Of a stretch of DNA of 64,000 nt, positions 1 through 64,000 are shown in pieces (positions within the stretch are counted from its first letter, which is position 1; each line of letters starts with the position of its first letter). The stretch spans positions 62,001-126,000 of the forward strand of contig NZ_JAKHSK010000012.1 in the NCBI RefSeq assembly GCF_023499215.1. Reading direction: 5' to 3'. The stretch comes from Zunongwangia pacifica (lineage in GTDB: Bacteria; Bacteroidota; Bacteroidia; Flavobacteriales; Flavobacteriaceae). Made by a program: the position numbers and the translations under genes. The notes beneath the pieces are model-generated. The model made no database searches. It was not told the DNA's origin and saw only the letters and a program-made list of their open reading frames with translations.

Positions 1-5
1 CAAAG

Positions 6-1142
6 CTATTCGTTTTTTGCGGTGTCTTGTACTTCTTCAGCATTTACTAATTGCCCGGCATAAGCTCCAGGCACCGATGCAGCAAGTATTCTGGTTCCAT
101 CTTCCAGACCTTTTACCACAACCGTTTCTGTACTAAAATATACCGGCTCTACGCTTACAAGATCTAACACGCTATCTCTAACCACATAAACTTTAGAGCG
201 TTCTACAAGTAATTCCCTCGGAATTTCGAGCGCATTGGGTTCTTCCTTTGCATCGAGCATGGCCTCTAAATACATTCCTTCCTGAATATTTTGTCCTTCT
301 ACGCGAATAAATACCTGAATGGTTTGTGTTTCCAGATTTACCCTACCGTTAATTCGGCTTACTGTACCGGTGTATTTTTGAGTCCTATCAAGGTTTTGGA
401 GCTTTACTTCTTTCCCTACACTTAGTAAATCACTAAATTTTTTAGCTATAGAAACCTGCAATTCGTACACTGAAGGATCGATAAACTCCCCTAATTTTTG
501 CCCAGATCTAATTAGTGTTCCTTCTTTAACCAAAGCTTCGGTAAGAATACCATCAAAAGGTGCGATATGAGTATATTTCCTTAACCGCTCTTCCAGGTTT
601 TTAATATTATAATAGGCGGAAACAATGCCACGCCCACTAATAAAATATTTTTCTTTATCGGTTTCAATTTCCGGAAGTGAAGGAACCGATCTGTTGATAT
701 CGAAATTGTTTAAATATTCCTGCCATTTTTCAAATACTTCAGGATAATCTAAACGCAAATCGGGCATTATCGCGGTGATACTATTATACAAATCACTTTT
801 GGCCGATTGCACACTGGCAGCATATTCCGCTGCATCGATATTCAGTAAAACCTGACCTCTTTTATATTTTTGCCCGGGTAGGAAATTATGCGAACTACTT
901 CTAAAAATGCCCTGAACTTCTGAGTATAATTCAACTTTGCGTAAAGCCGAAACGTTTCCGTTAGCTGGAATGCTGATGGGAACCGTATCGTTTTTTACGG
1001 TTTTTACAAATACATTTTTTACAACTTTCTGTATTTCAGGATCCTTTTTCACATTACTGTCAATGATCCATTTTGCTGCAAATATGGCTCCCACGATAAG
1101 TAAGAGTCCAAGAGCTGAGAGAATTATCTTGCGTATATCCAT
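6..1142 (-). CDS. RND efflux periplasmic adaptor (HlyD/AcrA family)
   Basis: This 378-residue membrane-fusion protein would link an inner-membrane RND pump to an outer-membrane channel. One N-terminal membrane anchor lies at about residues 5-27, and the rest is periplasmic. The order of parts fits the family: a barrel-sandwich (lipoyl-like) half, a helical hairpin region at about 110-190, the second lipoyl half around 'IAPFDGILTEALVKEGT', then beta-barrel and membrane-proximal domains. The stop codon lies six bases from the window edge, so the partner RND permease is probably just outside to the left. The substrate cannot be told from the adaptor. Family is confident; specificity is unknown. 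Confidence 0.85.
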   Translation of the reverse strand: MDIRKIILSALGLLLIVGAIFAAKWIIDSNVKKDPEIQKVVKNVFVKTVKNDTVPISIPANGNVSALRKVELYSEVQGIFRSSSHNFLPGQKYKRGQVLLNIDAAEYAASVQSAKSDLYNSITAIMPDLRLDYPEVFEKWQEYLNNFDINRSVPSLPEIETDKEKYFISGRGIVSAYYNIKNLEERLRKYTHIAPFDGILTEALVKEGTLIRSGQKLGEFIDPSVYELQVSIAKKFSDLLSVGKEVKLQNLDRTQKYTGTVSRINGRVNLETQTIQVFIRVEGQNIQEGMYLEAMLDAKEEPNALEIPRELLVERSKVYVVRDSVLDLVSVEPVYFSTETVVVKGLEDGTRILAASVPGAYAGQLVNAEEVQDTAKNE

Positions 1143-1206
1143 AATTATTTACTTGGACTCTTAAAACTCGTTAAAGTTTAATCGAATATTTTAATTTTTT
1201 AAGAAT

Positions 1207-3123
1207 TTAGCTAATATCTTCTATTTCCAACTGCACATCTTCCCATTCCTGCATTAATTTTTTCAGGTGTTTCTTTTTATCATTGTAGCTATCCAGAAAA
1301 TTGGGCTGGGCTATAGTCTTCTCATAATTCGTGGCCAGCTCCTGATCTTTTTTCTTAAGATCTTTTTCGATTTTAGTGATTTTAGACTCTACTTTACTCA
1401 GCTTATTCTGTAGCGATTTTAATTTTTTCTGGTCTTCGTAAGATTGCTTCTCTGAAGTTTCTTTTTTTACCGCAGCTTTCGGAGTTTTATCTCTTTTTTC
1501 TACAGCACGCATGTCTTCCAATTTGCGCTGCTCCAAATAATAGTCGATATCGCCTAAATATTCCTTTATCTTTTTATTTCTGAATTCGTAAACGGTACTT
1601 GTTAACCCTTGAAGGAAATCCCTGTCGTGAGAAACAATAATCAAAGTGCCTTCAAAATTCTTACAGGCTTCTTTTAAGACATTCTTGGATTTTATATCCA
1701 GGTGGTTGGTAGGCTCATCCATCACCAAAACGTTAAAAGGCTGCAAGAGCATTTTACAAAGCGCCAGCCTGTTTCGTTCTCCCCCAGATAATACTTTTAC
1801 CTTTTTATCTACATCGTCACCACGGAATAAAAATGATCCCAACATATCGCGAACTTTAGCGCGATTACTCTCATTCGCAGCGTCGACCATGGTATCGTAA
1901 ATACTTTTTTCTCCTTCTAAATAATCTGCCTGATTTTGTGCAAAATACCCCAGCTGAACATTATGTCCCAATTTTAGGTTTCCGGAGTGAGAAATTTCAT
2001 CGATGATAATTTTTGCCAGCGTGGTTTTTCCCTGTCCGTTTTGCCCCACAAAGGCGATTTTACTACCACGTTCGATCAGTAAATTGATATCTTCCAGCAC
2101 CTGATGTTCTCCATAAGCTTTCCCTACATGCTCGGCTTCTACCACTACTTTACCGGGTTGTACCGAAACCGGAAAACTTATGTTCATCACCGCATTATCA
2201 TCTTCATCTACTTCTATACGATTAACTTTATCCAGTTTTTTGATTAAAGACTGTGCCATTGAAGCTTTAGAGGCCTTTGCCCTAAATTTTTCGATAAGCT
2301 TTTCTGTCTGTTCAATTTCTTTTTGCTGATTTTTTTGCGCTGCTAACTGCTGTGATCTTAGCTCTCCGCGAAGTTCCAGATATTTTGAATACGGTTTTTT
2401 ATAATCGTATATTCTACCTAAAGAAATTTCTATGGTTCGGTTCGTTACATTATCTAAAAACATCTTATCGTGAGAAACAAGGATCACACAACCAGGATAA
2501 GAATTAAGAAAACTCTCTAACCAGATAATACTTTCGATATCCAGGTGGTTGGTAGGCTCATCGAGCAGTAAAATGTCGTTATTTTGAAGTAAAAGCTTAG
2601 CAAGTTCTATCCTCATTCGCCATCCTCCCGAAAAGGTATCGGTTAGTTTTTCAAAATCTTCCCGCTTAAAACCAAGGCCCAGCAACACTTTTTCGGTATC
2701 ACCTTCATAATTATAACCACCAATAATTTCGTATTGATGGGTTACATCGGTGAGCTCCTGAATCAATTCTGTATACGAATCGCTTTCATAATCGGTACGC
2801 GTGACTAATTGATGATTTATTTCGTTCATTTTAGCCTCTAAACGCTTAATTTCCTCAAAAGCCTGATACGCTTCATCCAAAACCGTACGCCCCTGTACAA
2901 AATCGATATCCTGTTTAAGGAAACCAATCCTTAAATCCTTATCCTTGGCTATCTGACCGCTATCATATTCCTGTTCGCCAGCAATAATTTTTAGCATGGT
3001 AGATTTCCCGGCTCCATTTTTACCAATAAGACCTATACGATCACCGGCACCTAAACGAAAACTAATTTCCTGAAATAAATATTCTCCTTGAAAAGAGACT
3101 GAAAGATTATGTATGTTGAGCAT
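1207..3123 (-). CDS. ABC-F family ATPase
   Basis: This soluble tandem-ATPase protein of 638 residues belongs to the ABC-F group, whose members act on ribosomes rather than in membrane transport. Walker A motifs are GKNGAGKST (34-42) and GQNGQGKTT (360-368). Signatures are SGGWR (165-169) and SGGER (446-450), and both halves carry DEPTNHLD. The inter-domain linker (about 240-310) is charged and helical, and the C-terminus (about 555-638) is a lysine/glutamate-rich coiled coil as in Uup/YheS-type members. There are no membrane segments. It is divergent from the DUF983 gene across 66 bases. Whether it is housekeeping or antibiotic-protective cannot be judged; the genomic setting suggests housekeeping. 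Confidence 0.9.
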   Translation of the reverse strand: MLNIHNLSVSFQGEYLFQEISFRLGAGDRIGLIGKNGAGKSTMLKIIAGEQEYDSGQIAKDKDLRIGFLKQDIDFVQGRTVLDEAYQAFEEIKRLEAKMNEINHQLVTRTDYESDSYTELIQELTDVTHQYEIIGGYNYEGDTEKVLLGLGFKREDFEKLTDTFSGGWRMRIELAKLLLQNNDILLLDEPTNHLDIESIIWLESFLNSYPGCVILVSHDKMFLDNVTNRTIEISLGRIYDYKKPYSKYLELRGELRSQQLAAQKNQQKEIEQTEKLIEKFRAKASKASMAQSLIKKLDKVNRIEVDEDDNAVMNISFPVSVQPGKVVVEAEHVGKAYGEHQVLEDINLLIERGSKIAFVGQNGQGKTTLAKIIIDEISHSGNLKLGHNVQLGYFAQNQADYLEGEKSIYDTMVDAANESNRAKVRDMLGSFLFRGDDVDKKVKVLSGGERNRLALCKMLLQPFNVLVMDEPTNHLDIKSKNVLKEACKNFEGTLIIVSHDRDFLQGLTSTVYEFRNKKIKEYLGDIDYYLEQRKLEDMRAVEKRDKTPKAAVKKETSEKQSYEDQKKLKSLQNKLSKVESKITKIEKDLKKKDQELATNYEKTIAQPNFLDSYNDKKKHLKKLMQEWEDVQLEIEDIS

Positions 3124-3163
3124 TATTGTAACGAATGTAACTTAAGATTCGTGCAAAGATGAT

Positions 3164-3171
3164 TAAATTTG
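3164..3171 (+). promoter_or_regulatory. Possible -7 promoter box for the DUF983 gene
   Basis: TAAATTTG matches the Bacteroidota -7 consensus TAnnTTTG and lies 19 bases before the start codon at 3190. No TTG at the expected -33 distance is visible, so this is tentative. Confidence 0.3.
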
Positions 3172-3189
3172 TAATGCAAAAAAAATATT

Positions 3190-3600
3190 ATGAAATTCTT
3201 AAAAGGCACCAAGTTATACAGCATTTTTACAGGCACCTGTCCTGTATGCCAGGAGGAAAGCATGTATAAGGAAAAAAATCCCTTTAAATTAAGCAAAGTT
3301 TACGAAATGCATGATCGTTGCTCGCATTGCGGAACAAAGTATAAAATTGAGCCTTCTTTCTTTTATGGTGCAATGTATGTAAGCTATGCCGTTGGTGTTG
3401 CCTTTGCAGTTGCCGCTTTTATTATTGCTCATTATTTTTTAGGTGGCGGACTACTCACCTCATTTTTTGCAATTGCAGGTACTCTAATTGTTTTTATGCC
3501 TATTATTATGCGACTTTCAAGGAATATCTGGATTAATTTTTTCCTTAATTACGATAAAAATGCAGCTTCTAAAGCGAAGCATCAAAACGAAGATTTATAA
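3190..3600 (+). CDS. DUF983 family membrane protein with two CxxC pairs
   Basis: A 136-residue protein of a family common in Bacteroidota with no established function. The N-terminal part has two zinc-ribbon-like CxxC pairs, C17/C20 and C44/C47, expected to bind a metal. Two hydrophobic segments follow at about 58-80 and 86-106, and the tail is short and basic. There is no signal peptide, so the cysteine domain is probably cytoplasmic. Its last 19 bases overlap the end of the convergent FAD oxidoreductase gene; both frames look real because each encodes a recognisable family. Confidence 0.8.
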   Translation: MKFLKGTKLYSIFTGTCPVCQEESMYKEKNPFKLSKVYEMHDRCSHCGTKYKIEPSFFYGAMYVSYAVGVAFAVAAFIIAHYFLGGGLLTSFFAIAGTLIVFMPIIMRLSRNIWINFFLNYDKNAASKAKHQNEDL

Positions 3601-4643
3601 AATTTCTTCTGAAAACGTGCAATATCGACTTCTGGCGGTAAAGGGATATCGTCCTCAATAAAGTTTAGAAGTTTTTCTGAAAGTAAAGGAGCTATCAAAA
3701 CACCACGACTACCAAAGCCATTACAAATAAAAAGTCGGGGATGTTCTGGATGATTCCCTACTAAAGGTCTACGATCTGAAGTGGCAGGCCTTATCCCGGC
3801 AACCTGATCTACAATTTCGTATGTACAGGTAATTAGTTGATCTAAATCCCGCTGTAATTTTTCTTTTGCCTGTAAAGTTGGCTCCTGCGTTTTATCCTCA
3901 TGATTATAAGTCGCACCAACCTTATATAAATCATTTCCTAATGGAAGGATAAAAACTGAAGATTTCACCGCTTGTTTTAGTTGTAGATCCTCCGATTTAA
4001 TCACCAGATACTCGCCTTTATTTCCTCGTAGCGGCAAATAATTAAAATAAGGATTTTTCACTACGCCAAAGCCTTCACAAAAAAGAATATTCTTTGCTTC
4101 TACGCCATCATAAGAAACTGAATCTTCCTTCAATTTCAATTTTGTATAATCGAAACGTTCATTTTTTAATAGTTGGTGACTTTGAAGATATTTTTTATAG
4201 GAATTCACCAATAAATCAGTATCTAAAGCACCGGTTTTATCCACTTTTCCAAAAGAAAAATCACTAGGAATAAATGAATTAACTTCTCTGATCAGTTGTG
4301 TGTTTAAAAATGGAGATAGTCTAAAATTATCGGCAGCTTCAAACCAGTTATTTTGCTCTTCAACCGAATGAAATCTGCGATAAATATTAAAAGAATTTAA
4401 TAAATCCTCTCCCAGCTTTTTCTCGAGTTTCTCATAAAACGGAATCGAATAATTTATTTGCTTATCGGCTTCCCAGGCAAGTGTAAAGCGCTTTAAAATA
4501 ACCGGATTATAAATACCTCCTGCTACTTTTGTAGAAGTTTGAGAATCGTCTTCAAAAACAACAAAACTTCGCTTCCTTGCTTCTAAATGATTAGAAAGTG
4601 CAATACCACTAAGCCCTAATCCAACAACTATATAATCCAGCAT
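3582..4643 (-). CDS. FAD-dependent oxidoreductase (DAO family)
   Basis: This 353-residue protein has an N-terminal dinucleotide-binding fold, with glycines 8, 10 and 13 in VGLGLSG followed by an acidic residue at the end of the second strand. The DAO-family ending around 'AGIRPATSDRRPLVG' and 'GFGSRG' contacts FAD in relatives. It resembles glycine/D-amino-acid oxidases and the C-terminal half of MnmC, but it lacks the methyltransferase half of MnmC, so that name is not used. No signal peptide is seen, so it is probably cytoplasmic. The substrate is not evident. It converges with and slightly overlaps the DUF983 gene. Confidence 0.8.
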   Translation of the reverse strand: MLDYIVVGLGLSGIALSNHLEARKRSFVVFEDDSQTSTKVAGGIYNPVILKRFTLAWEADKQINYSIPFYEKLEKKLGEDLLNSFNIYRRFHSVEEQNNWFEAADNFRLSPFLNTQLIREVNSFIPSDFSFGKVDKTGALDTDLLVNSYKKYLQSHQLLKNERFDYTKLKLKEDSVSYDGVEAKNILFCEGFGVVKNPYFNYLPLRGNKGEYLVIKSEDLQLKQAVKSSVFILPLGNDLYKVGATYNHEDKTQEPTLQAKEKLQRDLDQLITCTYEIVDQVAGIRPATSDRRPLVGNHPEHPRLFICNGFGSRGVLIAPLLSEKLLNFIEDDIPLPPEVDIARFQKKFYKSSF

Positions 4644-4672
4644 AAATACATTTTAGTACTACAAATTAAGAA

Positions 4673-4702
4673 TAAAAAAAGCGCCCTTAAAAGGCGCTTT
4701 CC
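4673..4702 (-). terminator. Terminator after gldN
   Basis: The inverted repeat AAAGCGCC/GGCGCTTT is followed on the minus strand by a run of seven T. It lies 24 bases past the gldN stop codon and would end the gldKLMN transcript. The stem is strong and the T-run is in the right place. Confidence 0.85.
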
Positions 4703-4725
4703 AATTATTTATTAAGAATCAATTT

Positions 4726-5616
4726 TTAATAATTCCACATATCTTGTTCAAAATTGCGGATTTGCTCTTTAATTCTTTCCGACTCTAAAAGCTGCATAAA
4801 ACTATTATCAACAATATAATCATTGATTTGGCGATCTCCCTGCACGTTATCTTCTTTATAGATTACAGAATTAAACCTTCTTGAATTTAAAAGCTGATCG
4901 TAAGAAACCGTAGTATTATTGCCAATATAAGCTTTAGCTTTATAAAGCACTTCTCTAGCATCTGGATACCAAACCCAGAAAAGGTCTACAAGATCATTTA
5001 GCTCTGAATCGTCGATAAAGTTAACATCGGGAGCTCTTGGTGCAATACCTAAAATTCGATATTTAAGCTCTGCCTGTCGCTTATCAAAATACCAGATGCC
5101 GCGAATTTTATATTCCTGGATGTCTGCCGCACTTAAATCTCTACGATCAATAAACTGCTCTTCTACTTCCTGGCCGGCATTATACTGCTCAATTCCGTAA
5201 TCTGTAGTATCCACTCTTGATAGGGTGGCGCGAATATCTTTTAAAGTCCGTTTTTCAGTAAAATAAGAATCTGCATAAATATTTTCAATCTTACCCTCTT
5301 TAATGGCTCGAACTAGAACATCGTAAAGAGACCTTCTATTGGCAGAAATATTTAAAGTATCCACAGGATAATATAAAGGGAAATTCACACGTTCATCCAA
5401 ATCGATAATCTCCCAGGTACCTTTAGACCAAAGCACATCACGATCATCTACATAACCATATTCCAGAGGGCCATCGTTTGCAGCATCTACAAGTTCTGCT
5501 TCTGATGGTTTTCCTATATCCTCTGGCTTTTCTGCATTTAAAATATTAGCTGTTTGCGCTAAGCTGGAAAAGCCAACTAACAGAAACAAACTATATATTA
5601 TATATTTCCCTTTCAT
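4726..5616 (-). CDS. gldN: Gliding motility / type IX secretion protein GldN
   Basis: GldN is a periplasmic component that forms the outer-membrane-associated ring of the type IX secretion system with the lipoprotein GldK. The 296-residue product begins with a signal peptide ending near 'FSSLAQ' and continues with a mostly soluble domain containing YFTEKRTLKDIRATL and WYFDKRQAELKYRILGI, typical of GldN/PorN. It is last in gldK-gldL-gldM-gldN order, 18 bases after gldM and just before a strong terminator. That conserved order makes the assignment secure. No oddities were seen. Confidence 0.95.
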   Translation of the reverse strand: MKGKYIIYSLFLLVGFSSLAQTANILNAEKPEDIGKPSEAELVDAANDGPLEYGYVDDRDVLWSKGTWEIIDLDERVNFPLYYPVDTLNISANRRSLYDVLVRAIKEGKIENIYADSYFTEKRTLKDIRATLSRVDTTDYGIEQYNAGQEVEEQFIDRRDLSAADIQEYKIRGIWYFDKRQAELKYRILGIAPRAPDVNFIDDSELNDLVDLFWVWYPDAREVLYKAKAYIGNNTTVSYDQLLNSRRFNSVIYKEDNVQGDRQINDYIVDNSFMQLLESERIKEQIRNFEQDMWNY

Positions 5617-5634
5617 AATATTTTACTTTTCTTC

Positions 5635-7191
5635 TTAATTCGTAAGTTCTATAAATACCGGAGCGATCTTTTTAAGCTTATAACCACTATTGGTAGTTAA
5701 TGAAGCATCGATATCAAATATCTGAACAGTTTCACCTCTACCAGCTCTTCGCAATGCAGCCTTCGCAGCATTATCCAATCGGTTTCCACGAACTGTTACT
5801 GTTGGTTGTCCAGAAACTTTAAAACTAAATCCGGTAACCCTTAAGCCAATATCGAAATCGAAATCTGGTAACTCAGCACCAACTTCAGAGGCTTCCAAAC
5901 TGTTTCGTTGCATTTTAACCGATCCCGTTTCTCTTCGTATTGATCCAACAGGACTTGGAATATCTTTAATTCTGAACGTCGAACTAGACGGGTAACTTTT
6001 TCCATCTATGGTTCCTGTTACGTTGATCTTAACCTCTCTTTGCTGAAGCGTGGTCACATCCATAATGTAACTACTTCCGGAAGCTCTAGATAAACCTGGA
6101 GCGCTAGCCTGAACATTATTATCTGGAACACCAGCCATAGAAATAGTCAATGGGTTTTTAACACCACGGTATAACACATTCATTTTATCAGCAGAAATTG
6201 TTGCTGAATTTGGCTTTGGAATCACAGCAAATTTCTGGTTGACCGAAACCTCTATAGGCTCCTCCCCTTCATTAAATATAAGCTGTCCTGTAATGCTATG
6301 ATCTCCTGCATTTCCTGCCGGAACATTTAGCACAACTTTACCACCCTGAAGGGAATAATCACTTTCAGAAAGTGTTCTGCCATCTAATTTTAATTCAATT
6401 TTATTCGGCTTTGTGGTTTCGTCACTTCTCCCCAGAACAATTGCTCCATCAAAAGTTTCTCCCTGATAATAAGCAGACTTCTCAGTTTCTAATATCGTAG
6501 TATAATTACTCATAGAAACTTCATCACTTAATTGATCTTGTAACATTGCAGATAAAACATCATTCTCTGTTGTTTTTACATCAGATTGTAATTGCGTTAA
6601 CTGCGTAATAGAGGCGATTAAAGGAAATCCTTCGAAATTGTAAGTTAACCACGGCTTTTTAGTGCCTTCACTATCTTCTATTTCACCGGTATTAAATTTA
6701 CGTTCGATTTCACTATTTAATGAAGTAAAATCTTCGCCTAAAGTATTAATGAGCCCCTCACGATAAGTGTCTATTTTAGCTACAAATTCCTGCCCTGCTG
6801 GAGTTATTTTCCCTCCTGCAAAAAATTTTTCATCTAAAATATCAGGCTTATCCATAGACTGGTAATCCTCTGGATCATCTAACTCCGCAGTTAAATCATT
6901 TTTAACTCCTGCGATGTATGCGTCTAAATCTTGAGAAAGTTGATTAATAGTCTCTGCTTTTTGAGCCAATTCGGCATATTTCGCTGCCTGTTCATTTGCT
7001 TTAGACTTTAATCCCTGCATTGCCGCAGCATTTCTCTGCTCGGTAGTGGCGTTAGATTCCTCTAACTTTTCATTCATAGAGCCAAAGGCTACCAAAACCT
7101 CTTTCGACATATTAAGTGCCATCATTGCGATGAACACCAAATACATCAGGTTAATCATTTTCTGCCTTGGGCTTTGTTTTCCTGATGCCAT
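5635..7191 (-). CDS. gldM: Gliding motility / type IX secretion motor protein GldM
   Basis: GldM crosses the inner membrane once and reaches through the periplasm to the GldK/GldN ring. With GldL it forms the proton-driven motor of gliding and type IX secretion. The 518-residue product starts with the conserved N-terminus SGKQSPRQKMINLMYLVFIA, where the single transmembrane helix (about 12-30) begins. A long helical region and several beta-rich periplasmic domains follow, as in PorM. The gene lies 41 bases downstream of gldL. Length and order are normal for the family. Confidence 0.95.
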   Translation of the reverse strand: MASGKQSPRQKMINLMYLVFIAMMALNMSKEVLVAFGSMNEKLEESNATTEQRNAAAMQGLKSKANEQAAKYAELAQKAETINQLSQDLDAYIAGVKNDLTAELDDPEDYQSMDKPDILDEKFFAGGKITPAGQEFVAKIDTYREGLINTLGEDFTSLNSEIERKFNTGEIEDSEGTKKPWLTYNFEGFPLIASITQLTQLQSDVKTTENDVLSAMLQDQLSDEVSMSNYTTILETEKSAYYQGETFDGAIVLGRSDETTKPNKIELKLDGRTLSESDYSLQGGKVVLNVPAGNAGDHSITGQLIFNEGEEPIEVSVNQKFAVIPKPNSATISADKMNVLYRGVKNPLTISMAGVPDNNVQASAPGLSRASGSSYIMDVTTLQQREVKINVTGTIDGKSYPSSSTFRIKDIPSPVGSIRRETGSVKMQRNSLEASEVGAELPDFDFDIGLRVTGFSFKVSGQPTVTVRGNRLDNAAKAALRRAGRGETVQIFDIDASLTTNSGYKLKKIAPVFIELTN

Positions 7192-7232
7192 TTATTTTAT
7201 ATTCTAATTAGTTAATATATAAAGTCTAAAAA

Positions 7233-7895
7233 TTACGCTCTTCTTTGCCCGTGCATAGCGGTTAACATACCTCCATACACACCGTTTAAAGAAGCCAGGT
7301 TCTGTGTTAACGAATCCATTTCAGCTTTAAGCTTACCGGCATTCTCAGCCACAGCTTTATTAACCTCAGCTTGTCTTGCAGCAGATTCTACCTGAACTTT
7401 ATATATACTATTTAGAGTTTCCATTTGTGTAGCAGCAGTAGTTAACTCCTGGCTGTATTTTTTCTGAGAAGCCATTGCATCCACCGTTGGGGCGATACCT
7501 TTAGCGGCACCTTCAAAATTTCTTATGCTATCACCAAGACTTGTCATTAATGCCGCATCAACTTTTGCATCACGCAACATCTCGTCTAGCTTTTTAGAAA
7601 GCATTCCCTGGGCGTCCTTAGTTTCTTCGATCACTACTTCTTTCCTTTTTGGAGAAGTAATCGCTGCGCTTCCCTGTGCTAATTCTGGATAAACAAGTGA
7701 CCAGTCGTAACCCTCATCTACAGGTTCGAAAGCAGAAACGATAAATACTAAAGCTTCTGTTATAAGACCTGCAATCAACATTTCATTACCAAAGGGCCAG
7801 TGCATAATTTTAAAAAGCGCTCCAAGGATAACTACGGCCGCACCAAGACCGTACACCATATTCATAACTTTTGCTCTAGTTTTTGATTGTGCCAT
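7233..7895 (-). CDS. gldL: Gliding motility / type IX secretion motor protein GldL
   Basis: GldL is the inner-membrane stator-like partner of GldM. The 220-residue protein has two membrane helices at about 13-31 and 38-56, joined by 'KIMHWPFGNEM', with charged residues K29, H32 and E47 in or next to the membrane. Such residues in this family are linked to use of the proton-motive force. The rest is a cytoplasmic, largely helical domain. It lies between gldK (52-base gap) and gldM. The assignment rests on sequence and gene order. Confidence 0.95.
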   Translation of the reverse strand: MAQSKTRAKVMNMVYGLGAAVVILGALFKIMHWPFGNEMLIAGLITEALVFIVSAFEPVDEGYDWSLVYPELAQGSAAITSPKRKEVVIEETKDAQGMLSKKLDEMLRDAKVDAALMTSLGDSIRNFEGAAKGIAPTVDAMASQKKYSQELTTAATQMETLNSIYKVQVESAARQAEVNKAVAENAGKLKAEMDSLTQNLASLNGVYGGMLTAMHGQRRA

Positions 7896-7947
7896 AATAA
7901 ATAAAAATTAAGTTTTAAAGGTTGTTATTTAGGGGTTGTTGGTTATT

Positions 7948-9318
7948 TTATTTTGAAGGAGTTGGCTGGTTTAAAGGAACATCGTTACCTAAGTAATCCT
8001 GTACTGTTCTAAAACCAATATAACTTCTTGCTGAATCAGCATATTCATAATCTCTTGACGAAACCTGTAAAAAGTAAGCCACATCTTTCCATGAGCCACC
8101 TCTCACTACTTTTCTAGGATCTTCGTAATTATTCACCGTTGGGTTCATGGAAGACATATAATCGTAAGATGCCGCATCATAAGAAGAGTTCACCCATTCT
8201 GCAACGTTACCAGCCATATTATACAAACCGTAACCATTAGGGTCGAAAGATTTAGCTTCTACCGTATAAAGTGCCTGATCTGCAGCATAATCACCTCTTA
8301 ATGGCTTAAAGTTCGCCATAAAACAGCCACGATCATTTTTAGTATAAGGCCCACCCCAAGGATACGTTCCTCCTTCTAGACCACCACGAGCAGCATATTC
8401 CCATTCTGCTTCAGTAGGCAATCGGTAATGAGGCACATTACTATCTCCTCTGGTTTTACGAAAATCATTATTGTATTTTGTTCGCCATTGTGCGAAGGCT
8501 CTGGCTTGTTTCCAGGTTACCCCCACTACCGGATAATCATCAAAAGCACTATGCCAAAAATAATCATTATGCATAGGCTCATTATAGGAATAATTAAAAT
8601 CTTTAATCCAAACCGCTGTATCTGGATATACTTCAACCACTTCGGTTTTCATATAATTACGACGCTCACCTTTTCCTCTTGCCGCCGCTTCAATATCTAG
8701 CCAGCTATACTTAAACTTTAAGTTTTTAACATCTATCGTCCTAACTCCATTGTAAGCATCTTCCTGCGGAATATACAATTGGTCCATCACCCTTGCATAA
8801 GCCACATCCGGATAATCCTCTGTATCCCAAATAATATCTACATCTTTATTAAGCTTACGGTTTTCATAAGCATCCATTTCACCGCCTGTCCCATAAGTTT
8901 CAAGCATGTATTGCTGATATGGGGTAAGATCTGATTCGTCTGCATCTGCAAATGCATACTCTCCAATTCCTTCTGCACCGGGAGTTGCTCCTTCAAGCTC
9001 AGCTTCCATCGCAAGCATTACACGTACTACAGAGTCCTTCACATAATTTACAAATTGGCGATATTCTGCGTTGGTGATTTCGGTTTCATCCATGTAGAAT
9101 GAGTTGACTGTAACCGTTTTTGGTGGGGCATTTAGTTGTCCTGCTATATCATCATCAGATTTCCCCATAATAAACGATCCTCCGGGGACTAAAACCATCC
9201 CAAAAGGCTCTTCAGGGTTCCATCTTTTTCCTTCCGCACCTACAAGCTGTCCTCTGTCATTACTCCCACAACTGTAGATTAAAGCAAGAACAGCAACTAG
9301 CGAAACAATTTTCTTCAT
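7948..9318 (-). CDS. gldK: Gliding motility / type IX secretion lipoprotein GldK
   Basis: GldK is an outer-membrane lipoprotein with a formylglycine-generating-enzyme/sulfatase-modifying fold that builds the periplasmic ring with GldN. I chose the start at 9318 (456 residues), because it gives a clean lipoprotein signal with the lipid-accepting cysteine at residue 17 (LIYSC); an ATG nine codons upstream would add a non-signal extension. The fold motifs WEYAARGG, NMAGNVAEW and VRGGSWKD are present. It is first in the gldKLMN operon. A promoter-like element lies just upstream at 9356-9386. Confidence 0.93.
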   Translation of the reverse strand: MKKIVSLVAVLALIYSCGSNDRGQLVGAEGKRWNPEEPFGMVLVPGGSFIMGKSDDDIAGQLNAPPKTVTVNSFYMDETEITNAEYRQFVNYVKDSVVRVMLAMEAELEGATPGAEGIGEYAFADADESDLTPYQQYMLETYGTGGEMDAYENRKLNKDVDIIWDTEDYPDVAYARVMDQLYIPQEDAYNGVRTIDVKNLKFKYSWLDIEAAARGKGERRNYMKTEVVEVYPDTAVWIKDFNYSYNEPMHNDYFWHSAFDDYPVVGVTWKQARAFAQWRTKYNNDFRKTRGDSNVPHYRLPTEAEWEYAARGGLEGGTYPWGGPYTKNDRGCFMANFKPLRGDYAADQALYTVEAKSFDPNGYGLYNMAGNVAEWVNSSYDAASYDYMSSMNPTVNNYEDPRKVVRGGSWKDVAYFLQVSSRDYEYADSARSYIGFRTVQDYLGNDVPLNQPTPSK

Positions 9319-9355
9319 AATACTTTTTAGGTTAAGACATCTCAATTTAAGGCAG

Positions 9356-9386
9356 TAAACCTATCTAATTATTTTCTAAAAAACAA
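9356..9386 (-). promoter_or_regulatory. Possible gldKLMN promoter
   Basis: On the minus strand, TTG, a 20-base spacer and TAGGTTTA resemble the Bacteroidota -33/-7 pair (7 of 8 matches to TAnnTTTG with free positions counted). Transcription would start about 30 bases before gldK. This is pattern-based only. Confidence 0.4.
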
Positions 9387-9431
9387 TAGTTTTAAGAAAA
9401 TTACAATATAACCAGGCCTTGCCAAACTTTA

Positions 9432-10595
9432 TTAAACTTCGTTTTTTCTTTTTGCTTTATACCATCTTTCTGGAATAACCTGATTACAGGCCTCCAGATA
9501 ATCTTCTTCACTACAAGGTAATAACGTACTCCTTTTCAATTTAGTATTGCGATTAGCTACGTAGGGGATTTCAATCCACCAACGACCGCTAAGCGGACTT
9601 TTAAAAAAGACCAGCACATCATCATCGATAGGTACCTGGTACTTAACAAACTCTTGCTTAGCCGCTAATGTATTTTCGTTATTCCTATAATTCACACCTT
9701 CAGCAAAATACCAAATCATCTGCGCTAAAAGCATATTAGATAATTCTCCTAATGCTGAATGATACTCGAAAATCCCAAAAGAACTTACCTTATCACTAAG
9801 TCCGGCATATCGTGAAATTGCACAAATCTCCTTACCGTTAAAGCCGTTTGGTGATTTAAAAAACGAACTTCCCAAAGCGCCCGCATCGATACAATTTAAA
9901 TCAATACTAATCAGGTTTGCCGCTCTCATGATAGGTTCGATTAAAGAAATATCATTACTAATCTCTCCCAACCGATAAGCGTCGAAAAACAGTCTATCCA
10001 TCAACTCTATTTCTTCCTGAGAGTTAAAATAGGTTTGATACCCAATATTGGAATAATTAAATAGGTTATAAGGTTCGTTAACGATAATCTTTGAAACATA
10101 CGATTTATTAGAGATCACCTGCTCTGCATCACCAAGATCGAAACGTGCATCCACATTTACAAGATTCACCATTTCATCTAATGTATCATAAGCCCGGTAT
10201 TGCGCATAAATAAGATCCTGTGATCCTCCAAGAATCACCGGGATTATATCCATTTTCACCAACGCAGCTACTGTTTTCTCTACAGCAAAATAGGTGTCTT
10301 TCACGGTATCGCCTTGCTGTATATCTCCCAAATCTGCGATATTCACCTGCCAATTCCCAGGAAACAAGCTATAAAAGGCCTTTCTTATTCCGTCAAAATT
10401 GAGCAAATCATCTTCGTAAGATTCCGCTAAACGGTTCTCCCGAATTCCGATAATAGCAATTTGCACATCGCCAAGCTCTGGAATACCGTTTAATAACGAA
10501 TTAAATTTTGCTTTTGCTCCTATGCTATGCTGACTCAAACTTTCTGCATAAGCAATCAACTCTTCACTTACAGGACTTAAAAAATCCAATTCCAT
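9432..10595 (-). CDS. Arginase/formimidoylglutamase-fold protein, probably a pseudoenzyme
   Basis: This 387-residue protein has the ureohydrolase (arginase/agmatinase/formimidoylglutamase) fold and is usually annotated as formimidoylglutamase in this gene position. The manganese-binding motifs are visible but degraded. The usual GGDH is GGSQ (123-126). The usual DAHxD is DARFD (149-153), with Arg151 for the ligand histidine. The usual DxD is DLN (232-234). Three of six ligands are therefore replaced, and binuclear metal catalysis is unlikely. It lies four bases downstream of topA and directly upstream of gldK. It is full length and looks conserved, so it probably has a structural or regulatory role. 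The true function is unknown. Confidence 0.75.
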   Translation of the reverse strand: MELDFLSPVSEELIAYAESLSQHSIGAKAKFNSLLNGIPELGDVQIAIIGIRENRLAESYEDDLLNFDGIRKAFYSLFPGNWQVNIADLGDIQQGDTVKDTYFAVEKTVAALVKMDIIPVILGGSQDLIYAQYRAYDTLDEMVNLVNVDARFDLGDAEQVISNKSYVSKIIVNEPYNLFNYSNIGYQTYFNSQEEIELMDRLFFDAYRLGEISNDISLIEPIMRAANLISIDLNCIDAGALGSSFFKSPNGFNGKEICAISRYAGLSDKVSSFGIFEYHSALGELSNMLLAQMIWYFAEGVNYRNNENTLAAKQEFVKYQVPIDDDVLVFFKSPLSGRWWIEIPYVANRNTKLKRSTLLPCSEEDYLEACNQVIPERWYKAKRKNEV

Positions 10596-10599
10596 TCAG

Positions 10600-13125
10600 T
10601 TACTTTTTCGATGTTTTTTTAGTTGCTTTTTTAGCCGTAGTTTTCTTTTTGGTCGTTTTTTTGGCCGCTTTTTTCTTAGGTGCTTTTTTGGCAATTATAT
10701 CTTTGGCCTCTTCTAAGGTAATTTTTGTGGCATCTACTGTTTTAGGCAATTCTACTTTGGTTTTGCCTTTTATCACATTAGATCTTCCCCATCTGGCTTT
10801 TTCAACTCTAATCCCTTCTTCTTCCCAATGATGAATAATTTTTTCGCGTTCTTTACGCTTCTTATCTTCAATAAGTTCTACAATATCTTCATCTGAAAGA
10901 TTATCGAAATCGTATTTTTTGTTCACATTAATAAAAATACCATTCCATTTTAGGTAAGGACCAAAACGCCCCACTCCTTTTTGAACCGGCTTATCCTCGT
11001 ATTCATAAATAGGAGCATCGGCTTTTTCTTTTTCTTTAATAAGTTCCATCGCTCGATCAAAATCCACACTCATAGGATCTTCACCTTTTTCTAAAGAAAC
11101 ATATTTTTTACCGAATTTCACGTAGGGCCCAAAACGCCCGTTATTTACCTCAACTGTTTCTCCTTTATATTCTCCCAATTCTTTTGGAAGTTGAAAAAGA
11201 TCCATCGCTTCCTCGTAAGTAATGGTATCTAAGGTTTGATCTGGTCCTAAACTTGCAAATTTTGGCTTTTCATCATCTTCTACAGATCCTATCTGAACCA
11301 TTGGTCCAAATTTCCCTAAACGTACACTTACCGGTTTACCGGTTTCTGGATCTTCTCCTAAAATTCGTTCTCCAACTTCACGATCGGCATTCTTGGCAAC
11401 ATCCTGAACATGGGGATGAAAATCGGTATAAAAATCTTTCATCATTTTTGTCCATTCCTCATTACCCTCAGCAATATCATCAAAGCTTTGCTCTACTTTT
11501 GCGGTAAAATTATAATCAAGAATGTTTGAGAAATGATTCACTAAAAAGTCATTTACGACCTTCCCTACTGCAGTTGGCACTAATTTCCCTTTATCGCTTC
11601 CTACAGTTTCGGTTAATTTTTTTTCAGAAATATTCCCATTTTCCAGCGTAAACTGTGTGTATTCACGTTCGGTGCCGTCAATAGAACCTTTTTCTATGTA
11701 ATTCCTATTCTGAATGGTAGAGATCGTAGGCGCATAGGTTGACGGTCTACCAATTCCTAACTCTTCTAACTTCTTCACCAAAGATGCTTCAGTATATCTA
11801 TAAGGTGGACGAGTAAATCGTTCGGTTGCTTGAATAAAAATATTCTGAAGCGCTTCGTTCACTTTCATATCTGGTAACATTCCGCTTTGCTCTTCAGAGT
11901 CTTCGTCATCGCTACCTTCTAAATACACTTTTAAAAATCCGTCGAATTTAAGCACTTCACCATTCGCCGTAAACACTTTATCATGCTTATTGGCTTCGAT
12001 CTTAACATTGGTGCGCTCTAATTGCGCTTCAGACATTTGAGAAGCGATAGCACGCTTCCAGATCAAGTCGTATAAACGTTGCTCATCACGATCTGCCTTT
12101 ACACTATGACTGGCAAAATTTGTAGGACGTATAGCTTCGTGAGCTTCTTGCGCTCCTTTGGTTTTACCTTTAAATTGTCTTGATTTTGCGTACTCTTCAC
12201 CGTAGGCTTTCAGGATTTCACGATGAGCACCTTTACGGGCATCGTCAGAAAGGTTCACGCTATCGGTTCTCATATAAGTAATATGTCCCGCCTCATAAAG
12301 ACGCTGCGCTAAAGTCATGGTTTTACTTACCGAAAAATATAACTTCCTGGAGGCTTCCTGTTGTAATGTTGAAGTGGTAAAGGGTGGTGCCGGAGATTTT
12401 TTCGCCGGTTTTTTAGTTAGATCGGCTACTTTAAATTCGGCTCCCAGATTATCTTTTAAAAAGGCTTCAGCCTCTTCTTTAGTATCAAAATTCTTAGGCA
12501 GTTTAGCTTTAAAGGTTTTACCCTCTGCGTTAGCAAATTCGGCATCTATTCTATAAGAAGCTTCAGCCGTAAAATCCTCAATCTCACGCTCTCTTTCTAC
12601 GATAAGCCTTACCGAAACACTTTGCACCCTTCCGGCAGAAAGACCTCCTTTAACTTTTCTCCATAACACCGGAGAAAGCTCATAACCCACAAGTCGGTCT
12701 AAAACTCGTCTTGCCTGTTGTGCATTAACAAGATTATAATTAATCCCTCTTGGGTTTTCGATTGCATTTAAAATGGCAGATTTTGTGATCTCGTGAAAAA
12801 CGATCCTTTTTGTACGGTCGTCTTTTAATTTAAGTTCTTCTGCTAAGTGCCAGGCAATAGCTTCTCCTTCGCGATCCTCATCACTTGCCAGCCATATTGT
12901 TTCGGCGTCCTTAGCTAAACCTTTAAGTTTTCTAACGACATCCCTTTTATCCTTAGAGACGATATACTTAGGAGAAAAATCTCCTTCGGTATCTACACCT
13001 AATTCTTTTGTTGGAAGGTCTGCTATATGTCCAAAGCTAGAAGCCACCTTATAATCTTTCCCCAAAAACTTTTCAATGGTTTTTGCTTTGGCAGGAGACT
13101 CCACGATCACTAAATTTTTTGCCAT
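10600..13125 (-). CDS. topA: DNA topoisomerase I (type IA)
   Basis: TopA relaxes negative supercoils through a 5'-phosphotyrosine intermediate. The 841-residue protein starts with the Toprim domain (LVIVESPAKAKTIEKFLG) and its acidic DEDREGE cluster. The catalytic tyrosine is Tyr284 in ITYMRTD. In place of four-cysteine zinc fingers, the C-terminus has repeats of the GRFGPYVKFG type (about 625-770), followed by a lysine/alanine/threonine-rich tail that probably binds DNA. This layout is common in Bacteroidota. A TACTTTTG box precedes the gene. The arginase-like gene follows four bases later and is probably cotranscribed. Confidence 0.96.
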   Translation of the reverse strand: MAKNLVIVESPAKAKTIEKFLGKDYKVASSFGHIADLPTKELGVDTEGDFSPKYIVSKDKRDVVRKLKGLAKDAETIWLASDEDREGEAIAWHLAEELKLKDDRTKRIVFHEITKSAILNAIENPRGINYNLVNAQQARRVLDRLVGYELSPVLWRKVKGGLSAGRVQSVSVRLIVEREREIEDFTAEASYRIDAEFANAEGKTFKAKLPKNFDTKEEAEAFLKDNLGAEFKVADLTKKPAKKSPAPPFTTSTLQQEASRKLYFSVSKTMTLAQRLYEAGHITYMRTDSVNLSDDARKGAHREILKAYGEEYAKSRQFKGKTKGAQEAHEAIRPTNFASHSVKADRDEQRLYDLIWKRAIASQMSEAQLERTNVKIEANKHDKVFTANGEVLKFDGFLKVYLEGSDDEDSEEQSGMLPDMKVNEALQNIFIQATERFTRPPYRYTEASLVKKLEELGIGRPSTYAPTISTIQNRNYIEKGSIDGTEREYTQFTLENGNISEKKLTETVGSDKGKLVPTAVGKVVNDFLVNHFSNILDYNFTAKVEQSFDDIAEGNEEWTKMMKDFYTDFHPHVQDVAKNADREVGERILGEDPETGKPVSVRLGKFGPMVQIGSVEDDEKPKFASLGPDQTLDTITYEEAMDLFQLPKELGEYKGETVEVNNGRFGPYVKFGKKYVSLEKGEDPMSVDFDRAMELIKEKEKADAPIYEYEDKPVQKGVGRFGPYLKWNGIFINVNKKYDFDNLSDEDIVELIEDKKRKEREKIIHHWEEEGIRVEKARWGRSNVIKGKTKVELPKTVDATKITLEEAKDIIAKKAPKKKAAKKTTKKKTTAKKATKKTSKK

Positions 13126-13145
13126 AGTTTACAATTTTGTAAGTG

Positions 13146-13153
13146 CAAAAGTA
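13146..13153 (-). promoter_or_regulatory. Possible topA -7 promoter box
   Basis: On the minus strand TACTTTTG fits TAnnTTTG and lies 21 bases before the topA start. A clear -33 TTG is missing at the normal distance. Confidence 0.35.
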
Positions 13154-13259
13154 TATCAATTTTTTTTGAACCTGGTAAATGAAATATTAAATAGGTTAAA
13201 AAACAGGCATATCACAAGCGGCTAACCCCTTATTTTATAAGCATTTTACACTAAAATCA

Positions 13260-13283
13260 CATGCCCGCAAAATTGCGGGCATG
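13260..13283. repeat. Perfect 11-bp inverted repeat
   Basis: CATGCCCGCAA, a two-base centre, and TTGCGGGCATG form a very stable G+C-rich hairpin in otherwise A+T-rich DNA. No T-run follows on either strand, so it is not a typical terminator. It could be a protein-binding site, part of an RNA, or a solitary palindromic repeat. Confidence 0.6.
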
Positions 13284-13373
13284 CAAAAATAAACCAAACA
13301 TAAATAACAATCGTAATTAAGAAACTTAATAGATTGATTTTATTATCTTTACGCCAAACTAAAACTAGTGTTT

Positions 13374-13466
13374 ACCCCCGATCGGCAATAGTCATTCATT
13401 AGGCAGAGTTATTTCATAGGTGTTATATTCTTTTTATTGGCTTTGTTATCAATGATCGGGGTTTTA
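13374..13466 (+). ncRNA. Possible small structured RNA
   Basis: CCCCGATC (13376-13383) pairs perfectly with GATCGGGG (13454-13461), closing a roughly 70-base interior, and TTTT follows. CAATA (13386-13390) can also pair with TATTG (13435-13439). A TATCTTTA box at 13344-13351 would start transcription shortly before. This resembles a small RNA of about 90-110 nt with a terminator-like closing stem. It lacks the conserved SRP RNA core and is short for 6S RNA. It could instead be a regulatory fold on the other strand. Speculative. Confidence 0.3.
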
Positions 13467-13628
13467 AAGCTATTTTTCCTTTTTCAGAACATTAACCCCT
13501 TCCTCTATTTTTCCAGAAAATCAATACTTTTCATCTAGAAAAACAACTTTTCCATTGTCATTTTCCATCTTTTAGATGCATCTTTTTAAAAAAGGTTGCG
13601 TTAATATTTCAAAAAAAATAACTGCCAC

Positions 13629-13659
13629 TTTGTCACAATAAGCGTAAAACGTATCTTTG
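13629..13659 (+). promoter_or_regulatory. miaB promoter, exact Bacteroidota consensus
   Basis: TTTG (13629-13632), a 19-base spacer and TATCTTTG (13652-13659) match the primary-sigma consensus TTTG-N19-TAnnTTTG of Bacteroidota exactly. The miaB start is 31 bases after the -7 box. It probably drives miaB and perhaps the genes behind it through secG. Confidence 0.85.
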
Positions 13660-13690
13660 CAAATTAATTACCTAAGCTTAGTAGAGCATT

Positions 13691-15136
13691 ATGGAGAAGA
13701 TTATTGATGAAAAGCAACAGGGGAACTCCCTGGTTATGGAACCAAAGAGAGAAAATAAGCGCAAGCTTTTTATAGAATCTTATGGTTGCCAGATGAATTT
13801 TAGTGATAGTGAAATTGTCGCTTCTATACTTTCTAAAGAAGGTTACAATACTACCCAAAAACTGGAGGAAGCTGATTTGGTTTTGGTAAACACCTGCTCG
13901 ATCAGAGAAAAGGCTGAACAAACTGTTAGAAAACGTCTTGAAAAATATAACGCCGTAAAACGTATAAACCCGAATATGAAAGTTGGGGTTTTAGGCTGTA
14001 TGGCCGAACGATTAAAAAGTAAATTCTTAGAAGAAGAAAAAATCGTTGATCTTGTAGTAGGCCCAGATGCTTACAAAGACCTCCCTAACCTAATTAATGA
14101 AGTGGAAGAAGGTAGAAATGCCGTAAACGTTATTCTTTCTAAAGAAGAAACCTATGGAGATATCTCCCCTGTACGTTTACAAACCAATGGCGTTTCTGCA
14201 TTTGTATCGATCACCCGTGGCTGCGATAATATGTGTACCTTTTGTGTGGTTCCTTTTACAAGGGGTAGAGAGCGTAGCCGTGATCCGCAAAGTATTATCG
14301 AAGAAGTAAATGATCTTGCTGCAAAGGGCTATAAAGAAGTTACTTTATTAGGGCAAAATGTAGATAGTTACCTTTGGTATGGCGGCGGACTAAAAAAAGA
14401 TTTTAAAGACGCCTCGCCAATGCAAAAAGCAACCGCAACAGATTTTGCAACGCTTTTAAAAATGGTTGCTGAAGCGCAGCCAAAAATGAGACTTCGGTTT
14501 TCTACATCTAATCCTCAGGATATGACCTTAGATGTAATTGAAGTGATGGCCGCTCACCGCAACATCTGTAATTACATTCATTTACCCGTGCAAAGTGGTA
14601 GCGACCGAATGCTTAAAAAGATGAATCGCCTACATACGCGCGAAGAATATTTTACGCTAATCGACAATATCAAAAAACTAATCCCAGATTGTGGAATTTC
14701 ACATGATATTATTACCGGTTTCCCAACTGAAACCGAAGAAGATCATCAGGACACCCTTTCTTTAATGGAATATGTAAAATATGATTTCGGATTTATGTTT
14801 GCTTATTCTGAAAGACCGGGAACTATGGCCGCCAGAAAATTTGAAGATGATGTTCCGGAAGAAACGAAAAAAAGAAGACTTACCGAGATTGTAAATCTTC
14901 AGCAGGAACATAGCAAATATAGAACCGCACAATTTATAGGAAAAACAGTTGAAGTTCTTATTGAAAAATCGTCTAAAAAATCTGATGCTCATTGGAGCGG
15001 TAGAAATACGCAAAACACCGTAGTCGTTTTCCCTAAAGAAAATTATAAAATTGGTGATTTTGTAAATGTAAAAATCAACGACTGTACCAGTGCAACTTTA
15101 ATAGGTGAACCGGTAGGATACAGTGACAATAATTAA
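13691..15136 (+). CDS. miaB: tRNA (N6-isopentenyladenosine(37)-C2)-methylthiotransferase MiaB
   Basis: MiaB adds a methylthio group to isopentenyl-adenosine 37 of tRNAs reading UNN codons, using two [4Fe-4S] clusters and S-adenosylmethionine. The 481-residue protein has the three auxiliary-cluster cysteines, Cys33 (SYGCQMN), Cys69 (NTCS) and Cys103 (LGC). It has the radical-SAM CX3CX2C motif at Cys178, Cys182 and Cys185, and a C-terminal TRAM domain (about 405-475). It is full length. A second ATG at codon 16 could be the true start, because the first residues are not conserved-looking; the first ATG fits the promoter well. Confidence 0.96.
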
Positions 15137-15195
15137 AAAGGTTTTTGTTTCAGCTTAACAGCTATTCAACAACATTTAATACCGCATAACTTTAA

Positions 15196-16488
15196 ATGGA
15201 ATCAGTACAGGCCATAAAACAACGTTTTGGAATTATAGGAGACGATCCAAAACTAAACAGGGCAATAGAAAAAGCAATACAGGTTGCGCCTACAGATATT
15301 TCGGTATTAGTTACCGGGGAAAGTGGTGTTGGTAAAGAAAGTATCCCTAAAATTGTACATTCGTTATCCCATCGCAAACATGGTAAATATATCGCTGTAA
15401 ACTGTGGTGCGATTCCTGAAGGAACCATAGACAGTGAACTTTTTGGGCACGAAAAAGGAGCTTTTACCGGGGCAACACAAACCCGTAGCGGTTATTTTGA
15501 AGTAGCCGACGGGGGAACTATTTTCCTGGACGAAGTAGGTGAATTACCACTACCCACACAGGTTAGACTTTTAAGGGTTTTGGAAAATGGCGAGTTTATT
15601 AAAGTAGGATCTTCTAAAGTCCAAAAAACCAACGTTCGTATTGTGGCAGCGACCAACATCAATATGTTCGAGTCGATCAAAAAAGAAAAATTTAGGGAAG
15701 ATCTTTATTATCGTTTAAGCACGGTTGAAATTCACTTACCACCGCTACGCGAGCGTAAGGGCGATATTCATTTATTATTTAGAAAATTTGCTTCAGATTT
15801 TGCTTTAAAATACAAAATGCCCACCATAAGGCTAGAAGACGATGCGGTACTTTTAATGCAAAAATATCACTGGGGCGGGAATATTCGTCAACTTCGAAAT
15901 ATTGCTGAACAAATTTCGGTGTTAGAAAAAGATCGCTCTATAAATGGTAAAGAGCTTAAAGAGTATTTACCAGATATGGGCAGTAATTTGCCTGCCGTAA
16001 TTTCAGACAAGAAAAAAGATTCTGATTTCAGCAATGAACGAGAAATCCTTTATAAGGTACTTTTTGATATGAAAAACGACCTCAACGATCTTAAAAAACT
16101 TACCTTAAAATTAATGCAGGAAGGTAATTCTAAAGAAGTTCGTGATGAAAATGAAGGTCTTATTCAGAAAATATACGGGAACGGCGACGATGATGCTGAA
16201 GATTTTAATGTAGAGGATATAGATGGTGACAATCTTGAAGTACTCCAAATCCCTCAACAAAGCAGCCGAAGTGAATACGAGCCACAGCCCGAAACGCTGT
16301 CTGAAAAAGACAAATATCACTTTGCCGAAGAAATCCAGGAAGAAGAAACGCTTTCGCTTCAGGATAAAGAACTAGAACTGATTAAAAAATCGCTGGAACG
16401 CCATAACGGTAAACGTAAAGCGGCGGCTGAAGAACTGGGAATTAGTGAAAGAACACTTTATCGCAAAATCAAACAATACAATTTGTAA
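15196..16488 (+). CDS. Sigma-54-dependent transcriptional activator
   Basis: This AAA+ enhancer-binding protein remodels sigma-54 RNA polymerase. The 430-residue product begins almost directly with the AAA+ domain: Walker A GESGVGKE (41-48), the sigma-54 contact loop GAFTGA (88-93) and Walker B GGTIFLDE (106-113). A charged, poorly conserved linker (about 265-390) follows, and the C-terminus is a Fis-type helix-turn-helix (about 404-430, GISERTLYRKIKQYNL). There is no receiver, PAS or GAF sensor domain, so its activity is controlled by some other route. It lies 59 bases after miaB and just before lptE, an arrangement often seen in this family. Targets are unknown. Confidence 0.92.
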   Translation: MESVQAIKQRFGIIGDDPKLNRAIEKAIQVAPTDISVLVTGESGVGKESIPKIVHSLSHRKHGKYIAVNCGAIPEGTIDSELFGHEKGAFTGATQTRSGYFEVADGGTIFLDEVGELPLPTQVRLLRVLENGEFIKVGSSKVQKTNVRIVAATNINMFESIKKEKFREDLYYRLSTVEIHLPPLRERKGDIHLLFRKFASDFALKYKMPTIRLEDDAVLLMQKYHWGGNIRQLRNIAEQISVLEKDRSINGKELKEYLPDMGSNLPAVISDKKKDSDFSNEREILYKVLFDMKNDLNDLKKLTLKLMQEGNSKEVRDENEGLIQKIYGNGDDDAEDFNVEDIDGDNLEVLQIPQQSSRSEYEPQPETLSEKDKYHFAEEIQEEETLSLQDKELELIKKSLERHNGKRKAAAEELGISERTLYRKIKQYNL

Positions 16489-16534
16489 TTATAGCATTTC
16501 GTTTCTTATAAAACGAAATTCACGATCCATACGC

Positions 16535-17038
16535 ATGAAGAAATTAGGCCTTATTTTATCGATTTTCAGTGTTTTAACGCTTGTTTCCTGTGGGATTTAT
16601 TCCTTTACGGGTGCCAGCACAGGAGATGCCAAAAGTTTTCAGGTAAATAACTTTCAGAACACCTCAGATTTGATAGAACCTGGAATAGAAAGAACCTTTA
16701 AACTAAACTTGCAGGATTTAATTCAGAATCAAACCAATCTTACGTTAACCAATAATAATGCTGACCTTATTTTTGAAGGTGAAATTATCGATTATTATAT
16801 TTCGCCTATGACGGCGACTGCGCAAAACACTGCCGCGCAAAACCGGCTAACCATTGCGGTGCAGGTTAGGTATTATAATACATTAGAGCCAGAAAAAGAT
16901 TTTGACAGGCGTTTTTCTTTTTATTATGATTATGACGCAAGGACACAATTAGTTGGAGGTGAATTAAATACGGCTATTGAAGAAATTTACAACAGGATTA
17001 CCCAGGATATTTTTAATGCAGCTTTAACCGACTGGTAA
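16535..17038 (+). CDS. lptE: LPS-assembly lipoprotein LptE
   Basis: This lipoprotein is expected to plug the LptD barrel that places lipopolysaccharide in the outer membrane. I place the start at 16535 (167 residues), because this gives a good lipoprotein signal ending in LVSC with Cys19. A longer reading from 16445 would overlap the preceding gene and add a non-signal extension. The body (FQNTSDLIEPGIERTFKLNL, then repeated polar strands) matches Bacteroidota LptE. It lies 46 bases after the sigma-54 activator, in the usual lptE/TPR/secG order. Sequence conservation in this family is low, so context carries much of the weight. Confidence 0.85.
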   Translation: MKKLGLILSIFSVLTLVSCGIYSFTGASTGDAKSFQVNNFQNTSDLIEPGIERTFKLNLQDLIQNQTNLTLTNNNADLIFEGEIIDYYISPMTATAQNTAAQNRLTIAVQVRYYNTLEPEKDFDRRFSFYYDYDARTQLVGGELNTAIEEIYNRITQDIFNAALTDW

Positions 17039-17046
17039 AATTAGTG

Positions 17047-17919
17047 ATGGATTTAAAGAATTTCACATATTTGTTAGAACATCCCGAGGAAGTTTCCCCG
17101 CAGGAAACCCGCGAGTTGGAAGATATTCTAATGAATGCTCCTTATTTTCAGGCAGCACGTGCAATTCGGTTAAAAGGTTTAAAAGATGCCGATAGCCCTT
17201 CTTATAATTCGGCTTTACGAAAAACAGCGGCTTTTACTACCGACCGTGAAATCCTTTTTGAATATATAAGCTCTGTCGATTTTAATCAAAACCGCATCGC
17301 CCATCAGATTAAAAAACAAGAGGAAAAACTCAACAATATCGAGGTTTACGAGCCTATAGAGGTGTTAGGTAAAAAAAGTATGGCTATGGGTGAAGCCATA
17401 CAAATGAAGCAGGATGAATCTGAAAAAGTGATGGATCCTGAACTTTTTGAGCGCTTCAAAAATAAAAACAGGAAAAAAGAGGAAGAATTACCTGAGGAAC
17501 AGTTGAAGATTGGTAAACCTTTACAATTCAACAATTCTGAATCCCATAGTTTTTCAGAATGGCTTAGGCTCACTTCAGCAAAACCTCTGAAGCAGCAAAA
17601 AACTGCTGAAAAAGAACAGGAAGCTCCAGAAGATATTCAGAAGAAATTTGACCTTATAGACCGCTTTATTTCCAAGAACCCCAAAATAAAACCTTCTAAA
17701 TCTTCGTCCAGGGCCAGTGCTCCAGACCTCTCTACCCCAGCCCCTGAAGCCTTGATGACAGAGACTTTAGCGCGTGTTTACCTGGAACAGAAAAACTACA
17801 AAAAAGCAATTCAGGCCTATAAAATTTTAATTTTGAAAAATCCCGAAAAAAGTGGTTTCTTTGCAGACCAAATTCGGGCAATCGAAAAATTACAGGAAAA
17901 TAATACAGATAAAGAATGA
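17047..17919 (+). CDS. Tetratricopeptide-like protein of the lptE-secG region
   Basis: A 290-residue cytoplasmic protein with no signal peptide. The first 90 residues are helical (FTYLLEHPEEVSPQETRELE). The middle is highly charged. The end (about 235-285) has a TPR-like pair, 'ETLARVYLEQKNYKKAIQAYKIL', a typical protein-binding repeat. The ATG at 17047 is preferred to an adjacent GTG at 17044. Its stop overlaps the secG start by four bases (ATGA), which suggests translational coupling. Genes of this type occur at this place in many Flavobacteriaceae, but the function is not established; a role near the secretion or envelope machinery is inference. Confidence 0.75.
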   Translation: MDLKNFTYLLEHPEEVSPQETRELEDILMNAPYFQAARAIRLKGLKDADSPSYNSALRKTAAFTTDREILFEYISSVDFNQNRIAHQIKKQEEKLNNIEVYEPIEVLGKKSMAMGEAIQMKQDESEKVMDPELFERFKNKNRKKEEELPEEQLKIGKPLQFNNSESHSFSEWLRLTSAKPLKQQKTAEKEQEAPEDIQKKFDLIDRFISKNPKIKPSKSSSRASAPDLSTPAPEALMTETLARVYLEQKNYKKAIQAYKILILKNPEKSGFFADQIRAIEKLQENNTDKE

Positions 17920-18281
17920 GCACATTCACAATTTTTTTAGTTTTAATAGTTATCGTAGCATTTTTGCTAGTGGTAGTGATCATGGTGCAAAACCCTAAAG
18001 GCGGAGGTTTATCCTCTTCTCTTGGAGGCGGTGGTCAACAAATTGGTGGTGTACAAAAAACAAACGACTTTTTAGATAAAAGTACCTGGACACTGGCAAC
18101 CGTTTTATTAGTACTTATCCTTATTAGTAATGTTTCTATAATGGATGGTAATAATGGTTTCGAAGATTCTAAGATCTTTGATGACGAAGAGGTAGAAAAC
18201 GCTTTACCGGAAGCCACTCCGGCTCCAGCACAGCAAAATGAGCAAACTGAAACTGCTCCTGCTACAGATAGTGCTCAGTAA
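17916..18281 (+). CDS. secG: Preprotein translocase subunit SecG
   Basis: SecG is the small accessory subunit of the SecYEG channel. The 121-residue protein has two hydrophobic segments at about 4-23 and 52-72, separated by the family hallmark loop VQNPKGGGLSSSLGG. An acidic, proline/alanine-rich C-terminal tail follows, a length often seen in Bacteroidota. It overlaps the preceding gene by four bases and is followed after 25 bases by a strong terminator, so it closes this operon. Confidence 0.93.
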   Translation: MSTFTIFLVLIVIVAFLLVVVIMVQNPKGGGLSSSLGGGGQQIGGVQKTNDFLDKSTWTLATVLLVLILISNVSIMDGNNGFEDSKIFDDEEVENALPEATPAPAQQNEQTETAPATDSAQ

Positions 18282-18306
18282 AAAAATAGATCTCATTTTA
18301 TATAGT

Positions 18307-18341
18307 AAAATGCCAGCTTGTCACAAAGCTGGCATTTTTTA
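18307..18341 (+). terminator. Terminator after secG
   Basis: AAAATGCCAGCTT and AAGCTGGCATTTT form a 13-bp perfect stem with a six-base loop, ending in a T-run. It separates the miaB-secG transcript from groESL. Confidence 0.9.
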
Positions 18342-18377
18342 TTTATTAATGTCAGCTTTTTTTGAGTGGCATAATTT

Positions 18378-18405
18378 TAGAATTATTCAAGATCGAATAA
18401 TTTAA
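18378..18405. promoter_or_regulatory. Inverted repeat before groES, possible operator
   Basis: AATTATTC (18381-18388), a six-base spacer and GAATAATT (18395-18402) form a perfect inverted repeat that extends, with one mismatch, to TA and TA outside. It lies 31 bases before groES and is not the CIRCE element (TTAGCACTC-N9-GAGTGCTAA). It may be a binding site for a heat-shock regulator; this is inference. Confidence 0.45.
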
Positions 18406-18435
18406 AATTAATTAATCAAAATAAATTTAAAGAAA

Positions 18436-18711
18436 ATGGGACTAAACATTAAACCGCTTTCAGACAGAGTTCTTATCGAGCCTGTAGCAGCTGAAACCAA
18501 GACAGCTTCAGGTATCTACATTCCAGAGACAGCTAAAGAAAAACCTCAAAGAGGAAAAGTTGTGGCCGTTGGCAAAGGGACTAAAGACCATGATATGACT
18601 GTTAGTGTTGGTGATATGGTTCTTTATGGCAAATACGCCGGTACCGAACTTAAACTAGAAGGTACAGATTATCTTATCATGAGAGAAGACGATATCCTTG
18701 CGATCGTATAA
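18436..18711 (+). CDS. groES: Co-chaperonin GroES
   Basis: GroES caps the GroEL folding chamber. The 91-residue product has the expected start ([12 protein letters not shown]), the mobile loop ending in '[18 protein letters not shown]', and the C-terminal '[13 protein letters not shown]'. It is followed after 76 bases by groEL and the two are surely cotranscribed. Full length and normal. Confidence 0.97.
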
Positions 18712-18754
18712 TTCCTTTCTCAAATTCAATTAATTAAAATTAACCAATTTTTAG

Positions 18755-20425
<1,671 letters not shown>

Positions 20426-20752
20426 TCCATCACTCATCCAAAAAATTCAAAAGGCTGTCTTATTCATTTAAGACAGCTTTTTTTATGTCTAAATTTAAAA
20501 TTGAAGATGTTTCTAATAGAAATTAGGAAGCAAGCATACATCATCACAGTTAAATTCCATGAATAGAAAAAATCCCCTATCCCTTTAAACTACAGATAAA
20601 AAGTTCCTGAAACCCGAATTGAGATATAATGAAAACTATTGATATAATTCCCTATTAGCAGGAAGCACTTTGGCGTAAATATGATATAATCTACCTGCTG
20701 AAATTAACAAGTTTCGTAAAGAAGAAAATTAGTATTTTTTAAGACTGTTCTA
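20426..20752. other. groEL downstream spacer
   Basis: This 327-base stretch holds the groEL terminator at its left end. The rest is A+T-rich with three copies of GATATAAT (20623-20630, 20641-20648, 20683-20690) of unknown meaning. I see no gene in it. Confidence 0.6.
20451..20484 (+). terminator. Terminator after groEL
   Basis: GCTGTCTTA (20454-20462) pairs perfectly with TAAGACAGC (20469-20477), with a six-base loop followed by a T-run. It lies about 28 bases past the groEL stop. Confidence 0.9.
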
Positions 20753-20890
20753 TTAATGCAAAAAAGCACCCAAAAATCCAGCCTTAAAATCACTCCAATC
20801 CATAATTATCTGAAAAACAACGATTGCCAGAATAATTAGAACTGCCATTCTTAATTTCGCCTCTGGTTTTCCTTTCTGTTCAGTATCCAT
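20753..20890 (-). CDS. 45-residue membrane microprotein downstream of cutC
   Basis: This short reading frame encodes a charged N-terminus (MDTEQKGKPEAKLR), one hydrophobic helix at about residues 15-30 (MAVLIILAIVVFQIIM), then WSDFKAGFLGAFLH. The charge pattern predicts one membrane crossing with the N-terminus inside. It starts 38 bases after cutC on the same strand and is probably the last gene of that operon. The clean pattern of charged head, membrane helix and aromatic/glycine tail supports a real gene; I know of no function. Confidence 0.6.
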   Translation of the reverse strand: MDTEQKGKPEAKLRMAVLIILAIVVFQIIMDWSDFKAGFLGAFLH

Positions 20891-20928
20891 ATAAAAAACG
20901 TTTGGATTAGCTAAATTATAAAAAAATA

Positions 20929-21558
20929 TTAAAATTCACCAACAATTCGGCGTCCATGATAAGCCTGCGCACCGATATTTTTATGTATTTCGTCTAAATT
21001 TTCATTCGTAACCCGTCCCGCAGGCATGATTTCCAGTTTATTACCGGCTATCAACATCATTTTTTTTAATGTTGAAATTCCTTCTTTTGCGGTAGTTTTT
21101 CCACCAGAACTTAGAATAGTTGATATTCCATTAATAGCGGTTAATTCTTCAGTAGCCTTTAAAATATCTGGCGTTTCATCTATCGCTTTATGAATAACCA
21201 CTTTTAGTGGCTTTGAAAGTGCTGCAAGTGCAGCAATGCGTTCTACATCCAGAGTTTTATCCTTATTTAAAATTCCAAAAACCACACCTTCTACCCCAAG
21301 TTGCTTGCAATATTCTATATCCTGCTTCATCCCGTCAAATTCGACCTCAGAATATACAAAATCGCCTCCACGAGGGCGAATCATTACTCGAATTGGAATC
21401 TTCAGTTGTTGTTTGGCGCTCTCTATTACAGCTCTAGAAGGAGTAATCCCATCCTGTGATAAATCGGCACATAATTCGATCCGATCTGCGCCAAGCTTTC
21501 CAGCTATTATGGCTTCTTCTAAAGATTCTACACAGGCTTCTTTAATGAAATTGGTCAT
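20929..21558 (-). CDS. cutC: CutC family TIM-barrel protein
   Basis: A 209-residue TIM-barrel protein of the CutC family, named for copper homeostasis in Escherichia coli although its biochemical activity remains unclear. Motifs include EACVESLEEAIIAGKLGADRIELC, shown here as 'EACVESLEEA' and 'GADRIELC', then VMIRPRGGDFVYS and VIHKAID. It is somewhat shorter than the roughly 240-250 residues of many members, mainly at the C-terminus. It starts one base after the outer-membrane beta-barrel gene ends, so the two are coupled. In Bacteroidota, cutC can lie near glycan-degrading genes (recollection, not checked), which fits the upstream GH2 gene better than a copper role. Confidence 0.85.
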   Translation of the reverse strand: MTNFIKEACVESLEEAIIAGKLGADRIELCADLSQDGITPSRAVIESAKQQLKIPIRVMIRPRGGDFVYSEVEFDGMKQDIEYCKQLGVEGVVFGILNKDKTLDVERIAALAALSKPLKVVIHKAIDETPDILKATEELTAINGISTILSSGGKTTAKEGISTLKKMMLIAGNKLEIMPAGRVTNENLDEIHKNIGAQAYHGRRIVGEF

Positions 21559-21559
21559 T

Positions 21560-24196
21560 TTAAAAGCTAAATTTTAAAGTGGCCAGCACCTGCGATGGTC
21601 GTAATCGATAACTACTCTGCACATAATAATACTCGTTATTGTATGCATTAATAAACGCATCGGTATTCAGGATATTTCGCCAACTAAGGTTTAGATCCAT
21701 TTTTGGTTTTTCAAAAGTAAACTGATAGCCCAGGTTCACAAAATAATTATCGCCGTTATCGGATAACGAATTTCCGTAATATTCGCCACCGACACTTAAA
21801 TACTGATTATCTTTTGGATAAAAATAAAGATCAATCGTATGTTGCTGGGTTTCGATTTGTTGAAAATCGCTATCGTCAAAACCTGAAGTATAGGTTGAAA
21901 AATTAGCCGAGTAATTAGCAATTAACCAACTGGAAATTTCAGCATCTACACTTCCGCGCAAATTGAAACTTTTAGTATTCACCTCAGCCAGTATATTATT
22001 TAAAAGCTGCTGGCGCTTTGATATGTTATAGGAAGCGTTAAGCTTAAGCGTTGTTTTCATTTTCCTAAAATATTTACTTCCTCCTCCTCTAAAGCTATGG
22101 TTTTCGAAGTTATTATCGCGAGCTACAGCTTCTAAAATTGTTGTTCCGTTTTCACCAATAGTAGAACTGTACAATAAATTACTTTCAGAAAAATTGTAGC
22201 TATACGAAGCATTAAGAAATAACTGTTTTAAGGGATTTCTAAAATTTAACCCGGCGCTATAATTTTGCTGAATTTCTTCGGAAATTGGGGCGTTGTAACG
22301 ATTTAAATTTCGATAGCCGTTAAGCAAAAATCCGTAATATAATTGCTGAATTTCGCCAAAACCATATTGAAGTCTGGCTGAAACATGGGCTTCCCAATAA
22401 GCAGAAAGCTTCCTTTTTACATAAAAATCAGGCTCAAAAATAAAGCGATCCAGATTTCTGGTGTCTTCAAAATTTTCGTCTTCTAGCTGAAAACTTTTAA
22501 ATTGAAGCGGAGTGCTCAATCTTAAATTCCAGGTTTCCTCGATATTTTTAAAATTAATCGAATTTTTAAAGTAAACCGAACTTTGTAAAAATTCGGTTCT
22601 ATTTTTAAAATCGGTATCTAGTACCTCCTGCCCGTCTTCCAGAAAAATATCGGTATCTAATTGCTGATTCTGAATCGAAAAGCCAAATTTTGGCGATATG
22701 GTGAATTTACCGAGTGCTTTGGTAAACCCGGCTGAGTTATCGGTATATATTTTCCTTGAAGAAACTCGTTGTTTAATTTCAGCATAAGGATCACCATTAT
22801 TAAACACCTCTTCAAACTGTCCCGGTTGCACCAATAAATCCTGATTGCTTTCTGTAAACCCGGTATTCGAAGTAAAAGTGATCAATTGTTTTCCTACAGT
22901 TCTAAGCAGGCGTAAATCGTTTCTAATTCCCAAGAAAGGGTGAGCCAGCTGCTGCTTAATTTGTGCATCAGGCCGATCGATAAAACCGCGATTAGCATTC
23001 CAAGAACCATTAAATTCCAATTGATTTTTAAAGTAATTTTTATCGGCATTATTTTCTAAAGTGAGCTCTCCTTCTAACTTACTTACAAAGATATTATTAT
23101 TGGTTTTTTCAATCACATCAATCGTATCTGTAGGCGTAAAATAGCGTGTTTGGGTACTCCCGTCCTGCTGCTGATAATCATTGAGATAAGAAATATTAAG
23201 TTTTAGATCCATATCTTTTTTAACGCGCTGTAAAATATTGGCCGAACCTAAATGTACATTATTATCCAACCAACGTTCTGCCGAAAATGGAGGTTCGGAT
23301 ACATTCTGAATAGAAAGCCAATCGGTTTTATCGATATTAAAGTTTTCGCCAAAATATTTAATTGAAAAATTACGAATTTCGCCAGACACATCGCTCCCAG
23401 TATTATTGCTTTGATAGGTAACAATCGCCTGGCGTTTTTTAGTAAAGATCATAGGCGTTAGCTTTGTTTGCCAAAGCAAGGGCGCTGTACCCATTCCGGC
23501 AGTGGCCGTGCCACTAACAGTAACATCTTTTTTTAGCTTGATATTTATTGAAGCGCGCTCTGAAAATTCCAGACTATCCAAAACTTTTACCGGCTGGTGA
23601 TTTTCCAAAATCTCGACTTTAGAAACGGCATCGGCAGAAAGGTTATTATTCGCTAAATTATAGCGACCTTCCAACAAATCCAAACCTTCGATATAATATT
23701 TCTGAATGGGTTCATCTTTATAAAAAATCTGCCCGTTTGGCCGAATATCGATTCCAGGCAGCTTTTTTAAAATATCAGCAATTACACGATCATTTTTGCC
23801 TTTAAAAGCCGCCACAGAGAAACTAAGCGTATCGCCACGTTGTTGCAAAATTTCAGATTTTACTATTACTTCTTTTAGAGATTCTGAAGAAGGCGAAAGT
23901 TGCACTTCTAAGGCCTGAGATGTATTCTGAATAAACTTGCCAAAAGTAGCAAAACCGATATAGGAAACTTTTAAAAACAACGAATTGCTCTCACTTTTGA
24001 CTTTTACTTTAAATCTTCCGTTCGCATCTGAAATTCCATAAGCCAAAATCGAGGAAACCGAATCTTTACTGATCATCACCGTCGCCCCGCTTAGATTTTT
24101 ATTATGATCATCAAAAACCTGCCCCGAAATGTCAGTTTGAGAATATCCTTCAAAAACACCTAATATCAAGATTAATAAAAAAGATACCTTTTTCAT
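21560..24196 (-). CDS. Outer-membrane beta-barrel protein with carboxypeptidase-like and TonB-plug-like domains
   Basis: An 878-residue protein with a signal peptide (to about 'FEGYSQ'). A carboxypeptidase-regulatory-like beta-sandwich (about 22-105, DISGQVFDDHNKNLSGATV) and a plug-like domain (about 110-220, ADILKKLPGIDIRPNGQI) follow. A long C-terminal region alternates polar and aromatic residues and ends in phenylalanine (LATLKFSF), as outer-membrane barrels do. It is like a TonB-dependent receptor but without a SusD partner or an obvious TonB box. It starts one base after a GLPGLI gene and precedes cutC by one base. Pairing of such barrels with GLPGLI proteins suggests a joint role. The ligand is unknown. 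Confidence 0.8.
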   Translation of the reverse strand: MKKVSFLLILILGVFEGYSQTDISGQVFDDHNKNLSGATVMISKDSVSSILAYGISDANGRFKVKVKSESNSLFLKVSYIGFATFGKFIQNTSQALEVQLSPSSESLKEVIVKSEILQQRGDTLSFSVAAFKGKNDRVIADILKKLPGIDIRPNGQIFYKDEPIQKYYIEGLDLLEGRYNLANNNLSADAVSKVEILENHQPVKVLDSLEFSERASINIKLKKDVTVSGTATAGMGTAPLLWQTKLTPMIFTKKRQAIVTYQSNNTGSDVSGEIRNFSIKYFGENFNIDKTDWLSIQNVSEPPFSAERWLDNNVHLGSANILQRVKKDMDLKLNISYLNDYQQQDGSTQTRYFTPTDTIDVIEKTNNNIFVSKLEGELTLENNADKNYFKNQLEFNGSWNANRGFIDRPDAQIKQQLAHPFLGIRNDLRLLRTVGKQLITFTSNTGFTESNQDLLVQPGQFEEVFNNGDPYAEIKQRVSSRKIYTDNSAGFTKALGKFTISPKFGFSIQNQQLDTDIFLEDGQEVLDTDFKNRTEFLQSSVYFKNSINFKNIEETWNLRLSTPLQFKSFQLEDENFEDTRNLDRFIFEPDFYVKRKLSAYWEAHVSARLQYGFGEIQQLYYGFLLNGYRNLNRYNAPISEEIQQNYSAGLNFRNPLKQLFLNASYSYNFSESNLLYSSTIGENGTTILEAVARDNNFENHSFRGGGSKYFRKMKTTLKLNASYNISKRQQLLNNILAEVNTKSFNLRGSVDAEISSWLIANYSANFSTYTSGFDDSDFQQIETQQHTIDLYFYPKDNQYLSVGGEYYGNSLSDNGDNYFVNLGYQFTFEKPKMDLNLSWRNILNTDAFINAYNNEYYYVQSSYRLRPSQVLATLKFSF

Positions 24197-24197
24197 A

Positions 24198-25001
24198 CTA
24201 TTCCAGTTCTATCGGATTATTTTCTTTCTCCAGCATTTTGGTAAAGGCGGCTACCATTTTTTTATGCCATTCGGGATCCACCTTACGATGAGTGTTAATC
24301 CCTTGCGCCCGCACATAGGTAGGAGGGTCTCGACGATACTCATGTAATATTTCTGCAATATCTTCTTGGGTAGTTTTAATATATTGATTAAAATTTATCT
24401 TATAGGTAAGCGCAGGTGTTATCTTCTCCAATCCTATAAAAGAAAAAACGTAATCGTTCCCAGTGTCGGCAATTTCTAAAATCAAGCCAGGCAAGCCATT
24501 AAATTTATAAGGGCCGTCTGAAACTGGAATCTCTGTAGTAAACCAGGCCATATAATCTCGACCTGCAAATGATGTAGTAGCTTTTTGAACTTTATAATCT
24601 TTGATTATTTTTGTTTCTGAATGAATTTCCCAGTCAAAAAGACGTAATTCCTGCACGTAGAAAAAATCGGTCATTGGAACAAAAACCGAATTATACATTT
24701 TCGATGCTCCCTGATCTTTGATCGTTTTGGTAAAGAATTTTGTAACCGCCGCACGCGATGTGCTTCCGTTATTTCCTCTTCTAACAATTGGATTTGCCAA
24801 AACATAAGCTCTACTGGAAAATTGAGAAATATCATCACCTAAATACAGGATCATGTATTCTGATCTTTTTTCTGCTGAAGTAGAATCCAATTTAAAATCA
24901 AGCTTATAAGTGACCTTATAATTGAATTTTTCTTTCAATTCTTCTTGTGCTAAAATATTAACAGAGAAGAATATCAATAGCATAAATAGCTTTAGCTTCA
25001 T
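24198..25001 (-). CDS. GLPGLI family exported protein 1
   Basis: A 267-residue member of the GLPGLI (Porph_ging) family, of unknown function. A signal peptide ends near 'VNILAQ'. The family core is present: DWEIHSETK, VQKATTSFAGRDYMAWF, and SDGPYKFNGLPGLILEI. It ends with NNPIELE, a motif shared by all four copies in this window. It probably acts in the periplasm or at the outer membrane. It is directly coupled (one base) to the outer-membrane barrel gene and lies 26 bases after copy 2. It is the most diverged of the three adjacent copies. Confidence 0.88.
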   Translation of the reverse strand: MKLKLFMLLIFFSVNILAQEELKEKFNYKVTYKLDFKLDSTSAEKRSEYMILYLGDDISQFSSRAYVLANPIVRRGNNGSTSRAAVTKFFTKTIKDQGASKMYNSVFVPMTDFFYVQELRLFDWEIHSETKIIKDYKVQKATTSFAGRDYMAWFTTEIPVSDGPYKFNGLPGLILEIADTGNDYVFSFIGLEKITPALTYKINFNQYIKTTQEDIAEILHEYRRDPPTYVRAQGINTHRKVDPEWHKKMVAAFTKMLEKENNPIELE

Positions 25002-25027
25002 AATGATTTTTGATTGATGATGATAAA

Positions 25028-25822
25028 TTATGGCTGAAGTTCGATAGGATTATTTCGTCGCTTATACTTTTCGCTCAACATTTTCTTTGTTTCAGCTTCA
25101 ACCTCTTTGCTATTAAAACCAAATTTAACACCTGCATTTCTCATTGCGGCAAGTGGATCACGATCATTATCGTCTCTAAATTGATCGAGTTCTTTTTGAG
25201 AAACCATTTTATAATTATCCAAATTCAATAGTTTTTCTATTGGTTTTTTTAATTCCTGAAATCCGCTTAAAGTAAAATGATAGTGATTTTTAAGATCAGA
25301 TATCTCTAAGATAAGCCCCGGTAAACCGTTAAACTTATAAGGTCCGTCCGAAAATGGTAGCTCTGGCGCAAACCAGACGATATAATTTCGACCGGCAAAA
25401 GCACCTGTAGCTTTCTGAACGCTGAAGCCTAAAATTTCTCTATTTTCCGAATGAATTTTCCAATCAATCATTTTTAAGGCTTGTGAATATTTATACTTAT
25501 ATCGGTCTGCCGTAATTTTTTCAGCTAAAATAAGCTGATCCTCTCTGTAATTCTTATAAATCTTATAATGAAAATCGGTTTCCGGGGCGTTAAATCCTCC
25601 AATAGAATCTTCTACCGCTTTCCCTAAACTGGAATATAGAGAATGACCTTTCCCTAAATAAAGCACAACGGTTTCAGATAATATCGAATTCTCATCGGTA
25701 GAATCTTCCTGATATTCGAGTTGATAGGTAGCTTTATAATCGAATTCTTTCTTTGCTTTTTCCTGTGCTGAAATTTTAAAATAGAAAAATATCAGCATAA
25801 AAAATAGATTTAATTTCATCAT
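25028..25822 (-). CDS. GLPGLI family exported protein 2
   Basis: A 264-residue GLPGLI protein with a signal peptide ending near 'FKISAQ'. It is clearly a tandem duplicate of copy 3: both share YQLEYQ-DSTDENS, the stretch SDGPYKFNGLPGLILEISD, KNHYHFTL-GFQEL and the identical ending KYKRRNNPIELQP. They differ mostly in the middle segment (about 75-110) and the last third. The gap to copy 3 is 24 bases. The function is unknown; divergence between duplicates could reflect different partners. Confidence 0.88.
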   Translation of the reverse strand: MMKLNLFFMLIFFYFKISAQEKAKKEFDYKATYQLEYQEDSTDENSILSETVVLYLGKGHSLYSSLGKAVEDSIGGFNAPETDFHYKIYKNYREDQLILAEKITADRYKYKYSQALKMIDWKIHSENREILGFSVQKATGAFAGRNYIVWFAPELPFSDGPYKFNGLPGLILEISDLKNHYHFTLSGFQELKKPIEKLLNLDNYKMVSQKELDQFRDDNDRDPLAAMRNAGVKFGFNSKEVEAETKKMLSEKYKRRNNPIELQP

Positions 25823-25846
25823 ATTTTTTTGATTGACGATTATTAA

Positions 25847-26656
25847 TTAAGGCTGAAGTTCAATAGGATTATTTCGTCGCTTATACTTTTTAGTTAATTC
25901 TTTTCTTTGTTTAGCTTCCTCCTCTTCGTTCCAGCCAAATACAACCCCTGCCTTTTCCATTGTACCAATCGGATCGCGGTTATAATCGTCTCGAACCTGA
26001 TCAAGTTCATCCTGAGAAACCGCTTTATACTTATCCAAATTCAATAATTTATCCTGCGGTTTTTCTAATTCCTGAAATCCAGTGAGAGTAAAATGATAAT
26101 GATTTTTTAGATCTGAAATCTCTAAAATAAGCCCCGGCAAACCATTAAATTTATAAGGGCCATCAGAGAATGGTAGCTCTGGAGCAAACCAAGCGATATA
26201 ATTTCTACCGGCAAAAGAGCTCGTTGCTTTCTGAACGCTGAAGCCTAAAATTTCTTTATTCTCCGGTTTAATTTCCCAATCAATTATATTTAAATCTTGC
26301 TTATATTTTAATTCATATTGAAAAACCTTTTCGGCTAAAATAAGTTGGTTCTCCTTGTAATTTTTAAAGATTTTATATTTGAAATCGGTCATTTGATTAT
26401 ACTGGTCCATCCTCATCCCTTTAGGATTAGGCATATTCTCTAAAGAATCTTTAACCGCTTTACCTAAGCTGGAATACCGGGATTGAACATCGCCTAAATA
26501 GAGTACACCCGTTTCAGATTTCACGGAATTTTCATCGGTAGAATCTTGCTGATATTCCAGTTGATAAGCCGCCTTATAGGAATATTGAACATCGCCCTTC
26601 TGAGCATAAAACATCACAGAAAAACATAAGAAAAAAGGCATCAGGATAGCTTTCAT
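25847..26656 (-). CDS. GLPGLI family exported protein 3
   Basis: A 269-residue GLPGLI protein, the first of three in a row, with a signal peptide ending near 'VMFYAQ'. It shares most of its sequence with copy 2, including the core GLPGLILEISDLKNHYHF and the C-terminal NNPIELQP, but has a short insertion near residue 75 (NPKGMRMDQYNQM). An 87-base gap separates it from the GH2 gene. That gap carries a motif also found before copy 4 (26708-26727), so this gene may have its own promoter. Confidence 0.88.
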   Translation of the reverse strand: MKAILMPFFLCFSVMFYAQKGDVQYSYKAAYQLEYQQDSTDENSVKSETGVLYLGDVQSRYSSLGKAVKDSLENMPNPKGMRMDQYNQMTDFKYKIFKNYKENQLILAEKVFQYELKYKQDLNIIDWEIKPENKEILGFSVQKATSSFAGRNYIAWFAPELPFSDGPYKFNGLPGLILEISDLKNHYHFTLTGFQELEKPQDKLLNLDKYKAVSQDELDQVRDDYNRDPIGTMEKAGVVFGWNEEEEAKQRKELTKKYKRRNNPIELQP

Positions 26657-26707
26657 AAACTGAAATTTTCTCTAAGATGCCTATAAAAAACTTTCCAAGC
26701 AAGAAAT

Positions 26708-26727
26708 CAACTATTTTTTTAGTAATG
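26708..26727 (-). promoter_or_regulatory. Shared motif upstream of GLPGLI copy 3
   Basis: On the plus strand CAACTAT, a T-run and AGTAA; the minus strand reads TTACT-A-run-ATAGTTG. Nearly the same string occurs at 30413-30431 before GLPGLI copy 4. Both lie 50-62 bases upstream of the start codons. AATAGTTG resembles a -7 box, but no good -33 box is seen. Confidence 0.35.
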
Positions 26728-26743
26728 AAATTAAAAAATCAAG

Positions 26744-29374
26744 TTAATTAACCGGTATTAGCATTCGGTCTGTATTCCAGCCTTCTATCGATATTTGAAG
26801 ATTTTTCACTTTACTTTCTGGTGATTCCAACCTAATCTCTTTTGTTGCGCCTGGCACTATAGAGAAATAATTATTATCATAAAAGGTTGGGAGAATCCGC
26901 TCACCGGTTTCCGCATTTTCTAAAGAAATCCGGTTAAAAAAGGAAACCGTATTTTCTTCAGGATTGGTGATCTTTAGTTTAAATTTATTTTCAGCTACGG
27001 TCTCAACTTCAGCTTTAACTGTAGTTTTTGCTAAATGCTGTAATCCAGAATACGTTCCTGTACTATCTGGCAACCAATAGAAATTTTCATCTAAAACTTC
27101 CTGATTCCGATCTTTAATTTCTAATTTTAAAAACAAGCCTTCTTGCGCAGCAAGGGTATCTAATGGCTTTTTAAGCGAAAACATCTTTTTAACGCTAGCG
27201 CCTTCGATATACGAAAATACCTGAGTCAACCGCTTCTCTTCACCTTCCATATTATAGATTTTCACCCCAAGCATTAAATCATATTCGGCTCCAAAGCCAT
27301 TATTTACCAAATATACATCGCTGCTCACCGGGTTATACATGATATGTAATGGCTTACTACCTTCCCTGAGTCCAAATAAACAAGCATTAGGATCCAGATA
27401 GTAATCGTACATCTGCCCACGTAAAGCCGTCCATGGATTTTGGGTTTTCCAGATAATCGATCCTGTGTACCAGTCCCACATGTGTGCGCTAAAACCTTCC
27501 ATTAACGCACGATATTGATCATAATTTACCAACTGTGCTTTTTTCGCAAAATCTTCCATATTCTCTGGCGTGCCATAAGGCTCTAAAGAATTGCCGTAAT
27601 CGATATATTTATGATAGGTCCAAACGGGATCTTTTACCGCTTCAGTTCCTTCATATTCTATAGGCACGGTATAATTCTCCTTCGGCAGGAAACGCTTCAG
27701 ACTCACCGCATCACCTACACCAACCGAACCCACTTCCGAATTAAAAGGCCAGGTACGCTCTTCCCAAAAAGTAGAAATTTCCTGAATTCCATAAGGGCCA
27801 TCACCATTACCACCCTTAAAATTATAGGACATTTCATCTGAATTTGAATAGTCGATAAACCATCGTGTTCCATCCAATTCAGGTAAAATCTCATCTTTAA
27901 TGGCATGTAAAATATCTTGTGGCGGTGTAATCTCGTTACCACCACACCAAATGGCCAGCGAGGCATGGTTACGTAACATCTTGACTGCATCTGCGGCAGA
28001 CTTAATAAACAACTGGTGATCGTCTGGATATTGCCTGCGCGTCCACTGGTCGTCTTTTTTCTTAGGATCTACCCAACGTCCATTACAATCGCCAGACATC
28101 CAAAAATCCTGAATCACCAACATCCCATATTTGTCACAGGCTTCGTAAAACTCGGGTCGCTCTGGCAAAGCACCACCCCAAATCCTAATAAGGTTTAAAT
28201 TCATATCCCTGTGAAAACGAATTTCAGCATCATAGCGTTCTTTGGTGAAACGGAGCATAGCATCTGAAATAATCCAGTTTCCACCCTTTATAAAAATTGG
28301 CTGCCCGTTAACGAATATCTGCTTACTTCGAGTGTGCGCATTCCATTCGGTTTGAATTTCGCGGATTCCCACTTTTAAGGATTCTTTATCTGAAGTTTTA
28401 TTTTTTATTCGGAATTCTACCTTAGCGTCATATAAATTTTGCTCACCATAACCTGAAGGCCACCAAAGTTTTGGATTTTTAACTTCGAATTCTGGAAGCG
28501 CTACTAAACTTTCAGCATGCGCAGCAACATTTACCTCTTTTTCGATAATTTGATCTGCGATTTTAAAAGAAAGTATTCCTTCCACCGCTTTTGAAGTTGG
28601 GTTCTCAACTTCCGCGGTAAAAATAATTGTTGCCGGCTCCTGCTTTTCTCCCGGAAGCCTTTTTCCAGGCACTTTAGTAACTACATGCGGATGTTTAAGA
28701 TTTATAGCACCGGTTTTTTCGATAATTACTTTGTCCCAAATCCCGGTATTTCGATCTCGAATTGGCTGAATCCAATCCCAGCCGGCAACATATTGATGTG
28801 CCACGCCGCGTGCAATCGTGCCGTCGCCGCCCTGTCCGCCGTTTGGATTTCCAACATGCGGCGCAGGATAAACGATCACCGCCAGTCGATTTTGGCCATT
28901 TTCAGCAAGAAATTTTGTGATATTAAAACGTTTACGAAGAAACATCCCTTTATATTCTTCCTGGTTGACTTTCTTTCCGTTTAGGAAAATAGCTACACTA
29001 TAGTTTATTCCGCGGAAATTCAACCAAACCTGCTCATCTTTCTTGGCGCTCTCCTTAAAATCTTTTACAAACCAATAGGTATAATAATCACGACCAACAT
29101 CGTAGATATCGGGAATTTGTTCATTATTCATCCCAAAAAAAGGATCGGGGATTTCACCATTATTAAGCTGAGTGGTTAGGATCGTACCGGGAACAGTGGC
29201 ATTTTTCCAGTTTTCTATGGAAAAGGATCTTTTTGAAAGTTCTTCTCCTTTGGCATCTACCTCACCAATAGAAAGGGTTTTCCAACCTGAATTCAGTTCG
29301 TAATTTTGCTGAGAAAACCCCAAAAATCTTACTAAACTTAAGGTTACAAAAAGGAAGGTAATTTTATTGCGCAT
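26744..29374 (-). CDS. GH2 glycosidase, endo-beta-mannosidase-like
   Basis: An 876-residue exported GH2 enzyme: a signal peptide, an N-terminal sugar-binding jelly-roll (about 25-215), immunoglobulin-like domains, a TIM barrel (about 355-680) and C-terminal beta domains. The acid/base is predicted as Glu481 in CGGNEITPP and the nucleophile as Glu547 in NSEVGSVGV. These contexts, and the stretch RPEFYEACDKYGMLV, recall plant endo-beta-mannosidase (EC 3.2.1.152), which cuts Man-beta-1,4-GlcNAc in N-glycans. They fit that enzyme better than beta-galactosidases or exo-glucosaminidase CsxA. The gene sits between GLPGLI genes. GH2 is certain; the linkage is inferred from remembered family motifs. 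Confidence 0.82.
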   Translation of the reverse strand: MRNKITFLFVTLSLVRFLGFSQQNYELNSGWKTLSIGEVDAKGEELSKRSFSIENWKNATVPGTILTTQLNNGEIPDPFFGMNNEQIPDIYDVGRDYYTYWFVKDFKESAKKDEQVWLNFRGINYSVAIFLNGKKVNQEEYKGMFLRKRFNITKFLAENGQNRLAVIVYPAPHVGNPNGGQGGDGTIARGVAHQYVAGWDWIQPIRDRNTGIWDKVIIEKTGAINLKHPHVVTKVPGKRLPGEKQEPATIIFTAEVENPTSKAVEGILSFKIADQIIEKEVNVAAHAESLVALPEFEVKNPKLWWPSGYGEQNLYDAKVEFRIKNKTSDKESLKVGIREIQTEWNAHTRSKQIFVNGQPIFIKGGNWIISDAMLRFTKERYDAEIRFHRDMNLNLIRIWGGALPERPEFYEACDKYGMLVIQDFWMSGDCNGRWVDPKKKDDQWTRRQYPDDHQLFIKSAADAVKMLRNHASLAIWCGGNEITPPQDILHAIKDEILPELDGTRWFIDYSNSDEMSYNFKGGNGDGPYGIQEISTFWEERTWPFNSEVGSVGVGDAVSLKRFLPKENYTVPIEYEGTEAVKDPVWTYHKYIDYGNSLEPYGTPENMEDFAKKAQLVNYDQYRALMEGFSAHMWDWYTGSIIWKTQNPWTALRGQMYDYYLDPNACLFGLREGSKPLHIMYNPVSSDVYLVNNGFGAEYDLMLGVKIYNMEGEEKRLTQVFSYIEGASVKKMFSLKKPLDTLAAQEGLFLKLEIKDRNQEVLDENFYWLPDSTGTYSGLQHLAKTTVKAEVETVAENKFKLKITNPEENTVSFFNRISLENAETGERILPTFYDNNYFSIVPGATKEIRLESPESKVKNLQISIEGWNTDRMLIPVN

Positions 29375-29511
29375 AAAAGTTAGAGTTTAAGAACTTTCAA
29401 ATTGCTTAATAAATTAAAAAACCTAAACTTTTTTCGACAAACAGCGGCTTAGAAAAGCTATACGATTCTCACTTTTTTAAGAAAAGTGCTTCGCATTACT
29501 TAAAAATAAAA

Positions 29512-30351
29512 TCATTCTAATTCTATAGGATTGTTCTTTTTAGCTAATTCTTCATGGTATTTTTTAAGGTAATTCTTTTTTTCATCACCTTCTAAACCAA
29601 TAATAATCGTTTTTCCCCCTTCACCTACATAATTATTCACATAACTAATTGGATCGCTTTCATAAGTGGCTAGTAAATCCAAAAGTTCTTTCTTTTTAAT
29701 CTGTTTGTATTTATTAGGAATAATCTGATATTCTAAAGGATTAGCTAGTTCTTCAAAACCAGCGAATTCAAAAACATATTCGGCTTCAGTATCCTGTATT
29801 TCTAAAATCAAACCGGGTAAGCCGGCAAATTTATAAGGCCCGTCTGAAAGCGGAATTTCTGGGGTAAACCACGCCACATAATCTCTCCCTCCAAAACTTG
29901 TAGTTGCCTTTTGTACCTGATAACCCGCGATTTCTTTAGCATCTGGCTGTATTTCCCATTGTATATCATCTAAAGATTCCAGGTAATAAAGTTTATCACT
30001 TAAAAGTTTAATGCCGTAACCCATTTTATTTTCTGCCTTGTTCTTAAAGACCCGATAATTAAATTCACTCTTAGTCGCTTTCATTTTACTTTTCCACCTT
30101 TCAGAACCAACGTCCACAGCATTTTTAATCACTGCCATAGAATCTTTTAAAGCGACCCCTCTACTTAAAAATAAAGAAGATTCTCTATTTGCAAAAAGCC
30201 ACATCGTCTCTGATTTACTGGACTCCAGACCCGTAGAATCTAGTTTAAAAGTAAGTGTATAGGTGACGCGATAATTCAGTTTATTTTGAGCATTCAGCGG
30301 AATAACATAAAGTATAAAAAGAGAGAAAACGAAGATGATCTTATTTTCCAT
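29512..30351 (-). CDS. GLPGLI family exported protein 4
   Basis: A 279-residue GLPGLI protein with a signal peptide ending near 'VIPLNAQ'. It has the core VQKATTSFGGRDYVAWF and SDGPYKFAGLPGLILEI and the ending NNPIELE, closest to copy 1. It is the first gene of the minus-strand cassette, divergent from the SLC13 gene across 160 bases, and lies 137 bases before the GH2 gene. In that 137-base gap a small A/T hairpin (29470-29488) might weakly end its transcript. The function is unknown. Confidence 0.88.
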   Translation of the reverse strand: MENKIIFVFSLFILYVIPLNAQNKLNYRVTYTLTFKLDSTGLESSKSETMWLFANRESSLFLSRGVALKDSMAVIKNAVDVGSERWKSKMKATKSEFNYRVFKNKAENKMGYGIKLLSDKLYYLESLDDIQWEIQPDAKEIAGYQVQKATTSFGGRDYVAWFTPEIPLSDGPYKFAGLPGLILEIQDTEAEYVFEFAGFEELANPLEYQIIPNKYKQIKKKELLDLLATYESDPISYVNNYVGEGGKTIIIGLEGDEKKNYLKKYHEELAKKNNPIELE

Positions 30352-30412
30352 GGGTAATATTTAATGGATTTCGCCACAATATCCCATTAAAACCATAATT
30401 AAACAAGAAAAA

Positions 30413-30431
30413 CAACTATATTTTTAGTAAC
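30413..30431 (-). promoter_or_regulatory. Shared motif upstream of GLPGLI copy 4
   Basis: CAACTATATTTTTAGTAAC on the plus strand is the second copy of the motif seen at 26708-26727, 62 bases before this GLPGLI start. The minus strand reads TATAGTTG, close to a -7 box. Confidence 0.35.
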
Positions 30432-30460
30432 AAAACTATTTTAATAGTAACTAATGAGGA

Positions 30461-30491
30461 TTGCCGCCTGTTTAGAAAATATTTATCTTTC
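30461..30491 (+). promoter_or_regulatory. Probable SLC13 transporter promoter
   Basis: TTG (30461-30463), 20 bases and TATCTTTC (30484-30491) agree with the Bacteroidota promoter apart from the last base of the -7 box. The start codon is 20 bases further on. Confidence 0.5.
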
Positions 30492-30511
30492 CACTTGATA
30501 ATAAATTATAA

Positions 30512-31990
30512 ATGAACAATAGCCTTAAACGTATCATCTTAACTGCCGGCCCATTAATTTTTGTCATATTTCAATTTTTACAGCCACCGGCAGATATGTC
30601 CCCACAGGCTTTTAATGTGCTAGCCGTAACGATCTGGATGGCGATTTGGTGGGTTACCGAGGTTATTCCTATTGCTGCAACCGCACTACTGCCTATTGTT
30701 CTTTTTCCCTTAAGCGGTGCTTTGGATATTGGACTTACTACCGCTTCTTACGGGCATAAGTATGTGTTTTTATACATGGGTGGTTTTTTTATCGCCGTAG
30801 CTATTGAAAAATGGAATTTACATCGCCGAATTGCCCTTAATATCATTAACCTCATTGGCACTAACATCAAGTTTATTATCCTTGGTTTTATGGTGGCCAC
30901 CGCATTTTTATCGATGTGGATCTCGAATACAGCAACATCGGTAATGATGCTCCCTATAGGGACGGCAATTATTACGCAATTAAAAGACAACCCAAAAACC
31001 AGTGAAAACGAAAATAAAACCTTTGGCAAAGCCCTGATGCTAGCTATTGCTTACAGCGCCTCTATTGGCGGAATTGGAACGTTAATTGGAACGCCTCCCA
31101 ACCTTGTTTTTGCCGGAATCGTAGAAGAATTATATGGTATTGAAATTAGTTTTGTAAAATGGGCGCTTTTAGGAATGCCCATCTCTATCCTGCTTTTATT
31201 TTTTTGCTGGAAATACATTACCAGTTTCGCCTTTAAATTTAACCAAACAGAATTTCCCGGCGGAAAAACAGAAATCAAAAGATTGCTTACCGAACTGGGC
31301 AACATAAGCATACAGGAAAAACGTGTTCTTATTATTTTTGTGCTTACCGCCCTTTGCTGGATTACGCGCTCATTTTTTCTTGAAAAGTTTTTACCAAATA
31401 TAGACGATACCATTATCGCGATGATGGCCGGGATAGCCTTATTCTTAGTTCCATCTGGTAAAAATAAAGAGAAACAAAAGCATTTATTAAGCTGGGAAGA
31501 AGCAGTTAAAATTCCATGGGGGATCATATTGCTTTTTGGAGGCGGTATGGCTCTTGCTAAGGCATTTAGTGATACAGGATTAGCCAACTGGATTGGGGAA
31601 CAATTGGTAAACCTGGAAAATTTACCGCTATTTTTACTCATCCTGATCTTAGTAGCCTCGGTAAACTTTTTAACTGAAGTAACTTCTAACCTTGCGACTA
31701 CCGCCATGCTTTTACCCATACTGGCACCAATGGCGCTGGCCCTTAACCTTCATCCTTATTTTTTAATGGTTGCCGCAACTTTAGCCGCCAGCTGTGCTTT
31801 TATGCTCCCTGTGGCCACACCTCCCAATGCTGTGGTTTTTGGATCTGGCTATTTAAAAATTGCCGATATGATGAAAACAGGCTTTTGGTTAAATATTATT
31901 TCCATTTTAATAATTAGCCTTATCATTTATTTTGCTTTACCGCTTATCTGGGACTTTGATCCGTATACCATCCCAAAGGTTTTTAAATAA
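30512..31990 (+). CDS. SLC13/DASS family sodium:anion symporter
   Basis: A 492-residue inner-membrane carrier with about eleven to thirteen hydrophobic segments. It belongs to the divalent anion:sodium symporter family, whose members import dicarboxylates, citrate or sulfate. The two inverted-repeat ion-binding hairpins are visible as WISNTATSVMMLP and TEVTSNLATTAMLLP; the second has SNL in place of SNT, a variation also known from other family members. It is divergent from the GLPGLI cassette and ends exactly where the convergent BNR gene ends, with no base between the stop codons. The substrate is not deducible. Confidence 0.88.
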   Translation: MNNSLKRIILTAGPLIFVIFQFLQPPADMSPQAFNVLAVTIWMAIWWVTEVIPIAATALLPIVLFPLSGALDIGLTTASYGHKYVFLYMGGFFIAVAIEKWNLHRRIALNIINLIGTNIKFIILGFMVATAFLSMWISNTATSVMMLPIGTAIITQLKDNPKTSENENKTFGKALMLAIAYSASIGGIGTLIGTPPNLVFAGIVEELYGIEISFVKWALLGMPISILLLFFCWKYITSFAFKFNQTEFPGGKTEIKRLLTELGNISIQEKRVLIIFVLTALCWITRSFFLEKFLPNIDDTIIAMMAGIALFLVPSGKNKEKQKHLLSWEEAVKIPWGIILLFGGGMALAKAFSDTGLANWIGEQLVNLENLPLFLLILILVASVNFLTEVTSNLATTAMLLPILAPMALALNLHPYFLMVAATLAASCAFMLPVATPPNAVVFGSGYLKIADMMKTGFWLNIISILIISLIIYFALPLIWDFDPYTIPKVFK

Positions 31991-33028
31991 CTAACTGGTG
32001 CGTTTCAATCTAAAATACTTAATCTTTTCCCTGTCGTAAGTATAGGTAATATGAATTTCGCCATTTTTAGTCTGCATTATAGCGGGATAGCTAAACTCGC
32101 CTTCTTCTTTATTTTCCAGTTGCAGTACATCCTGCCAATGCTCAGCATCATTAGAATACGCGAGATAAAGCTTACTCCTACCTTCCCACCAGGCCTCCCC
32201 ACTGGCCAGAGGATTGTAAACCATCAAAAATCCGCCGTTTTTTAGACCAACCGCATCAATGCCCGAGTTTGGATTTGCCAGCTCTGATCTACTAAAATCA
32301 CTCCAGGTGTCTCCCTGATCTTTGCTGAAACTTTCTAAAACGACATCCTGATCACTTCTGAAAAAAGCTTTTAAATCACCATTTTTTAACTGAACTATTG
32401 TAGGCTGAATTACTTTATAATCGGAATCCTGATTCACAGGAACAATTCTCCAGGTTTCCCCTAAATCATCTGAAATTTCCATGTGCGCGTGCCACACCTC
32501 GCCATCCTGAAGCTCTACACTAGACGGACTTACAATGCGGCCATTTTCTAACTGTATGGGCTTATTTTTTATAGGTCCTAAAATACCTTTAGGCAGTAAT
32601 TTCTTATCACTCCAGGTTTCTCCGCGATCTTTAGAAATTTTATAAGCACCCCACCAGGTGGAAGGTGATGGCCCAATTTTATAGAATAAGAATAATTTAT
32701 TTCGAATATTGAACAACACCGGGTTCCAGGTTGGATAACTTAGGGTATCATTTTCGAAACCATCGGCTACTTTTTTAGGAGAAGACCAGCCAGCTTCAGT
32801 TTTTACACTGGTATAAATACTTACATCGGGATGTCGCTCATGTGTCCCCCCAAACCATGCTGCAATAAGATTCCCGTTTTCCATTTCTTCAATAGTTGAA
32901 GCATGGGCACTGGGAAAATTGGCTTCGGTATAAATAAAACCTGAATCTAAAACTTCAAATTTCATGTTTTGCTGTGCCATTATATTCAGACTGGAAAACA
33001 CAATTAAAATAGTCAATTTCGCTTTCAT
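31991..33028 (-). CDS. BNR-repeat beta-propeller (sialidase-like) exported protein
   Basis: A 345-residue exported protein (signal peptide to about 'LNIMAQ') of the BNR_2/sialidase superfamily. Three Asp-box repeats are clear: SKDRGETWSD (132-141), SDDLGETW (186-193) and SKDQGDTWSD (235-244), as in a six-bladed propeller. The arginine-containing RIP motif of GH33 sialidases is not seen; the equivalent place reads FPSAHASTIEE, and AAWFGGTHERHPDV follows. Sialidase activity is therefore not established, and action on another sugar is possible. It lies downstream of the GH35 gene beyond two terminator-like hairpins, so it may have its own promoter. Confidence 0.8.
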   Translation of the reverse strand: MKAKLTILIVFSSLNIMAQQNMKFEVLDSGFIYTEANFPSAHASTIEEMENGNLIAAWFGGTHERHPDVSIYTSVKTEAGWSSPKKVADGFENDTLSYPTWNPVLFNIRNKLFLFYKIGPSPSTWWGAYKISKDRGETWSDKKLLPKGILGPIKNKPIQLENGRIVSPSSVELQDGEVWHAHMEISDDLGETWRIVPVNQDSDYKVIQPTIVQLKNGDLKAFFRSDQDVVLESFSKDQGDTWSDFSRSELANPNSGIDAVGLKNGGFLMVYNPLASGEAWWEGRSKLYLAYSNDAEHWQDVLQLENKEEGEFSYPAIMQTKNGEIHITYTYDREKIKYFRLKRTS

Positions 33029-33154
33029 ACTTCAGAAAAAGTAAATTTCCCCACGACAATGAGGTATGATTAGAAAATTATTTTTTATTTCGACGTATCC
33101 CGATCCTGGTGGCTATCAGGAAGGGTATGCAACACTTAATCTTGATGATCAAGT

Positions 33155-33189
33155 AAAAAAGGGGAAGCAGTAAACTACTCCTCTCCCCC
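33155..33189 (-). terminator. Second terminator-like hairpin
   Basis: On the minus strand GGGGA and TCCCC enclose a smaller AGTA/TACT stem and are followed by six T. The stem is interrupted, so this is weaker than the hairpin at 33262-33296. It might end a short transcript or back up the first terminator. Confidence 0.35.
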
Positions 33190-33261
33190 TACAATGTATG
33201 AAACAAACTAAAACTTACTTGAACTATTAAATACTCCTCAATTAGAGATCTTTTAAAACGC

Positions 33262-33296
33262 ATTAAAAAGGAAGGAGGATGGCGGTCCTCCTTCCG
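33262..33296 (-). terminator. Terminator after GH35
   Basis: GGAAGGAGGA (33270-33279) and TCCTCCTTCC (33286-33295) form a perfect 10-bp stem with a six-base loop, followed on the minus strand by a T-run. It ends the susC1-susD1-GH3-GH29-GH29-GH35 transcript. Confidence 0.88.
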
Positions 33297-33341
33297 TTGT
33301 CAAACAAACTATTCACTTTTAAGTGAACATAACATGAAGAC

Positions 33342-35192
33342 TTATTGAGACAAGCTGTCCAAAATCGGTTGTTCTAAACCTGAGATTGCAGATTTTGGGT
33401 CTTCATTCAGCTGCTCTAAAATTGTAATCGTATTTCCTTTTTCTTTTAACCAGCATCCCGGTAAATACAGTGTTTGCTGTGGGCCAACTTTCCAATACCG
33501 GCCAAGATGATGACCATTTACAAAAACGATACCCTTACCCCACTTTCGCATATCTAAAAAGGTATCTCCTATATTTTCTACATCAAAATGACCTGAGTAT
33601 AATACCGGTAAGCCTTCTTTAACTTCGCTTACTCCTTCTAACTTAGGGACTGCATCAAATGGCGCTTTATACATTTCCCAACCACCAGATATTTCGTAGT
33701 CGTTAATACTTACTGCGTTTATAATTCCTTTTTTGTTTTCGGTCATTTTTGCACCGTAATTAATGCGCCCCATATTCTCTACCAGAATCTCTAAAGTCCC
33801 ATTAAAAGGGATTTTCACATCGATCTCGTATTGGTTATACATACGATTTAGCTTTCCTACATATTTACCATTTACATAAACTGTGGCATAATCGCGCAAC
33901 CCGGGAATTTGTAATTTTCCATTAATAGGCTGTGTAAACTTTTTACGATATAACACATAACCATAGCCCTGATTAAGTGCTTCAAAACTCATTGGTGCAT
34001 CTGCCACAATAGGTTTAGATGACTTTATATATTCGAGAGCACTTTGTTTTTTATCGAGCGTAATTCCTGGGATCGATATTACCGGAATTTGCTTTGGAAT
34101 TTCAGGAATATCATAATCTACATATTCCTTCATCAATTTCCTTATCGCGTTATATTTTGGTGTTGCCCATCCTGCTTCAGAAATTGGCGCATCATAATCA
34201 TAACTGGTAATATCTGGCTGGATATCGTGATCGTCGTTATAATTGGCACCACTGGTAAACCCAAAATTGGTTCCGCCGTGCACCATATAAAAATTAAAAT
34301 CTACATCGTTCTTAAGATATACCTCCGTTTGTTTGGCAATTGCCTCTGCTCCGATCTTATTAAACGGTTCTGCCCAGTGATCCAGCCATCCCGGGTAAAA
34401 TTCGGCCACCATATAAGGTCCCTCCCCGTTGTGGTATTTGTTTACCGCTTTTTTAAGATTGGCGACATTATTTTCCCCGTTTGCAGTTGGTAAAACACCT
34501 TCTATTGCTCCTCCGTTAAACAGCCACGTGCCATCTGAAGTGAAAAACGGGCCTTCCAGACCAGAATCCTTCAGCATTTCAAAGATCTTTTGTTTGTAGG
34601 CTTTATGATCTTCTGCTGAAATATCCTCTCGTTGTGCCACGAAAGATCCAAATTCATTTTCAGCCTGAATCATAATTACATTCCCTCCTTTACTTGCCTG
34701 AAGCGGTTTTACCTGCGAAGCAAGTTCGTTGATATAGGTACGGCATGAATCTAAAAATGCCTTATTATTTTGACGAATTTTAAGATCAGGGTTCTTTTGA
34801 AGCCACCACGGGTAGCCTCCAAATTCCCATTCGGCACAGGCATAAGGTCCGGGACGAAGAATTACAAAAAGACCTTCTTCTTCGGCCATTTTTATAAATT
34901 CTGGTAGGTTTTTATTTCCTGAATTCCAATCCCATTCTCCCGGTACTGTATTATGATAGTTCCAGAAAACATAGGTATTCACAGCATTTAAGCCCAACGC
35001 TTTTATCATTTGTAGTCGATGGCGCCAATAGGCTTTTGGGATTCTGGCATAATGCATTTCTCCAGCATAAATGTGAATGGGCTGGCCTTTATATTTAAAA
35101 TCGCCACCTTCTATTTTAAAAACCTCATCCTGGGCCTGTACAGTACTAACAGCAATGCAAATAAGAAGAATGAGTTTTGCTAAAATTCGCAT
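33342..35192 (-). CDS. GH35 beta-galactosidase
   Basis: A 616-residue exported enzyme (signal peptide ending near 'STVQAQ') of family GH35, which removes terminal beta-galactose by a retaining mechanism. The N-terminal TIM barrel has GLNAVNTYVFWNYHN, the acid/base Glu180 in AENEFG and the nucleophile Glu264 in VAEFYPGW. C-terminal jelly-roll domains (about 400-600) complete it. It is last in the minus-strand series after two GH29 genes (five-base gap) and is followed by a strong terminator. The linkage (beta-1,3, -1,4 or -1,6) is not clear. With the fucosidases it could act on fucosylated galactosides. Confidence 0.92.
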   Translation of the reverse strand: MRILAKLILLICIAVSTVQAQDEVFKIEGGDFKYKGQPIHIYAGEMHYARIPKAYWRHRLQMIKALGLNAVNTYVFWNYHNTVPGEWDWNSGNKNLPEFIKMAEEEGLFVILRPGPYACAEWEFGGYPWWLQKNPDLKIRQNNKAFLDSCRTYINELASQVKPLQASKGGNVIMIQAENEFGSFVAQREDISAEDHKAYKQKIFEMLKDSGLEGPFFTSDGTWLFNGGAIEGVLPTANGENNVANLKKAVNKYHNGEGPYMVAEFYPGWLDHWAEPFNKIGAEAIAKQTEVYLKNDVDFNFYMVHGGTNFGFTSGANYNDDHDIQPDITSYDYDAPISEAGWATPKYNAIRKLMKEYVDYDIPEIPKQIPVISIPGITLDKKQSALEYIKSSKPIVADAPMSFEALNQGYGYVLYRKKFTQPINGKLQIPGLRDYATVYVNGKYVGKLNRMYNQYEIDVKIPFNGTLEILVENMGRINYGAKMTENKKGIINAVSINDYEISGGWEMYKAPFDAVPKLEGVSEVKEGLPVLYSGHFDVENIGDTFLDMRKWGKGIVFVNGHHLGRYWKVGPQQTLYLPGCWLKEKGNTITILEQLNEDPKSAISGLEQPILDSLSQ

Positions 35193-35197
35193 CGATT

Positions 35198-36658
35198 TTA
35201 ATAAATTTCAAGATTACTAATTACAGGGCTGGCTTTTGCTGCCTCGAACTCAATTTTTATCGCCGTGGTTTTTACGGAAGGAATTTCAAGTATTCTTTTG
35301 TAACCAATCGTCGTACCTTCAGCCACCTGCTTCCAGTTACCATCGACCATTGCTGCAATATGAAACTTTTCTACACGTTGTCCTAATGCTATATTTTCCT
35401 GTAATAGTACAAAATTAACCGTTTTAGCAGCATCAAACTTAATTTCTACAGAAGACTCGATTACTCCCTCATCGGTTACCCAATACGAGTCGGTATTTCC
35501 ATCAATTAAATTGGTCGGGGCATAATCATCCAAGTTGCCTCTATAGTTACTGGCCGATATTTGTACATTCTCGGCTAAATTTTTAGCAAAAACGCTATCA
35601 ATAATTTTACGCATCCCCAATAATGAAGCCACATCATTTTCATGAAACTGCCCTCTTCGATCTGGCGGAACATTTAATAACAGCGTAGAACCTCTACCTA
35701 CAGATTGCAAATAGGTAGTAAATAATTCTTCTGGTGATTTCACTAAAGAATCCTCTTCTTTATGATAAAACCACCCGGGACGGATAGAGGTATTTACCTC
35801 AGCCGGAATCCAATCTGTACCATCTTCAGCCCCTGTTTGCAAAAGATCTCCTATTCCTGCTTTTCCGGCATAAAGGGTATCTGGAGTGATGGTGTTCCAG
35901 TTTGTTGTTCCTCCCACTCCGTCTTCGTTACCTACCCAACGTAAATCTGGGCCGGCATCGCTAAAAAATAATACAGCAGGCTGCATTTCTTTAACCATTG
36001 CTAAAGTTGTTGGCCAATCGTAATAATTTTGTTTATCGATCCTGCGCTCTTCATTGGCACCACCATAATATCCATCACCGCCATTAGCGCCATCAAACCA
36101 CATCTCGAAGATATCACCATAGTTGGTGAAAATTTCTTTTAACTGATTGCGATAATATTCTACATAAGACTCTTCTCCGTAATCTGCACGATTACGATCC
36201 CAGGGCGAAAGATAAACTCCGAATTTTAATCCATGTGCCCGGGCAGATTCGGCTACTTCATTTACCAAATCTCCTTTACCATCTTTGTATGGTGAATTGG
36301 CAATATCATGCTCGGTATATGCTGAAGGAAAAAGAGCAAAACCATCATGATGCTTTGCGGTTAGAATCACCCCTTTAAAACCGGCCTTTTGTAAAGTTTC
36401 CATCCATTGATCTACATCAATGTCTGTTGGATTAAAAATCTCTGGTGATTCGTCTCCAAATCCCCATTCTTTACCGGTAAACGTATTGGTTGTAAAATGA
36501 ATAAACGCATTCATTTCCATATCATGCCAGGCCAATTGTTCTTTTGTTGGCGTTGGCCCCACGGCCTGTGGCGCTTTCGCCTCCTGCTTTTCGTTACAGG
36601 CAAATAAAAGACTGGCAATACCAATAGCTGCAATAGTTTTATTTAGATTTTGGAACAT
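35198..36658 (-). CDS. GH29 alpha-L-fucosidase with C-terminal discoidin-like domain
   Basis: A 486-residue lipoprotein (Cys21 in LLFAC) of family GH29, retaining alpha-L-fucosidases. The TIM barrel has ILTAKHHDGFALF and the predicted nucleophile Asp189 in MWFDGANGG. After about residue 345 comes a galactose-binding-like (F5/8 type C) domain with NLIDGNTDSYWVT. The NHDG-type motif and the short barrel with appended domain look like the GH29-B (alpha-1,3/1,4) branch; this is tentative. It is anchored to a membrane by lipid, unlike the second GH29. It lies seven bases after that gene and five before GH35, so the three are one transcript. Confidence 0.9.
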   Translation of the reverse strand: MFQNLNKTIAAIGIASLLFACNEKQEAKAPQAVGPTPTKEQLAWHDMEMNAFIHFTTNTFTGKEWGFGDESPEIFNPTDIDVDQWMETLQKAGFKGVILTAKHHDGFALFPSAYTEHDIANSPYKDGKGDLVNEVAESARAHGLKFGVYLSPWDRNRADYGEESYVEYYRNQLKEIFTNYGDIFEMWFDGANGGDGYYGGANEERRIDKQNYYDWPTTLAMVKEMQPAVLFFSDAGPDLRWVGNEDGVGGTTNWNTITPDTLYAGKAGIGDLLQTGAEDGTDWIPAEVNTSIRPGWFYHKEEDSLVKSPEELFTTYLQSVGRGSTLLLNVPPDRRGQFHENDVASLLGMRKIIDSVFAKNLAENVQISASNYRGNLDDYAPTNLIDGNTDSYWVTDEGVIESSVEIKFDAAKTVNFVLLQENIALGQRVEKFHIAAMVDGNWKQVAEGTTIGYKRILEIPSVKTTAIKIEFEAAKASPVISNLEIY

Positions 36659-36665
36659 ATCTTTA

Positions 36666-38120
36666 TTAGTTTTCTATTGAAAATGCAATTCCTGAGCTAT
36701 TCTTTTTTGAACGGATTTCCTGTGGAAGGCTAATTTCTGCTTTACCATCTTTAAGTTTAAAATCAACTTTCTTTCCTGTTTCCAGTAGTTTGATTTTAGC
36801 ATTTTCTGAAGGTATATTTTTACTAAAACTTATCGTTTTTGGTAATTTCTCGCCATCATCAAACATTACTATAGCAAATAGTTTCTTAGCATTCTCTGTA
36901 AAATAAATATTGTCTTCCTGATAATCATCAATGGCATGCGTATCATAGATCGCTTCCCCATTTTTATCTAGCCATTTACCTATTTCTTCTAATTTCTCTA
37001 CGACTTCAAGCGGTAAAGTTCCGTCGGGTTGTGGCCCTACCCCCAAAAGCATGTTTCCGCCTTTGGCCACTACTTCTACAAGATTATGGATAACTTCTGT
37101 AGAGGATTTGAAAGGATCGTTAGGTACATATCCCCAGTTATTACCCAATGGTAAGCAGCTTTCCCATGGATTATCTAATTTGGTTTCAGGGATTTTACGC
37201 TCTGGTGTTTGGTAGTTTTCATAAGGGCCATGAACTGTACGATCTGCAAAGATAATTCCCGGTTGCTTTTCACGGGCCATTGCGGCGATTTTAGGCATAT
37301 CGATCTCCTGACTAAAATCTGGAATTGGTGCGCCCCAGGCTCTAACTTCATCGTTTACGGTTTCTTTTGGACGTACCCAACCACCATCTAACCAAAGAAT
37401 ATCTACACTGCCGTAATCGGTCATTAACTCTTCAATCTGGTTATAAGTGAATTCTTTAAACTTGTTCCAACGCCAATCGTATTTTTCGATATCGTAATTT
37501 GCATTTCTATTGGGCGTCGCGTATTTATCCCACCAGAAATACTGTGAATGCCAATCGGGTTTAGAATAGTAGGCCCCAATCATAAAATCTTTCTTTCTAA
37601 AAGCGTCAAAAACATATTTTGCCACATTCGCTTTAGGATGATTTTGGAAAGGACCGTTAGTGATTTTATAATCGGTTTGCTGCGTATCAAACATATTAAA
37701 CCCATCGTGATGCTTAGTGGTGAACACGACATACTTCATCCCGGCAGCTTCTGCAGCATCTGCCCAGCTATCGGGATCAAAATTTACCGGGTTAAAGATT
37801 TTATCCAAATTCCAGTACCATTTTTTATAGTCGTTATAGGCAATGGTGCTATCGCGGTCTATCCAGGCTTCAGAGCATAAATTCCAGCTCTCCATAATTC
37901 CTGGTACAGAATACACCCCCCAATGGATGAGCATCCCAAATTTTTGATTACCCCATTTATCTAATTTCTCCAAGACCTGAGGATCTGTGGGGGCAACATA
38001 TTCTTCAGATCGACCATGTACACCATGCTCATCTTCTTCTTGCGTTTGGCCTTGCAGCGCCTGTACACTTATTAGAACCGCCAGTACTAAAAAAGATTTT
38101 AATGTATTGAATTTCAACAT
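36666..38120 (-). CDS. GH29 alpha-L-fucosidase
   Basis: I place the start at 38120 (484 residues), because this gives a proper signal peptide (to about 'VQALQGQ'); an upstream ATG would overlap the GH3 gene and spoil it. The GH29 barrel has MLIHWGVYSVPG, FTTKHHDGFNMF and the predicted nucleophile Asp245 in WLDGGW. A beta-sandwich follows from about 400. It differs strongly from the neighbouring GH29 and has no discoidin domain, so the two probably cut different fucose linkages. It lies 16 bases after GH3. Product: alpha-L-fucose released in the periplasm. Confidence 0.9.
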   Translation of the reverse strand: MLKFNTLKSFLVLAVLISVQALQGQTQEEDEHGVHGRSEEYVAPTDPQVLEKLDKWGNQKFGMLIHWGVYSVPGIMESWNLCSEAWIDRDSTIAYNDYKKWYWNLDKIFNPVNFDPDSWADAAEAAGMKYVVFTTKHHDGFNMFDTQQTDYKITNGPFQNHPKANVAKYVFDAFRKKDFMIGAYYSKPDWHSQYFWWDKYATPNRNANYDIEKYDWRWNKFKEFTYNQIEELMTDYGSVDILWLDGGWVRPKETVNDEVRAWGAPIPDFSQEIDMPKIAAMAREKQPGIIFADRTVHGPYENYQTPERKIPETKLDNPWESCLPLGNNWGYVPNDPFKSSTEVIHNLVEVVAKGGNMLLGVGPQPDGTLPLEVVEKLEEIGKWLDKNGEAIYDTHAIDDYQEDNIYFTENAKKLFAIVMFDDGEKLPKTISFSKNIPSENAKIKLLETGKKVDFKLKDGKAEISLPQEIRSKKNSSGIAFSIEN

Positions 38121-38136
38121 CTGTGAGTTTATTTTT

Positions 38137-40527
38137 TTATTTAGAAAGTATAATTGTTTCAGGAATTTCAAAGCTTGTTTCCAGTTTTATATCTTCAGAA
38201 GAAGTGCCAATCATTAACTTAAATTCTCCTGCTTCAACTTTTTGCTTCATTTCTGTATCAAACAGAGACAATTCCTTCGGAAGTAATTCAAATTGAACCG
38301 TTTTTGTTTCCCCGGCTTTTATGGAAACACGCTCAAATGCACGTAACTGTTTTACCGGACTAAGCACGCTACTTACCATATCACGAATGTAAAGCTGAAC
38401 AACTTCATCTCCATCTACTTTACTAGTATTGGATACTTTTAAGCTGATGTTGACTTTGGTATTTTTCCTTTTTCCTGAAGTCGCTACTTTTAAATCTGAA
38501 TATTCAAATTCAGAATAACTTAAACCAAATCCGAACGGAAATAATGGTTTAGCATCGGTCTCTACGTAATCTCTTCTCTTTGGAAACCAGTAATTATAAT
38601 AGACCGGAATTTGTCCTAAAGATTTTGGTACTGAAACCGGTAATCTTCCTGCCGGATTAAAATCACCAAAAAGAACATCGGCAATAGCATTACCACCTTC
38701 CTGACCGGGATACCAGGCATCCAAAATGGCAGGAACATTTTCTGCAGGCCAGTTTAGCAATAATGGTCGACCTTTTATTAAAACCAATACGGTTGGCGTA
38801 CCCGTTGCAACCACTGCCTGAAGCAACTCTAACTGTTTTCCCATTAAATTAAGGGTAGAACGATCGAAGCCTTCACCGCTTTCCATATCTCCAAGAATTT
38901 CATCTTCTTTTGAAGAAACAGTAGCGGCACCGGTTTCCAGATATTCGGTTTTAAAATCCCTGGCACTGGAACCTCCTAAAACCACAATTGCGACCTCTGC
39001 ACTTTTAGCAGCTTCTACCGCAGCAGGAATATCGGTTTGTGTCGTATCACGAACAGCGGTACCTTTTATGTAGTCTATTGTTGCGTCTGGTAATTTATGC
39101 TGAATACCTTCCAGGGCGGTAACAATATTATCTTCGGCCTGTGGTGCGGTATAATCTCCCAATTGATTGTACTGCATATCTGCATTTGCTCCAATTACTG
39201 CTATACGCTTTAAATCTTTACTTAACGGAAGTAAGTGATCTTCATTTTTAAGCATTGTAATGGATTGTCGAGCTACCTCCCTGGCCAGTTCGATATGCGC
39301 CGCATTCCGCACTATTTTATCAGCTTCTTTTTCATTGGTATAAGGATCTTCAAAAAGCCCTAATTTGAATTTTACGGTAAGAATTCGTCTTACAGCTTCA
39401 TCAATTCGTTGCTTAGCAACTTTTCCGGCGCTCACCGCATCAAGCAAAGCATCATCAAAGCCGTTTCCTCCCAGATCTACATCTACACCGGCATTCATAG
39501 CGATCGCTGCGGCATCCTCTTCGGTATCGACAATATGATGATCCCCTAAAAGACCTTCTATACTTGCCAAATCTGAGATTACAAAACCCTCAAATCCCCA
39601 TTTTTCTTTAAGAGTATTGGTCAATAAACTTTTATGGGCCGTACTGGGAATCCCATCAATAGAACTATAGGCAGTCATTACCGATAAAACTCCGTTATCC
39701 ACAGCTTCCTTTACCGGATACATATAATTCTGAAATAAATCACGTTGTCCTATATGCACTGCCGCTCCATTATGACCTCCTTCTGAAACTCCATAAGCTG
39801 CAAAGTGTTTTAAAGTAGCGGCAACATGCTTTTTAGATTTTAAATCACTTTCATGGTCTCCCTGAAAACCTTTTACAATAGCTTTTCCCATTTGGGCGAT
39901 TAGATAAGGATCTTCACCAAAAGTCTCTTCTACACGAGACCACCTTGGTTCTCTGGCAATATCGATAATTGGCCCGTAAGCGGTATTACTTCCCTGTACT
40001 CTAATTTCCGCTGCAATAGTTTGAGCCATCTCTTTAACCAGATCAGGATTCCAGGTGCTCGCCTGACCTATCGCAGTTGGAAATACTGTAGTCCCAACTG
40101 CCATATGCCCGTGCATCGCTTCTTCTTCAAGTAATAATGGAATTCCTAAACGGCTATTTTCAATAGCGTATTTTTGTACTGCATTGGTAATCTTTGCGGC
40201 TTCTTTTGGATGTAAGCCAGTTTCTAAAGTTTTTTGCGTCCAGGGATCTGCTCTTAGCAATCCCCATAATCCCCCAATATGCCTATTTTTAATTTCTTCT
40301 TTATACAATTCACTTAAGCTCGCCTTGCTTCCTGCTTCTTTACTGTACATTTTCCAACCCAATGGAGTGGTTAGCTGACCAATTTTTTCTTCAAGCGTCA
40401 TTAAAGAAATTAAATTCTCTACTCGTTCATTTACGCTTAACTCACTGTTTTTGTAAGGCGCATTTTTAAGATCCTGAGCGACCAGGAAATTTGAAATTAG
40501 TAAAAAACAAAGGCAAATCTTTTTCAT
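38137..40527 (-). CDS. GH3 beta-glycosidase (BglX-like)
   Basis: A 796-residue exported GH3 enzyme (signal peptide to about 'NFLVAQ'). It has the GH3 barrel (YGPIIDIAREPRWSRVEETF), the predicted nucleophile Asp319 in GFVISDLAS, the alpha/beta sandwich (IAVIGANAD) and a C-terminal fibronectin-III-like domain. Length and order match periplasmic BglX-type enzymes, which release beta-glucose or sometimes beta-xylose. It is the first enzyme after susC1-susD1, separated from susD1 by a hairpin (40553-40585). A beta-glucosidase-type enzyme is unexpected in a pure N-glycan locus, so it may point to a plant or algal substrate for this half. Confidence 0.9.
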   Translation of the reverse strand: MKKICLCFLLISNFLVAQDLKNAPYKNSELSVNERVENLISLMTLEEKIGQLTTPLGWKMYSKEAGSKASLSELYKEEIKNRHIGGLWGLLRADPWTQKTLETGLHPKEAAKITNAVQKYAIENSRLGIPLLLEEEAMHGHMAVGTTVFPTAIGQASTWNPDLVKEMAQTIAAEIRVQGSNTAYGPIIDIAREPRWSRVEETFGEDPYLIAQMGKAIVKGFQGDHESDLKSKKHVAATLKHFAAYGVSEGGHNGAAVHIGQRDLFQNYMYPVKEAVDNGVLSVMTAYSSIDGIPSTAHKSLLTNTLKEKWGFEGFVISDLASIEGLLGDHHIVDTEEDAAAIAMNAGVDVDLGGNGFDDALLDAVSAGKVAKQRIDEAVRRILTVKFKLGLFEDPYTNEKEADKIVRNAAHIELAREVARQSITMLKNEDHLLPLSKDLKRIAVIGANADMQYNQLGDYTAPQAEDNIVTALEGIQHKLPDATIDYIKGTAVRDTTQTDIPAAVEAAKSAEVAIVVLGGSSARDFKTEYLETGAATVSSKEDEILGDMESGEGFDRSTLNLMGKQLELLQAVVATGTPTVLVLIKGRPLLLNWPAENVPAILDAWYPGQEGGNAIADVLFGDFNPAGRLPVSVPKSLGQIPVYYNYWFPKRRDYVETDAKPLFPFGFGLSYSEFEYSDLKVATSGKRKNTKVNISLKVSNTSKVDGDEVVQLYIRDMVSSVLSPVKQLRAFERVSIKAGETKTVQFELLPKELSLFDTEMKQKVEAGEFKLMIGTSSEDIKLETSFEIPETIILSK

Positions 40528-40552
40528 CTAAATTATTTTAAACATTTAATAG

Positions 40553-40585
40553 GAAAACTGGTTGACTATTCGCCAACCAGTTTTC
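40553..40585 (-). terminator. Hairpin between susD1 and GH3
   Basis: GAAAACTGGTTG (40553-40564) and CAACCAGTTTTC (40574-40585) form a perfect 12-bp stem with a nine-base loop. No long T-run follows on the minus strand beyond the TTTT in the arm. It probably reduces read-through or protects the 3' end of susCD mRNA, so susCD can be more abundant than the enzymes. Confidence 0.65.
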
Positions 40586-40624
40586 ACCTAACTAAACAGA
40601 AACAATCGAATGGTTGTTTTATTT

Positions 40625-42196
40625 TTAGAAGTTGCTCGCTCCAGTATCCCACCAAACTCTGGTACCTCCATTATCTGGACCACCAAGAAGATCAACACCG
40701 GTTTGTACACCTTCATTATGTGTATTGTATTCTACTGTTGGGAATGGAGTTCTTCTAACAAATTCATCTGTATCGATCAATCCACCACTATAGTTCACCA
40801 CAACAGGTATTAACCTTGGATATCCTGTTCTTCTAAATTCAGACCATGCTTCCTGACCATTAGGGAATAAAGAAATCCATTTTTGAGTGATTATTCTCTC
40901 TAATTTACGCTCGTTTGAAACTGCATCGTCCCAAGCAACAGTAATATCACTAGAGGCAGAGAAATCATTTTCAGGATTTTTAGGATCTGTATAATCTGCA
41001 AAAGTACTGGTCGCATCAGCAAGATAATCTGCTACTCCTGCTGCACCAAACTCTTCAAAAGATAATTGCACGCCCATCTTATAGAAGTCTTCTGCAGATC
41101 CTCCCATATTCCAACCTCTTAAAGCACCTTCCGCTCTTAAGAAAGCAACTTCAGAAGCGGTCATGATTTTCACATTTTCGGCAGTACTAAACATTTTTCC
41201 TATAGGCGAAAAATTCACATAAGTATTTTTTGATGCGATCGCTATACCCTGTCTAATCCCTTTATAATCTCCAGATACATCTTCATCTGAAGCAGGCTGA
41301 AAATAAATTGGTAAACGAGGATCATCATAACCTCCTAAAACAGATTCCATCGTAGCAGACATTCGAGTATCTTGCCAGCTATTACTAAACATCCAAAGAG
41401 GGTGCATATTACCTTGCAGAGACATCATCAAATTATCACTATTATTTTCCATCACTCCATACTGGTTTGCAATAGCTTTTTCTGCTTCTTGTTGTGCTAG
41501 TGATGGATTGGCTTTCACAATTCTCATGGCTAAACGCAGCCTTAAAGAATTCGCGGCTTTTATCCATAATGAAACATCTCCTTTTAGCGTTGATGTATCA
41601 AATTGAACAAAGTCAGTATTATCTACATAGGTTTCTAATGTTGAAACCGCAAGATCCAATTCTGCAAAAAACTGGTTATATACTTCTTCCTGACTATCAT
41701 AAGGAACAAAACTAGGAGAAGAATTATATTGGCTATACATTATAGGCCCATAATTATCGGTCACTTTATGCATGGCAAATACCTTATGAATAAGACCCCA
41801 CGAGAAAAAATTTGGATAATTTTCCTGCACATTATTTGTTTCGAATCTACCCATATAAGACATAATGTTATTATACTTAAGATTCATCTGTCTATCATAC
41901 CAAGTGAAATTGTACGTAACGTTATTTCGATTGGAAACAAAAGGCGTTGGCGGAACTAAAAATTGGGAAAAAGCATCACCTGTTAAGTTTTCCTCTACTT
42001 GCAAACCTGCATCAATAGTTCTTACATAGGCTTGCATGGCTCTAACAAAACCACCGATATTATTACCATCCTGTTCTGCCGACTCGTCTGTAATACCATA
42101 AGGATCTGTATTGATTTCTTCGAAATTATCTGTACAGTTCGTCAAAGTAAGTATTGCGGTCGCTGCTAATATTGTATTAAAAATTCTTTTCATCAT
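40625..42196 (-). CDS. SusD/RagB-like outer-membrane lipoprotein 1
   Basis: A 523-residue glycan-binding lipoprotein (Cys21 in LTNC, surface-exposed in this family) that forms the lid over its SusC partner. It has the SusD-like helical scaffold (KAANSLRLRLAMRIVKANPSLAQQEAEKAI, seen here as 'AANSLRLRLAMRIV') and the C-terminal 'IITQKWISLFPNGQEAWSEF' typical of the SusD-like_2 branch. It lies nine bases after susC1. Sugar specificity of SusD proteins cannot be read from sequence alone. Confidence 0.93.
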   Translation of the reverse strand: MMKRIFNTILAATAILTLTNCTDNFEEINTDPYGITDESAEQDGNNIGGFVRAMQAYVRTIDAGLQVEENLTGDAFSQFLVPPTPFVSNRNNVTYNFTWYDRQMNLKYNNIMSYMGRFETNNVQENYPNFFSWGLIHKVFAMHKVTDNYGPIMYSQYNSSPSFVPYDSQEEVYNQFFAELDLAVSTLETYVDNTDFVQFDTSTLKGDVSLWIKAANSLRLRLAMRIVKANPSLAQQEAEKAIANQYGVMENNSDNLMMSLQGNMHPLWMFSNSWQDTRMSATMESVLGGYDDPRLPIYFQPASDEDVSGDYKGIRQGIAIASKNTYVNFSPIGKMFSTAENVKIMTASEVAFLRAEGALRGWNMGGSAEDFYKMGVQLSFEEFGAAGVADYLADATSTFADYTDPKNPENDFSASSDITVAWDDAVSNERKLERIITQKWISLFPNGQEAWSEFRRTGYPRLIPVVVNYSGGLIDTDEFVRRTPFPTVEYNTHNEGVQTGVDLLGGPDNGGTRVWWDTGASNF

Positions 42197-42205
42197 GTTC
42201 TTTAA

Positions 42206-45200
42206 TTAAAAGTTAGCAGATAAGTTTAAACCAAAGTTTCTAGAAATAGGTGGTCCAAAGTTAGTTACTGCCTGAGTCCCATTACCCGTACTAATTGCAA
42301 AATCTGGGTCGGTTGGAGCATCATTATAAAAGAAGAATAAATTATTTCCTACCAGAGAAACATTTAGATTTTTCATAAAACTATCCTCTCCAAAACCAAA
42401 TCTATATCCTAAAGAAAATTGTCTTAGTCTAATATTAGTTGCATCGTAAACATATCGCTCTTTAATCCCATTTCTACCACCAACACCTGTGTAATAACTT
42501 TTTGCATCTACTATACCACTAAACGGAGTACCGTCATTTAAAACTCCGTCTACCTGAACTCCACCTGCATCTCTAGCCGCCGCAGTAGCTTCTGTTGCCC
42601 CCAAAGCATCTAAATAAGCTTCTGTTTGTGAAACAAATTTCCCACCAACTCTAGAGTCAATAAGAAAACTTAAACTAAAATTTTTAAATTTCATAGAGTT
42701 ATTCCAACCTAACATAAAATCTGGATTGGCATTACCTACTAGTTTCATCCCATCTGTAGTATTTGCATTTACAGGAATTCCATCTTCAGAAACAACGATG
42801 TTTCCATTTTCATCTCTGGTATATGCATTAACGTAGATATCACCTAAAGAACCTCCCTGTACGATATAAGTTTCATAGCCTTCACCGCCACCACCAACAA
42901 TACTATTTCTTTGACCATTTAATTCTTCATTTAGATCTATAATCTCATTATCATTATGAGTAAAGTTGAATGTAGAATTCCATGTGAAATTATCATTCTT
43001 AAATACGTCTGCTCCTAGTGTTAATTCAACGCCATAATTTCTTACATGACCCGCATTAACAAAATAGGTTTCCCAAACCGTTCCAAGAATTGCCTGTAAA
43101 GGTAAAAACTGGTCTCTACTATCAATTTGATAATAGGTTGCACTTAAATTAACTCTGTTTTTAAAGAATCTAAAATCTGCACCAAATTCCCAGTTATCCT
43201 GAATCTCTGGCTTTAGCTCTGTGAATGGCTGAGTAGTATTAAAATCGATTTGGTTGTATGCTGCATCATTTATAGGATTTGTTCTAAAAGCTGGAACCTC
43301 GTTAGCTACCTGAGCAAATGAAGCTCTTACTTTAGCATAAGAAATAAATTCTGGAAGCTCAAATGCTTCACTTGGTAAAAACGTAATACCCGCTGCAGGA
43401 TATAAATACGAAGAGTTATCTGTAAATGACAATGTTGAAGCCCAGTCGTTTCTAGCCGAAACATCTAAAAATACCATATCCTTAAAACCTATAGAAGCAT
43501 TAGCAAAAATAGATTGTTTAATTAATCCCGAGCTTACTTGCTGAGCATTAGTAAATGACTGTAAACCAGAAATATTTTGAATAGTAAATTCGTTTGGCGC
43601 GTATAACCCGTAAGTATTACTATCTACAGATAATCCATCTCCAATAATTCTTTTTTGATAAGCTGCCCCTACCAATCCATGAAAATCCCAATCTTCTCCA
43701 AATTGCTGATCATAAGTTAAGATCATATCAGCATATGCTTGCCAACTCTCTATATTAGAATAAACATATCGTCCATTATCACTAGATACTACAGGACTAG
43801 ATCCCGCCATAACTTTTTGCTCATATATTTGACGAGTAAAATCGTAGCTACCTCTACCTGATAAAGTTAATGCTTCTGAAATACTATACTCAATAGATGC
43901 ATTTCCTATAAAACGTTTAGTTCTTTCAATATTTGGTGTATTATGTAAAATCCAATATGGATTCATATTGGCCTCACTGTTTCCTAAAATTGGCCAGTTT
44001 TGCACCATTAAATTTCTTTGTGGATCTAAAACCTGATAATTTTTAGCATAATCGTCAAAGTCTAAACCTCTAGGGAATGTATACAATCCTAGTAATGGAT
44101 TAAAATAATACCCATTTAGCGTTTTATTATCTACTTTTTGATCTGTCAATAAAACATTTGAAGATACCTTTACCTTATCATCAAAAAACTTAGATGTTTG
44201 CTTAAAAGTAAGGTTATTTTTATTGAACTCATTTGTTGGCATAGTTCCCTTGGCATACGTATTTGCATAAGAGAAATAAGTGGTAGTCTTATTATTACCT
44301 CCGCTTAAGGAAATAGCATTTTGCAAAGTAATCCCTGTATCAAAAAAGTCGTCGACATGATTCTTATATCTTCCAGGTGCTCCCCAGCTTGAATCTGCAC
44401 CTGGCTCATCTGTTGCTCCATATCTAAATTGAAGATCTGGATAATCATAAACTCTTTGAACCTGAGTAGTAGAACTAACATTGATTCTTGTTTTTCCAGC
44501 TTCTCCCTGTTTAGTTGTAATAAGAATTACACCATTGGCCCCCTGGCTACCATAAAGTGCCGCAGCATTTGCTCCTCTTAATACAGTGACACTTTCAATA
44601 TCCTCTGGGTTGATATTCGATAAACCATCACCACTATCACGGCCACCATAGAAACCACTAGCATCTGAGGTCTGATAGTTTGCCATAGGGATACCATCAA
44701 TAACAAATAAAGGTTGATTGGAAGAAGTAATATTTTTTGAACCCCTAAGCTGGATTTTTGTTGAACTACCAGCCCCTGCTGTTCCTTGTCTAATTTCTAC
44801 TCCGGCAACTTTTCCGCTAAGTCCCTGAGTAAAGTTTACGTTCTTACCTTGTGTAATCTCTTCTGAACCCAAAGTTTGAGAAGCATAAGTTAGTGCCTTA
44901 GACTCCCTTTTAATCCCTAAAGCCGTTACCACAACCTCATCTAGTGCCTCTGTATCGGTTTGCATTTCTACATTAATTTCATCAGATGATACTGGAATCT
45001 CCTGAGTAGCATAACCAATCATCGATAAAACCAATGTAGCGTTATCTCCTACTGTTAAGGAAAAATTTCCATCAAAATCTGTAGAAGTTCCATTGGAAGT
45101 ACCCTTTTCCATAACCGTCACACCGGGCAAAGGCATTCCTGTCTCTGCTTCAATAATGGTCCCACTTACTGTTTGCGACTGCGAAAAAGCAATTTGAGTT

Positions 45201-45244
45201 AGTCCCATTACAAGCAGAAACGAAAAAATAATTCTTTTAAACAT
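42206..45244 (-). CDS. SusC/RagA-like TonB-dependent outer-membrane transporter 1
   Basis: A 1012-residue TonB-dependent importer of oligosaccharides. After the signal peptide (to about 'QIAFSQ') come a carboxypeptidase-like domain (VSGTIIEAETGMPLPGV), the TonB-box region with EALDEVVVTALG, a plug (VSSDEINV onward, with GANAAALYGSQGANGVI) and a 22-strand-type barrel ending in LNLSANF. There is no STN domain, so it does not signal to an anti-sigma factor. Its first 110 residues are very like those of SusC2, and the upstream DNA is shared too (45303-45352), suggesting duplication. It pairs with susD1. Confidence 0.95.
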   Translation of the reverse strand: MFKRIIFSFLLVMGLTQIAFSQSQTVSGTIIEAETGMPLPGVTVMEKGTSNGTSTDFDGNFSLTVGDNATLVLSMIGYATQEIPVSSDEINVEMQTDTEALDEVVVTALGIKRESKALTYASQTLGSEEITQGKNVNFTQGLSGKVAGVEIRQGTAGAGSSTKIQLRGSKNITSSNQPLFVIDGIPMANYQTSDASGFYGGRDSGDGLSNINPEDIESVTVLRGANAAALYGSQGANGVILITTKQGEAGKTRINVSSTTQVQRVYDYPDLQFRYGATDEPGADSSWGAPGRYKNHVDDFFDTGITLQNAISLSGGNNKTTTYFSYANTYAKGTMPTNEFNKNNLTFKQTSKFFDDKVKVSSNVLLTDQKVDNKTLNGYYFNPLLGLYTFPRGLDFDDYAKNYQVLDPQRNLMVQNWPILGNSEANMNPYWILHNTPNIERTKRFIGNASIEYSISEALTLSGRGSYDFTRQIYEQKVMAGSSPVVSSDNGRYVYSNIESWQAYADMILTYDQQFGEDWDFHGLVGAAYQKRIIGDGLSVDSNTYGLYAPNEFTIQNISGLQSFTNAQQVSSGLIKQSIFANASIGFKDMVFLDVSARNDWASTLSFTDNSSYLYPAAGITFLPSEAFELPEFISYAKVRASFAQVANEVPAFRTNPINDAAYNQIDFNTTQPFTELKPEIQDNWEFGADFRFFKNRVNLSATYYQIDSRDQFLPLQAILGTVWETYFVNAGHVRNYGVELTLGADVFKNDNFTWNSTFNFTHNDNEIIDLNEELNGQRNSIVGGGGEGYETYIVQGGSLGDIYVNAYTRDENGNIVVSEDGIPVNANTTDGMKLVGNANPDFMLGWNNSMKFKNFSLSFLIDSRVGGKFVSQTEAYLDALGATEATAAARDAGGVQVDGVLNDGTPFSGIVDAKSYYTGVGGRNGIKERYVYDATNIRLRQFSLGYRFGFGEDSFMKNLNVSLVGNNLFFFYNDAPTDPDFAISTGNGTQAVTNFGPPISRNFGLNLSANF

Positions 45245-45272
45245 ACTTGTATTTAATTTTAGTTAGTACCGT

Positions 45273-45297
45273 AATTAGTAGTAGGCAACTACTAATT
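45273..45297. repeat. 10-bp inverted repeat in the susC1 leader
   Basis: AATTAGTAGT (45273-45282), five bases and ACTACTAATT (45288-45297) pair perfectly, 29 bases before the susC1 start codon. It may form a hairpin in the leader RNA that affects translation, or be an operator. The susC2 leader has only a shorter GATTAG/CTAATC pair at the same place. Confidence 0.6.
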
Positions 45298-45302
45298 TTA
45301 TC

Positions 45303-45352
45303 TTAAATGTTATAAATAAGTTAAGCTTCATAAAATAAAATCGACGGACAAC
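45303..45352 (-). promoter_or_regulatory. Conserved block upstream of susC1
   Basis: This 50-base block is nearly repeated at 53265-53314 before susC2. It starts with a 22-base identical stretch (45303-45324), then an 11-base spacing of the same length, then ATAAAATCGAC and GACAAC. It ends 59 bases before the start codon. The minus strand reads GTTGTC-n-GTCGAT on its upstream side. It probably contains the promoter and/or an activator site; which one is not clear. Confidence 0.6.
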
Positions 45353-45476
45353 TACTATAAATAGACAAACAACTTAATAATAAATTTAAGTTTCATTTAT
45401 GATTTACAAACAATTTTAATAAAAGTTTTAACACTAGATCAATTTTTTTCATTTTAATTTAAATTATCTATATAGG

Positions 45477-45488
45477 TTAATCGATTAA
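45477..45488. promoter_or_regulatory. Perfect 12-bp palindrome upstream of susC1
   Basis: TTAATCGATTAA is a perfect palindrome with a central CG, of the kind bound by dimeric repressors. It lies 233 bases before susC1. Function is inferred from shape only. Confidence 0.3.
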
Positions 45489-45521
45489 TCTATTTTCAAA
45501 ATAAACTATCCATCTTAATGA

Positions 45522-45529
45522 AAACGTTT
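45522..45529. promoter_or_regulatory. LacI-type operator-like palindrome
   Basis: AAACGTTT inside TGAAAACGTTTGAG resembles LacI/CcpA-type operators. A comparable inverted repeat, GAAAA-ATCG-TTTTC, lies before susC2 at 53343-53356. No LacI-family gene is in the window. Confidence 0.3.
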
Positions 45530-45607
45530 GAGTTCTTTTAACCTACATAATCCGTACTTTTCCACTATACTTTAAAAAGAAATATTGTCTCAATCTCTTT
45601 AAAAAAG

Positions 45608-45637
45608 AAAAACCAGAACATAAAAATTCTGGTTTTT
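45608..45637 (-). terminator. Terminator after the alpha/beta hydrolase gene
   Basis: AAAAACCAGAA (45608-45618) and TTCTGGTTTTT (45627-45637) form a perfect 11-bp stem with an eight-base loop and T-rich ends on either strand. It lies 47 bases past the hydrolase stop and separates the two susCD transcripts. Confidence 0.85.
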
Positions 45638-45683
45638 TACTAAAACTGAAAAATGAAGCGCTCTTGCCTCAACTAAATTTTAT

Positions 45684-48275
45684 TTACAGGTTCCAGATAA
45701 AGTCTCCGTTTTTAATAGACCAATCGTTTCCAAAAAAGCCACTAAACTTTACGCCAGAAAGACCTTGTTTTGGCATTTCGTCATCAAAAACCACAATATC
45801 TGGAAAAAAAGTTCCGTTTTCTAGATAATCATTTGCATAGGCTGCATGCATACCCTCAATACCAGTGGCACTAATCACCCCGATACTTGTACCAGGATTG
45901 TCTTCTTTTGGGTAAATAAAATAGGTGCCATATTGAGAACCTTTTAAAGTTTTCTCTCCTACCTGCATTTTGTCTTTAGAAACCTGAATTGGTGAATGTT
46001 TTAATAATTTCTTCCAAGCTGTATTATTCGATCTATTCCCATATAAAATAATATTGCGGTCTCGGTATTCCGAAACTTTAAAGTCGGTATCTTTTACTAA
46101 TTCAATATTTCCATTTGCCCGATACCAGAATTTCTCGGCATCAAACTTAGCCCGGTTGTAATACCACTCATTTTCTTCTTCGCTCCCTTTACTGGCATAG
46201 ACAAAAACCATATTATTTTTAAAGGCATCTTTAAAGCCTCCGTATCGAAGTGGACTTTTTTCAGATGCATCTGGCCTTGATGTAATTCCCCATTCATCAG
46301 AAGCTTTTGACAAATACACCTTATCTGAAGAAGGTAAAGCAATGGACTCTCCATCTATAGAAACTTCAGATAATGTATCCTGCGCCATGGCTTTTAAATC
46401 TATCGAAAGTATTTTTATATTTGAAGTGGTTAATTGAAATCCGGTATCAGTTCGCTGAAACTTAAAATTACTGATCTCAAAAGGATGTTCTTGCTGTAGA
46501 ATACTTACAAAATGAGAGCCTTTAGAGACACCTGGCGAAGCTGTGGTAAAGTTGATATTGTTAATTTCACTATCCTTTTTTATCTTCCTTCTGCTGAAGA
46601 AATAAAATATTGGTGGCCAATCTACACTCTCATCACCAAACCAGTGCTCACCTCCCGGATATTCATAATACGCGAAATCATTATGGTATTTCCCTAATCT
46701 TTCCCGCATCTCCCTGGCTAAAAAAGTGGGTACCACATTATCTGAATCTCCGTGTAAAATATAAACCCCAAAATGCAGGTAATTTTCTTTTAGCTTTAAG
46801 GTTCTGCTGGTATTCCCCGCACGCTTAATAATTTCGTTTAATTGCTCCTGATTAGTATTATTAAATTTTGGACTAATTTTTTTCTCAAAATCGACCAAAT
46901 CCATACCAAATCTTTGTTGAGCTTCTGCATCATTCAAATTTCTGGTAAAACTATGTCTATATTCCAGTAAATCCGGATATCCGGCCGCAGGTGCTATAGC
47001 TGCAAATTTATCTGGATAGGTAGCTCCAAGATACCAGGTCCCATGACCTCCCATAGAATGACCGGTTAAATAGGTTTGCTGCGAATTGGTTTTGTACAAA
47101 TCTGATGCATGTTTTAATACTTCTAATGCATCTAATCTTCCCCAATCTTCCCAGGCAAAACCAAATGGTCTTCTATTGGTAGCTGCAACTACGTGTCCCC
47201 AATCTTTTTGTTTGTAAGCATTCGCCTGATTTACCGCCTCTACAGATGCGCCGTGAACAGAGAGAAACATGGCCTGATGGTACTGATCTTTAGTTAAAGA
47301 TGGCGCCACGCTATAATATTGTACGCTGTGATCTATATCGCTTAAAAAAGTATTTTTATGATGTTTGTATGTAGACTTTACATCTAAACTAATGCTTGCG
47401 GTATCAATTACAACATTGTTTTTGTCTTTTAAATAAAGAGTGGCCGTAACCGACTCTCCTTCTTTTAAATTTGTTGGATTTGGAATAAGAAAAGGAACTT
47501 TCCTTACATATTTTGGAGCTATAGCTGGTATTTCTATTGCTTCTGATGTTCCATTTATCTTTACTTGAATCGAGCCTTTTTGAAAAAATTTATCTTGAGT
47601 ATTAATAATTCTTATGGCTCCCCAAAGTGATTCACTACCTTCTGAAATTAAATCTGGTAAGGTGAGGTCTCGTGTTGTAAATTCTACCGGCTTATAAGTA
47701 GCTAATAAGCGAGCTCTGATTTTCGGAAATCTTCCCCCGGAAAGCAGAAATGTATTTTTACCTTTTTTTAGAGTTATCGGAATTAAATTCCATCCAAAAT
47801 CATAATGGTCGCCTTCATGAGGCAATCCATTTATTAGAACTTGCGTATGCCCGGAAGCTTCAAAAAGAACTGCTTTTTCTTCTTCTGAAGTATATTCCAG
47901 ATATAAGTACCCATTACGTCTTAAAAACGGATTATTAAATTCACCATTTTCGACTATACTTATTTTTTCCCATTTTACAGATTTTTCCTGAAAACTATCA
48001 TACACTTCTTTTCCCTCAGAAATTTCTGAACCAGGAGTTTCGTTTAAAAAATCTGCAAAAACGATATCATATTCTACAGAAGCATTACTAAAAGGAATGC
48101 CTGTAGTTTTTAATAGTAATCCTTTTTTAAATAAATGAATCACCTCTCCCTCACTAACATCGTTTACTTTTTCCTTACCAAAATATTCTACGATATTTCC
48201 TTCCCTATTTTGAGCAGAAAATTTAGTCGTTGTAATAACTAAGCAGGCAATAAATAAGTTTTTAAAAAATCTCAT
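45684..48275 (-). CDS. Exported alpha/beta hydrolase of the prolyl-oligopeptidase/esterase type
   Basis: I start this gene at 48275 (863 residues), because this ATG begins the signal peptide (to about 'TTKFSAQ'). N-terminal beta domains lead into an alpha/beta-hydrolase core: oxyanion segment SVHGAS, nucleophile Ser407 in GHSMGG, acid Asp510 or Asp512 in HGDSDNVV, and His544 in GGEHWFG. A long C-terminal region (about 590-863) is beta-rich. The catalytic triad is complete. It could be a peptidase or, given its place 16 bases or so after susD2 and before another susC, a carbohydrate esterase removing acyl groups from the imported glycan. I do not know a characterised close relative. Confidence 0.75.
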   Translation of the reverse strand: MRFFKNLFIACLVITTTKFSAQNREGNIVEYFGKEKVNDVSEGEVIHLFKKGLLLKTTGIPFSNASVEYDIVFADFLNETPGSEISEGKEVYDSFQEKSVKWEKISIVENGEFNNPFLRRNGYLYLEYTSEEEKAVLFEASGHTQVLINGLPHEGDHYDFGWNLIPITLKKGKNTFLLSGGRFPKIRARLLATYKPVEFTTRDLTLPDLISEGSESLWGAIRIINTQDKFFQKGSIQVKINGTSEAIEIPAIAPKYVRKVPFLIPNPTNLKEGESVTATLYLKDKNNVVIDTASISLDVKSTYKHHKNTFLSDIDHSVQYYSVAPSLTKDQYHQAMFLSVHGASVEAVNQANAYKQKDWGHVVAATNRRPFGFAWEDWGRLDALEVLKHASDLYKTNSQQTYLTGHSMGGHGTWYLGATYPDKFAAIAPAAGYPDLLEYRHSFTRNLNDAEAQQRFGMDLVDFEKKISPKFNNTNQEQLNEIIKRAGNTSRTLKLKENYLHFGVYILHGDSDNVVPTFLAREMRERLGKYHNDFAYYEYPGGEHWFGDESVDWPPIFYFFSRRKIKKDSEINNINFTTASPGVSKGSHFVSILQQEHPFEISNFKFQRTDTGFQLTTSNIKILSIDLKAMAQDTLSEVSIDGESIALPSSDKVYLSKASDEWGITSRPDASEKSPLRYGGFKDAFKNNMVFVYASKGSEEENEWYYNRAKFDAEKFWYRANGNIELVKDTDFKVSEYRDRNIILYGNRSNNTAWKKLLKHSPIQVSKDKMQVGEKTLKGSQYGTYFIYPKEDNPGTSIGVISATGIEGMHAAYANDYLENGTFFPDIVVFDDEMPKQGLSGVKFSGFFGNDWSIKNGDFIWNL

Positions 48276-48318
48276 CTTGTTAGTTAAGAAAGAGGTGATC
48301 AAAAATTTTAATTTTCTA

Positions 48319-49911
48319 TTATTCTATGTCCCAGAAAATTTTTGTGTTTCGGGTATCTTCCGATGCCACTTCTTGATAATTAGAATTATTATAAGTTGCT
48401 TCATCAGCCGGATATAATAATCTTACTGGTGGGTCTTGATAGCCTGATAAAGTTGCTTCCGGAAACTCCAGTTCAGGCACACCAGTTCTACGATATAGAG
48501 ACCAAGCTTCTATAGATTGTAAAAATCCATAATGCAACCATTTCTGCTCCCATACTTTTTTTAATTTACTACTCATATCTCCTATATAAGAAACTCTGGG
48601 ATTTTCTAAAAAGGAATTGATCTGTTCGCTAGAAGGAGAAGATTCAACAACTAATCCAGTAGTATTTAATTTATTTAAGTAATAGTAAAATGTGATAGAT
48701 TGTTTTACAGCGGTCTCATAAGCTTCCTGTGCATTTCCGCCTCCCCATTTTTCAAAGGCTTCTGCTTTATTAAAATTAACTTCAGCGGCCGTCATCAAAA
48801 TACCAGGTAAAGCCGGATTTTGTAAAAATGTAGTCGAATCTACGATAGCGTATTTTGCAAACTCAGATTCTTGCTGTCCAGAAGTAAAAGTAATGGGCAT
48901 AGCTTTGAAATCTTCATTCTGTACAAACTTACCCTCAACTGTTCTTCCATATTTATCAAAAAGAACCTTTGTTCTTGGATCTTCAGAAGGCACCAATAAT
49001 TTATTTAGCATAAAATCTGGCGCATAGTGACTAGGTAGCTCGGTTAAAGCATTTGTAAGATTATCGGTATAGGTGGTCAATGGCTCTAACAAAACATCTG
49101 TAGAAGAAGGATTATAGTCTGCACTATTATTACCATCTATTAATGGATATGATGAATTATCTACAAGCATCTCATTCACTTTGGCCTTAGCTGTACCTTC
49201 ATCTGCATCAGATATTCTCATTAAATATCTTAATTTTAAAGAATTCGCATATTTCTGCCACATCTCTACATCTCCGCTCAACAAAATATCATATTTTGAA
49301 AAAGATGAATTAGTTGCTACCGAACTAAAATAATTTGCAGCGCTTTCTAAATCACTAATAAAGCTTTGATAAAGTTCTTGTTGATCATCAAACTTCGCAT
49401 TGCTTATAGCACTTGAAGTTTCTAAACTACCTGCTTCGGAATATGGAATATCTCCCCACATATCAACCATTTTTGCAGCTTGTTCTACTAAAACAACTTT
49501 TGCAGCTTCCAAGAAAATTCGATTTATTTCTTTTTCAGCATCTGAAAGTTGATCAAACGTTACCTGCATCGCTCTATATGTACTTAGTACTCCACTACCG
49601 TTACTATTATTCACATAGAAATTATTCCAATACTGCTGAGCATAGCTACCATTTTGCTGATACATAGAATTACTATTCATAAAAAATGCAGTCTGACTAT
49701 AAACAGCCGTTTGTGGTAATAAGAAAGTTCTTACATTCCAATAATTCGGTCTAACCCTATCATTATTCAGCATTGCTGTAAAGAAACCAGGGATACTAGG
49801 CTCTGTAGATTTTTCCGGATTATAATATTTATCTTCCAGCTCATCTTCACAACTTATTAAAGACAAAATTGCTATAAGTAAGATGAATATATTAGTTAAT
49901 TTATTTTTCAT
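48319..49911 (-). CDS. SusD/RagB-like outer-membrane lipoprotein 2
   Basis: A 530-residue lipoprotein (Cys21 in LISC) that partners SusC2. The family scaffold is visible in MWQKYANSLKLRYLMRISD and the C-terminal SSKLKKVWEQKWLHYG. It is distant from SusD1 in sequence, although the SusC N-termini are close, which suggests that the two pairs bind different glycans. It starts ten bases after susC2 and is followed by the alpha/beta hydrolase gene on the same transcript. Confidence 0.93.
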   Translation of the reverse strand: MKNKLTNIFILLIAILSLISCEDELEDKYYNPEKSTEPSIPGFFTAMLNNDRVRPNYWNVRTFLLPQTAVYSQTAFFMNSNSMYQQNGSYAQQYWNNFYVNNSNGSGVLSTYRAMQVTFDQLSDAEKEINRIFLEAAKVVLVEQAAKMVDMWGDIPYSEAGSLETSSAISNAKFDDQQELYQSFISDLESAANYFSSVATNSSFSKYDILLSGDVEMWQKYANSLKLRYLMRISDADEGTAKAKVNEMLVDNSSYPLIDGNNSADYNPSSTDVLLEPLTTYTDNLTNALTELPSHYAPDFMLNKLLVPSEDPRTKVLFDKYGRTVEGKFVQNEDFKAMPITFTSGQQESEFAKYAIVDSTTFLQNPALPGILMTAAEVNFNKAEAFEKWGGGNAQEAYETAVKQSITFYYYLNKLNTTGLVVESSPSSEQINSFLENPRVSYIGDMSSKLKKVWEQKWLHYGFLQSIEAWSLYRRTGVPELEFPEATLSGYQDPPVRLLYPADEATYNNSNYQEVASEDTRNTKIFWDIE

Positions 49912-49921
49912 AGTCCTTTAT

Positions 49922-52900
49922 TTAAAAACTTGCATTTAACGAAAAACCAAAACTCCTTGAAGCTGCTGTAGACCCTACATCAACTCCCTGAGACCACCAT
50001 TTATTACCTAAAGGCGCTTCTGGATCAATATTTTCTAGCGTTCTCCAGAAATAGAATAAATTTCTACCTACTAATGACAAGCTAAGTCGGTTCAATTTTA
50101 TCTTTTCTGCTATCTCGGAAGGAAATCTATAAGTTAGACTAGCTTCCCTCATTTTTATGTAGCTATTATCATATATAGCTCCTTCTCTACTCCAAGAATC
50201 ATTACCCCAATTAAAAGTGTTCATATAATAAGTAGCTGCATCAATAACTTGAGAATTTGGCTCTCCAGTATTTTGGTTTACTCCATCTAAAAGCACCCCA
50301 TCATTATAAGTTTTACCATTTTCTGTATAAGACAAACCTCCATGAGCAGCATCTCTATATTTCATGGTATTTTCAAGCATACCAGCTCCCATCATGTACT
50401 TAGTATTCGGAGACACCATTTGCCCACCAATTCTATAATCTACATTTAAATTCAAAGAGAAATTTTTATAAGAAAAAGTATTCGACCATCCTCCAACAGC
50501 CTTAGGCATTATGTTGCCTGCTTTCACGTAGGAGTCTTTATCCATTACATATAATCCATCGTCATTAATCAAATTATTACCCTCATCATCTTTAGCTATC
50601 GGATTCACATAGATATTACCTAACCTTTCGCCTACACCAGCTACAATCTTTATAGTGTTTTGCTCTGCAGTATAAAACACCAGCTCATCTACTCCTGGCA
50701 TTAAAGAATTAACTTTAGTTTTATTTACTGAAAAGTTAAATCTTGTATCCCATTTAAAACCATCTGTACCTGTAAATATTGGTGTGGCATTTAAAGCAAG
50801 TTCAAATCCCTCACTGCCAATCTCTCCAATATTTACAATTTGACTGGTTGCCCCTACTGAAGCTGCTGTCTGTAAACCTAGTATTTGATTCTTTACTTTA
50901 TTATTATAATAACTCACATCTAAACCTAAACGATTTTTCAAAAACTGTAATTCTAACCCAAATTCGGCCTCATACTTTTTTTCAGGTTTTAAGTTTTCAT
51001 TTCCATAGGCTGCACTTAACGTAAGCGCAGGAACAGATCCGTTAATTGTCTGTAATGATGTTTGGCTATATGAAATATTCGACTCATACATAGGTGGAGC
51101 ATTACCTACAACTCCGTATGAAGCTCTAATTTTACCATAATTCATAAAATCTGGCACGTTTAGAACATCATCAAATACAAAACTTCCGTTTACAGATGGA
51201 TAGAAATAACTATTATTCTTTACAGGTAAAGTTGAAGCATATTCCTGTCGAGCTGTACCTTCTAAGAACAAGAAATCTTTATAACTAATATTAGCAAGCC
51301 CTAAAAAAGCATACTTCAAAAGTTCTTTTCGATTATAACTAGTTGAAAGAATTCCGTAAGAGTTATTAAGACTAAACCAGTTTTCGGTAACTAAACCATT
51401 GGTAGTATTTGATTGTTGATCTTTATAATCTTCAGATCTTGATTGGAAACCTCCACTTACTGAAAACTCAAAATCATCGGTTATTTTATCTGCATATGAC
51501 AATAACAGATCTGTATATACAATAGAATACTTTCCAGAACTAGCTGAAAAAGATCCTGTACTACTCGAACTAGAATTAAATTGAACCGGATATTCATTAT
51601 ACTGTTTATTTTCTGCATTTAAACTAGTATAATCGCTTCCCACTCGACCTCTAAAAGTCAAATTATCGGTCACGTCCCAATTTAAAGTAGCACTTGAAAT
51701 CAATCGATTCTCAGTCTCATCATAACTGTTACGCATCTGCTGCCAGAAAAAGTCTAATAAATTGGTTGCTCTAATATTATATAAAAAAGCTTCATCAGAT
51801 CTTTCGGGATAATTATAAGTTACGTATTTATAGCCATCTGATGTCTTAAATTTATCTTTCATCAAAGACATATCTTCTGTTCTGCTAAAATATCCGCCAA
51901 AGGAGCCTAGAACTTGCCCTAACTGATAGGGTCTATTATGAGTTAGCGTATTTATATAATTAGCGGTAACATCTAAACGAATATCATCGTTTAATTTAAT
52001 AGAACTATTAAGTCCCAAGGTATTCTTCTCTTGATCACTTCCTTCTTGAGTTCCCTCATAGTCCAAGCGCGAAGCCGTAAACCTATAATTCAATTTTTCA
52101 GTATTCTCAGAAACGGCCACATTAACATTAGAACTATATCCGGTTCTATAAACATCTTTGTAGTTATTCTTTCTAGCAGAATAACTTCTAACTTTACCAT
52201 CCCACCATAAAACATCTTGTCCTTCCATCTTTGGACCAAAATTACCGTATGCCCTAAAGTTTGGACGCAAACCAGTAGGTGAATCAGGTTCTTCTATCCA
52301 TCCCTCTTCATTAGCTCCTACTGCTAAATTTGTTTCACGGTCATAACCAGGACCATATACATTTTGAAATTTTGGTAAAAATGCTACTTCTTCTACAGTT
52401 CCAGTAAAATTAACATCTACTCCTAAACCTTTACTTTTAGTTCCTTTTTTTGTAGTAATCACCACTACTCCACTTGATGCATCAGATCCATATAATGCTG
52501 TAGCACTAGCTCCTTTTAGGATACTTAGAGTCTCTATATCATTAGGATTGATATCAAGAATCCCATTCCCTCTAATTCGTTGGTCACCCCAATAATTATT
52601 ATTGTTTGCTCCCGAGGCACCATTCTGCTGATCGTTTCTGATAACAACTCCATCAACTACATATAAAGGTTGTTGGTCATAATTCAATGAGTTTACTCCT
52701 CGTATTTGCACATTCACCGCACTACTTGCCCCTCCAGGAGCAGTAGTTATCTTTACTCCAGAAGCTTTCCCATACATTGCTGAAGCAAAATTAGTATTCC
52801 CACTTTCTGTAAGTTGTTCCGAAGAAATTTCACTTACAGCGTACCCTAAAGCTTTTTCTTTTCTTTTAATCCCCAATGCTGTCACAACGACCTCGTCTAA

Positions 52901-53200
52901 GGCTTCGGTATCAGTTTCCATTTTAATATTCACCTCTCCTGAAGTGACAGCCACCTCCTGAGTTGCATACCCCACCATTGAAAAAACCAATGTGGCGCCA
53001 TTATCTACTTTAATAGAAAAATTTCCATCAAAATCTGTAGATGTTCCATTGGATGTACCTTTTTCCATGACATTAACTCCGGGTAAAGGCATTCCTGTTT
53101 CAGCTTCTGTAATGACACCACTCACATTTTGCTTTTGTGCGATTGCAAATTGAGTTAGTCCCAGTACAAGCAAAAACGAAAAAATAATTTTCTTAACCAT
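49922..53200 (-). CDS. SusC/RagA-like TonB-dependent outer-membrane transporter 2
   Basis: A 1092-residue TonB-dependent glycan importer. It has a signal peptide (to about 'QFAIAQ'), a carboxypeptidase-like domain (VSGVITEAETGMPLPGVNVM), the TonB-box region EALDEVVVTALGIKRK, a plug with GASATALYGSDASSGVV and a large beta-barrel ending in FSLNASF. No STN signalling domain is present. The N-terminal 110 residues and the leader DNA are closely shared with susC1. The barrel differs more and is about 80 residues longer. It is the first gene after the GH130-to-GH92 series and pairs with susD2. Confidence 0.95.
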   Translation of the reverse strand: MVKKIIFSFLLVLGLTQFAIAQKQNVSGVITEAETGMPLPGVNVMEKGTSNGTSTDFDGNFSIKVDNGATLVFSMVGYATQEVAVTSGEVNIKMETDTEALDEVVVTALGIKRKEKALGYAVSEISSEQLTESGNTNFASAMYGKASGVKITTAPGGASSAVNVQIRGVNSLNYDQQPLYVVDGVVIRNDQQNGASGANNNNYWGDQRIRGNGILDINPNDIETLSILKGASATALYGSDASSGVVVITTKKGTKSKGLGVDVNFTGTVEEVAFLPKFQNVYGPGYDRETNLAVGANEEGWIEEPDSPTGLRPNFRAYGNFGPKMEGQDVLWWDGKVRSYSARKNNYKDVYRTGYSSNVNVAVSENTEKLNYRFTASRLDYEGTQEGSDQEKNTLGLNSSIKLNDDIRLDVTANYINTLTHNRPYQLGQVLGSFGGYFSRTEDMSLMKDKFKTSDGYKYVTYNYPERSDEAFLYNIRATNLLDFFWQQMRNSYDETENRLISSATLNWDVTDNLTFRGRVGSDYTSLNAENKQYNEYPVQFNSSSSSTGSFSASSGKYSIVYTDLLLSYADKITDDFEFSVSGGFQSRSEDYKDQQSNTTNGLVTENWFSLNNSYGILSTSYNRKELLKYAFLGLANISYKDFLFLEGTARQEYASTLPVKNNSYFYPSVNGSFVFDDVLNVPDFMNYGKIRASYGVVGNAPPMYESNISYSQTSLQTINGSVPALTLSAAYGNENLKPEKKYEAEFGLELQFLKNRLGLDVSYYNNKVKNQILGLQTAASVGATSQIVNIGEIGSEGFELALNATPIFTGTDGFKWDTRFNFSVNKTKVNSLMPGVDELVFYTAEQNTIKIVAGVGERLGNIYVNPIAKDDEGNNLINDDGLYVMDKDSYVKAGNIMPKAVGGWSNTFSYKNFSLNLNVDYRIGGQMVSPNTKYMMGAGMLENTMKYRDAAHGGLSYTENGKTYNDGVLLDGVNQNTGEPNSQVIDAATYYMNTFNWGNDSWSREGAIYDNSYIKMREASLTYRFPSEIAEKIKLNRLSLSLVGRNLFYFWRTLENIDPEAPLGNKWWSQGVDVGSTAASRSFGFSLNASF

Positions 53201-53264
53201 ACTTGTAATTAAATTTAGTTAGTACATGATAGATGATTAGCAGGCTTAGTTTACTAATCTTAAA

Positions 53265-53314
53265 TTAAATGTTATAAATAAGTTAATTCTTAAGAAATAA
53301 AATCGACAGACAAC
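53265..53314 (-). promoter_or_regulatory. Conserved block upstream of susC2
   Basis: This is the counterpart of 45303-45352: an identical 22-base stretch (53265-53286), the same 11-base spacing, then ATAAAATCGAC and GACAAC. It begins 65 bases before the susC2 start codon. Equal internal spacing in otherwise diverged surroundings points to function, probably promoter plus regulator site. Confidence 0.6.
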
Positions 53315-53342
53315 ATCGTTCAATAGCTAAACAACTTATAAT

Positions 53343-53356
53343 GAAAAATCGTTTTC
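53343..53356. promoter_or_regulatory. Inverted repeat upstream of susC2
   Basis: GAAAA, ATCG and TTTTC form a short inverted repeat 143 bases before susC2, comparable with the AAACGTTT palindrome before susC1. It may be an operator; evidence is weak. Confidence 0.25.
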
Positions 53357-53421
53357 GCAAATTGAATCAACTTATTTTTAAGGCAAGTTAACACTATTAT
53401 TCAAAAAATTTAAAAGATACT

Positions 53422-55662
53422 TTATAGAAACTTTATTTTTTTAGGGAAGTTATCTTTACTTAAATCAAATAATGATTTTGTAAAGTTTTGATCATCTATA
53501 TCTATTTTAAGCTTTCTTTTCGAAGATGAGGAGTTTTCAATAATCAGCTCTCCATTCTCATAATAATCCTGATTAAGATGTAGTATAATTTTATCGAAAG
53601 TTGGAGTTACAAAAGTATAAACTGGTTTTGCCGGAGTTATAGGATAGATGCCCATCATCGAATAGATCACCCAGGCACTCATTGTACCGGTATCATCATT
53701 CCCGGGAATTCCATCAGGTGCATTCTTATAATAGGTTTCAATTAACTCATGAGTTTTTTCTGAAGCTTTGTATTCACTCCCCGGAATAAAATTATAAAGA
53801 TAGCCATAGGCAAAATCTGGTTCGTTAGCCATGTCGAATTGGCCTTTCGCGAAAAGTTCATCTAATCGAGCCTCAAATTTGCTATTTCCACCCATCAATT
53901 TTTTTAGTCCGTTTACATCATGCGGCACCATAAACAGATATTGCCATGCATTTCCTTCAATATAACCTGGATTATGAGCAAAATTAGCTCCAGCTAACGG
54001 ATCGAATTCGGCAAACCAGCTGCCATCACTGTTTTTTGGCTGAATAAAATTGGTATCCGGATTGTACAACTTCTTATACGACAACGAGCGCTTTAAAAAT
54101 TGTTTGTAATCTTTCTTTTTTCCTAACTTCTTAGCCAACTGAGCGATGGCATAATCGGCAATATTATATTCCTGAGTGGTAGATACAGGTCCTGGCACAT
54201 CACCATCTACTCCCAAATATCCATTTTCGATATATTCTTTTAGTCCGGGACGCAGCGGATTATTCACGGTATCCAATGCACTTTTCAGCATAGCTTCGTA
54301 AGCCTTCTCCACATCAAAATCGGTTAAACCGCGTAAATACGTATCTGCTAAAACCACAGCGGCAGGATCTCCTACCATTGTAAAAGTTTCGGTGGAATTC
54401 AATTCCCATTTTGGCAGCCATCCATTTTCATCATACATCTCTAACATCGATCTCACCATATTCAGCTGCTCTTCCGGATAGAGCAAACTCATTAGCTGAT
54501 GATAATTACGATAGGTATCCCATAAAGAAAAAGTGGTATACCGAGTCCCTTCAGTCTTCCCAATTTTACCCGTAGCGATTTCAGGATATTCCCCGTTGAT
54601 ATCATTTAAAGTGTTAGGATGAATTTGGGTATGATATAAAGCGGTATAAAAAATTGTTTTCTCATCGTTTGTTCCGCCTTCAACTTCTACAACCTGTAAT
54701 TTCTTTGTCCAGGCATTTTTTGTTTCCGCTAAAACTTCTTCAAAAGTGGAGTCTCCAACTTCTTTCGCTAAATTTTCCCGAGCATTTTCAATACTTACAT
54801 AAGATACCCCAACTTGAACTTCAACTTCTTGCGGCTCCTTAAAGTCGTACGTCATATACGCCCCAATACTATCGCCCACTACTTCTCTGGTAAATCCCTT
54901 TTTGATTCGGGTTTTACCGTTATATCCCATCCATTGCGATTCTAAACCTTCGTATTTATATGGTGTTTTCCAAACGCCAAAATCATCGGCTGGTTTAGAG
55001 AATTTCGCTACAAAATATACAGGGTAGGCAGCTTCTGCATTGTTATAGCAAAAACTTCCTACCATTCGCATTCCTTCAATCTCATCTGGCCCAACCACAT
55101 GTACCATAGCGCCCTGCTCGTTGGTTAAACCTAAACCTAAATTCAGTAATACATTCGATTTCCCTGCCGGAAATGAATAACGGCTCACTCCTGCTCTGGT
55201 ACTCGCTGTAGCTTCTGCTTTTACGTTATATCTATCGAGTTTTGCTGAATAATATCCTGCTTCAGCAGTTTCTTCAGAATATGTTGTTCCGTACTCTATA
55301 TGATCTGTTTCTAATTCTCCGGTGGTTGGCATAGTAATAATTACACCGAGTTCCGGGCAACCAACACCGCTCATATTTACATGACTAAAACCGGTTAAAA
55401 ACTGATTTTCGTGTACGTATGGATTGGATAACCACTGACTATCTTTTTCCAGCGGATTTAAATCTATTCTCCCGGCCACGTTAAACGGCGACACACTAGC
55501 CATCCCTCTTGGAGAAATCGCTCCGGGATTTGTAGCCCCGTAATTTGAAGTTCCTATAAAAGGATTTACATACGGAAGCGGATCAAACCCGGTTTGTGCC
55601 GAAGCTACCTGAACGCCAATAAATACAACTACTGCTGAAAAAATATTTCTTACTAAAAACAT
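53422..55662 (-). CDS. GH92 alpha-mannosidase 1
   Basis: A 746-residue exported enzyme (signal peptide to about 'VASAQ') of GH92, calcium-dependent inverting exo-alpha-mannosidases common in Bacteroidota that digest N-glycans and yeast mannan. Family hallmarks are VNPFIGTSNYGATNPGA near the start, TTFSLWDTYRNYHQ (about 385) and GNDDTGTMSAWVIYSMMGIYP near 655. It is shorter in anchors than GH92-2, using a cleavable signal instead of a lipid, so it is probably periplasmic. It is the last gene before susC2. Linkage preference (alpha-1,2, -1,3 or -1,6) is not determinable here. Confidence 0.93.
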   Translation of the reverse strand: MFLVRNIFSAVVVFIGVQVASAQTGFDPLPYVNPFIGTSNYGATNPGAISPRGMASVSPFNVAGRIDLNPLEKDSQWLSNPYVHENQFLTGFSHVNMSGVGCPELGVIITMPTTGELETDHIEYGTTYSEETAEAGYYSAKLDRYNVKAEATASTRAGVSRYSFPAGKSNVLLNLGLGLTNEQGAMVHVVGPDEIEGMRMVGSFCYNNAEAAYPVYFVAKFSKPADDFGVWKTPYKYEGLESQWMGYNGKTRIKKGFTREVVGDSIGAYMTYDFKEPQEVEVQVGVSYVSIENARENLAKEVGDSTFEEVLAETKNAWTKKLQVVEVEGGTNDEKTIFYTALYHTQIHPNTLNDINGEYPEIATGKIGKTEGTRYTTFSLWDTYRNYHQLMSLLYPEEQLNMVRSMLEMYDENGWLPKWELNSTETFTMVGDPAAVVLADTYLRGLTDFDVEKAYEAMLKSALDTVNNPLRPGLKEYIENGYLGVDGDVPGPVSTTQEYNIADYAIAQLAKKLGKKKDYKQFLKRSLSYKKLYNPDTNFIQPKNSDGSWFAEFDPLAGANFAHNPGYIEGNAWQYLFMVPHDVNGLKKLMGGNSKFEARLDELFAKGQFDMANEPDFAYGYLYNFIPGSEYKASEKTHELIETYYKNAPDGIPGNDDTGTMSAWVIYSMMGIYPITPAKPVYTFVTPTFDKIILHLNQDYYENGELIIENSSSSKRKLKIDIDDQNFTKSLFDLSKDNFPKKIKFL

Positions 55663-55707
55663 CGAATATTATATTTTAAAAAAAGTATTTCACTACTCAT
55701 TACTTTT

Positions 55708-55758
55708 GTCACCCTGAACCTGCCCGTCCGGCAGGCGGGCTTGATTCAGGGTCTCATC
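55708..55758 (+). repeat. Dispersed palindromic repeat R1
   Basis: GTC, arm ACCCTGAA (55711-55718), arm TTCAGGGT (55745-55752) and the end CTCATC. The centre C-TTGA is interrupted by a G+C-rich inserted hairpin (55719-55740, CCTGCC...GGCAGG). It is inverted relative to R2. Confidence 0.8.
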
Positions 55759-55782
55759 CAGAAACTTCAAATACAATTTCTG

Positions 55783-55824
55783 TGAGATTCCGGATCTCCC
55801 GATAGTTATCGGGACGGAATGACG
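55783..55824 (-). repeat. Dispersed palindromic repeat R2
   Basis: The reverse-oriented partner of R1: outer arms ATTCCG and CGGAAT, end TGAGA at the left and GACG at the right. Its centre holds an inserted perfect hairpin TCCCGATA-gt-TATCGGGA (55797-55814). Confidence 0.8.
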
Positions 55825-55846
55825 TAGAGTCGCGAAGAAAACTATA

Positions 55847-58174
55847 TTATTTTACCTGAATTTCATCTAAAAATAACCATGCACCGCCTCCATTCGGAGT
55901 TTTTGCTAATGGTTCTATACTTACTCTAACAAACTGGATATTCTCCTGTGTATCAAATTTCATCTTAAAATTCTCGATTTTCGCCGAAGCATTGGTTTGA
56001 TAGTCCCGCTTCAAAGAAGCCACTTCCTCAAAATGATTTCCATCTTTAGAAACTTCTACTTTTAATTGCTGCGGAAAATAAATCCCGGTGCCCTGCTCTT
56101 CCAAACTTCCTACAATCACTTCACTTACATTGGTAGCTTCTTCTAAATCGATCGTAACAATCGCAGGATTCCCTATCCATCCCTGCCAGCGGCCGTCTTT
56201 AAAGTACTTACTACCTTTTAAAACATTTACAAGTGCTGTTTCTCCTGTAGAAGCATAACTTTGGTTGTACGGATATTTATAACTTACCGGTTTGGCTACC
56301 GCTTTATGAAATTCAAAAGTTTTATCTAAAACCGCCCCCATCACTTTGCCATTTTTAAAAACTGCAGCTTTTAGTCGGGTATCGGCGTTCACTTTTATTT
56401 CGGTTGTATACACCTTCGATTCGGCAGTAAGCTGCTCTTCGTTTAACGCATACCGAATTTCGGTATTTGGGAACTCCGATTTTAATTTGATCGTAATTTC
56501 TCTGGTTTCCAGATCGATATCAGATTCTGGCTGAACCGCATAAGCGCTTTTTGCATAATTGATCCCCATCACCTCAAAACGTTCCATCATTTTACGTATT
56601 CTCACCGAGAAATCATCCCAATTCAATTGCTCTTCAGGGCTCCAAACCACTTCTGCTAACGCCGCTAATCTTGGAAATAACATATATTCTGAATGCTCTT
56701 CGGTAGGTACATATTCTGCCCAAAGATTGGCCTGTCCGCCAAGTACATGCTTTTTCTGCGCTACGCTCATCGAATCTAACACCGGTCTAAATTCATACAC
56801 CCGCTTTAACGAAGTAAATGCATTAAAAGCCACCGGTTCGTTATCTGGACTTCCCTGATAATAATCAAAATATAAATGATCGGTAGGCGTCATAATCACA
56901 TCGTGACCTTGCTTAGAAGCTTCCCAGCCGCCCTCAAAACCACGCCAGCTCATTACCGTAGCTTCCTCTGGTAAACCACCTTCTAAGATTTCGTCCCAGC
57001 CAATAAGTATTCTATTATTTTCATTTAAAAATTTTTCAATACGCTTCATAAAATAACTCTGCAACTCATCCTCATCAGCAAGTCCTTCTTCTTTAATTCG
57101 GCGTTGGCAATCGGGACAGGTTTTCCAGTTGGTTTTAGTCGCTTCGTCGCCACCAACATGAATATATTCTCCCGGAAATAATTTCATAACCTCCGTTAGC
57201 ACATCTTCTAAAAACTCGAAAGTCGTTTCTTTACCTGCGCAATAAATATCTGTAATTGGCCAAATACCTCCTGAAGGTACCGCAATAGGTTCGCCTGTAC
57301 AGGACAACCACGGGTACGAAGCAATCGCGCTCATTACATGCGCAGGCATTTCGATCTCCGGGATCACGCGTATGCCTTTTTCCTGAGCATACGCCACAAT
57401 TTCTTTGATATCGTCCTGCGTATAAAATCCACCAAAAGTAGCCTTCGCATCAGGATCGTTTTTGGTTCTCGCATTCCAGGGGCGATCTTCCTGATCGCCC
57501 CTAAAAGCACCGACTTCAGTTAATTTTGGATATTTTTTGATCTCGATTCTCCAACCCTGATCGTCGACTAAATGAAAATGAAATGTATTCAGTTTTAAAA
57601 ATGCGAGTCGGTCGATATGTTTTTTAATGTATTCTTTCCTGAAGAAATGACGGGAAACATCTAACATATTTCCGCGATAGGAATACTGTGGCGCATCGCT
57701 AATTTCAACATTTGGGATATACCAGCCAATATTCGATATTTTCGAGGCACTTTCTATTTCCTTTGGAAGTAATTGTCGGATCGTTTCCATTCCGTATACA
57801 AATCCTAATTTAGAATTAGCTTCTAAAACAACTCTTTCTGAAGTTACGTTAAGCGTATAAGCTTCTTTAGCGATTTCTGAATTTATTTTTAGCTGAATAC
57901 TATTTTCTGAATTCCGATCTGCTGAAGTTTCCAACTCAAATCCGGCTGCTTTTTTAAAAAGATCATTTAAAATTGAAGAAACTGAGGCTAAACTATCCTG
58001 CGGAATGACGATTTTGGTGCTTTTGGTTACTTCAAAACTTCCGCTATTGAGTTTTAGCGATTTTGGCTTCGGAATTAGCACCAAATCATCTCTTGTAAAC
58101 GAAGGATTTTCCTTCTCTGCACAACCAATTATGGCAAGCGCTATAAAAAGAAGTAAAATTTTAGCCAATTTCAT
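55847..58174 (-). CDS. GH20 beta-N-acetylhexosaminidase
   Basis: A 775-residue lipoprotein (Cys18 in IIGC) of GH20, which removes terminal beta-GlcNAc or GalNAc by substrate-assisted catalysis. After an N-terminal alpha/beta domain (about 30-155) comes the TIM barrel (RGNMLDVSRHFFRKEYIKKH shortened here to 'GNMLDVSRHF'), with the catalytic pair Asp343-Glu344 in HVGGDEATK. A C-terminal discoidin-like domain (about 640-775) probably binds glycan. It lies 29 bases after GH92-2 and before GH92-1, as expected if it removes GlcNAc from complex antennae before mannose trimming. Confidence 0.94.
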   Translation of the reverse strand: MKLAKILLLFIALAIIGCAEKENPSFTRDDLVLIPKPKSLKLNSGSFEVTKSTKIVIPQDSLASVSSILNDLFKKAAGFELETSADRNSENSIQLKINSEIAKEAYTLNVTSERVVLEANSKLGFVYGMETIRQLLPKEIESASKISNIGWYIPNVEISDAPQYSYRGNMLDVSRHFFRKEYIKKHIDRLAFLKLNTFHFHLVDDQGWRIEIKKYPKLTEVGAFRGDQEDRPWNARTKNDPDAKATFGGFYTQDDIKEIVAYAQEKGIRVIPEIEMPAHVMSAIASYPWLSCTGEPIAVPSGGIWPITDIYCAGKETTFEFLEDVLTEVMKLFPGEYIHVGGDEATKTNWKTCPDCQRRIKEEGLADEDELQSYFMKRIEKFLNENNRILIGWDEILEGGLPEEATVMSWRGFEGGWEASKQGHDVIMTPTDHLYFDYYQGSPDNEPVAFNAFTSLKRVYEFRPVLDSMSVAQKKHVLGGQANLWAEYVPTEEHSEYMLFPRLAALAEVVWSPEEQLNWDDFSVRIRKMMERFEVMGINYAKSAYAVQPESDIDLETREITIKLKSEFPNTEIRYALNEEQLTAESKVYTTEIKVNADTRLKAAVFKNGKVMGAVLDKTFEFHKAVAKPVSYKYPYNQSYASTGETALVNVLKGSKYFKDGRWQGWIGNPAIVTIDLEEATNVSEVIVGSLEEQGTGIYFPQQLKVEVSKDGNHFEEVASLKRDYQTNASAKIENFKMKFDTQENIQFVRVSIEPLAKTPNGGGAWLFLDEIQVK

Positions 58175-58203
58175 ATCGTCGTGATTTAAAGATTTATCTA
58201 ATA

Positions 58204-60450
58204 TTAATAGATCTTATTGGGTTTTGGGGTTTTTAAAACTTTATCGAAAGGCTCACTGCTCATTTCGAATAACAATTCGCCACCTTCAACAATTTCTTTA
58301 TGTGTAATATAGGCACGATCTAAGTCTTTTCCGTTTAATTTCACCTTTGTAACAAACTGATTTTCTTCAGCGAAATTCGATGTTTTTATACTGAATTTCT
58401 TTCCGTCAGGAAAATTAATTTCAGCAGATTCAAATAAGGGAGCCCCCAACATGTACGTTCCCTGTGCCGGATTTACCGGATAAAATCCCATCGAGCTAAA
58501 GATATACCAGGAAGACATTTGTCCGCAATCTTCATTTCCACAATGCCCATTCGGCTCATTTTTATATTGCTCGGTAAGGATTTGCCGAACCAATTTTTGT
58601 GTTTCAGAAGGTTTCCCCAGATAATCGTATAAATACGCTACATGATGACTCGGTTCATTTCCATGTGCATATTGGCCAATCATTCCCGTACTAAAAATTG
58701 GCAATTTATCATCTTTAGCCGGATTAAAACTAAACATCGAATCCAGTTTTTGCGTAAACCGCTCTTGCCCGCCGGTAATTTCAATTAAGCCCGGGATATC
58801 CTGCGGCACAAACCAGTAATATTGCCACGCATTGCTTTCACTGAAATAATCGGAATATTCCTTGCTATTAAAGCCCGGGATAAAATCTCCATTTTCGTCT
58901 TTTGCCCTGAAGAAACTGGTTTTAGGATCATACGTATTTTTCCAGAAACCAGAACGTTCTAAAAAATATCGATAATCGTCTTCTCTTCCCAAATCTTTAG
59001 CAAACATCGCGATACACCAGTCATCATAAGCATATTCCAAAGTTTTAGAAACACTCCAATCGCCTTCTTTATCTTCGGCCGGCACGTAACCTTTTTCAGC
59101 AAAAACATCAATTTCACGAGTGTTGGTCATTGCACTGGCTTTACAGGCTTCGTAAGCCAGTTTAGCATCAAAATCGAAACCTTTAAAATACGCATCTACA
59201 ATTACGGGAACCGAATGATAACCCAGCATCATATTGGTTTCGTTCCCCTGCATAGACCAAACCGGCAATAAACCGGTTTCTTTGTAATGCGCCAACATCG
59301 ATTTTATAAAATCGGGTACTCTTTCCTGCTGAATGATCGTATAAAGCGGGTGCGCCGCTCTAAACGTATCCCAAAGCGAAAAGGTATCGTAACGATCAAA
59401 TCCGTTTGCATTTTCGATGCTATCATTGGCGCCTTTATAATTTCCGTTAGGATCGCTTAATAAAGTTGGCGCCAGCATCGATTGATACATCATCGTGTAA
59501 AATATCGATTTTTGCTCGCTGTTTGGAGTTTCTATTTTTATCTTCTGAAGTTCTTTTTCCCAGGTTTCATTGGCTTCTTTGCGATAATTATCAAAATTAA
59601 AGTCGGGCGCCTCTGTCTCTAAACTTGCGTAAGCGCCTTCTATATTTGCTGAAGAAACTCCAGTTTTTACCACTATTTGCTCTTCTGAAGTTGTCTTGTA
59701 ATTCAGGATGATTTTGGTGTTTTCCGCAGTGATTTCTTTTGCTGAAATTTTCTCGCCATTCTCTAAAATTTCGAAATCCTGAAAGGCCTTAGAAAACTTC
59801 ATTACAAAATACACACGCTGATCTTTGGCCCAACCGGTAGATTTTCGATAACCTTCGATAACCGAATCGTTTACAACTTTGATATGGGTTTCTGTAGGAC
59901 GATCCCAGTTTAAAGCATATCCCAGATCGACATGAATTTGTGATAAAGAATCTTCTGGAAACGTAAACCGCTGAATCCCGGTTCTTGGTGTAGCTGTGAG
60001 CTCCGCTTTAATGTCATAATCTAAAAGCTGAACCGAATAATATCCCGGTGAAGCTTCTTCCTGATCGTGATTAAACTTTGAGAACGGCTTATGATTATTC
60101 TCTGGAATACGTTCTGAAAACTTACTATTGGTTGGCATCACCAGAATATCATAAAGATCGCCAGCTCCCGTACCTGTTAAATGCATGTGTGAAAAACCAG
60201 TGATAATCGAATCCTGATAAAAATATCCTGCGATACGATCCCAGCCACCAACGCCAATATCCGGACTTAACTGCACCATTCCGTATGGAGTGGTGGCTCC
60301 CGGATACGTATTTCCCGGCCCATCTGTCCCGATAAACGGATTTACAAATTGCGTAAGTTTCTCTTCTGACTTTTTACTGACTTCAGTTTCCTCTGTTTTG
60401 CAGGAAAAAATCATCACTAAAACAGCGATTCCTAAGAATTTTAATTTCAT
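58204..60450 (-). CDS. GH92 alpha-mannosidase 2
   Basis: A 748-residue GH92 enzyme made as a lipoprotein (Cys17 in IFSC), so attached to a membrane and perhaps surface-exposed. It has the hallmarks VNPFIGTDGPGNTYPGA, DTFSLWDTFRAAHP and GNEDCGQMSSWYIFSSMGFYP. It shares domain order with GH92-1, but differs widely in sequence, so the two probably cut different mannose linkages. The gene follows a repeat-bearing 264-base gap and is 29 bases before GH20. Confidence 0.93.
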   Translation of the reverse strand: MKLKFLGIAVLVMIFSCKTEETEVSKKSEEKLTQFVNPFIGTDGPGNTYPGATTPYGMVQLSPDIGVGGWDRIAGYFYQDSIITGFSHMHLTGTGAGDLYDILVMPTNSKFSERIPENNHKPFSKFNHDQEEASPGYYSVQLLDYDIKAELTATPRTGIQRFTFPEDSLSQIHVDLGYALNWDRPTETHIKVVNDSVIEGYRKSTGWAKDQRVYFVMKFSKAFQDFEILENGEKISAKEITAENTKIILNYKTTSEEQIVVKTGVSSANIEGAYASLETEAPDFNFDNYRKEANETWEKELQKIKIETPNSEQKSIFYTMMYQSMLAPTLLSDPNGNYKGANDSIENANGFDRYDTFSLWDTFRAAHPLYTIIQQERVPDFIKSMLAHYKETGLLPVWSMQGNETNMMLGYHSVPVIVDAYFKGFDFDAKLAYEACKASAMTNTREIDVFAEKGYVPAEDKEGDWSVSKTLEYAYDDWCIAMFAKDLGREDDYRYFLERSGFWKNTYDPKTSFFRAKDENGDFIPGFNSKEYSDYFSESNAWQYYWFVPQDIPGLIEITGGQERFTQKLDSMFSFNPAKDDKLPIFSTGMIGQYAHGNEPSHHVAYLYDYLGKPSETQKLVRQILTEQYKNEPNGHCGNEDCGQMSSWYIFSSMGFYPVNPAQGTYMLGAPLFESAEINFPDGKKFSIKTSNFAEENQFVTKVKLNGKDLDRAYITHKEIVEGGELLFEMSSEPFDKVLKTPKPNKIY

Positions 60451-60499
60451 TTTTTTTAGCGGTTAGCTTTTTTACCATAGTTATTAGCATTAAAAGTTT

Positions 60500-60530
60500 C
60501 GTCATCCCGGGCTTGACCCGGGATCTCATC
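60500..60530 (+). repeat. Dispersed palindromic repeat R3
   Basis: GTC, arm ATCCCGGG (60504-60511), loop CTTGA, arm CCCGGGAT (60517-60524), end CTCATC. It is a perfect hairpin, inverted relative to R4. Confidence 0.85.
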
Positions 60531-60622
60531 TTCTTTGGTTTTAAAGAAAAATGCCCTTTATAATTAACTATTTCGAGATCTAAATATATTCTTTCTTAGA
60601 ATTTGTCGATTTTCTCATCAGG

Positions 60623-60654
60623 ATGAGATGCTGAATCAAGTTCAGCATGACCTG
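60623..60654 (-). repeat. Dispersed palindromic repeat R4
   Basis: GATGAG, arm ATGCTGAA (60629-60636), loop TCAAG, arm TTCAGCAT (60642-60649), end GAC. It is the reverse-oriented partner of R3 in the GH92-2/GHL10 gap. Confidence 0.85.
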
Positions 60655-60714
60655 ACTACTTTAGACTCGTTTAAAATATTTCTCCCTTCTAACTTCTAAC
60701 TTCGTACTTCAAAC

Positions 60715-61845
60715 TTAATTCTCACTAGCTTTCTTCACGGCTGCCAGTTTCTCTGGAGTAAAAGCACCACCATCAAAGAAAGAAACGCCGCGCGCACCGT
60801 TTGCTTTTGCCTGATTAATGGCTTCTGTAATATCTGCCGGAGTCATTTCAGGAATATAAATTCCGGTATGTAATTCGGTATTCTTCGCTTCCAGATCCTG
60901 TACTCCTTGTTTTGTTGCAAAACCAATCCAGTCTAATTCTTCATTATAAAAATTGTTGTAGATCATTGGCAATACATAATCGATATCCCATTTATCCCAA
61001 CGCTGGCGCACCATGTGATCGGCCATCTCTGGATAAGGGAATACCGCTGCACTAAGTTCTTTGTTATTTTCATGAACAATTTTATAAGCATCGTTCACTA
61101 AATCTCTAATTCTGTTTAATCGGAATTGCTTCCATTCCATATCGATTTGAGGATCGTCAGTATCTCTAGGGTCTTTGTGGTGCATTTCTTTAAACTTCGA
61201 AATACAAACATCGCAGTAACAAAAATCGTATTCTGGCATTTCTGTAGTCTGCTCTAAATCGTACTTAGGCAATAAGCCTATTGGAAGAAAAATATCCGGG
61301 AATCGTATATAATCTAAATGTACGGTTTCTACATCCTTAACTTTTGCCAGACCTTCTACCAAACTTAAGATATGGTTTCTTGATTCTTCTCTTGTTGGGC
61401 ACAGCCACTGGTAGTAATCTACATAAGGACGATGATCAAAACAAGATTCGCCATTACGGCTTACCTGATACCATTCTGGGTGTTGCAAAGCCACTTTGTC
61501 TCCCGGGCGGTTCACTGCCATAATCCATGCGTGAACTTCTAAACCTTCAGCCTTGGCTAGTGGCGTTAAACGCGCAAGTAATTCAGGATCGGTATTGGTA
61601 TTAATCAACACCGCATCCAGGCCGTTTTCTTTATATTTTTTGAATTCTTCAGTATACGATTCATCGGTTCGGCTGGCATCAGCGGTAATCCATGTCCAGT
61701 ATTTAAAATCTGAATCTCCAGTAGTTTCGCTTGCATTTTCTTTATTAGATTCCGCAGTATTTGCTTTAGCTTTTTGCATATTATCTAAACACGACATGGT
61801 CGAAAAAGCGACCAGTAACGAAAAAAGTAAAAATTTAAATTTCAT
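60715..61845 (-). CDS. GHL10-like TIM-barrel lipoprotein, putative glycoside hydrolase
   Basis: A 376-residue lipoprotein (Cys19 in TMSC) with a TIM-barrel fold resembling the family-10-like putative glycosidases (GHL10). Recognisable segments are YWTWITAD, AWIMAVNRPGD, VETVHLDYIRFPD (about 180-192) and VLPMIYNNFY. The acidic residues in the barrel-strand ends could be catalytic, but no pair can be named. A CYCDVC motif (about 225-230) is unusual for an exported enzyme and may bind metal or form disulfides. It lies in the GH130/GH92/GH20 series, so it probably acts on the same glycan. No activity is known to me. Confidence 0.65.
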   Translation of the reverse strand: MKFKFLLFSLLVAFSTMSCLDNMQKAKANTAESNKENASETTGDSDFKYWTWITADASRTDESYTEEFKKYKENGLDAVLINTNTDPELLARLTPLAKAEGLEVHAWIMAVNRPGDKVALQHPEWYQVSRNGESCFDHRPYVDYYQWLCPTREESRNHILSLVEGLAKVKDVETVHLDYIRFPDIFLPIGLLPKYDLEQTTEMPEYDFCYCDVCISKFKEMHHKDPRDTDDPQIDMEWKQFRLNRIRDLVNDAYKIVHENNKELSAAVFPYPEMADHMVRQRWDKWDIDYVLPMIYNNFYNEELDWIGFATKQGVQDLEAKNTELHTGIYIPEMTPADITEAINQAKANGARGVSFFDGGAFTPEKLAAVKKASEN

Positions 61846-61923
61846 TTGATTTATTTTTAAAGAGCCAATCTGGCCTATTCTTATTTTTTATTAATACTCT
61901 ATTACGGAAATAGTTAATTTCTT

Positions 61924-61954
61924 CGTCATTCCGGACTTGATCCGGAATCACATC
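61924..61954 (+). repeat. Dispersed palindromic repeat R5
   Basis: CGTC, arm ATTCCGGA (61928-61935), loop CTTGA, arm TCCGGAAT (61941-61948), end CACATC. It is inverted relative to R6, 19 bases away. Confidence 0.85.
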
Positions 61955-61973
61955 CTAAATTGAAAATTCTTAC

Positions 61974-62006
61974 GATGAGACCCTGAATCAAGTTCAGGGT
62001 GACGAC
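61974..62006 (-). repeat. Dispersed palindromic repeat R6
   Basis: GATGAG, arm ACCCTGAA (61980-61987), loop TCAAG, arm TTCAGGGT (61993-62000), end GACGAC. It is the reverse-oriented partner of R5. Confidence 0.85.
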
Positions 62007-62031
62007 ATTTAATTACTATTCATTACAGAAA

Positions 62032-63087
62032 TTAAAAATCGTATTCTAAAAATTCTCCATCTTCTTTAATCAGGTATTCTTTTCCTGAAAAAGGACTTTC
62101 AACCGTAAGGTTATATCCAGAAGAATGGACTTCTATTTTCGGATTTATTTCTTTATTTAAAACAGTAACCGGCATATCCTGAAGTTTCGCTACAGTATTT
62201 GCCCATTTTTGATATTTTGAGTAATAATCTTTTTGTGCTCTGTATAACGAATACATCGCCCATCGAATATGTTCGTCTTCCGGAATCTGAAATTCGATAT
62301 TTTCTGAAGGCTTTTGGTCACTAAAAAACACATAGCCCCAATGTTCTGGCTCGTGCATATTAATCACTCCTTGTGGCGACCAAACCCAGTTAAATTCTGG
62401 TAAAAACTGTCCATTTTCATCTTTCTTTCTCGAATAACGACCATCTTTAAGATCATGATCCCAGTTCACACGGGAAAAGTTAACACGCCAAAAGTCGTTT
62501 TGCGGAATTTTACCCGTTGCACTGGCCTCGGTTAACGCATCCCATGGCATGGCGATTTCTACTTCCCAATAGTGGTCTTTATCTGAAGCATCGTTTAAAG
62601 TCCCTTCAATATTCACGGCAGATTTAATTCCGTTAATATCCCAATGATCGATTGCAGGGCCTCCTTCACGATAGGCTTCGATAAGCATTAAATCCCAAAC
62701 GGTATTTAAGGCATTTACCTCAAATTCCATATACTTTTGGGTATCACCATCGGGATCGATAAAAACTTCAAAATCATTATTATAGAAAATCACCGTATCT
62801 CTTTGCTTAAGCGTTGCCCAGATGTGCGGTTCTTCTAATTTGGCATAGATGTAAAAATACTGATCGTCCCAAAGCATTTTTGCATTGGTTTTATACTTTG
62901 GGACCTTATCACCTTCAATATCTATAAAATCGGCTGTCCATTTTGCCTCTTTCCAGCTCGCTTCATCAGCTTTACCGTCTATAACAATTTCTTCTGAAGT
63001 TTTATAGGACACATAAGAGCGCGGGGATTCCTGTGAAAAAGCATTCAGACAAAAAAGAGATCCAAAAATGGCCAATATCGATTTCAT
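62032..63087 (-). CDS. CBM9-like carbohydrate-binding exported protein
   Basis: A 351-residue exported protein (signal peptide to about 'LNAFSQ') with one CBM9-like domain (about 25-225). Family features are IDGKADEASWKEAKWTADF, LWDDQYFYIYAKLEEPH and 'VFIDPDGD'. The C-terminal part (about 260-351) is helical then beta and is not recognised. No catalytic residues are evident, so it probably binds released glycan. It starts one base after the GH130 gene ends; the two are translationally close and probably cotranscribed. Confidence 0.8.
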   Translation of the reverse strand: MKSILAIFGSLFCLNAFSQESPRSYVSYKTSEEIVIDGKADEASWKEAKWTADFIDIEGDKVPKYKTNAKMLWDDQYFYIYAKLEEPHIWATLKQRDTVIFYNNDFEVFIDPDGDTQKYMEFEVNALNTVWDLMLIEAYREGGPAIDHWDINGIKSAVNIEGTLNDASDKDHYWEVEIAMPWDALTEASATGKIPQNDFWRVNFSRVNWDHDLKDGRYSRKKDENGQFLPEFNWVWSPQGVINMHEPEHWGYVFFSDQKPSENIEFQIPEDEHIRWAMYSLYRAQKDYYSKYQKWANTVAKLQDMPVTVLNKEINPKIEVHSSGYNLTVESPFSGKEYLIKEDGEFLEYDF

Positions 63088-63088
63088 A

Positions 63089-64000
63089 TTATAAGCTGTT
63101 ATTTTTTACAAAGTCTACTATCTCGCTAATTTTACCATAAGCAACCCCTGTACAGGTATCTGCGGCGCCATAATACAAAGCTAACTTATCTTCTTCATGC
63201 GAATGCAAAGCTGCACAAGGAAATACTACATTTGGCACATCTCCTGTCATTTCGTAAAGTTCTGCCGGAGCTAATAAATACGGCTGTGAACGATATTTTA
63301 CTTTATCAGGTTCGTTTTCATCTAAAATGGCAGCCCCAACAGAATATCTAAAACCGTTACAGGTAGCGATTACCCCATGATAGAACAGCAACCAACCTTC
63401 ATCAGTTAAAATCGGCACCGGGCCAGCGCCGATTTTGGTGCATTGCCATGCACTTTTTTCAAACGGAGCAACTTTCATTACGCAACGATGCTCACCCCAA
63501 TATTTCATATCTGGGCTATAGCTAATATAAATATCCCCAAATGGCGTATGTCCATTATCGCTGGGGCGACTTAACATTGCATATTTTCCGTTGATTTTTG
63601 TAGGGAACAAAACTCCGTTTCTGTTAAAGGGCAAAAAAGCGTTTTCACACTGAAAAAATTCTTTGAAATCGAAGGTATAAGCGATACCAATGGTAGGGCC
63701 GTGATATCCATTACACCAGGTAATCCAATAACGATCTTCGATAAAAGTTACACGAGGATCGTATTTATAATCTGAATCGATCATTTGGGTATTCCCCGCC
63801 TGCATTTCTATAGGCTCATGGTTAATATCCCAATTGATACCATCTTTACTAAAGCCGGCAAAAATATTCATTTGCACTGCTTTGTTGTCACATCTAAAAA
63901 CCCCGGCAAATCCATCTTCAAAAGGAACTACAGCACTATTAAAAATACTGTTTGAAGTGGGTATGGCATATCGATCTATAATAGGGTTTTCGCTATGTCT
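63089..64000 (-). CDS. GH130 beta-1,4-mannosyl phosphorylase, 5' end cut by window
   Basis: The frame is open to the window edge, so 303 C-terminal residues are seen and the start lies beyond 64000. There is no start at 63877; upstream codons continue the family sequence ([19 protein letters not shown], then [13 protein letters not shown]). GH130 enzymes use phosphate to split beta-1,4-mannosides into mannose-1-phosphate and the remaining sugar. This opening matches the subgroup acting on Man-beta-1,4-GlcNAc of N-glycans (as Uhgb_MP and BT1033 do), as I recall it. The visible part has no information on a signal peptide; these enzymes are usually intracellular. It heads the CBM9/GHL10/GH92/GH20 series. 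Confidence 0.9.

Follow-up and report, generated by a model that had tools for sequence, protein, structure and literature searches.

The conserved unit in the gene run at positions 20753-30351 of the window (the whole analyzed stretch of Zunongwangia pacifica DNA, 64,000 nucleotides long) is a pair made up of GLPGLI genes and a gene for a TonB-dependent receptor (TBDT), and the products of this pair likely form a TonB-dependent uptake module. The presence of GH2 and CutC genes beside the pair is lineage-limited. In the form that we favor, to which we give an even chance, the module would be self-contained and consist of two parts, the TBDT and at least one secreted, non-lipidated GLPGLI protein that is matched to it by its C-terminal tail.

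Organization of the gene run

An ORF check of the window identified eight ORFs at 20753-30351, all of which are on the minus strand. In the order of transcription, they encode GLPGLI protein 1 (279 aa; 29512..30351), which is the first gene and divergent from the gene for a DASS/SLC13 symporter on the plus strand (30512..31990); a GH2 enzyme resembling beta-mannosidases and exo-glucosaminidases (876 aa; 26744..29374); GLPGLI proteins 2 (269 aa; 25847..26656), 3 (264 aa; 25028..25822) and 4 (267 aa; 24198..25001), the last being barrel-proximal; the TBDT-like protein (878 aa; 21560..24196); a CutC-family protein (209 aa; 20929..21558); and a 45-residue protein with one hydrophobic stretch (20753..20890). 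The gaps between these genes measure 137, 87, 24, 26, 1, 1 and 38 bases. This bears out the arrangement described in an earlier note, namely four GLPGLI genes together with those for the GH2 enzyme, the barrel, CutC and the small protein on one strand, with gaps of 1-137 bases and a single-base gap on either side of the barrel gene. Scans for promoters and terminators gave numbers of matches close to those in shuffled sequences (36 versus 33.9 and 7 versus 7.6, respectively), and a pattern that we presume to be of the Bacteroidota promoter type matched four times versus 3.8 expected, so that an operon is neither supported nor split by these scans. One exception to these null results is a hairpin located at 20449-20482, where it separates groEL from the gene for the 45-residue protein.

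Pairing of GLPGLI and receptor genes across Bacteroidota

Among 40 relatives, a TBDT gene was found downstream of at least 46 of 65 GLPGLI arrays, a lower bound that is based on the first 86 receptor matches. Without genome G028 this becomes at least 46 of 55, with nine arrays lacking an adjoining TBDT among the receptor matches listed. The arrays of these relatives contain up to 8 GLPGLI copies. We also analyzed 80 genomes sampled from the phylum, which include G000 and G028 of the relatives, and in which the open frame served to extrapolate where the receptors end. GLPGLI proteins scoring over the cut-off were present in 18 of these genomes, and 22 of the 39 arrays adjoin a TBDT gene (22 of 29 without G028), the order being GLPGLI then TBDT in 15 cases and TBDT then GLPGLI in 7. 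The arrays with no TBDT beside them are ten in G028 and 7 of the 29 others. Counted by genome, both partners are present in 17, only GLPGLI in 1, only the TBDT in 4 and neither in 58. Viewed from the receptor side, in 80 loci across the Bacteroidota, a GLPGLI gene lies upstream of 77 of 83 TBDT genes, and four of the six receptors without one start less than 450 bases from the end of the available sequence. Within genomes, the divergence of GLPGLI proteins correlated with that of their TBDTs (r 0.42, permutation p 0.003, 38 comparisons, locus L171 being left out); in G015 alone, with 7 loci, the p-value was 0.053, which is not significant at 0.05.

The wide recurrence of a SusD-less TBDT together with GLPGLI genes makes a non-SusCD TonB-dependent system the best reading, in line with the non-SusCD uptake or sensing system proposed earlier. 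What recurs is the pair; the whole neighborhood of GLPGLI, barrel, GH2 and CutC genes, which had been put forward for a search in other genomes, did not recur outside the genus in the loci examined. We found no description of the pair in the open-licence literature, nor, by title, any structural work on GLPGLI proteins.

The genes that flank the pair (108 of 131 downstream neighbors and all 115 upstream neighbors) showed no common function. Ranked by frequency, the top 25 of 131 and 116 families reveal no glycan theme, though rarer themes are possible. The most frequent families are beta-lactamases downstream (4/108) and SLC13-type symporters upstream (5/115; loci L049, L050, L053, L066 and L068, the L049 gene being in pieces). 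All five congeners retain the symporter at the present site, and loci of Salegentibacter and Christiangramia also have it on the upstream side of the pair. As the frequent flanking families share no function, we did not retain an N-glycan role for the pair in general.

The sequence identities suggest that the pair has been swapped as a block, with an apparent case at the groEL site. Such an exchange, like the change from 2 to 7 GLPGLI copies between congeners, would also be compatible with GLPGLI proteins that act as periplasmic protection or decoys against toxins or phages entering through the TBDT, with arrays that diversify and a pair that is swapped horizontally. However, phage-type integrases (3/108) and C39 exporters (2/108 and 2/115) are what the 25 most frequent neighbor families contain in this respect, and the pair occurs throughout the phylum, which is not so for typical immunity genes. 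We consider a protective function very improbable.

Fold of the GLPGLI proteins

All four GLPGLI proteins of the window passed the curated cut-off of TIGR01200 (50 bits) with scores of 171.7-199.7 bits, and they also scored over the curated cut-off of PF09697. By eye, protein 1 has a signal peptide without a lipobox, and GLPGLI proteins in general look exported, a simple lipobox pattern being present in only 2 of 128. The earlier note had referred to GLPGLI proteins as having no known function. We likewise found none in the open-licence literature on GLPGLI, family names and accessions included; structurally, however, the family is not unknown, because the model of protein 4 (pLDDT 90.2, pTM 0.86) resembles the N-terminal domain of PNGase F-II. 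Its six top Foldseek matches were PNGase F-II and the plant/insect N-glycan PNGase 7zgn (E 7e-10 to 3e-8). In VIA comparisons, the PNGase F-II N-terminal domain was matched with Z 17.0 over 173 residues at 3.1 A and 7zgn with Z 16.0, while the next class did not exceed 10.5 (LolA 9.5, RseB 9.1), a Z of about 9 being little over the value that the note of the aligner calls typical for unrelated models. A profile search against the PDB also led to the PNGase F-II N-terminal domain (E 5.5e-4). On PF22252 (cut-off 27.6 bits), protein 4 scored 30.6, protein 1 27.6 and proteins 2 and 3 22.6 and 22.8 bits, and the C11 paralogue reached 43.4 bits. None of the four matched the PNGase catalytic domains PF09112 and PF09113 at E 0.01. 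A motif of protein 4, GPYKFNGLPGLI (24480..24515, minus strand), contains residues G163, P164, F167 and L170, which are invariant in 94 aligned sequences (the four window proteins plus 90 of 98 non-redundant GLPGLI proteins; the eight omitted are one each of L055, L064, L087, L111 and L119 and three of L059).

Judged from this model, GLPGLI proteins would be free-standing counterparts of the PNGase F-II bowl (NBL) domain, with a distant likeness to LolA and RseB. The likeness to the NBL domain (PF22252; 4r4x/4r4z, 7zgn) is one of fold and, for some members, of sequence. Unlike the NBL domain, GLPGLI proteins stand alone without a catalytic domain, are usually encoded together with a TBDT, and continue beyond the aligned range 25-223 into a C-terminal part that bears a clade-specific tail. 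A half-barrel likeness to the LolA/LolB and RseB/MucB class may exist, at Z 7-10 and thus near the general background; GLPGLI proteins differ from this class in their low sequence identity to it (5-13%), in having a TBDT partner and in occurring as multicopy arrays. Deletion of the NBL domain left the activity of PNGase F-II unchanged (PMC9522356, accessible text), so that the domain has no shown ligand, and its role is stated as unknown in the accessible text of PMC9522356 and PMC12381499. The GLPGLI-TBDT link provides a first hypothesis for this domain.

The C-terminal tail follows the receptor clade

The four GLPGLI proteins of the window end in closely similar tails, all on the minus strand: NNPIELE in protein 1 (29515..29535; the protein ends in KKNNPIELE) and protein 4 (24201..24221), and NNPIELQP in proteins 2 (25850..25873) and 3 (25031..25054). 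In protein 4, N262 and E265 are conserved at 90% or more. A tail of the NNPIEL type was present in 123 of 130 GLPGLI proteins beside clade-1 TBDTs versus 0 of 48 beside other TBDTs. The pattern used for the tail, N-x-hydrophobic-E, was drawn up once the sequences had been inspected, and the duplicate loci L036/L052 and L046/L188 were taken once. At the level of genomes, counted over the GLPGLI loci retrieved, all 10 genomes with a clade-1 TBDT have the tail, including one in which the GLPGLI genes are scattered, versus 1 of 32 genomes without such a receptor. This sole case, GNNFEIKIGG in G017, seems to fit the pattern by chance. On the TBDT tree, we counted 17 changes of tail label versus a mean of 45 in shuffled data, and none of 200 shuffles was as low (20 of the 80 named loci; looser tail pattern). 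In G106, a TBDT outside clade 1 is accompanied by a GLPGLI protein ending in NSPIESEFE, whose similar NSPIE was counted under the looser pattern. The correlation of tail and receptor is in part shared ancestry of the TBDT clade and the GLPGLI clade, which the shuffles leave in. Moreover, the high pLDDT of the last block of protein 4 in the monomer model (91) could reflect a tail that packs against the domain it belongs to instead of docking to a partner.

The tail could alternatively mark a client. GLPGLI proteins would then be LolA-like periplasmic chaperones that help to assemble their own TBDT or to load it with lipid, which would fit their apparent export, the rarity of lipoboxes, the match of tail to TBDT clade and the weak resemblance to the LolA/LolB/RseB class. 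On the other hand, up to 8 copies per array exceed what a single client should need, and the two SusC-type TBDTs of the window have no adjoining GLPGLI gene; we regard a chaperone function as unlikely. A wider form of the uptake proposal is that GLPGLI proteins are dedicated periplasmic partners of a large TBDT class that is so far undescribed, told apart by clade-specific C-terminal peptides (NNPIEL, IRIGG, EWE, Gly/Arg-rich and others) even where the genes are scattered, and that PNGase F-II acquired its bowl by capturing a copy of such a partner; we hold this generalization to be doubtful. Now that they are tied to a receptor clade, resemble a fold that is known and carry a C-terminal tag that can be tested, GLPGLI proteins are open to a defined experiment.

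The receptor

Searching the 878-residue barrel protein against Pfam revealed nothing beyond N-terminal carboxypeptidase-regulatory domains. Its predicted structure nevertheless resembles TonB-dependent receptors across plug and barrel, with the plug inside the barrel. At full length, Foldseek matched the model to FoxA, FpvA and others (E 1e-16 to 1e-15; TM about 0.3), the overall superposition being loose (TM 0.33 to FoxA). VIA aligned model residues 158-829 to the siderophore receptor PirA with Z 13.8; its best match, with Z 14.7, was the barrel of the Mtr complex, which is not a TBDT. The NTE domain was identified by its match to 9hfj (Z 12.2) and a profile match to SusC homologues. Between this domain and the plug lies a putative TonB-box-like stretch, LKEVIVKSE (23852..23878, minus strand; low pLDDT at 105-113), of which E109, V110 and K113 are invariant in 8 aligned homologues; that such a stretch is what is called a TonB box is our assumption. 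The alignment of receptors comprised the window TBDT and 54 of 56 TBDTs. The window TBDT shares an NTE domain of the SusC-like type, a plug and a barrel with SusCD systems. It differs from them in that no match to SusD was found among the eight proteins of 20753-30351, and in being paired with bowl proteins that lack a lipobox instead of with a lipoprotein lid at the surface.

In the two-part module that we favor, the TBDT would carry a ligand over the outer membrane, and the GLPGLI bowls, which are probably periplasmic, would receive, hold or sort the ligand brought in. The clade-specific tail of each GLPGLI protein may allow it to recognize either the TBDT with which it belongs or a factor peculiar to that TBDT, and expansion of the arrays could widen the range of ligands.

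GH2, CutC and the N-glycan setting

At the Zunongwangia site, the module would share its gene run with a CutC gene and, depending on the species, a GH2 gene, beside an N-glycan/host-glycan locus (31991..64000, minus strand) with genes for a BNR sialidase-like protein, GH35, two GH29, GH3 and two SusCD pairs, as well as two to three GH92, GH20, GH130 and others. Given this adjoining locus and the CutC and GH2 genes in the run, N-glycoprotein breakdown may yield the ligand at this site. The families known from Bacteroidota N-glycan loci (GH92, GH20, GH29, GH35, GH130 and GH2; PMC9522356 and PMC10154615, accessible text) adjoin or lie in the present gene run, and a GLPGLI-TBDT module is not mentioned in that accessible text. 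In most of the GLPGLI-TBDT loci examined, unlike in such N-glycan loci, N-glycan enzymes are absent from the frequent neighbors.

The GH2 enzyme has the expected domains, including Ig_GlcNase, and its best PDB relatives are an exo-glucosaminidase of the CsxA type (E 2.8e-69) and beta-mannosidases (E about 1e-45). Of the six genomes of the genus, four carry its gene at the present position (3 of 5 congeners); in the two congeners without it, a search for a close homologue elsewhere in the genome gave none at E 1e-40 in G003 and one of 30% identity in G005. Named genomes provided 80 barrel loci, part of them truncated at contig ends; GH2 was present in one, that of the congener Z. atlantica, and CutC in three. 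The CutC of the window matched PF03932 (E 2e-55; 187.9 bits versus a cut-off of 23.3), but remained under the NCBIfam equivalog cut-off (163.4 versus 311). In relatives of the same order, CutC sits among N-glycan genes of the glycosylasparaginase and beta-mannosidase types (93 of 145 neighbors analyzed), Asparaginase_2 being located within 8 kb of CutC in 10 of the 14 non-congeneric genomes with CutC; in the phylum sample this link is weaker (4/17). PNGase F beside CutC was dropped as a general feature, because only locus L129 has it (one reference). Open-licence titles contained nothing that links CutC to N-glycan, glycosylasparaginase, polysaccharide utilization, mannosidase or PNGase, and in the accessible text of PMC5700972, VirK of Xanthomonas is linked to CutC, nixI and an asparaginase in a predicted network. 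The position of CutC among N-glycan genes in relatives calls the copper-protein label into question for these bacteria.

These data bear on the proposal of a single mannose or N-glycan cassette, in which GLPGLI proteins would bind the glycan, the TBDT import it, GH2 cut Man-beta-1,4-GlcNAc and CutC handle the remnant. It would account for the adjoining N-glycan locus, the single-base gap between the TBDT and CutC genes, the company of CutC in relatives and the likeness of GLPGLI to a domain of an N-glycan-releasing enzyme, and in Salegentibacter salarius (L049) GH92 and SusCD genes are likewise found upstream of the pair. The rarity of GH2 and CutC in barrel loci, the two congeners without GH2 and the lack of a glycan theme among the 25 most frequent neighbor families argue against it, and we judge it decidedly unlikely. 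Of the mannose-glycan role envisaged in the earlier note, the N-glycan setting is supported, but one conserved cassette from GLPGLI to CutC is not.

The 45-residue ORF is kept in all six genomes of the genus, and clear matches to its product were found only in these six among 60 searched. Across the two deeper branches, amino-acid-changing codon differences outnumber silent ones. Still, in each of the 15 comparisons between pairs of these genomes, differences are most numerous at the third codon position, and with this pattern and its retention in the genus the ORF behaves like a gene.

Organization of the cassette and its surroundings

The cassette is a run of eight minus-strand genes (30351 to 20753) in the order GLPGLI-1, GH2, GLPGLI-2, GLPGLI-3, GLPGLI-4, receptor, CutC and a 45-residue protein with a single hydrophobic stretch, with gaps in gene order of 137, 87, 24, 26, 1, 1 and 38 bases. 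Pfam and NCBIfam confirm the families of these genes, and together with gene order and spacing they bear out the earlier description of a one-strand GLPGLI, GH2, barrel, CutC and microprotein set with gaps of 1-137 bases. Downstream, groESL lies on the opposite strand, and a hairpin between groEL and the cassette (20449-20482) could act as a terminator for transcription arriving from either side. Upstream there is a divergent SLC13 symporter gene, followed by a large glycan locus encoding, within the window, a sialidase-like protein, GH35, GH29 (two), GH3, SusCD (two), GH92 (two), GH20 and GH130; beyond the window the locus also encodes an SSF symporter and one more GH92. This gene set fits N-glycan breakdown, since excerpts of PMC10154615 and PMC9522356 name GH20, GH29, GH35, GH2 and GH130 (the former) and GH92 (the latter) in that role.

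GLPGLI genes and the receptor form the core

At this site, all five congeners keep SLC13, at least two GLPGLIs, the receptor, CutC, the small protein and groESL, the number of GLPGLI copies being 5, 4, 3, 7 and 2 in G001 to G005 and 4 in Z. pacifica. The GH2 gene is present at the site in G001, G002 and G004 (Z. atlantica) and absent from G003 and G005; elsewhere in its genome, G005 has a sole match at 30%, and a search of G003 at E 1e-40 found none. Among 80 barrel loci from named genomes, several of which end early at contig ends, GH2 occurred in a single one, that of Z. atlantica, and CutC in three, one of Z. atlantica and two of Salegentibacter. From the congener comparison and these counts it follows that GH2 and CutC are local and that the core consists of GLPGLI and receptor; a conserved neighbourhood of GLPGLI, barrel, GH2 and CutC, the check set by the earlier note, is thus not supported. 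Location beside groEL is common to Salegentibacter, Christiangramia and Gillisia loci. In two congener loci (L183, L185), eight and seven GLPGLIs with differing endings precede a single receptor. Weak matches to the 45-residue protein (E 0.003-0.07) were seen in L167 and L168 (G021, G008), some being adjacent small ORFs, and in Salegentibacter salarius an SLC13-like gene split into three ORF pieces lies upstream of the pair (L049, 5826-7295).

The GLPGLI-barrel pair itself does recur across Bacteroidota. In 40 relatives, the 126 GLPGLIs above cut-off were grouped into 65 arrays, at least 46 of which have a receptor of the window's family downstream on the same strand, at most 644 bases away; 10 of the remaining 19 belong to one genome, G028. 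In a phylum sample of 80 evenly chosen genomes, which again includes Z. pacifica and G028, 22 of 39 arrays were paired, or 22 of 29 if G028 is set aside; both gene orders occurred. In this sample 17 genomes had both partners, one only GLPGLI, four only the receptor and 58 neither. Viewed from the receptor (80 loci), a GLPGLI lies within 735 bases upstream in 77 of 83 cases, 42 of these within 47 bases; four of the six other receptors begin less than 450 bases from the end of the sequence covered. Z. pacifica has a second pair on contig C11 (L001, 2144-5699), with a GLPGLI tail of another type; transposase and phage-type integrase genes are close by. In L111 and L118 (Empedobacter, Algoriella), the receptor of the pair is followed by ORFs about 753 residues long, and neighbour scans contained a few C39-peptidase exporters, assigned to no locus.

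At the groEL site of S. salarius and S. agarivorans, the receptor is 82-83% identical to that of the window, the proximal GLPGLI 79-80% identical to the nearest Zunongwangia copy, and the distal ones 41-52%; at the same site in S. lacus the receptor is at 57%. Similar pairs occur at other sites in Leeuwenhoekiella, Salinimicrobium, Salegentibacter and a Flavobacteriaceae bin (receptor 75-84%, GLPGLI 64-82%). Judged from these sequences, the simplest account would be exchange of receptor and GLPGLI as one block. Within genomes, the paralogue distances of receptors and their GLPGLIs are correlated (r 0.42, 38 comparisons, permutation p 0.003; G015 alone, 7 loci, p 0.053).

Structure models of the receptor and GLPGLI-4

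For the 878-residue receptor model (pLDDT 88.7, pTM 0.77), Foldseek matched TonB-dependent receptors over its length with E-values of 1e-16 and up, at a TM of only about 0.3. With the structure aligner VIA, the top row was an Mtr-complex barrel (Z 14.7) and receptor rows started at Z 13.8, several covering the plug region. Residues 1-100 match the NTE domain of a SusC (9hfj, VIA Z 12.2), in agreement with a profile match, and a conserved LKEVIVKSE stretch, which we take to be comparable to a TonB box, stands at the expected place. No SusD accompanies the receptor among the cassette genes, and a non-SusCD system is the best reading.

The GLPGLI-4 model, built from 94 sequences (pLDDT 90.2, pTM 0.86), had PNGase F-II and 7zgn as its top six Foldseek matches in the PDB; 7zgn is a plant/insect N-glycan PNGase, presumably the one from B. 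massiliensis that PMC9522356 describes. VIA located the match in the N-terminal parts of both enzymes (4r4z_A, Z 17.0, 173 residues, 3.1 A; 7zgn_B, Z 16.0), and subsequent scores dropped to 10.5 (LolA 9.5, RseB 9.1). The sequences agree with the fold match, because GLPGLI-4 and the C11 paralogue score above the cut-off of PF22252, the N-terminal bowl-like (NBL) domain of PNGase F-II, with GLPGLI-1 at it and GLPGLI-2 and -3 below, and because a PDB search with the profile of the GLPGLI alignment matched PNGase F-II (E 5.5e-4). In an excerpt of PMC9522356, the function of NBL is stated as unknown, its fold is considered unique to those two PNGases, and its removal is cited as leaving activity unchanged.

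The cassette core is best read as a TonB-dependent uptake module of a receptor and secreted bowl-fold partners, with N-glycoproteins possibly the ligand source in Zunongwangia. The mannose-containing glycan proposed earlier as substrate is not supported in general, since no glycan theme appears among the pair's 25 most frequent neighbour families elsewhere. We found no prior description of the receptor-bowl pairing, the fold match or the C-terminal tail in the open-licence literature; support for each is purely computational.

A C-terminal tail corresponds to the receptor clade

GLPGLIs adjacent to the receptor clade of the window (clade 1) end in an NNPIEL-type tail. With the pattern, picked after inspecting sequences, set as N, any residue, hydrophobic residue, E within the last 16 residues, the tail was present in 123 of 130 GLPGLIs of arrays beside 79 clade-1 receptors and in 0 of 48 beside 24 other receptors (receptor scores at least 792 or at most 257; two duplicate loci left out). 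Among the GLPGLIs covered, tailed ones occur in 10 of 10 genomes with a clade-1 receptor (37 of their 80 GLPGLIs), including G041 with an intermediate receptor score of 499. Of the 32 genomes that lack such a receptor, one has a tailed GLPGLI (1 of 70), probably a chance match. Other receptor clades commonly have IRIGG/IRIGN, EWE, Gly/Arg-rich or aromatic endings, the Gly/Arg-rich tail belonging to one clade and IRIGG or IRIGN to another group (L043, L041, L215, L220 and others). Over 88 pairs, 36 of them with an ending in no named class, ending class required 17 changes on the receptor tree versus a shuffled mean of 45, and 0 of 200 shuffles were as low.

This correspondence is partly due to shared descent. 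In G028, the one clade-1 receptor stands alone with no adjoining GLPGLI, and 8 of 11 scattered GLPGLI ORFs (L189-L198, L248) carry the tail, which argues for constraint beyond linkage; in G095, 8 kb separate receptor and tailed GLPGLI. The tail is modelled with high confidence in the GLPGLI monomer (pLDDT 91) and may serve in receptor binding or pack onto the bowl.

CutC and N-glycan-type genes

CutC is encoded in 14 of the 40 relatives outside the genus, and 10 of these 14 have, no more than 8 kb from it, a gene of Asparaginase_2, the family to which glycosylasparaginase belongs; chance is estimated to give about 1% per genome. Counting Asparaginase_2 with GH20, GH92, beta-mannosidase-like GH2 and PNGase F, an N-glycan-type gene is near CutC in 13 of the 14 loci (exception G009), with family counts covering part of the neighbours. 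The asparaginase link is strongest in same-order relatives, as only 4 of 17 cases in the phylum sample have it. Because CutC lies near N-glycan-type genes in relatives, the CutC of the window is a plausible N-glycan helper. For Xanthomonas, VirK is predicted to be linked to CutC, nixI and an asparaginase, according to an excerpt of PMC5700972. The copper label of CutC is put in question by its setting in same-order relatives (L127 and L129-L140), where glycosylasparaginase-type, GH20, beta-mannosidase-like and GH92 genes are found around it.
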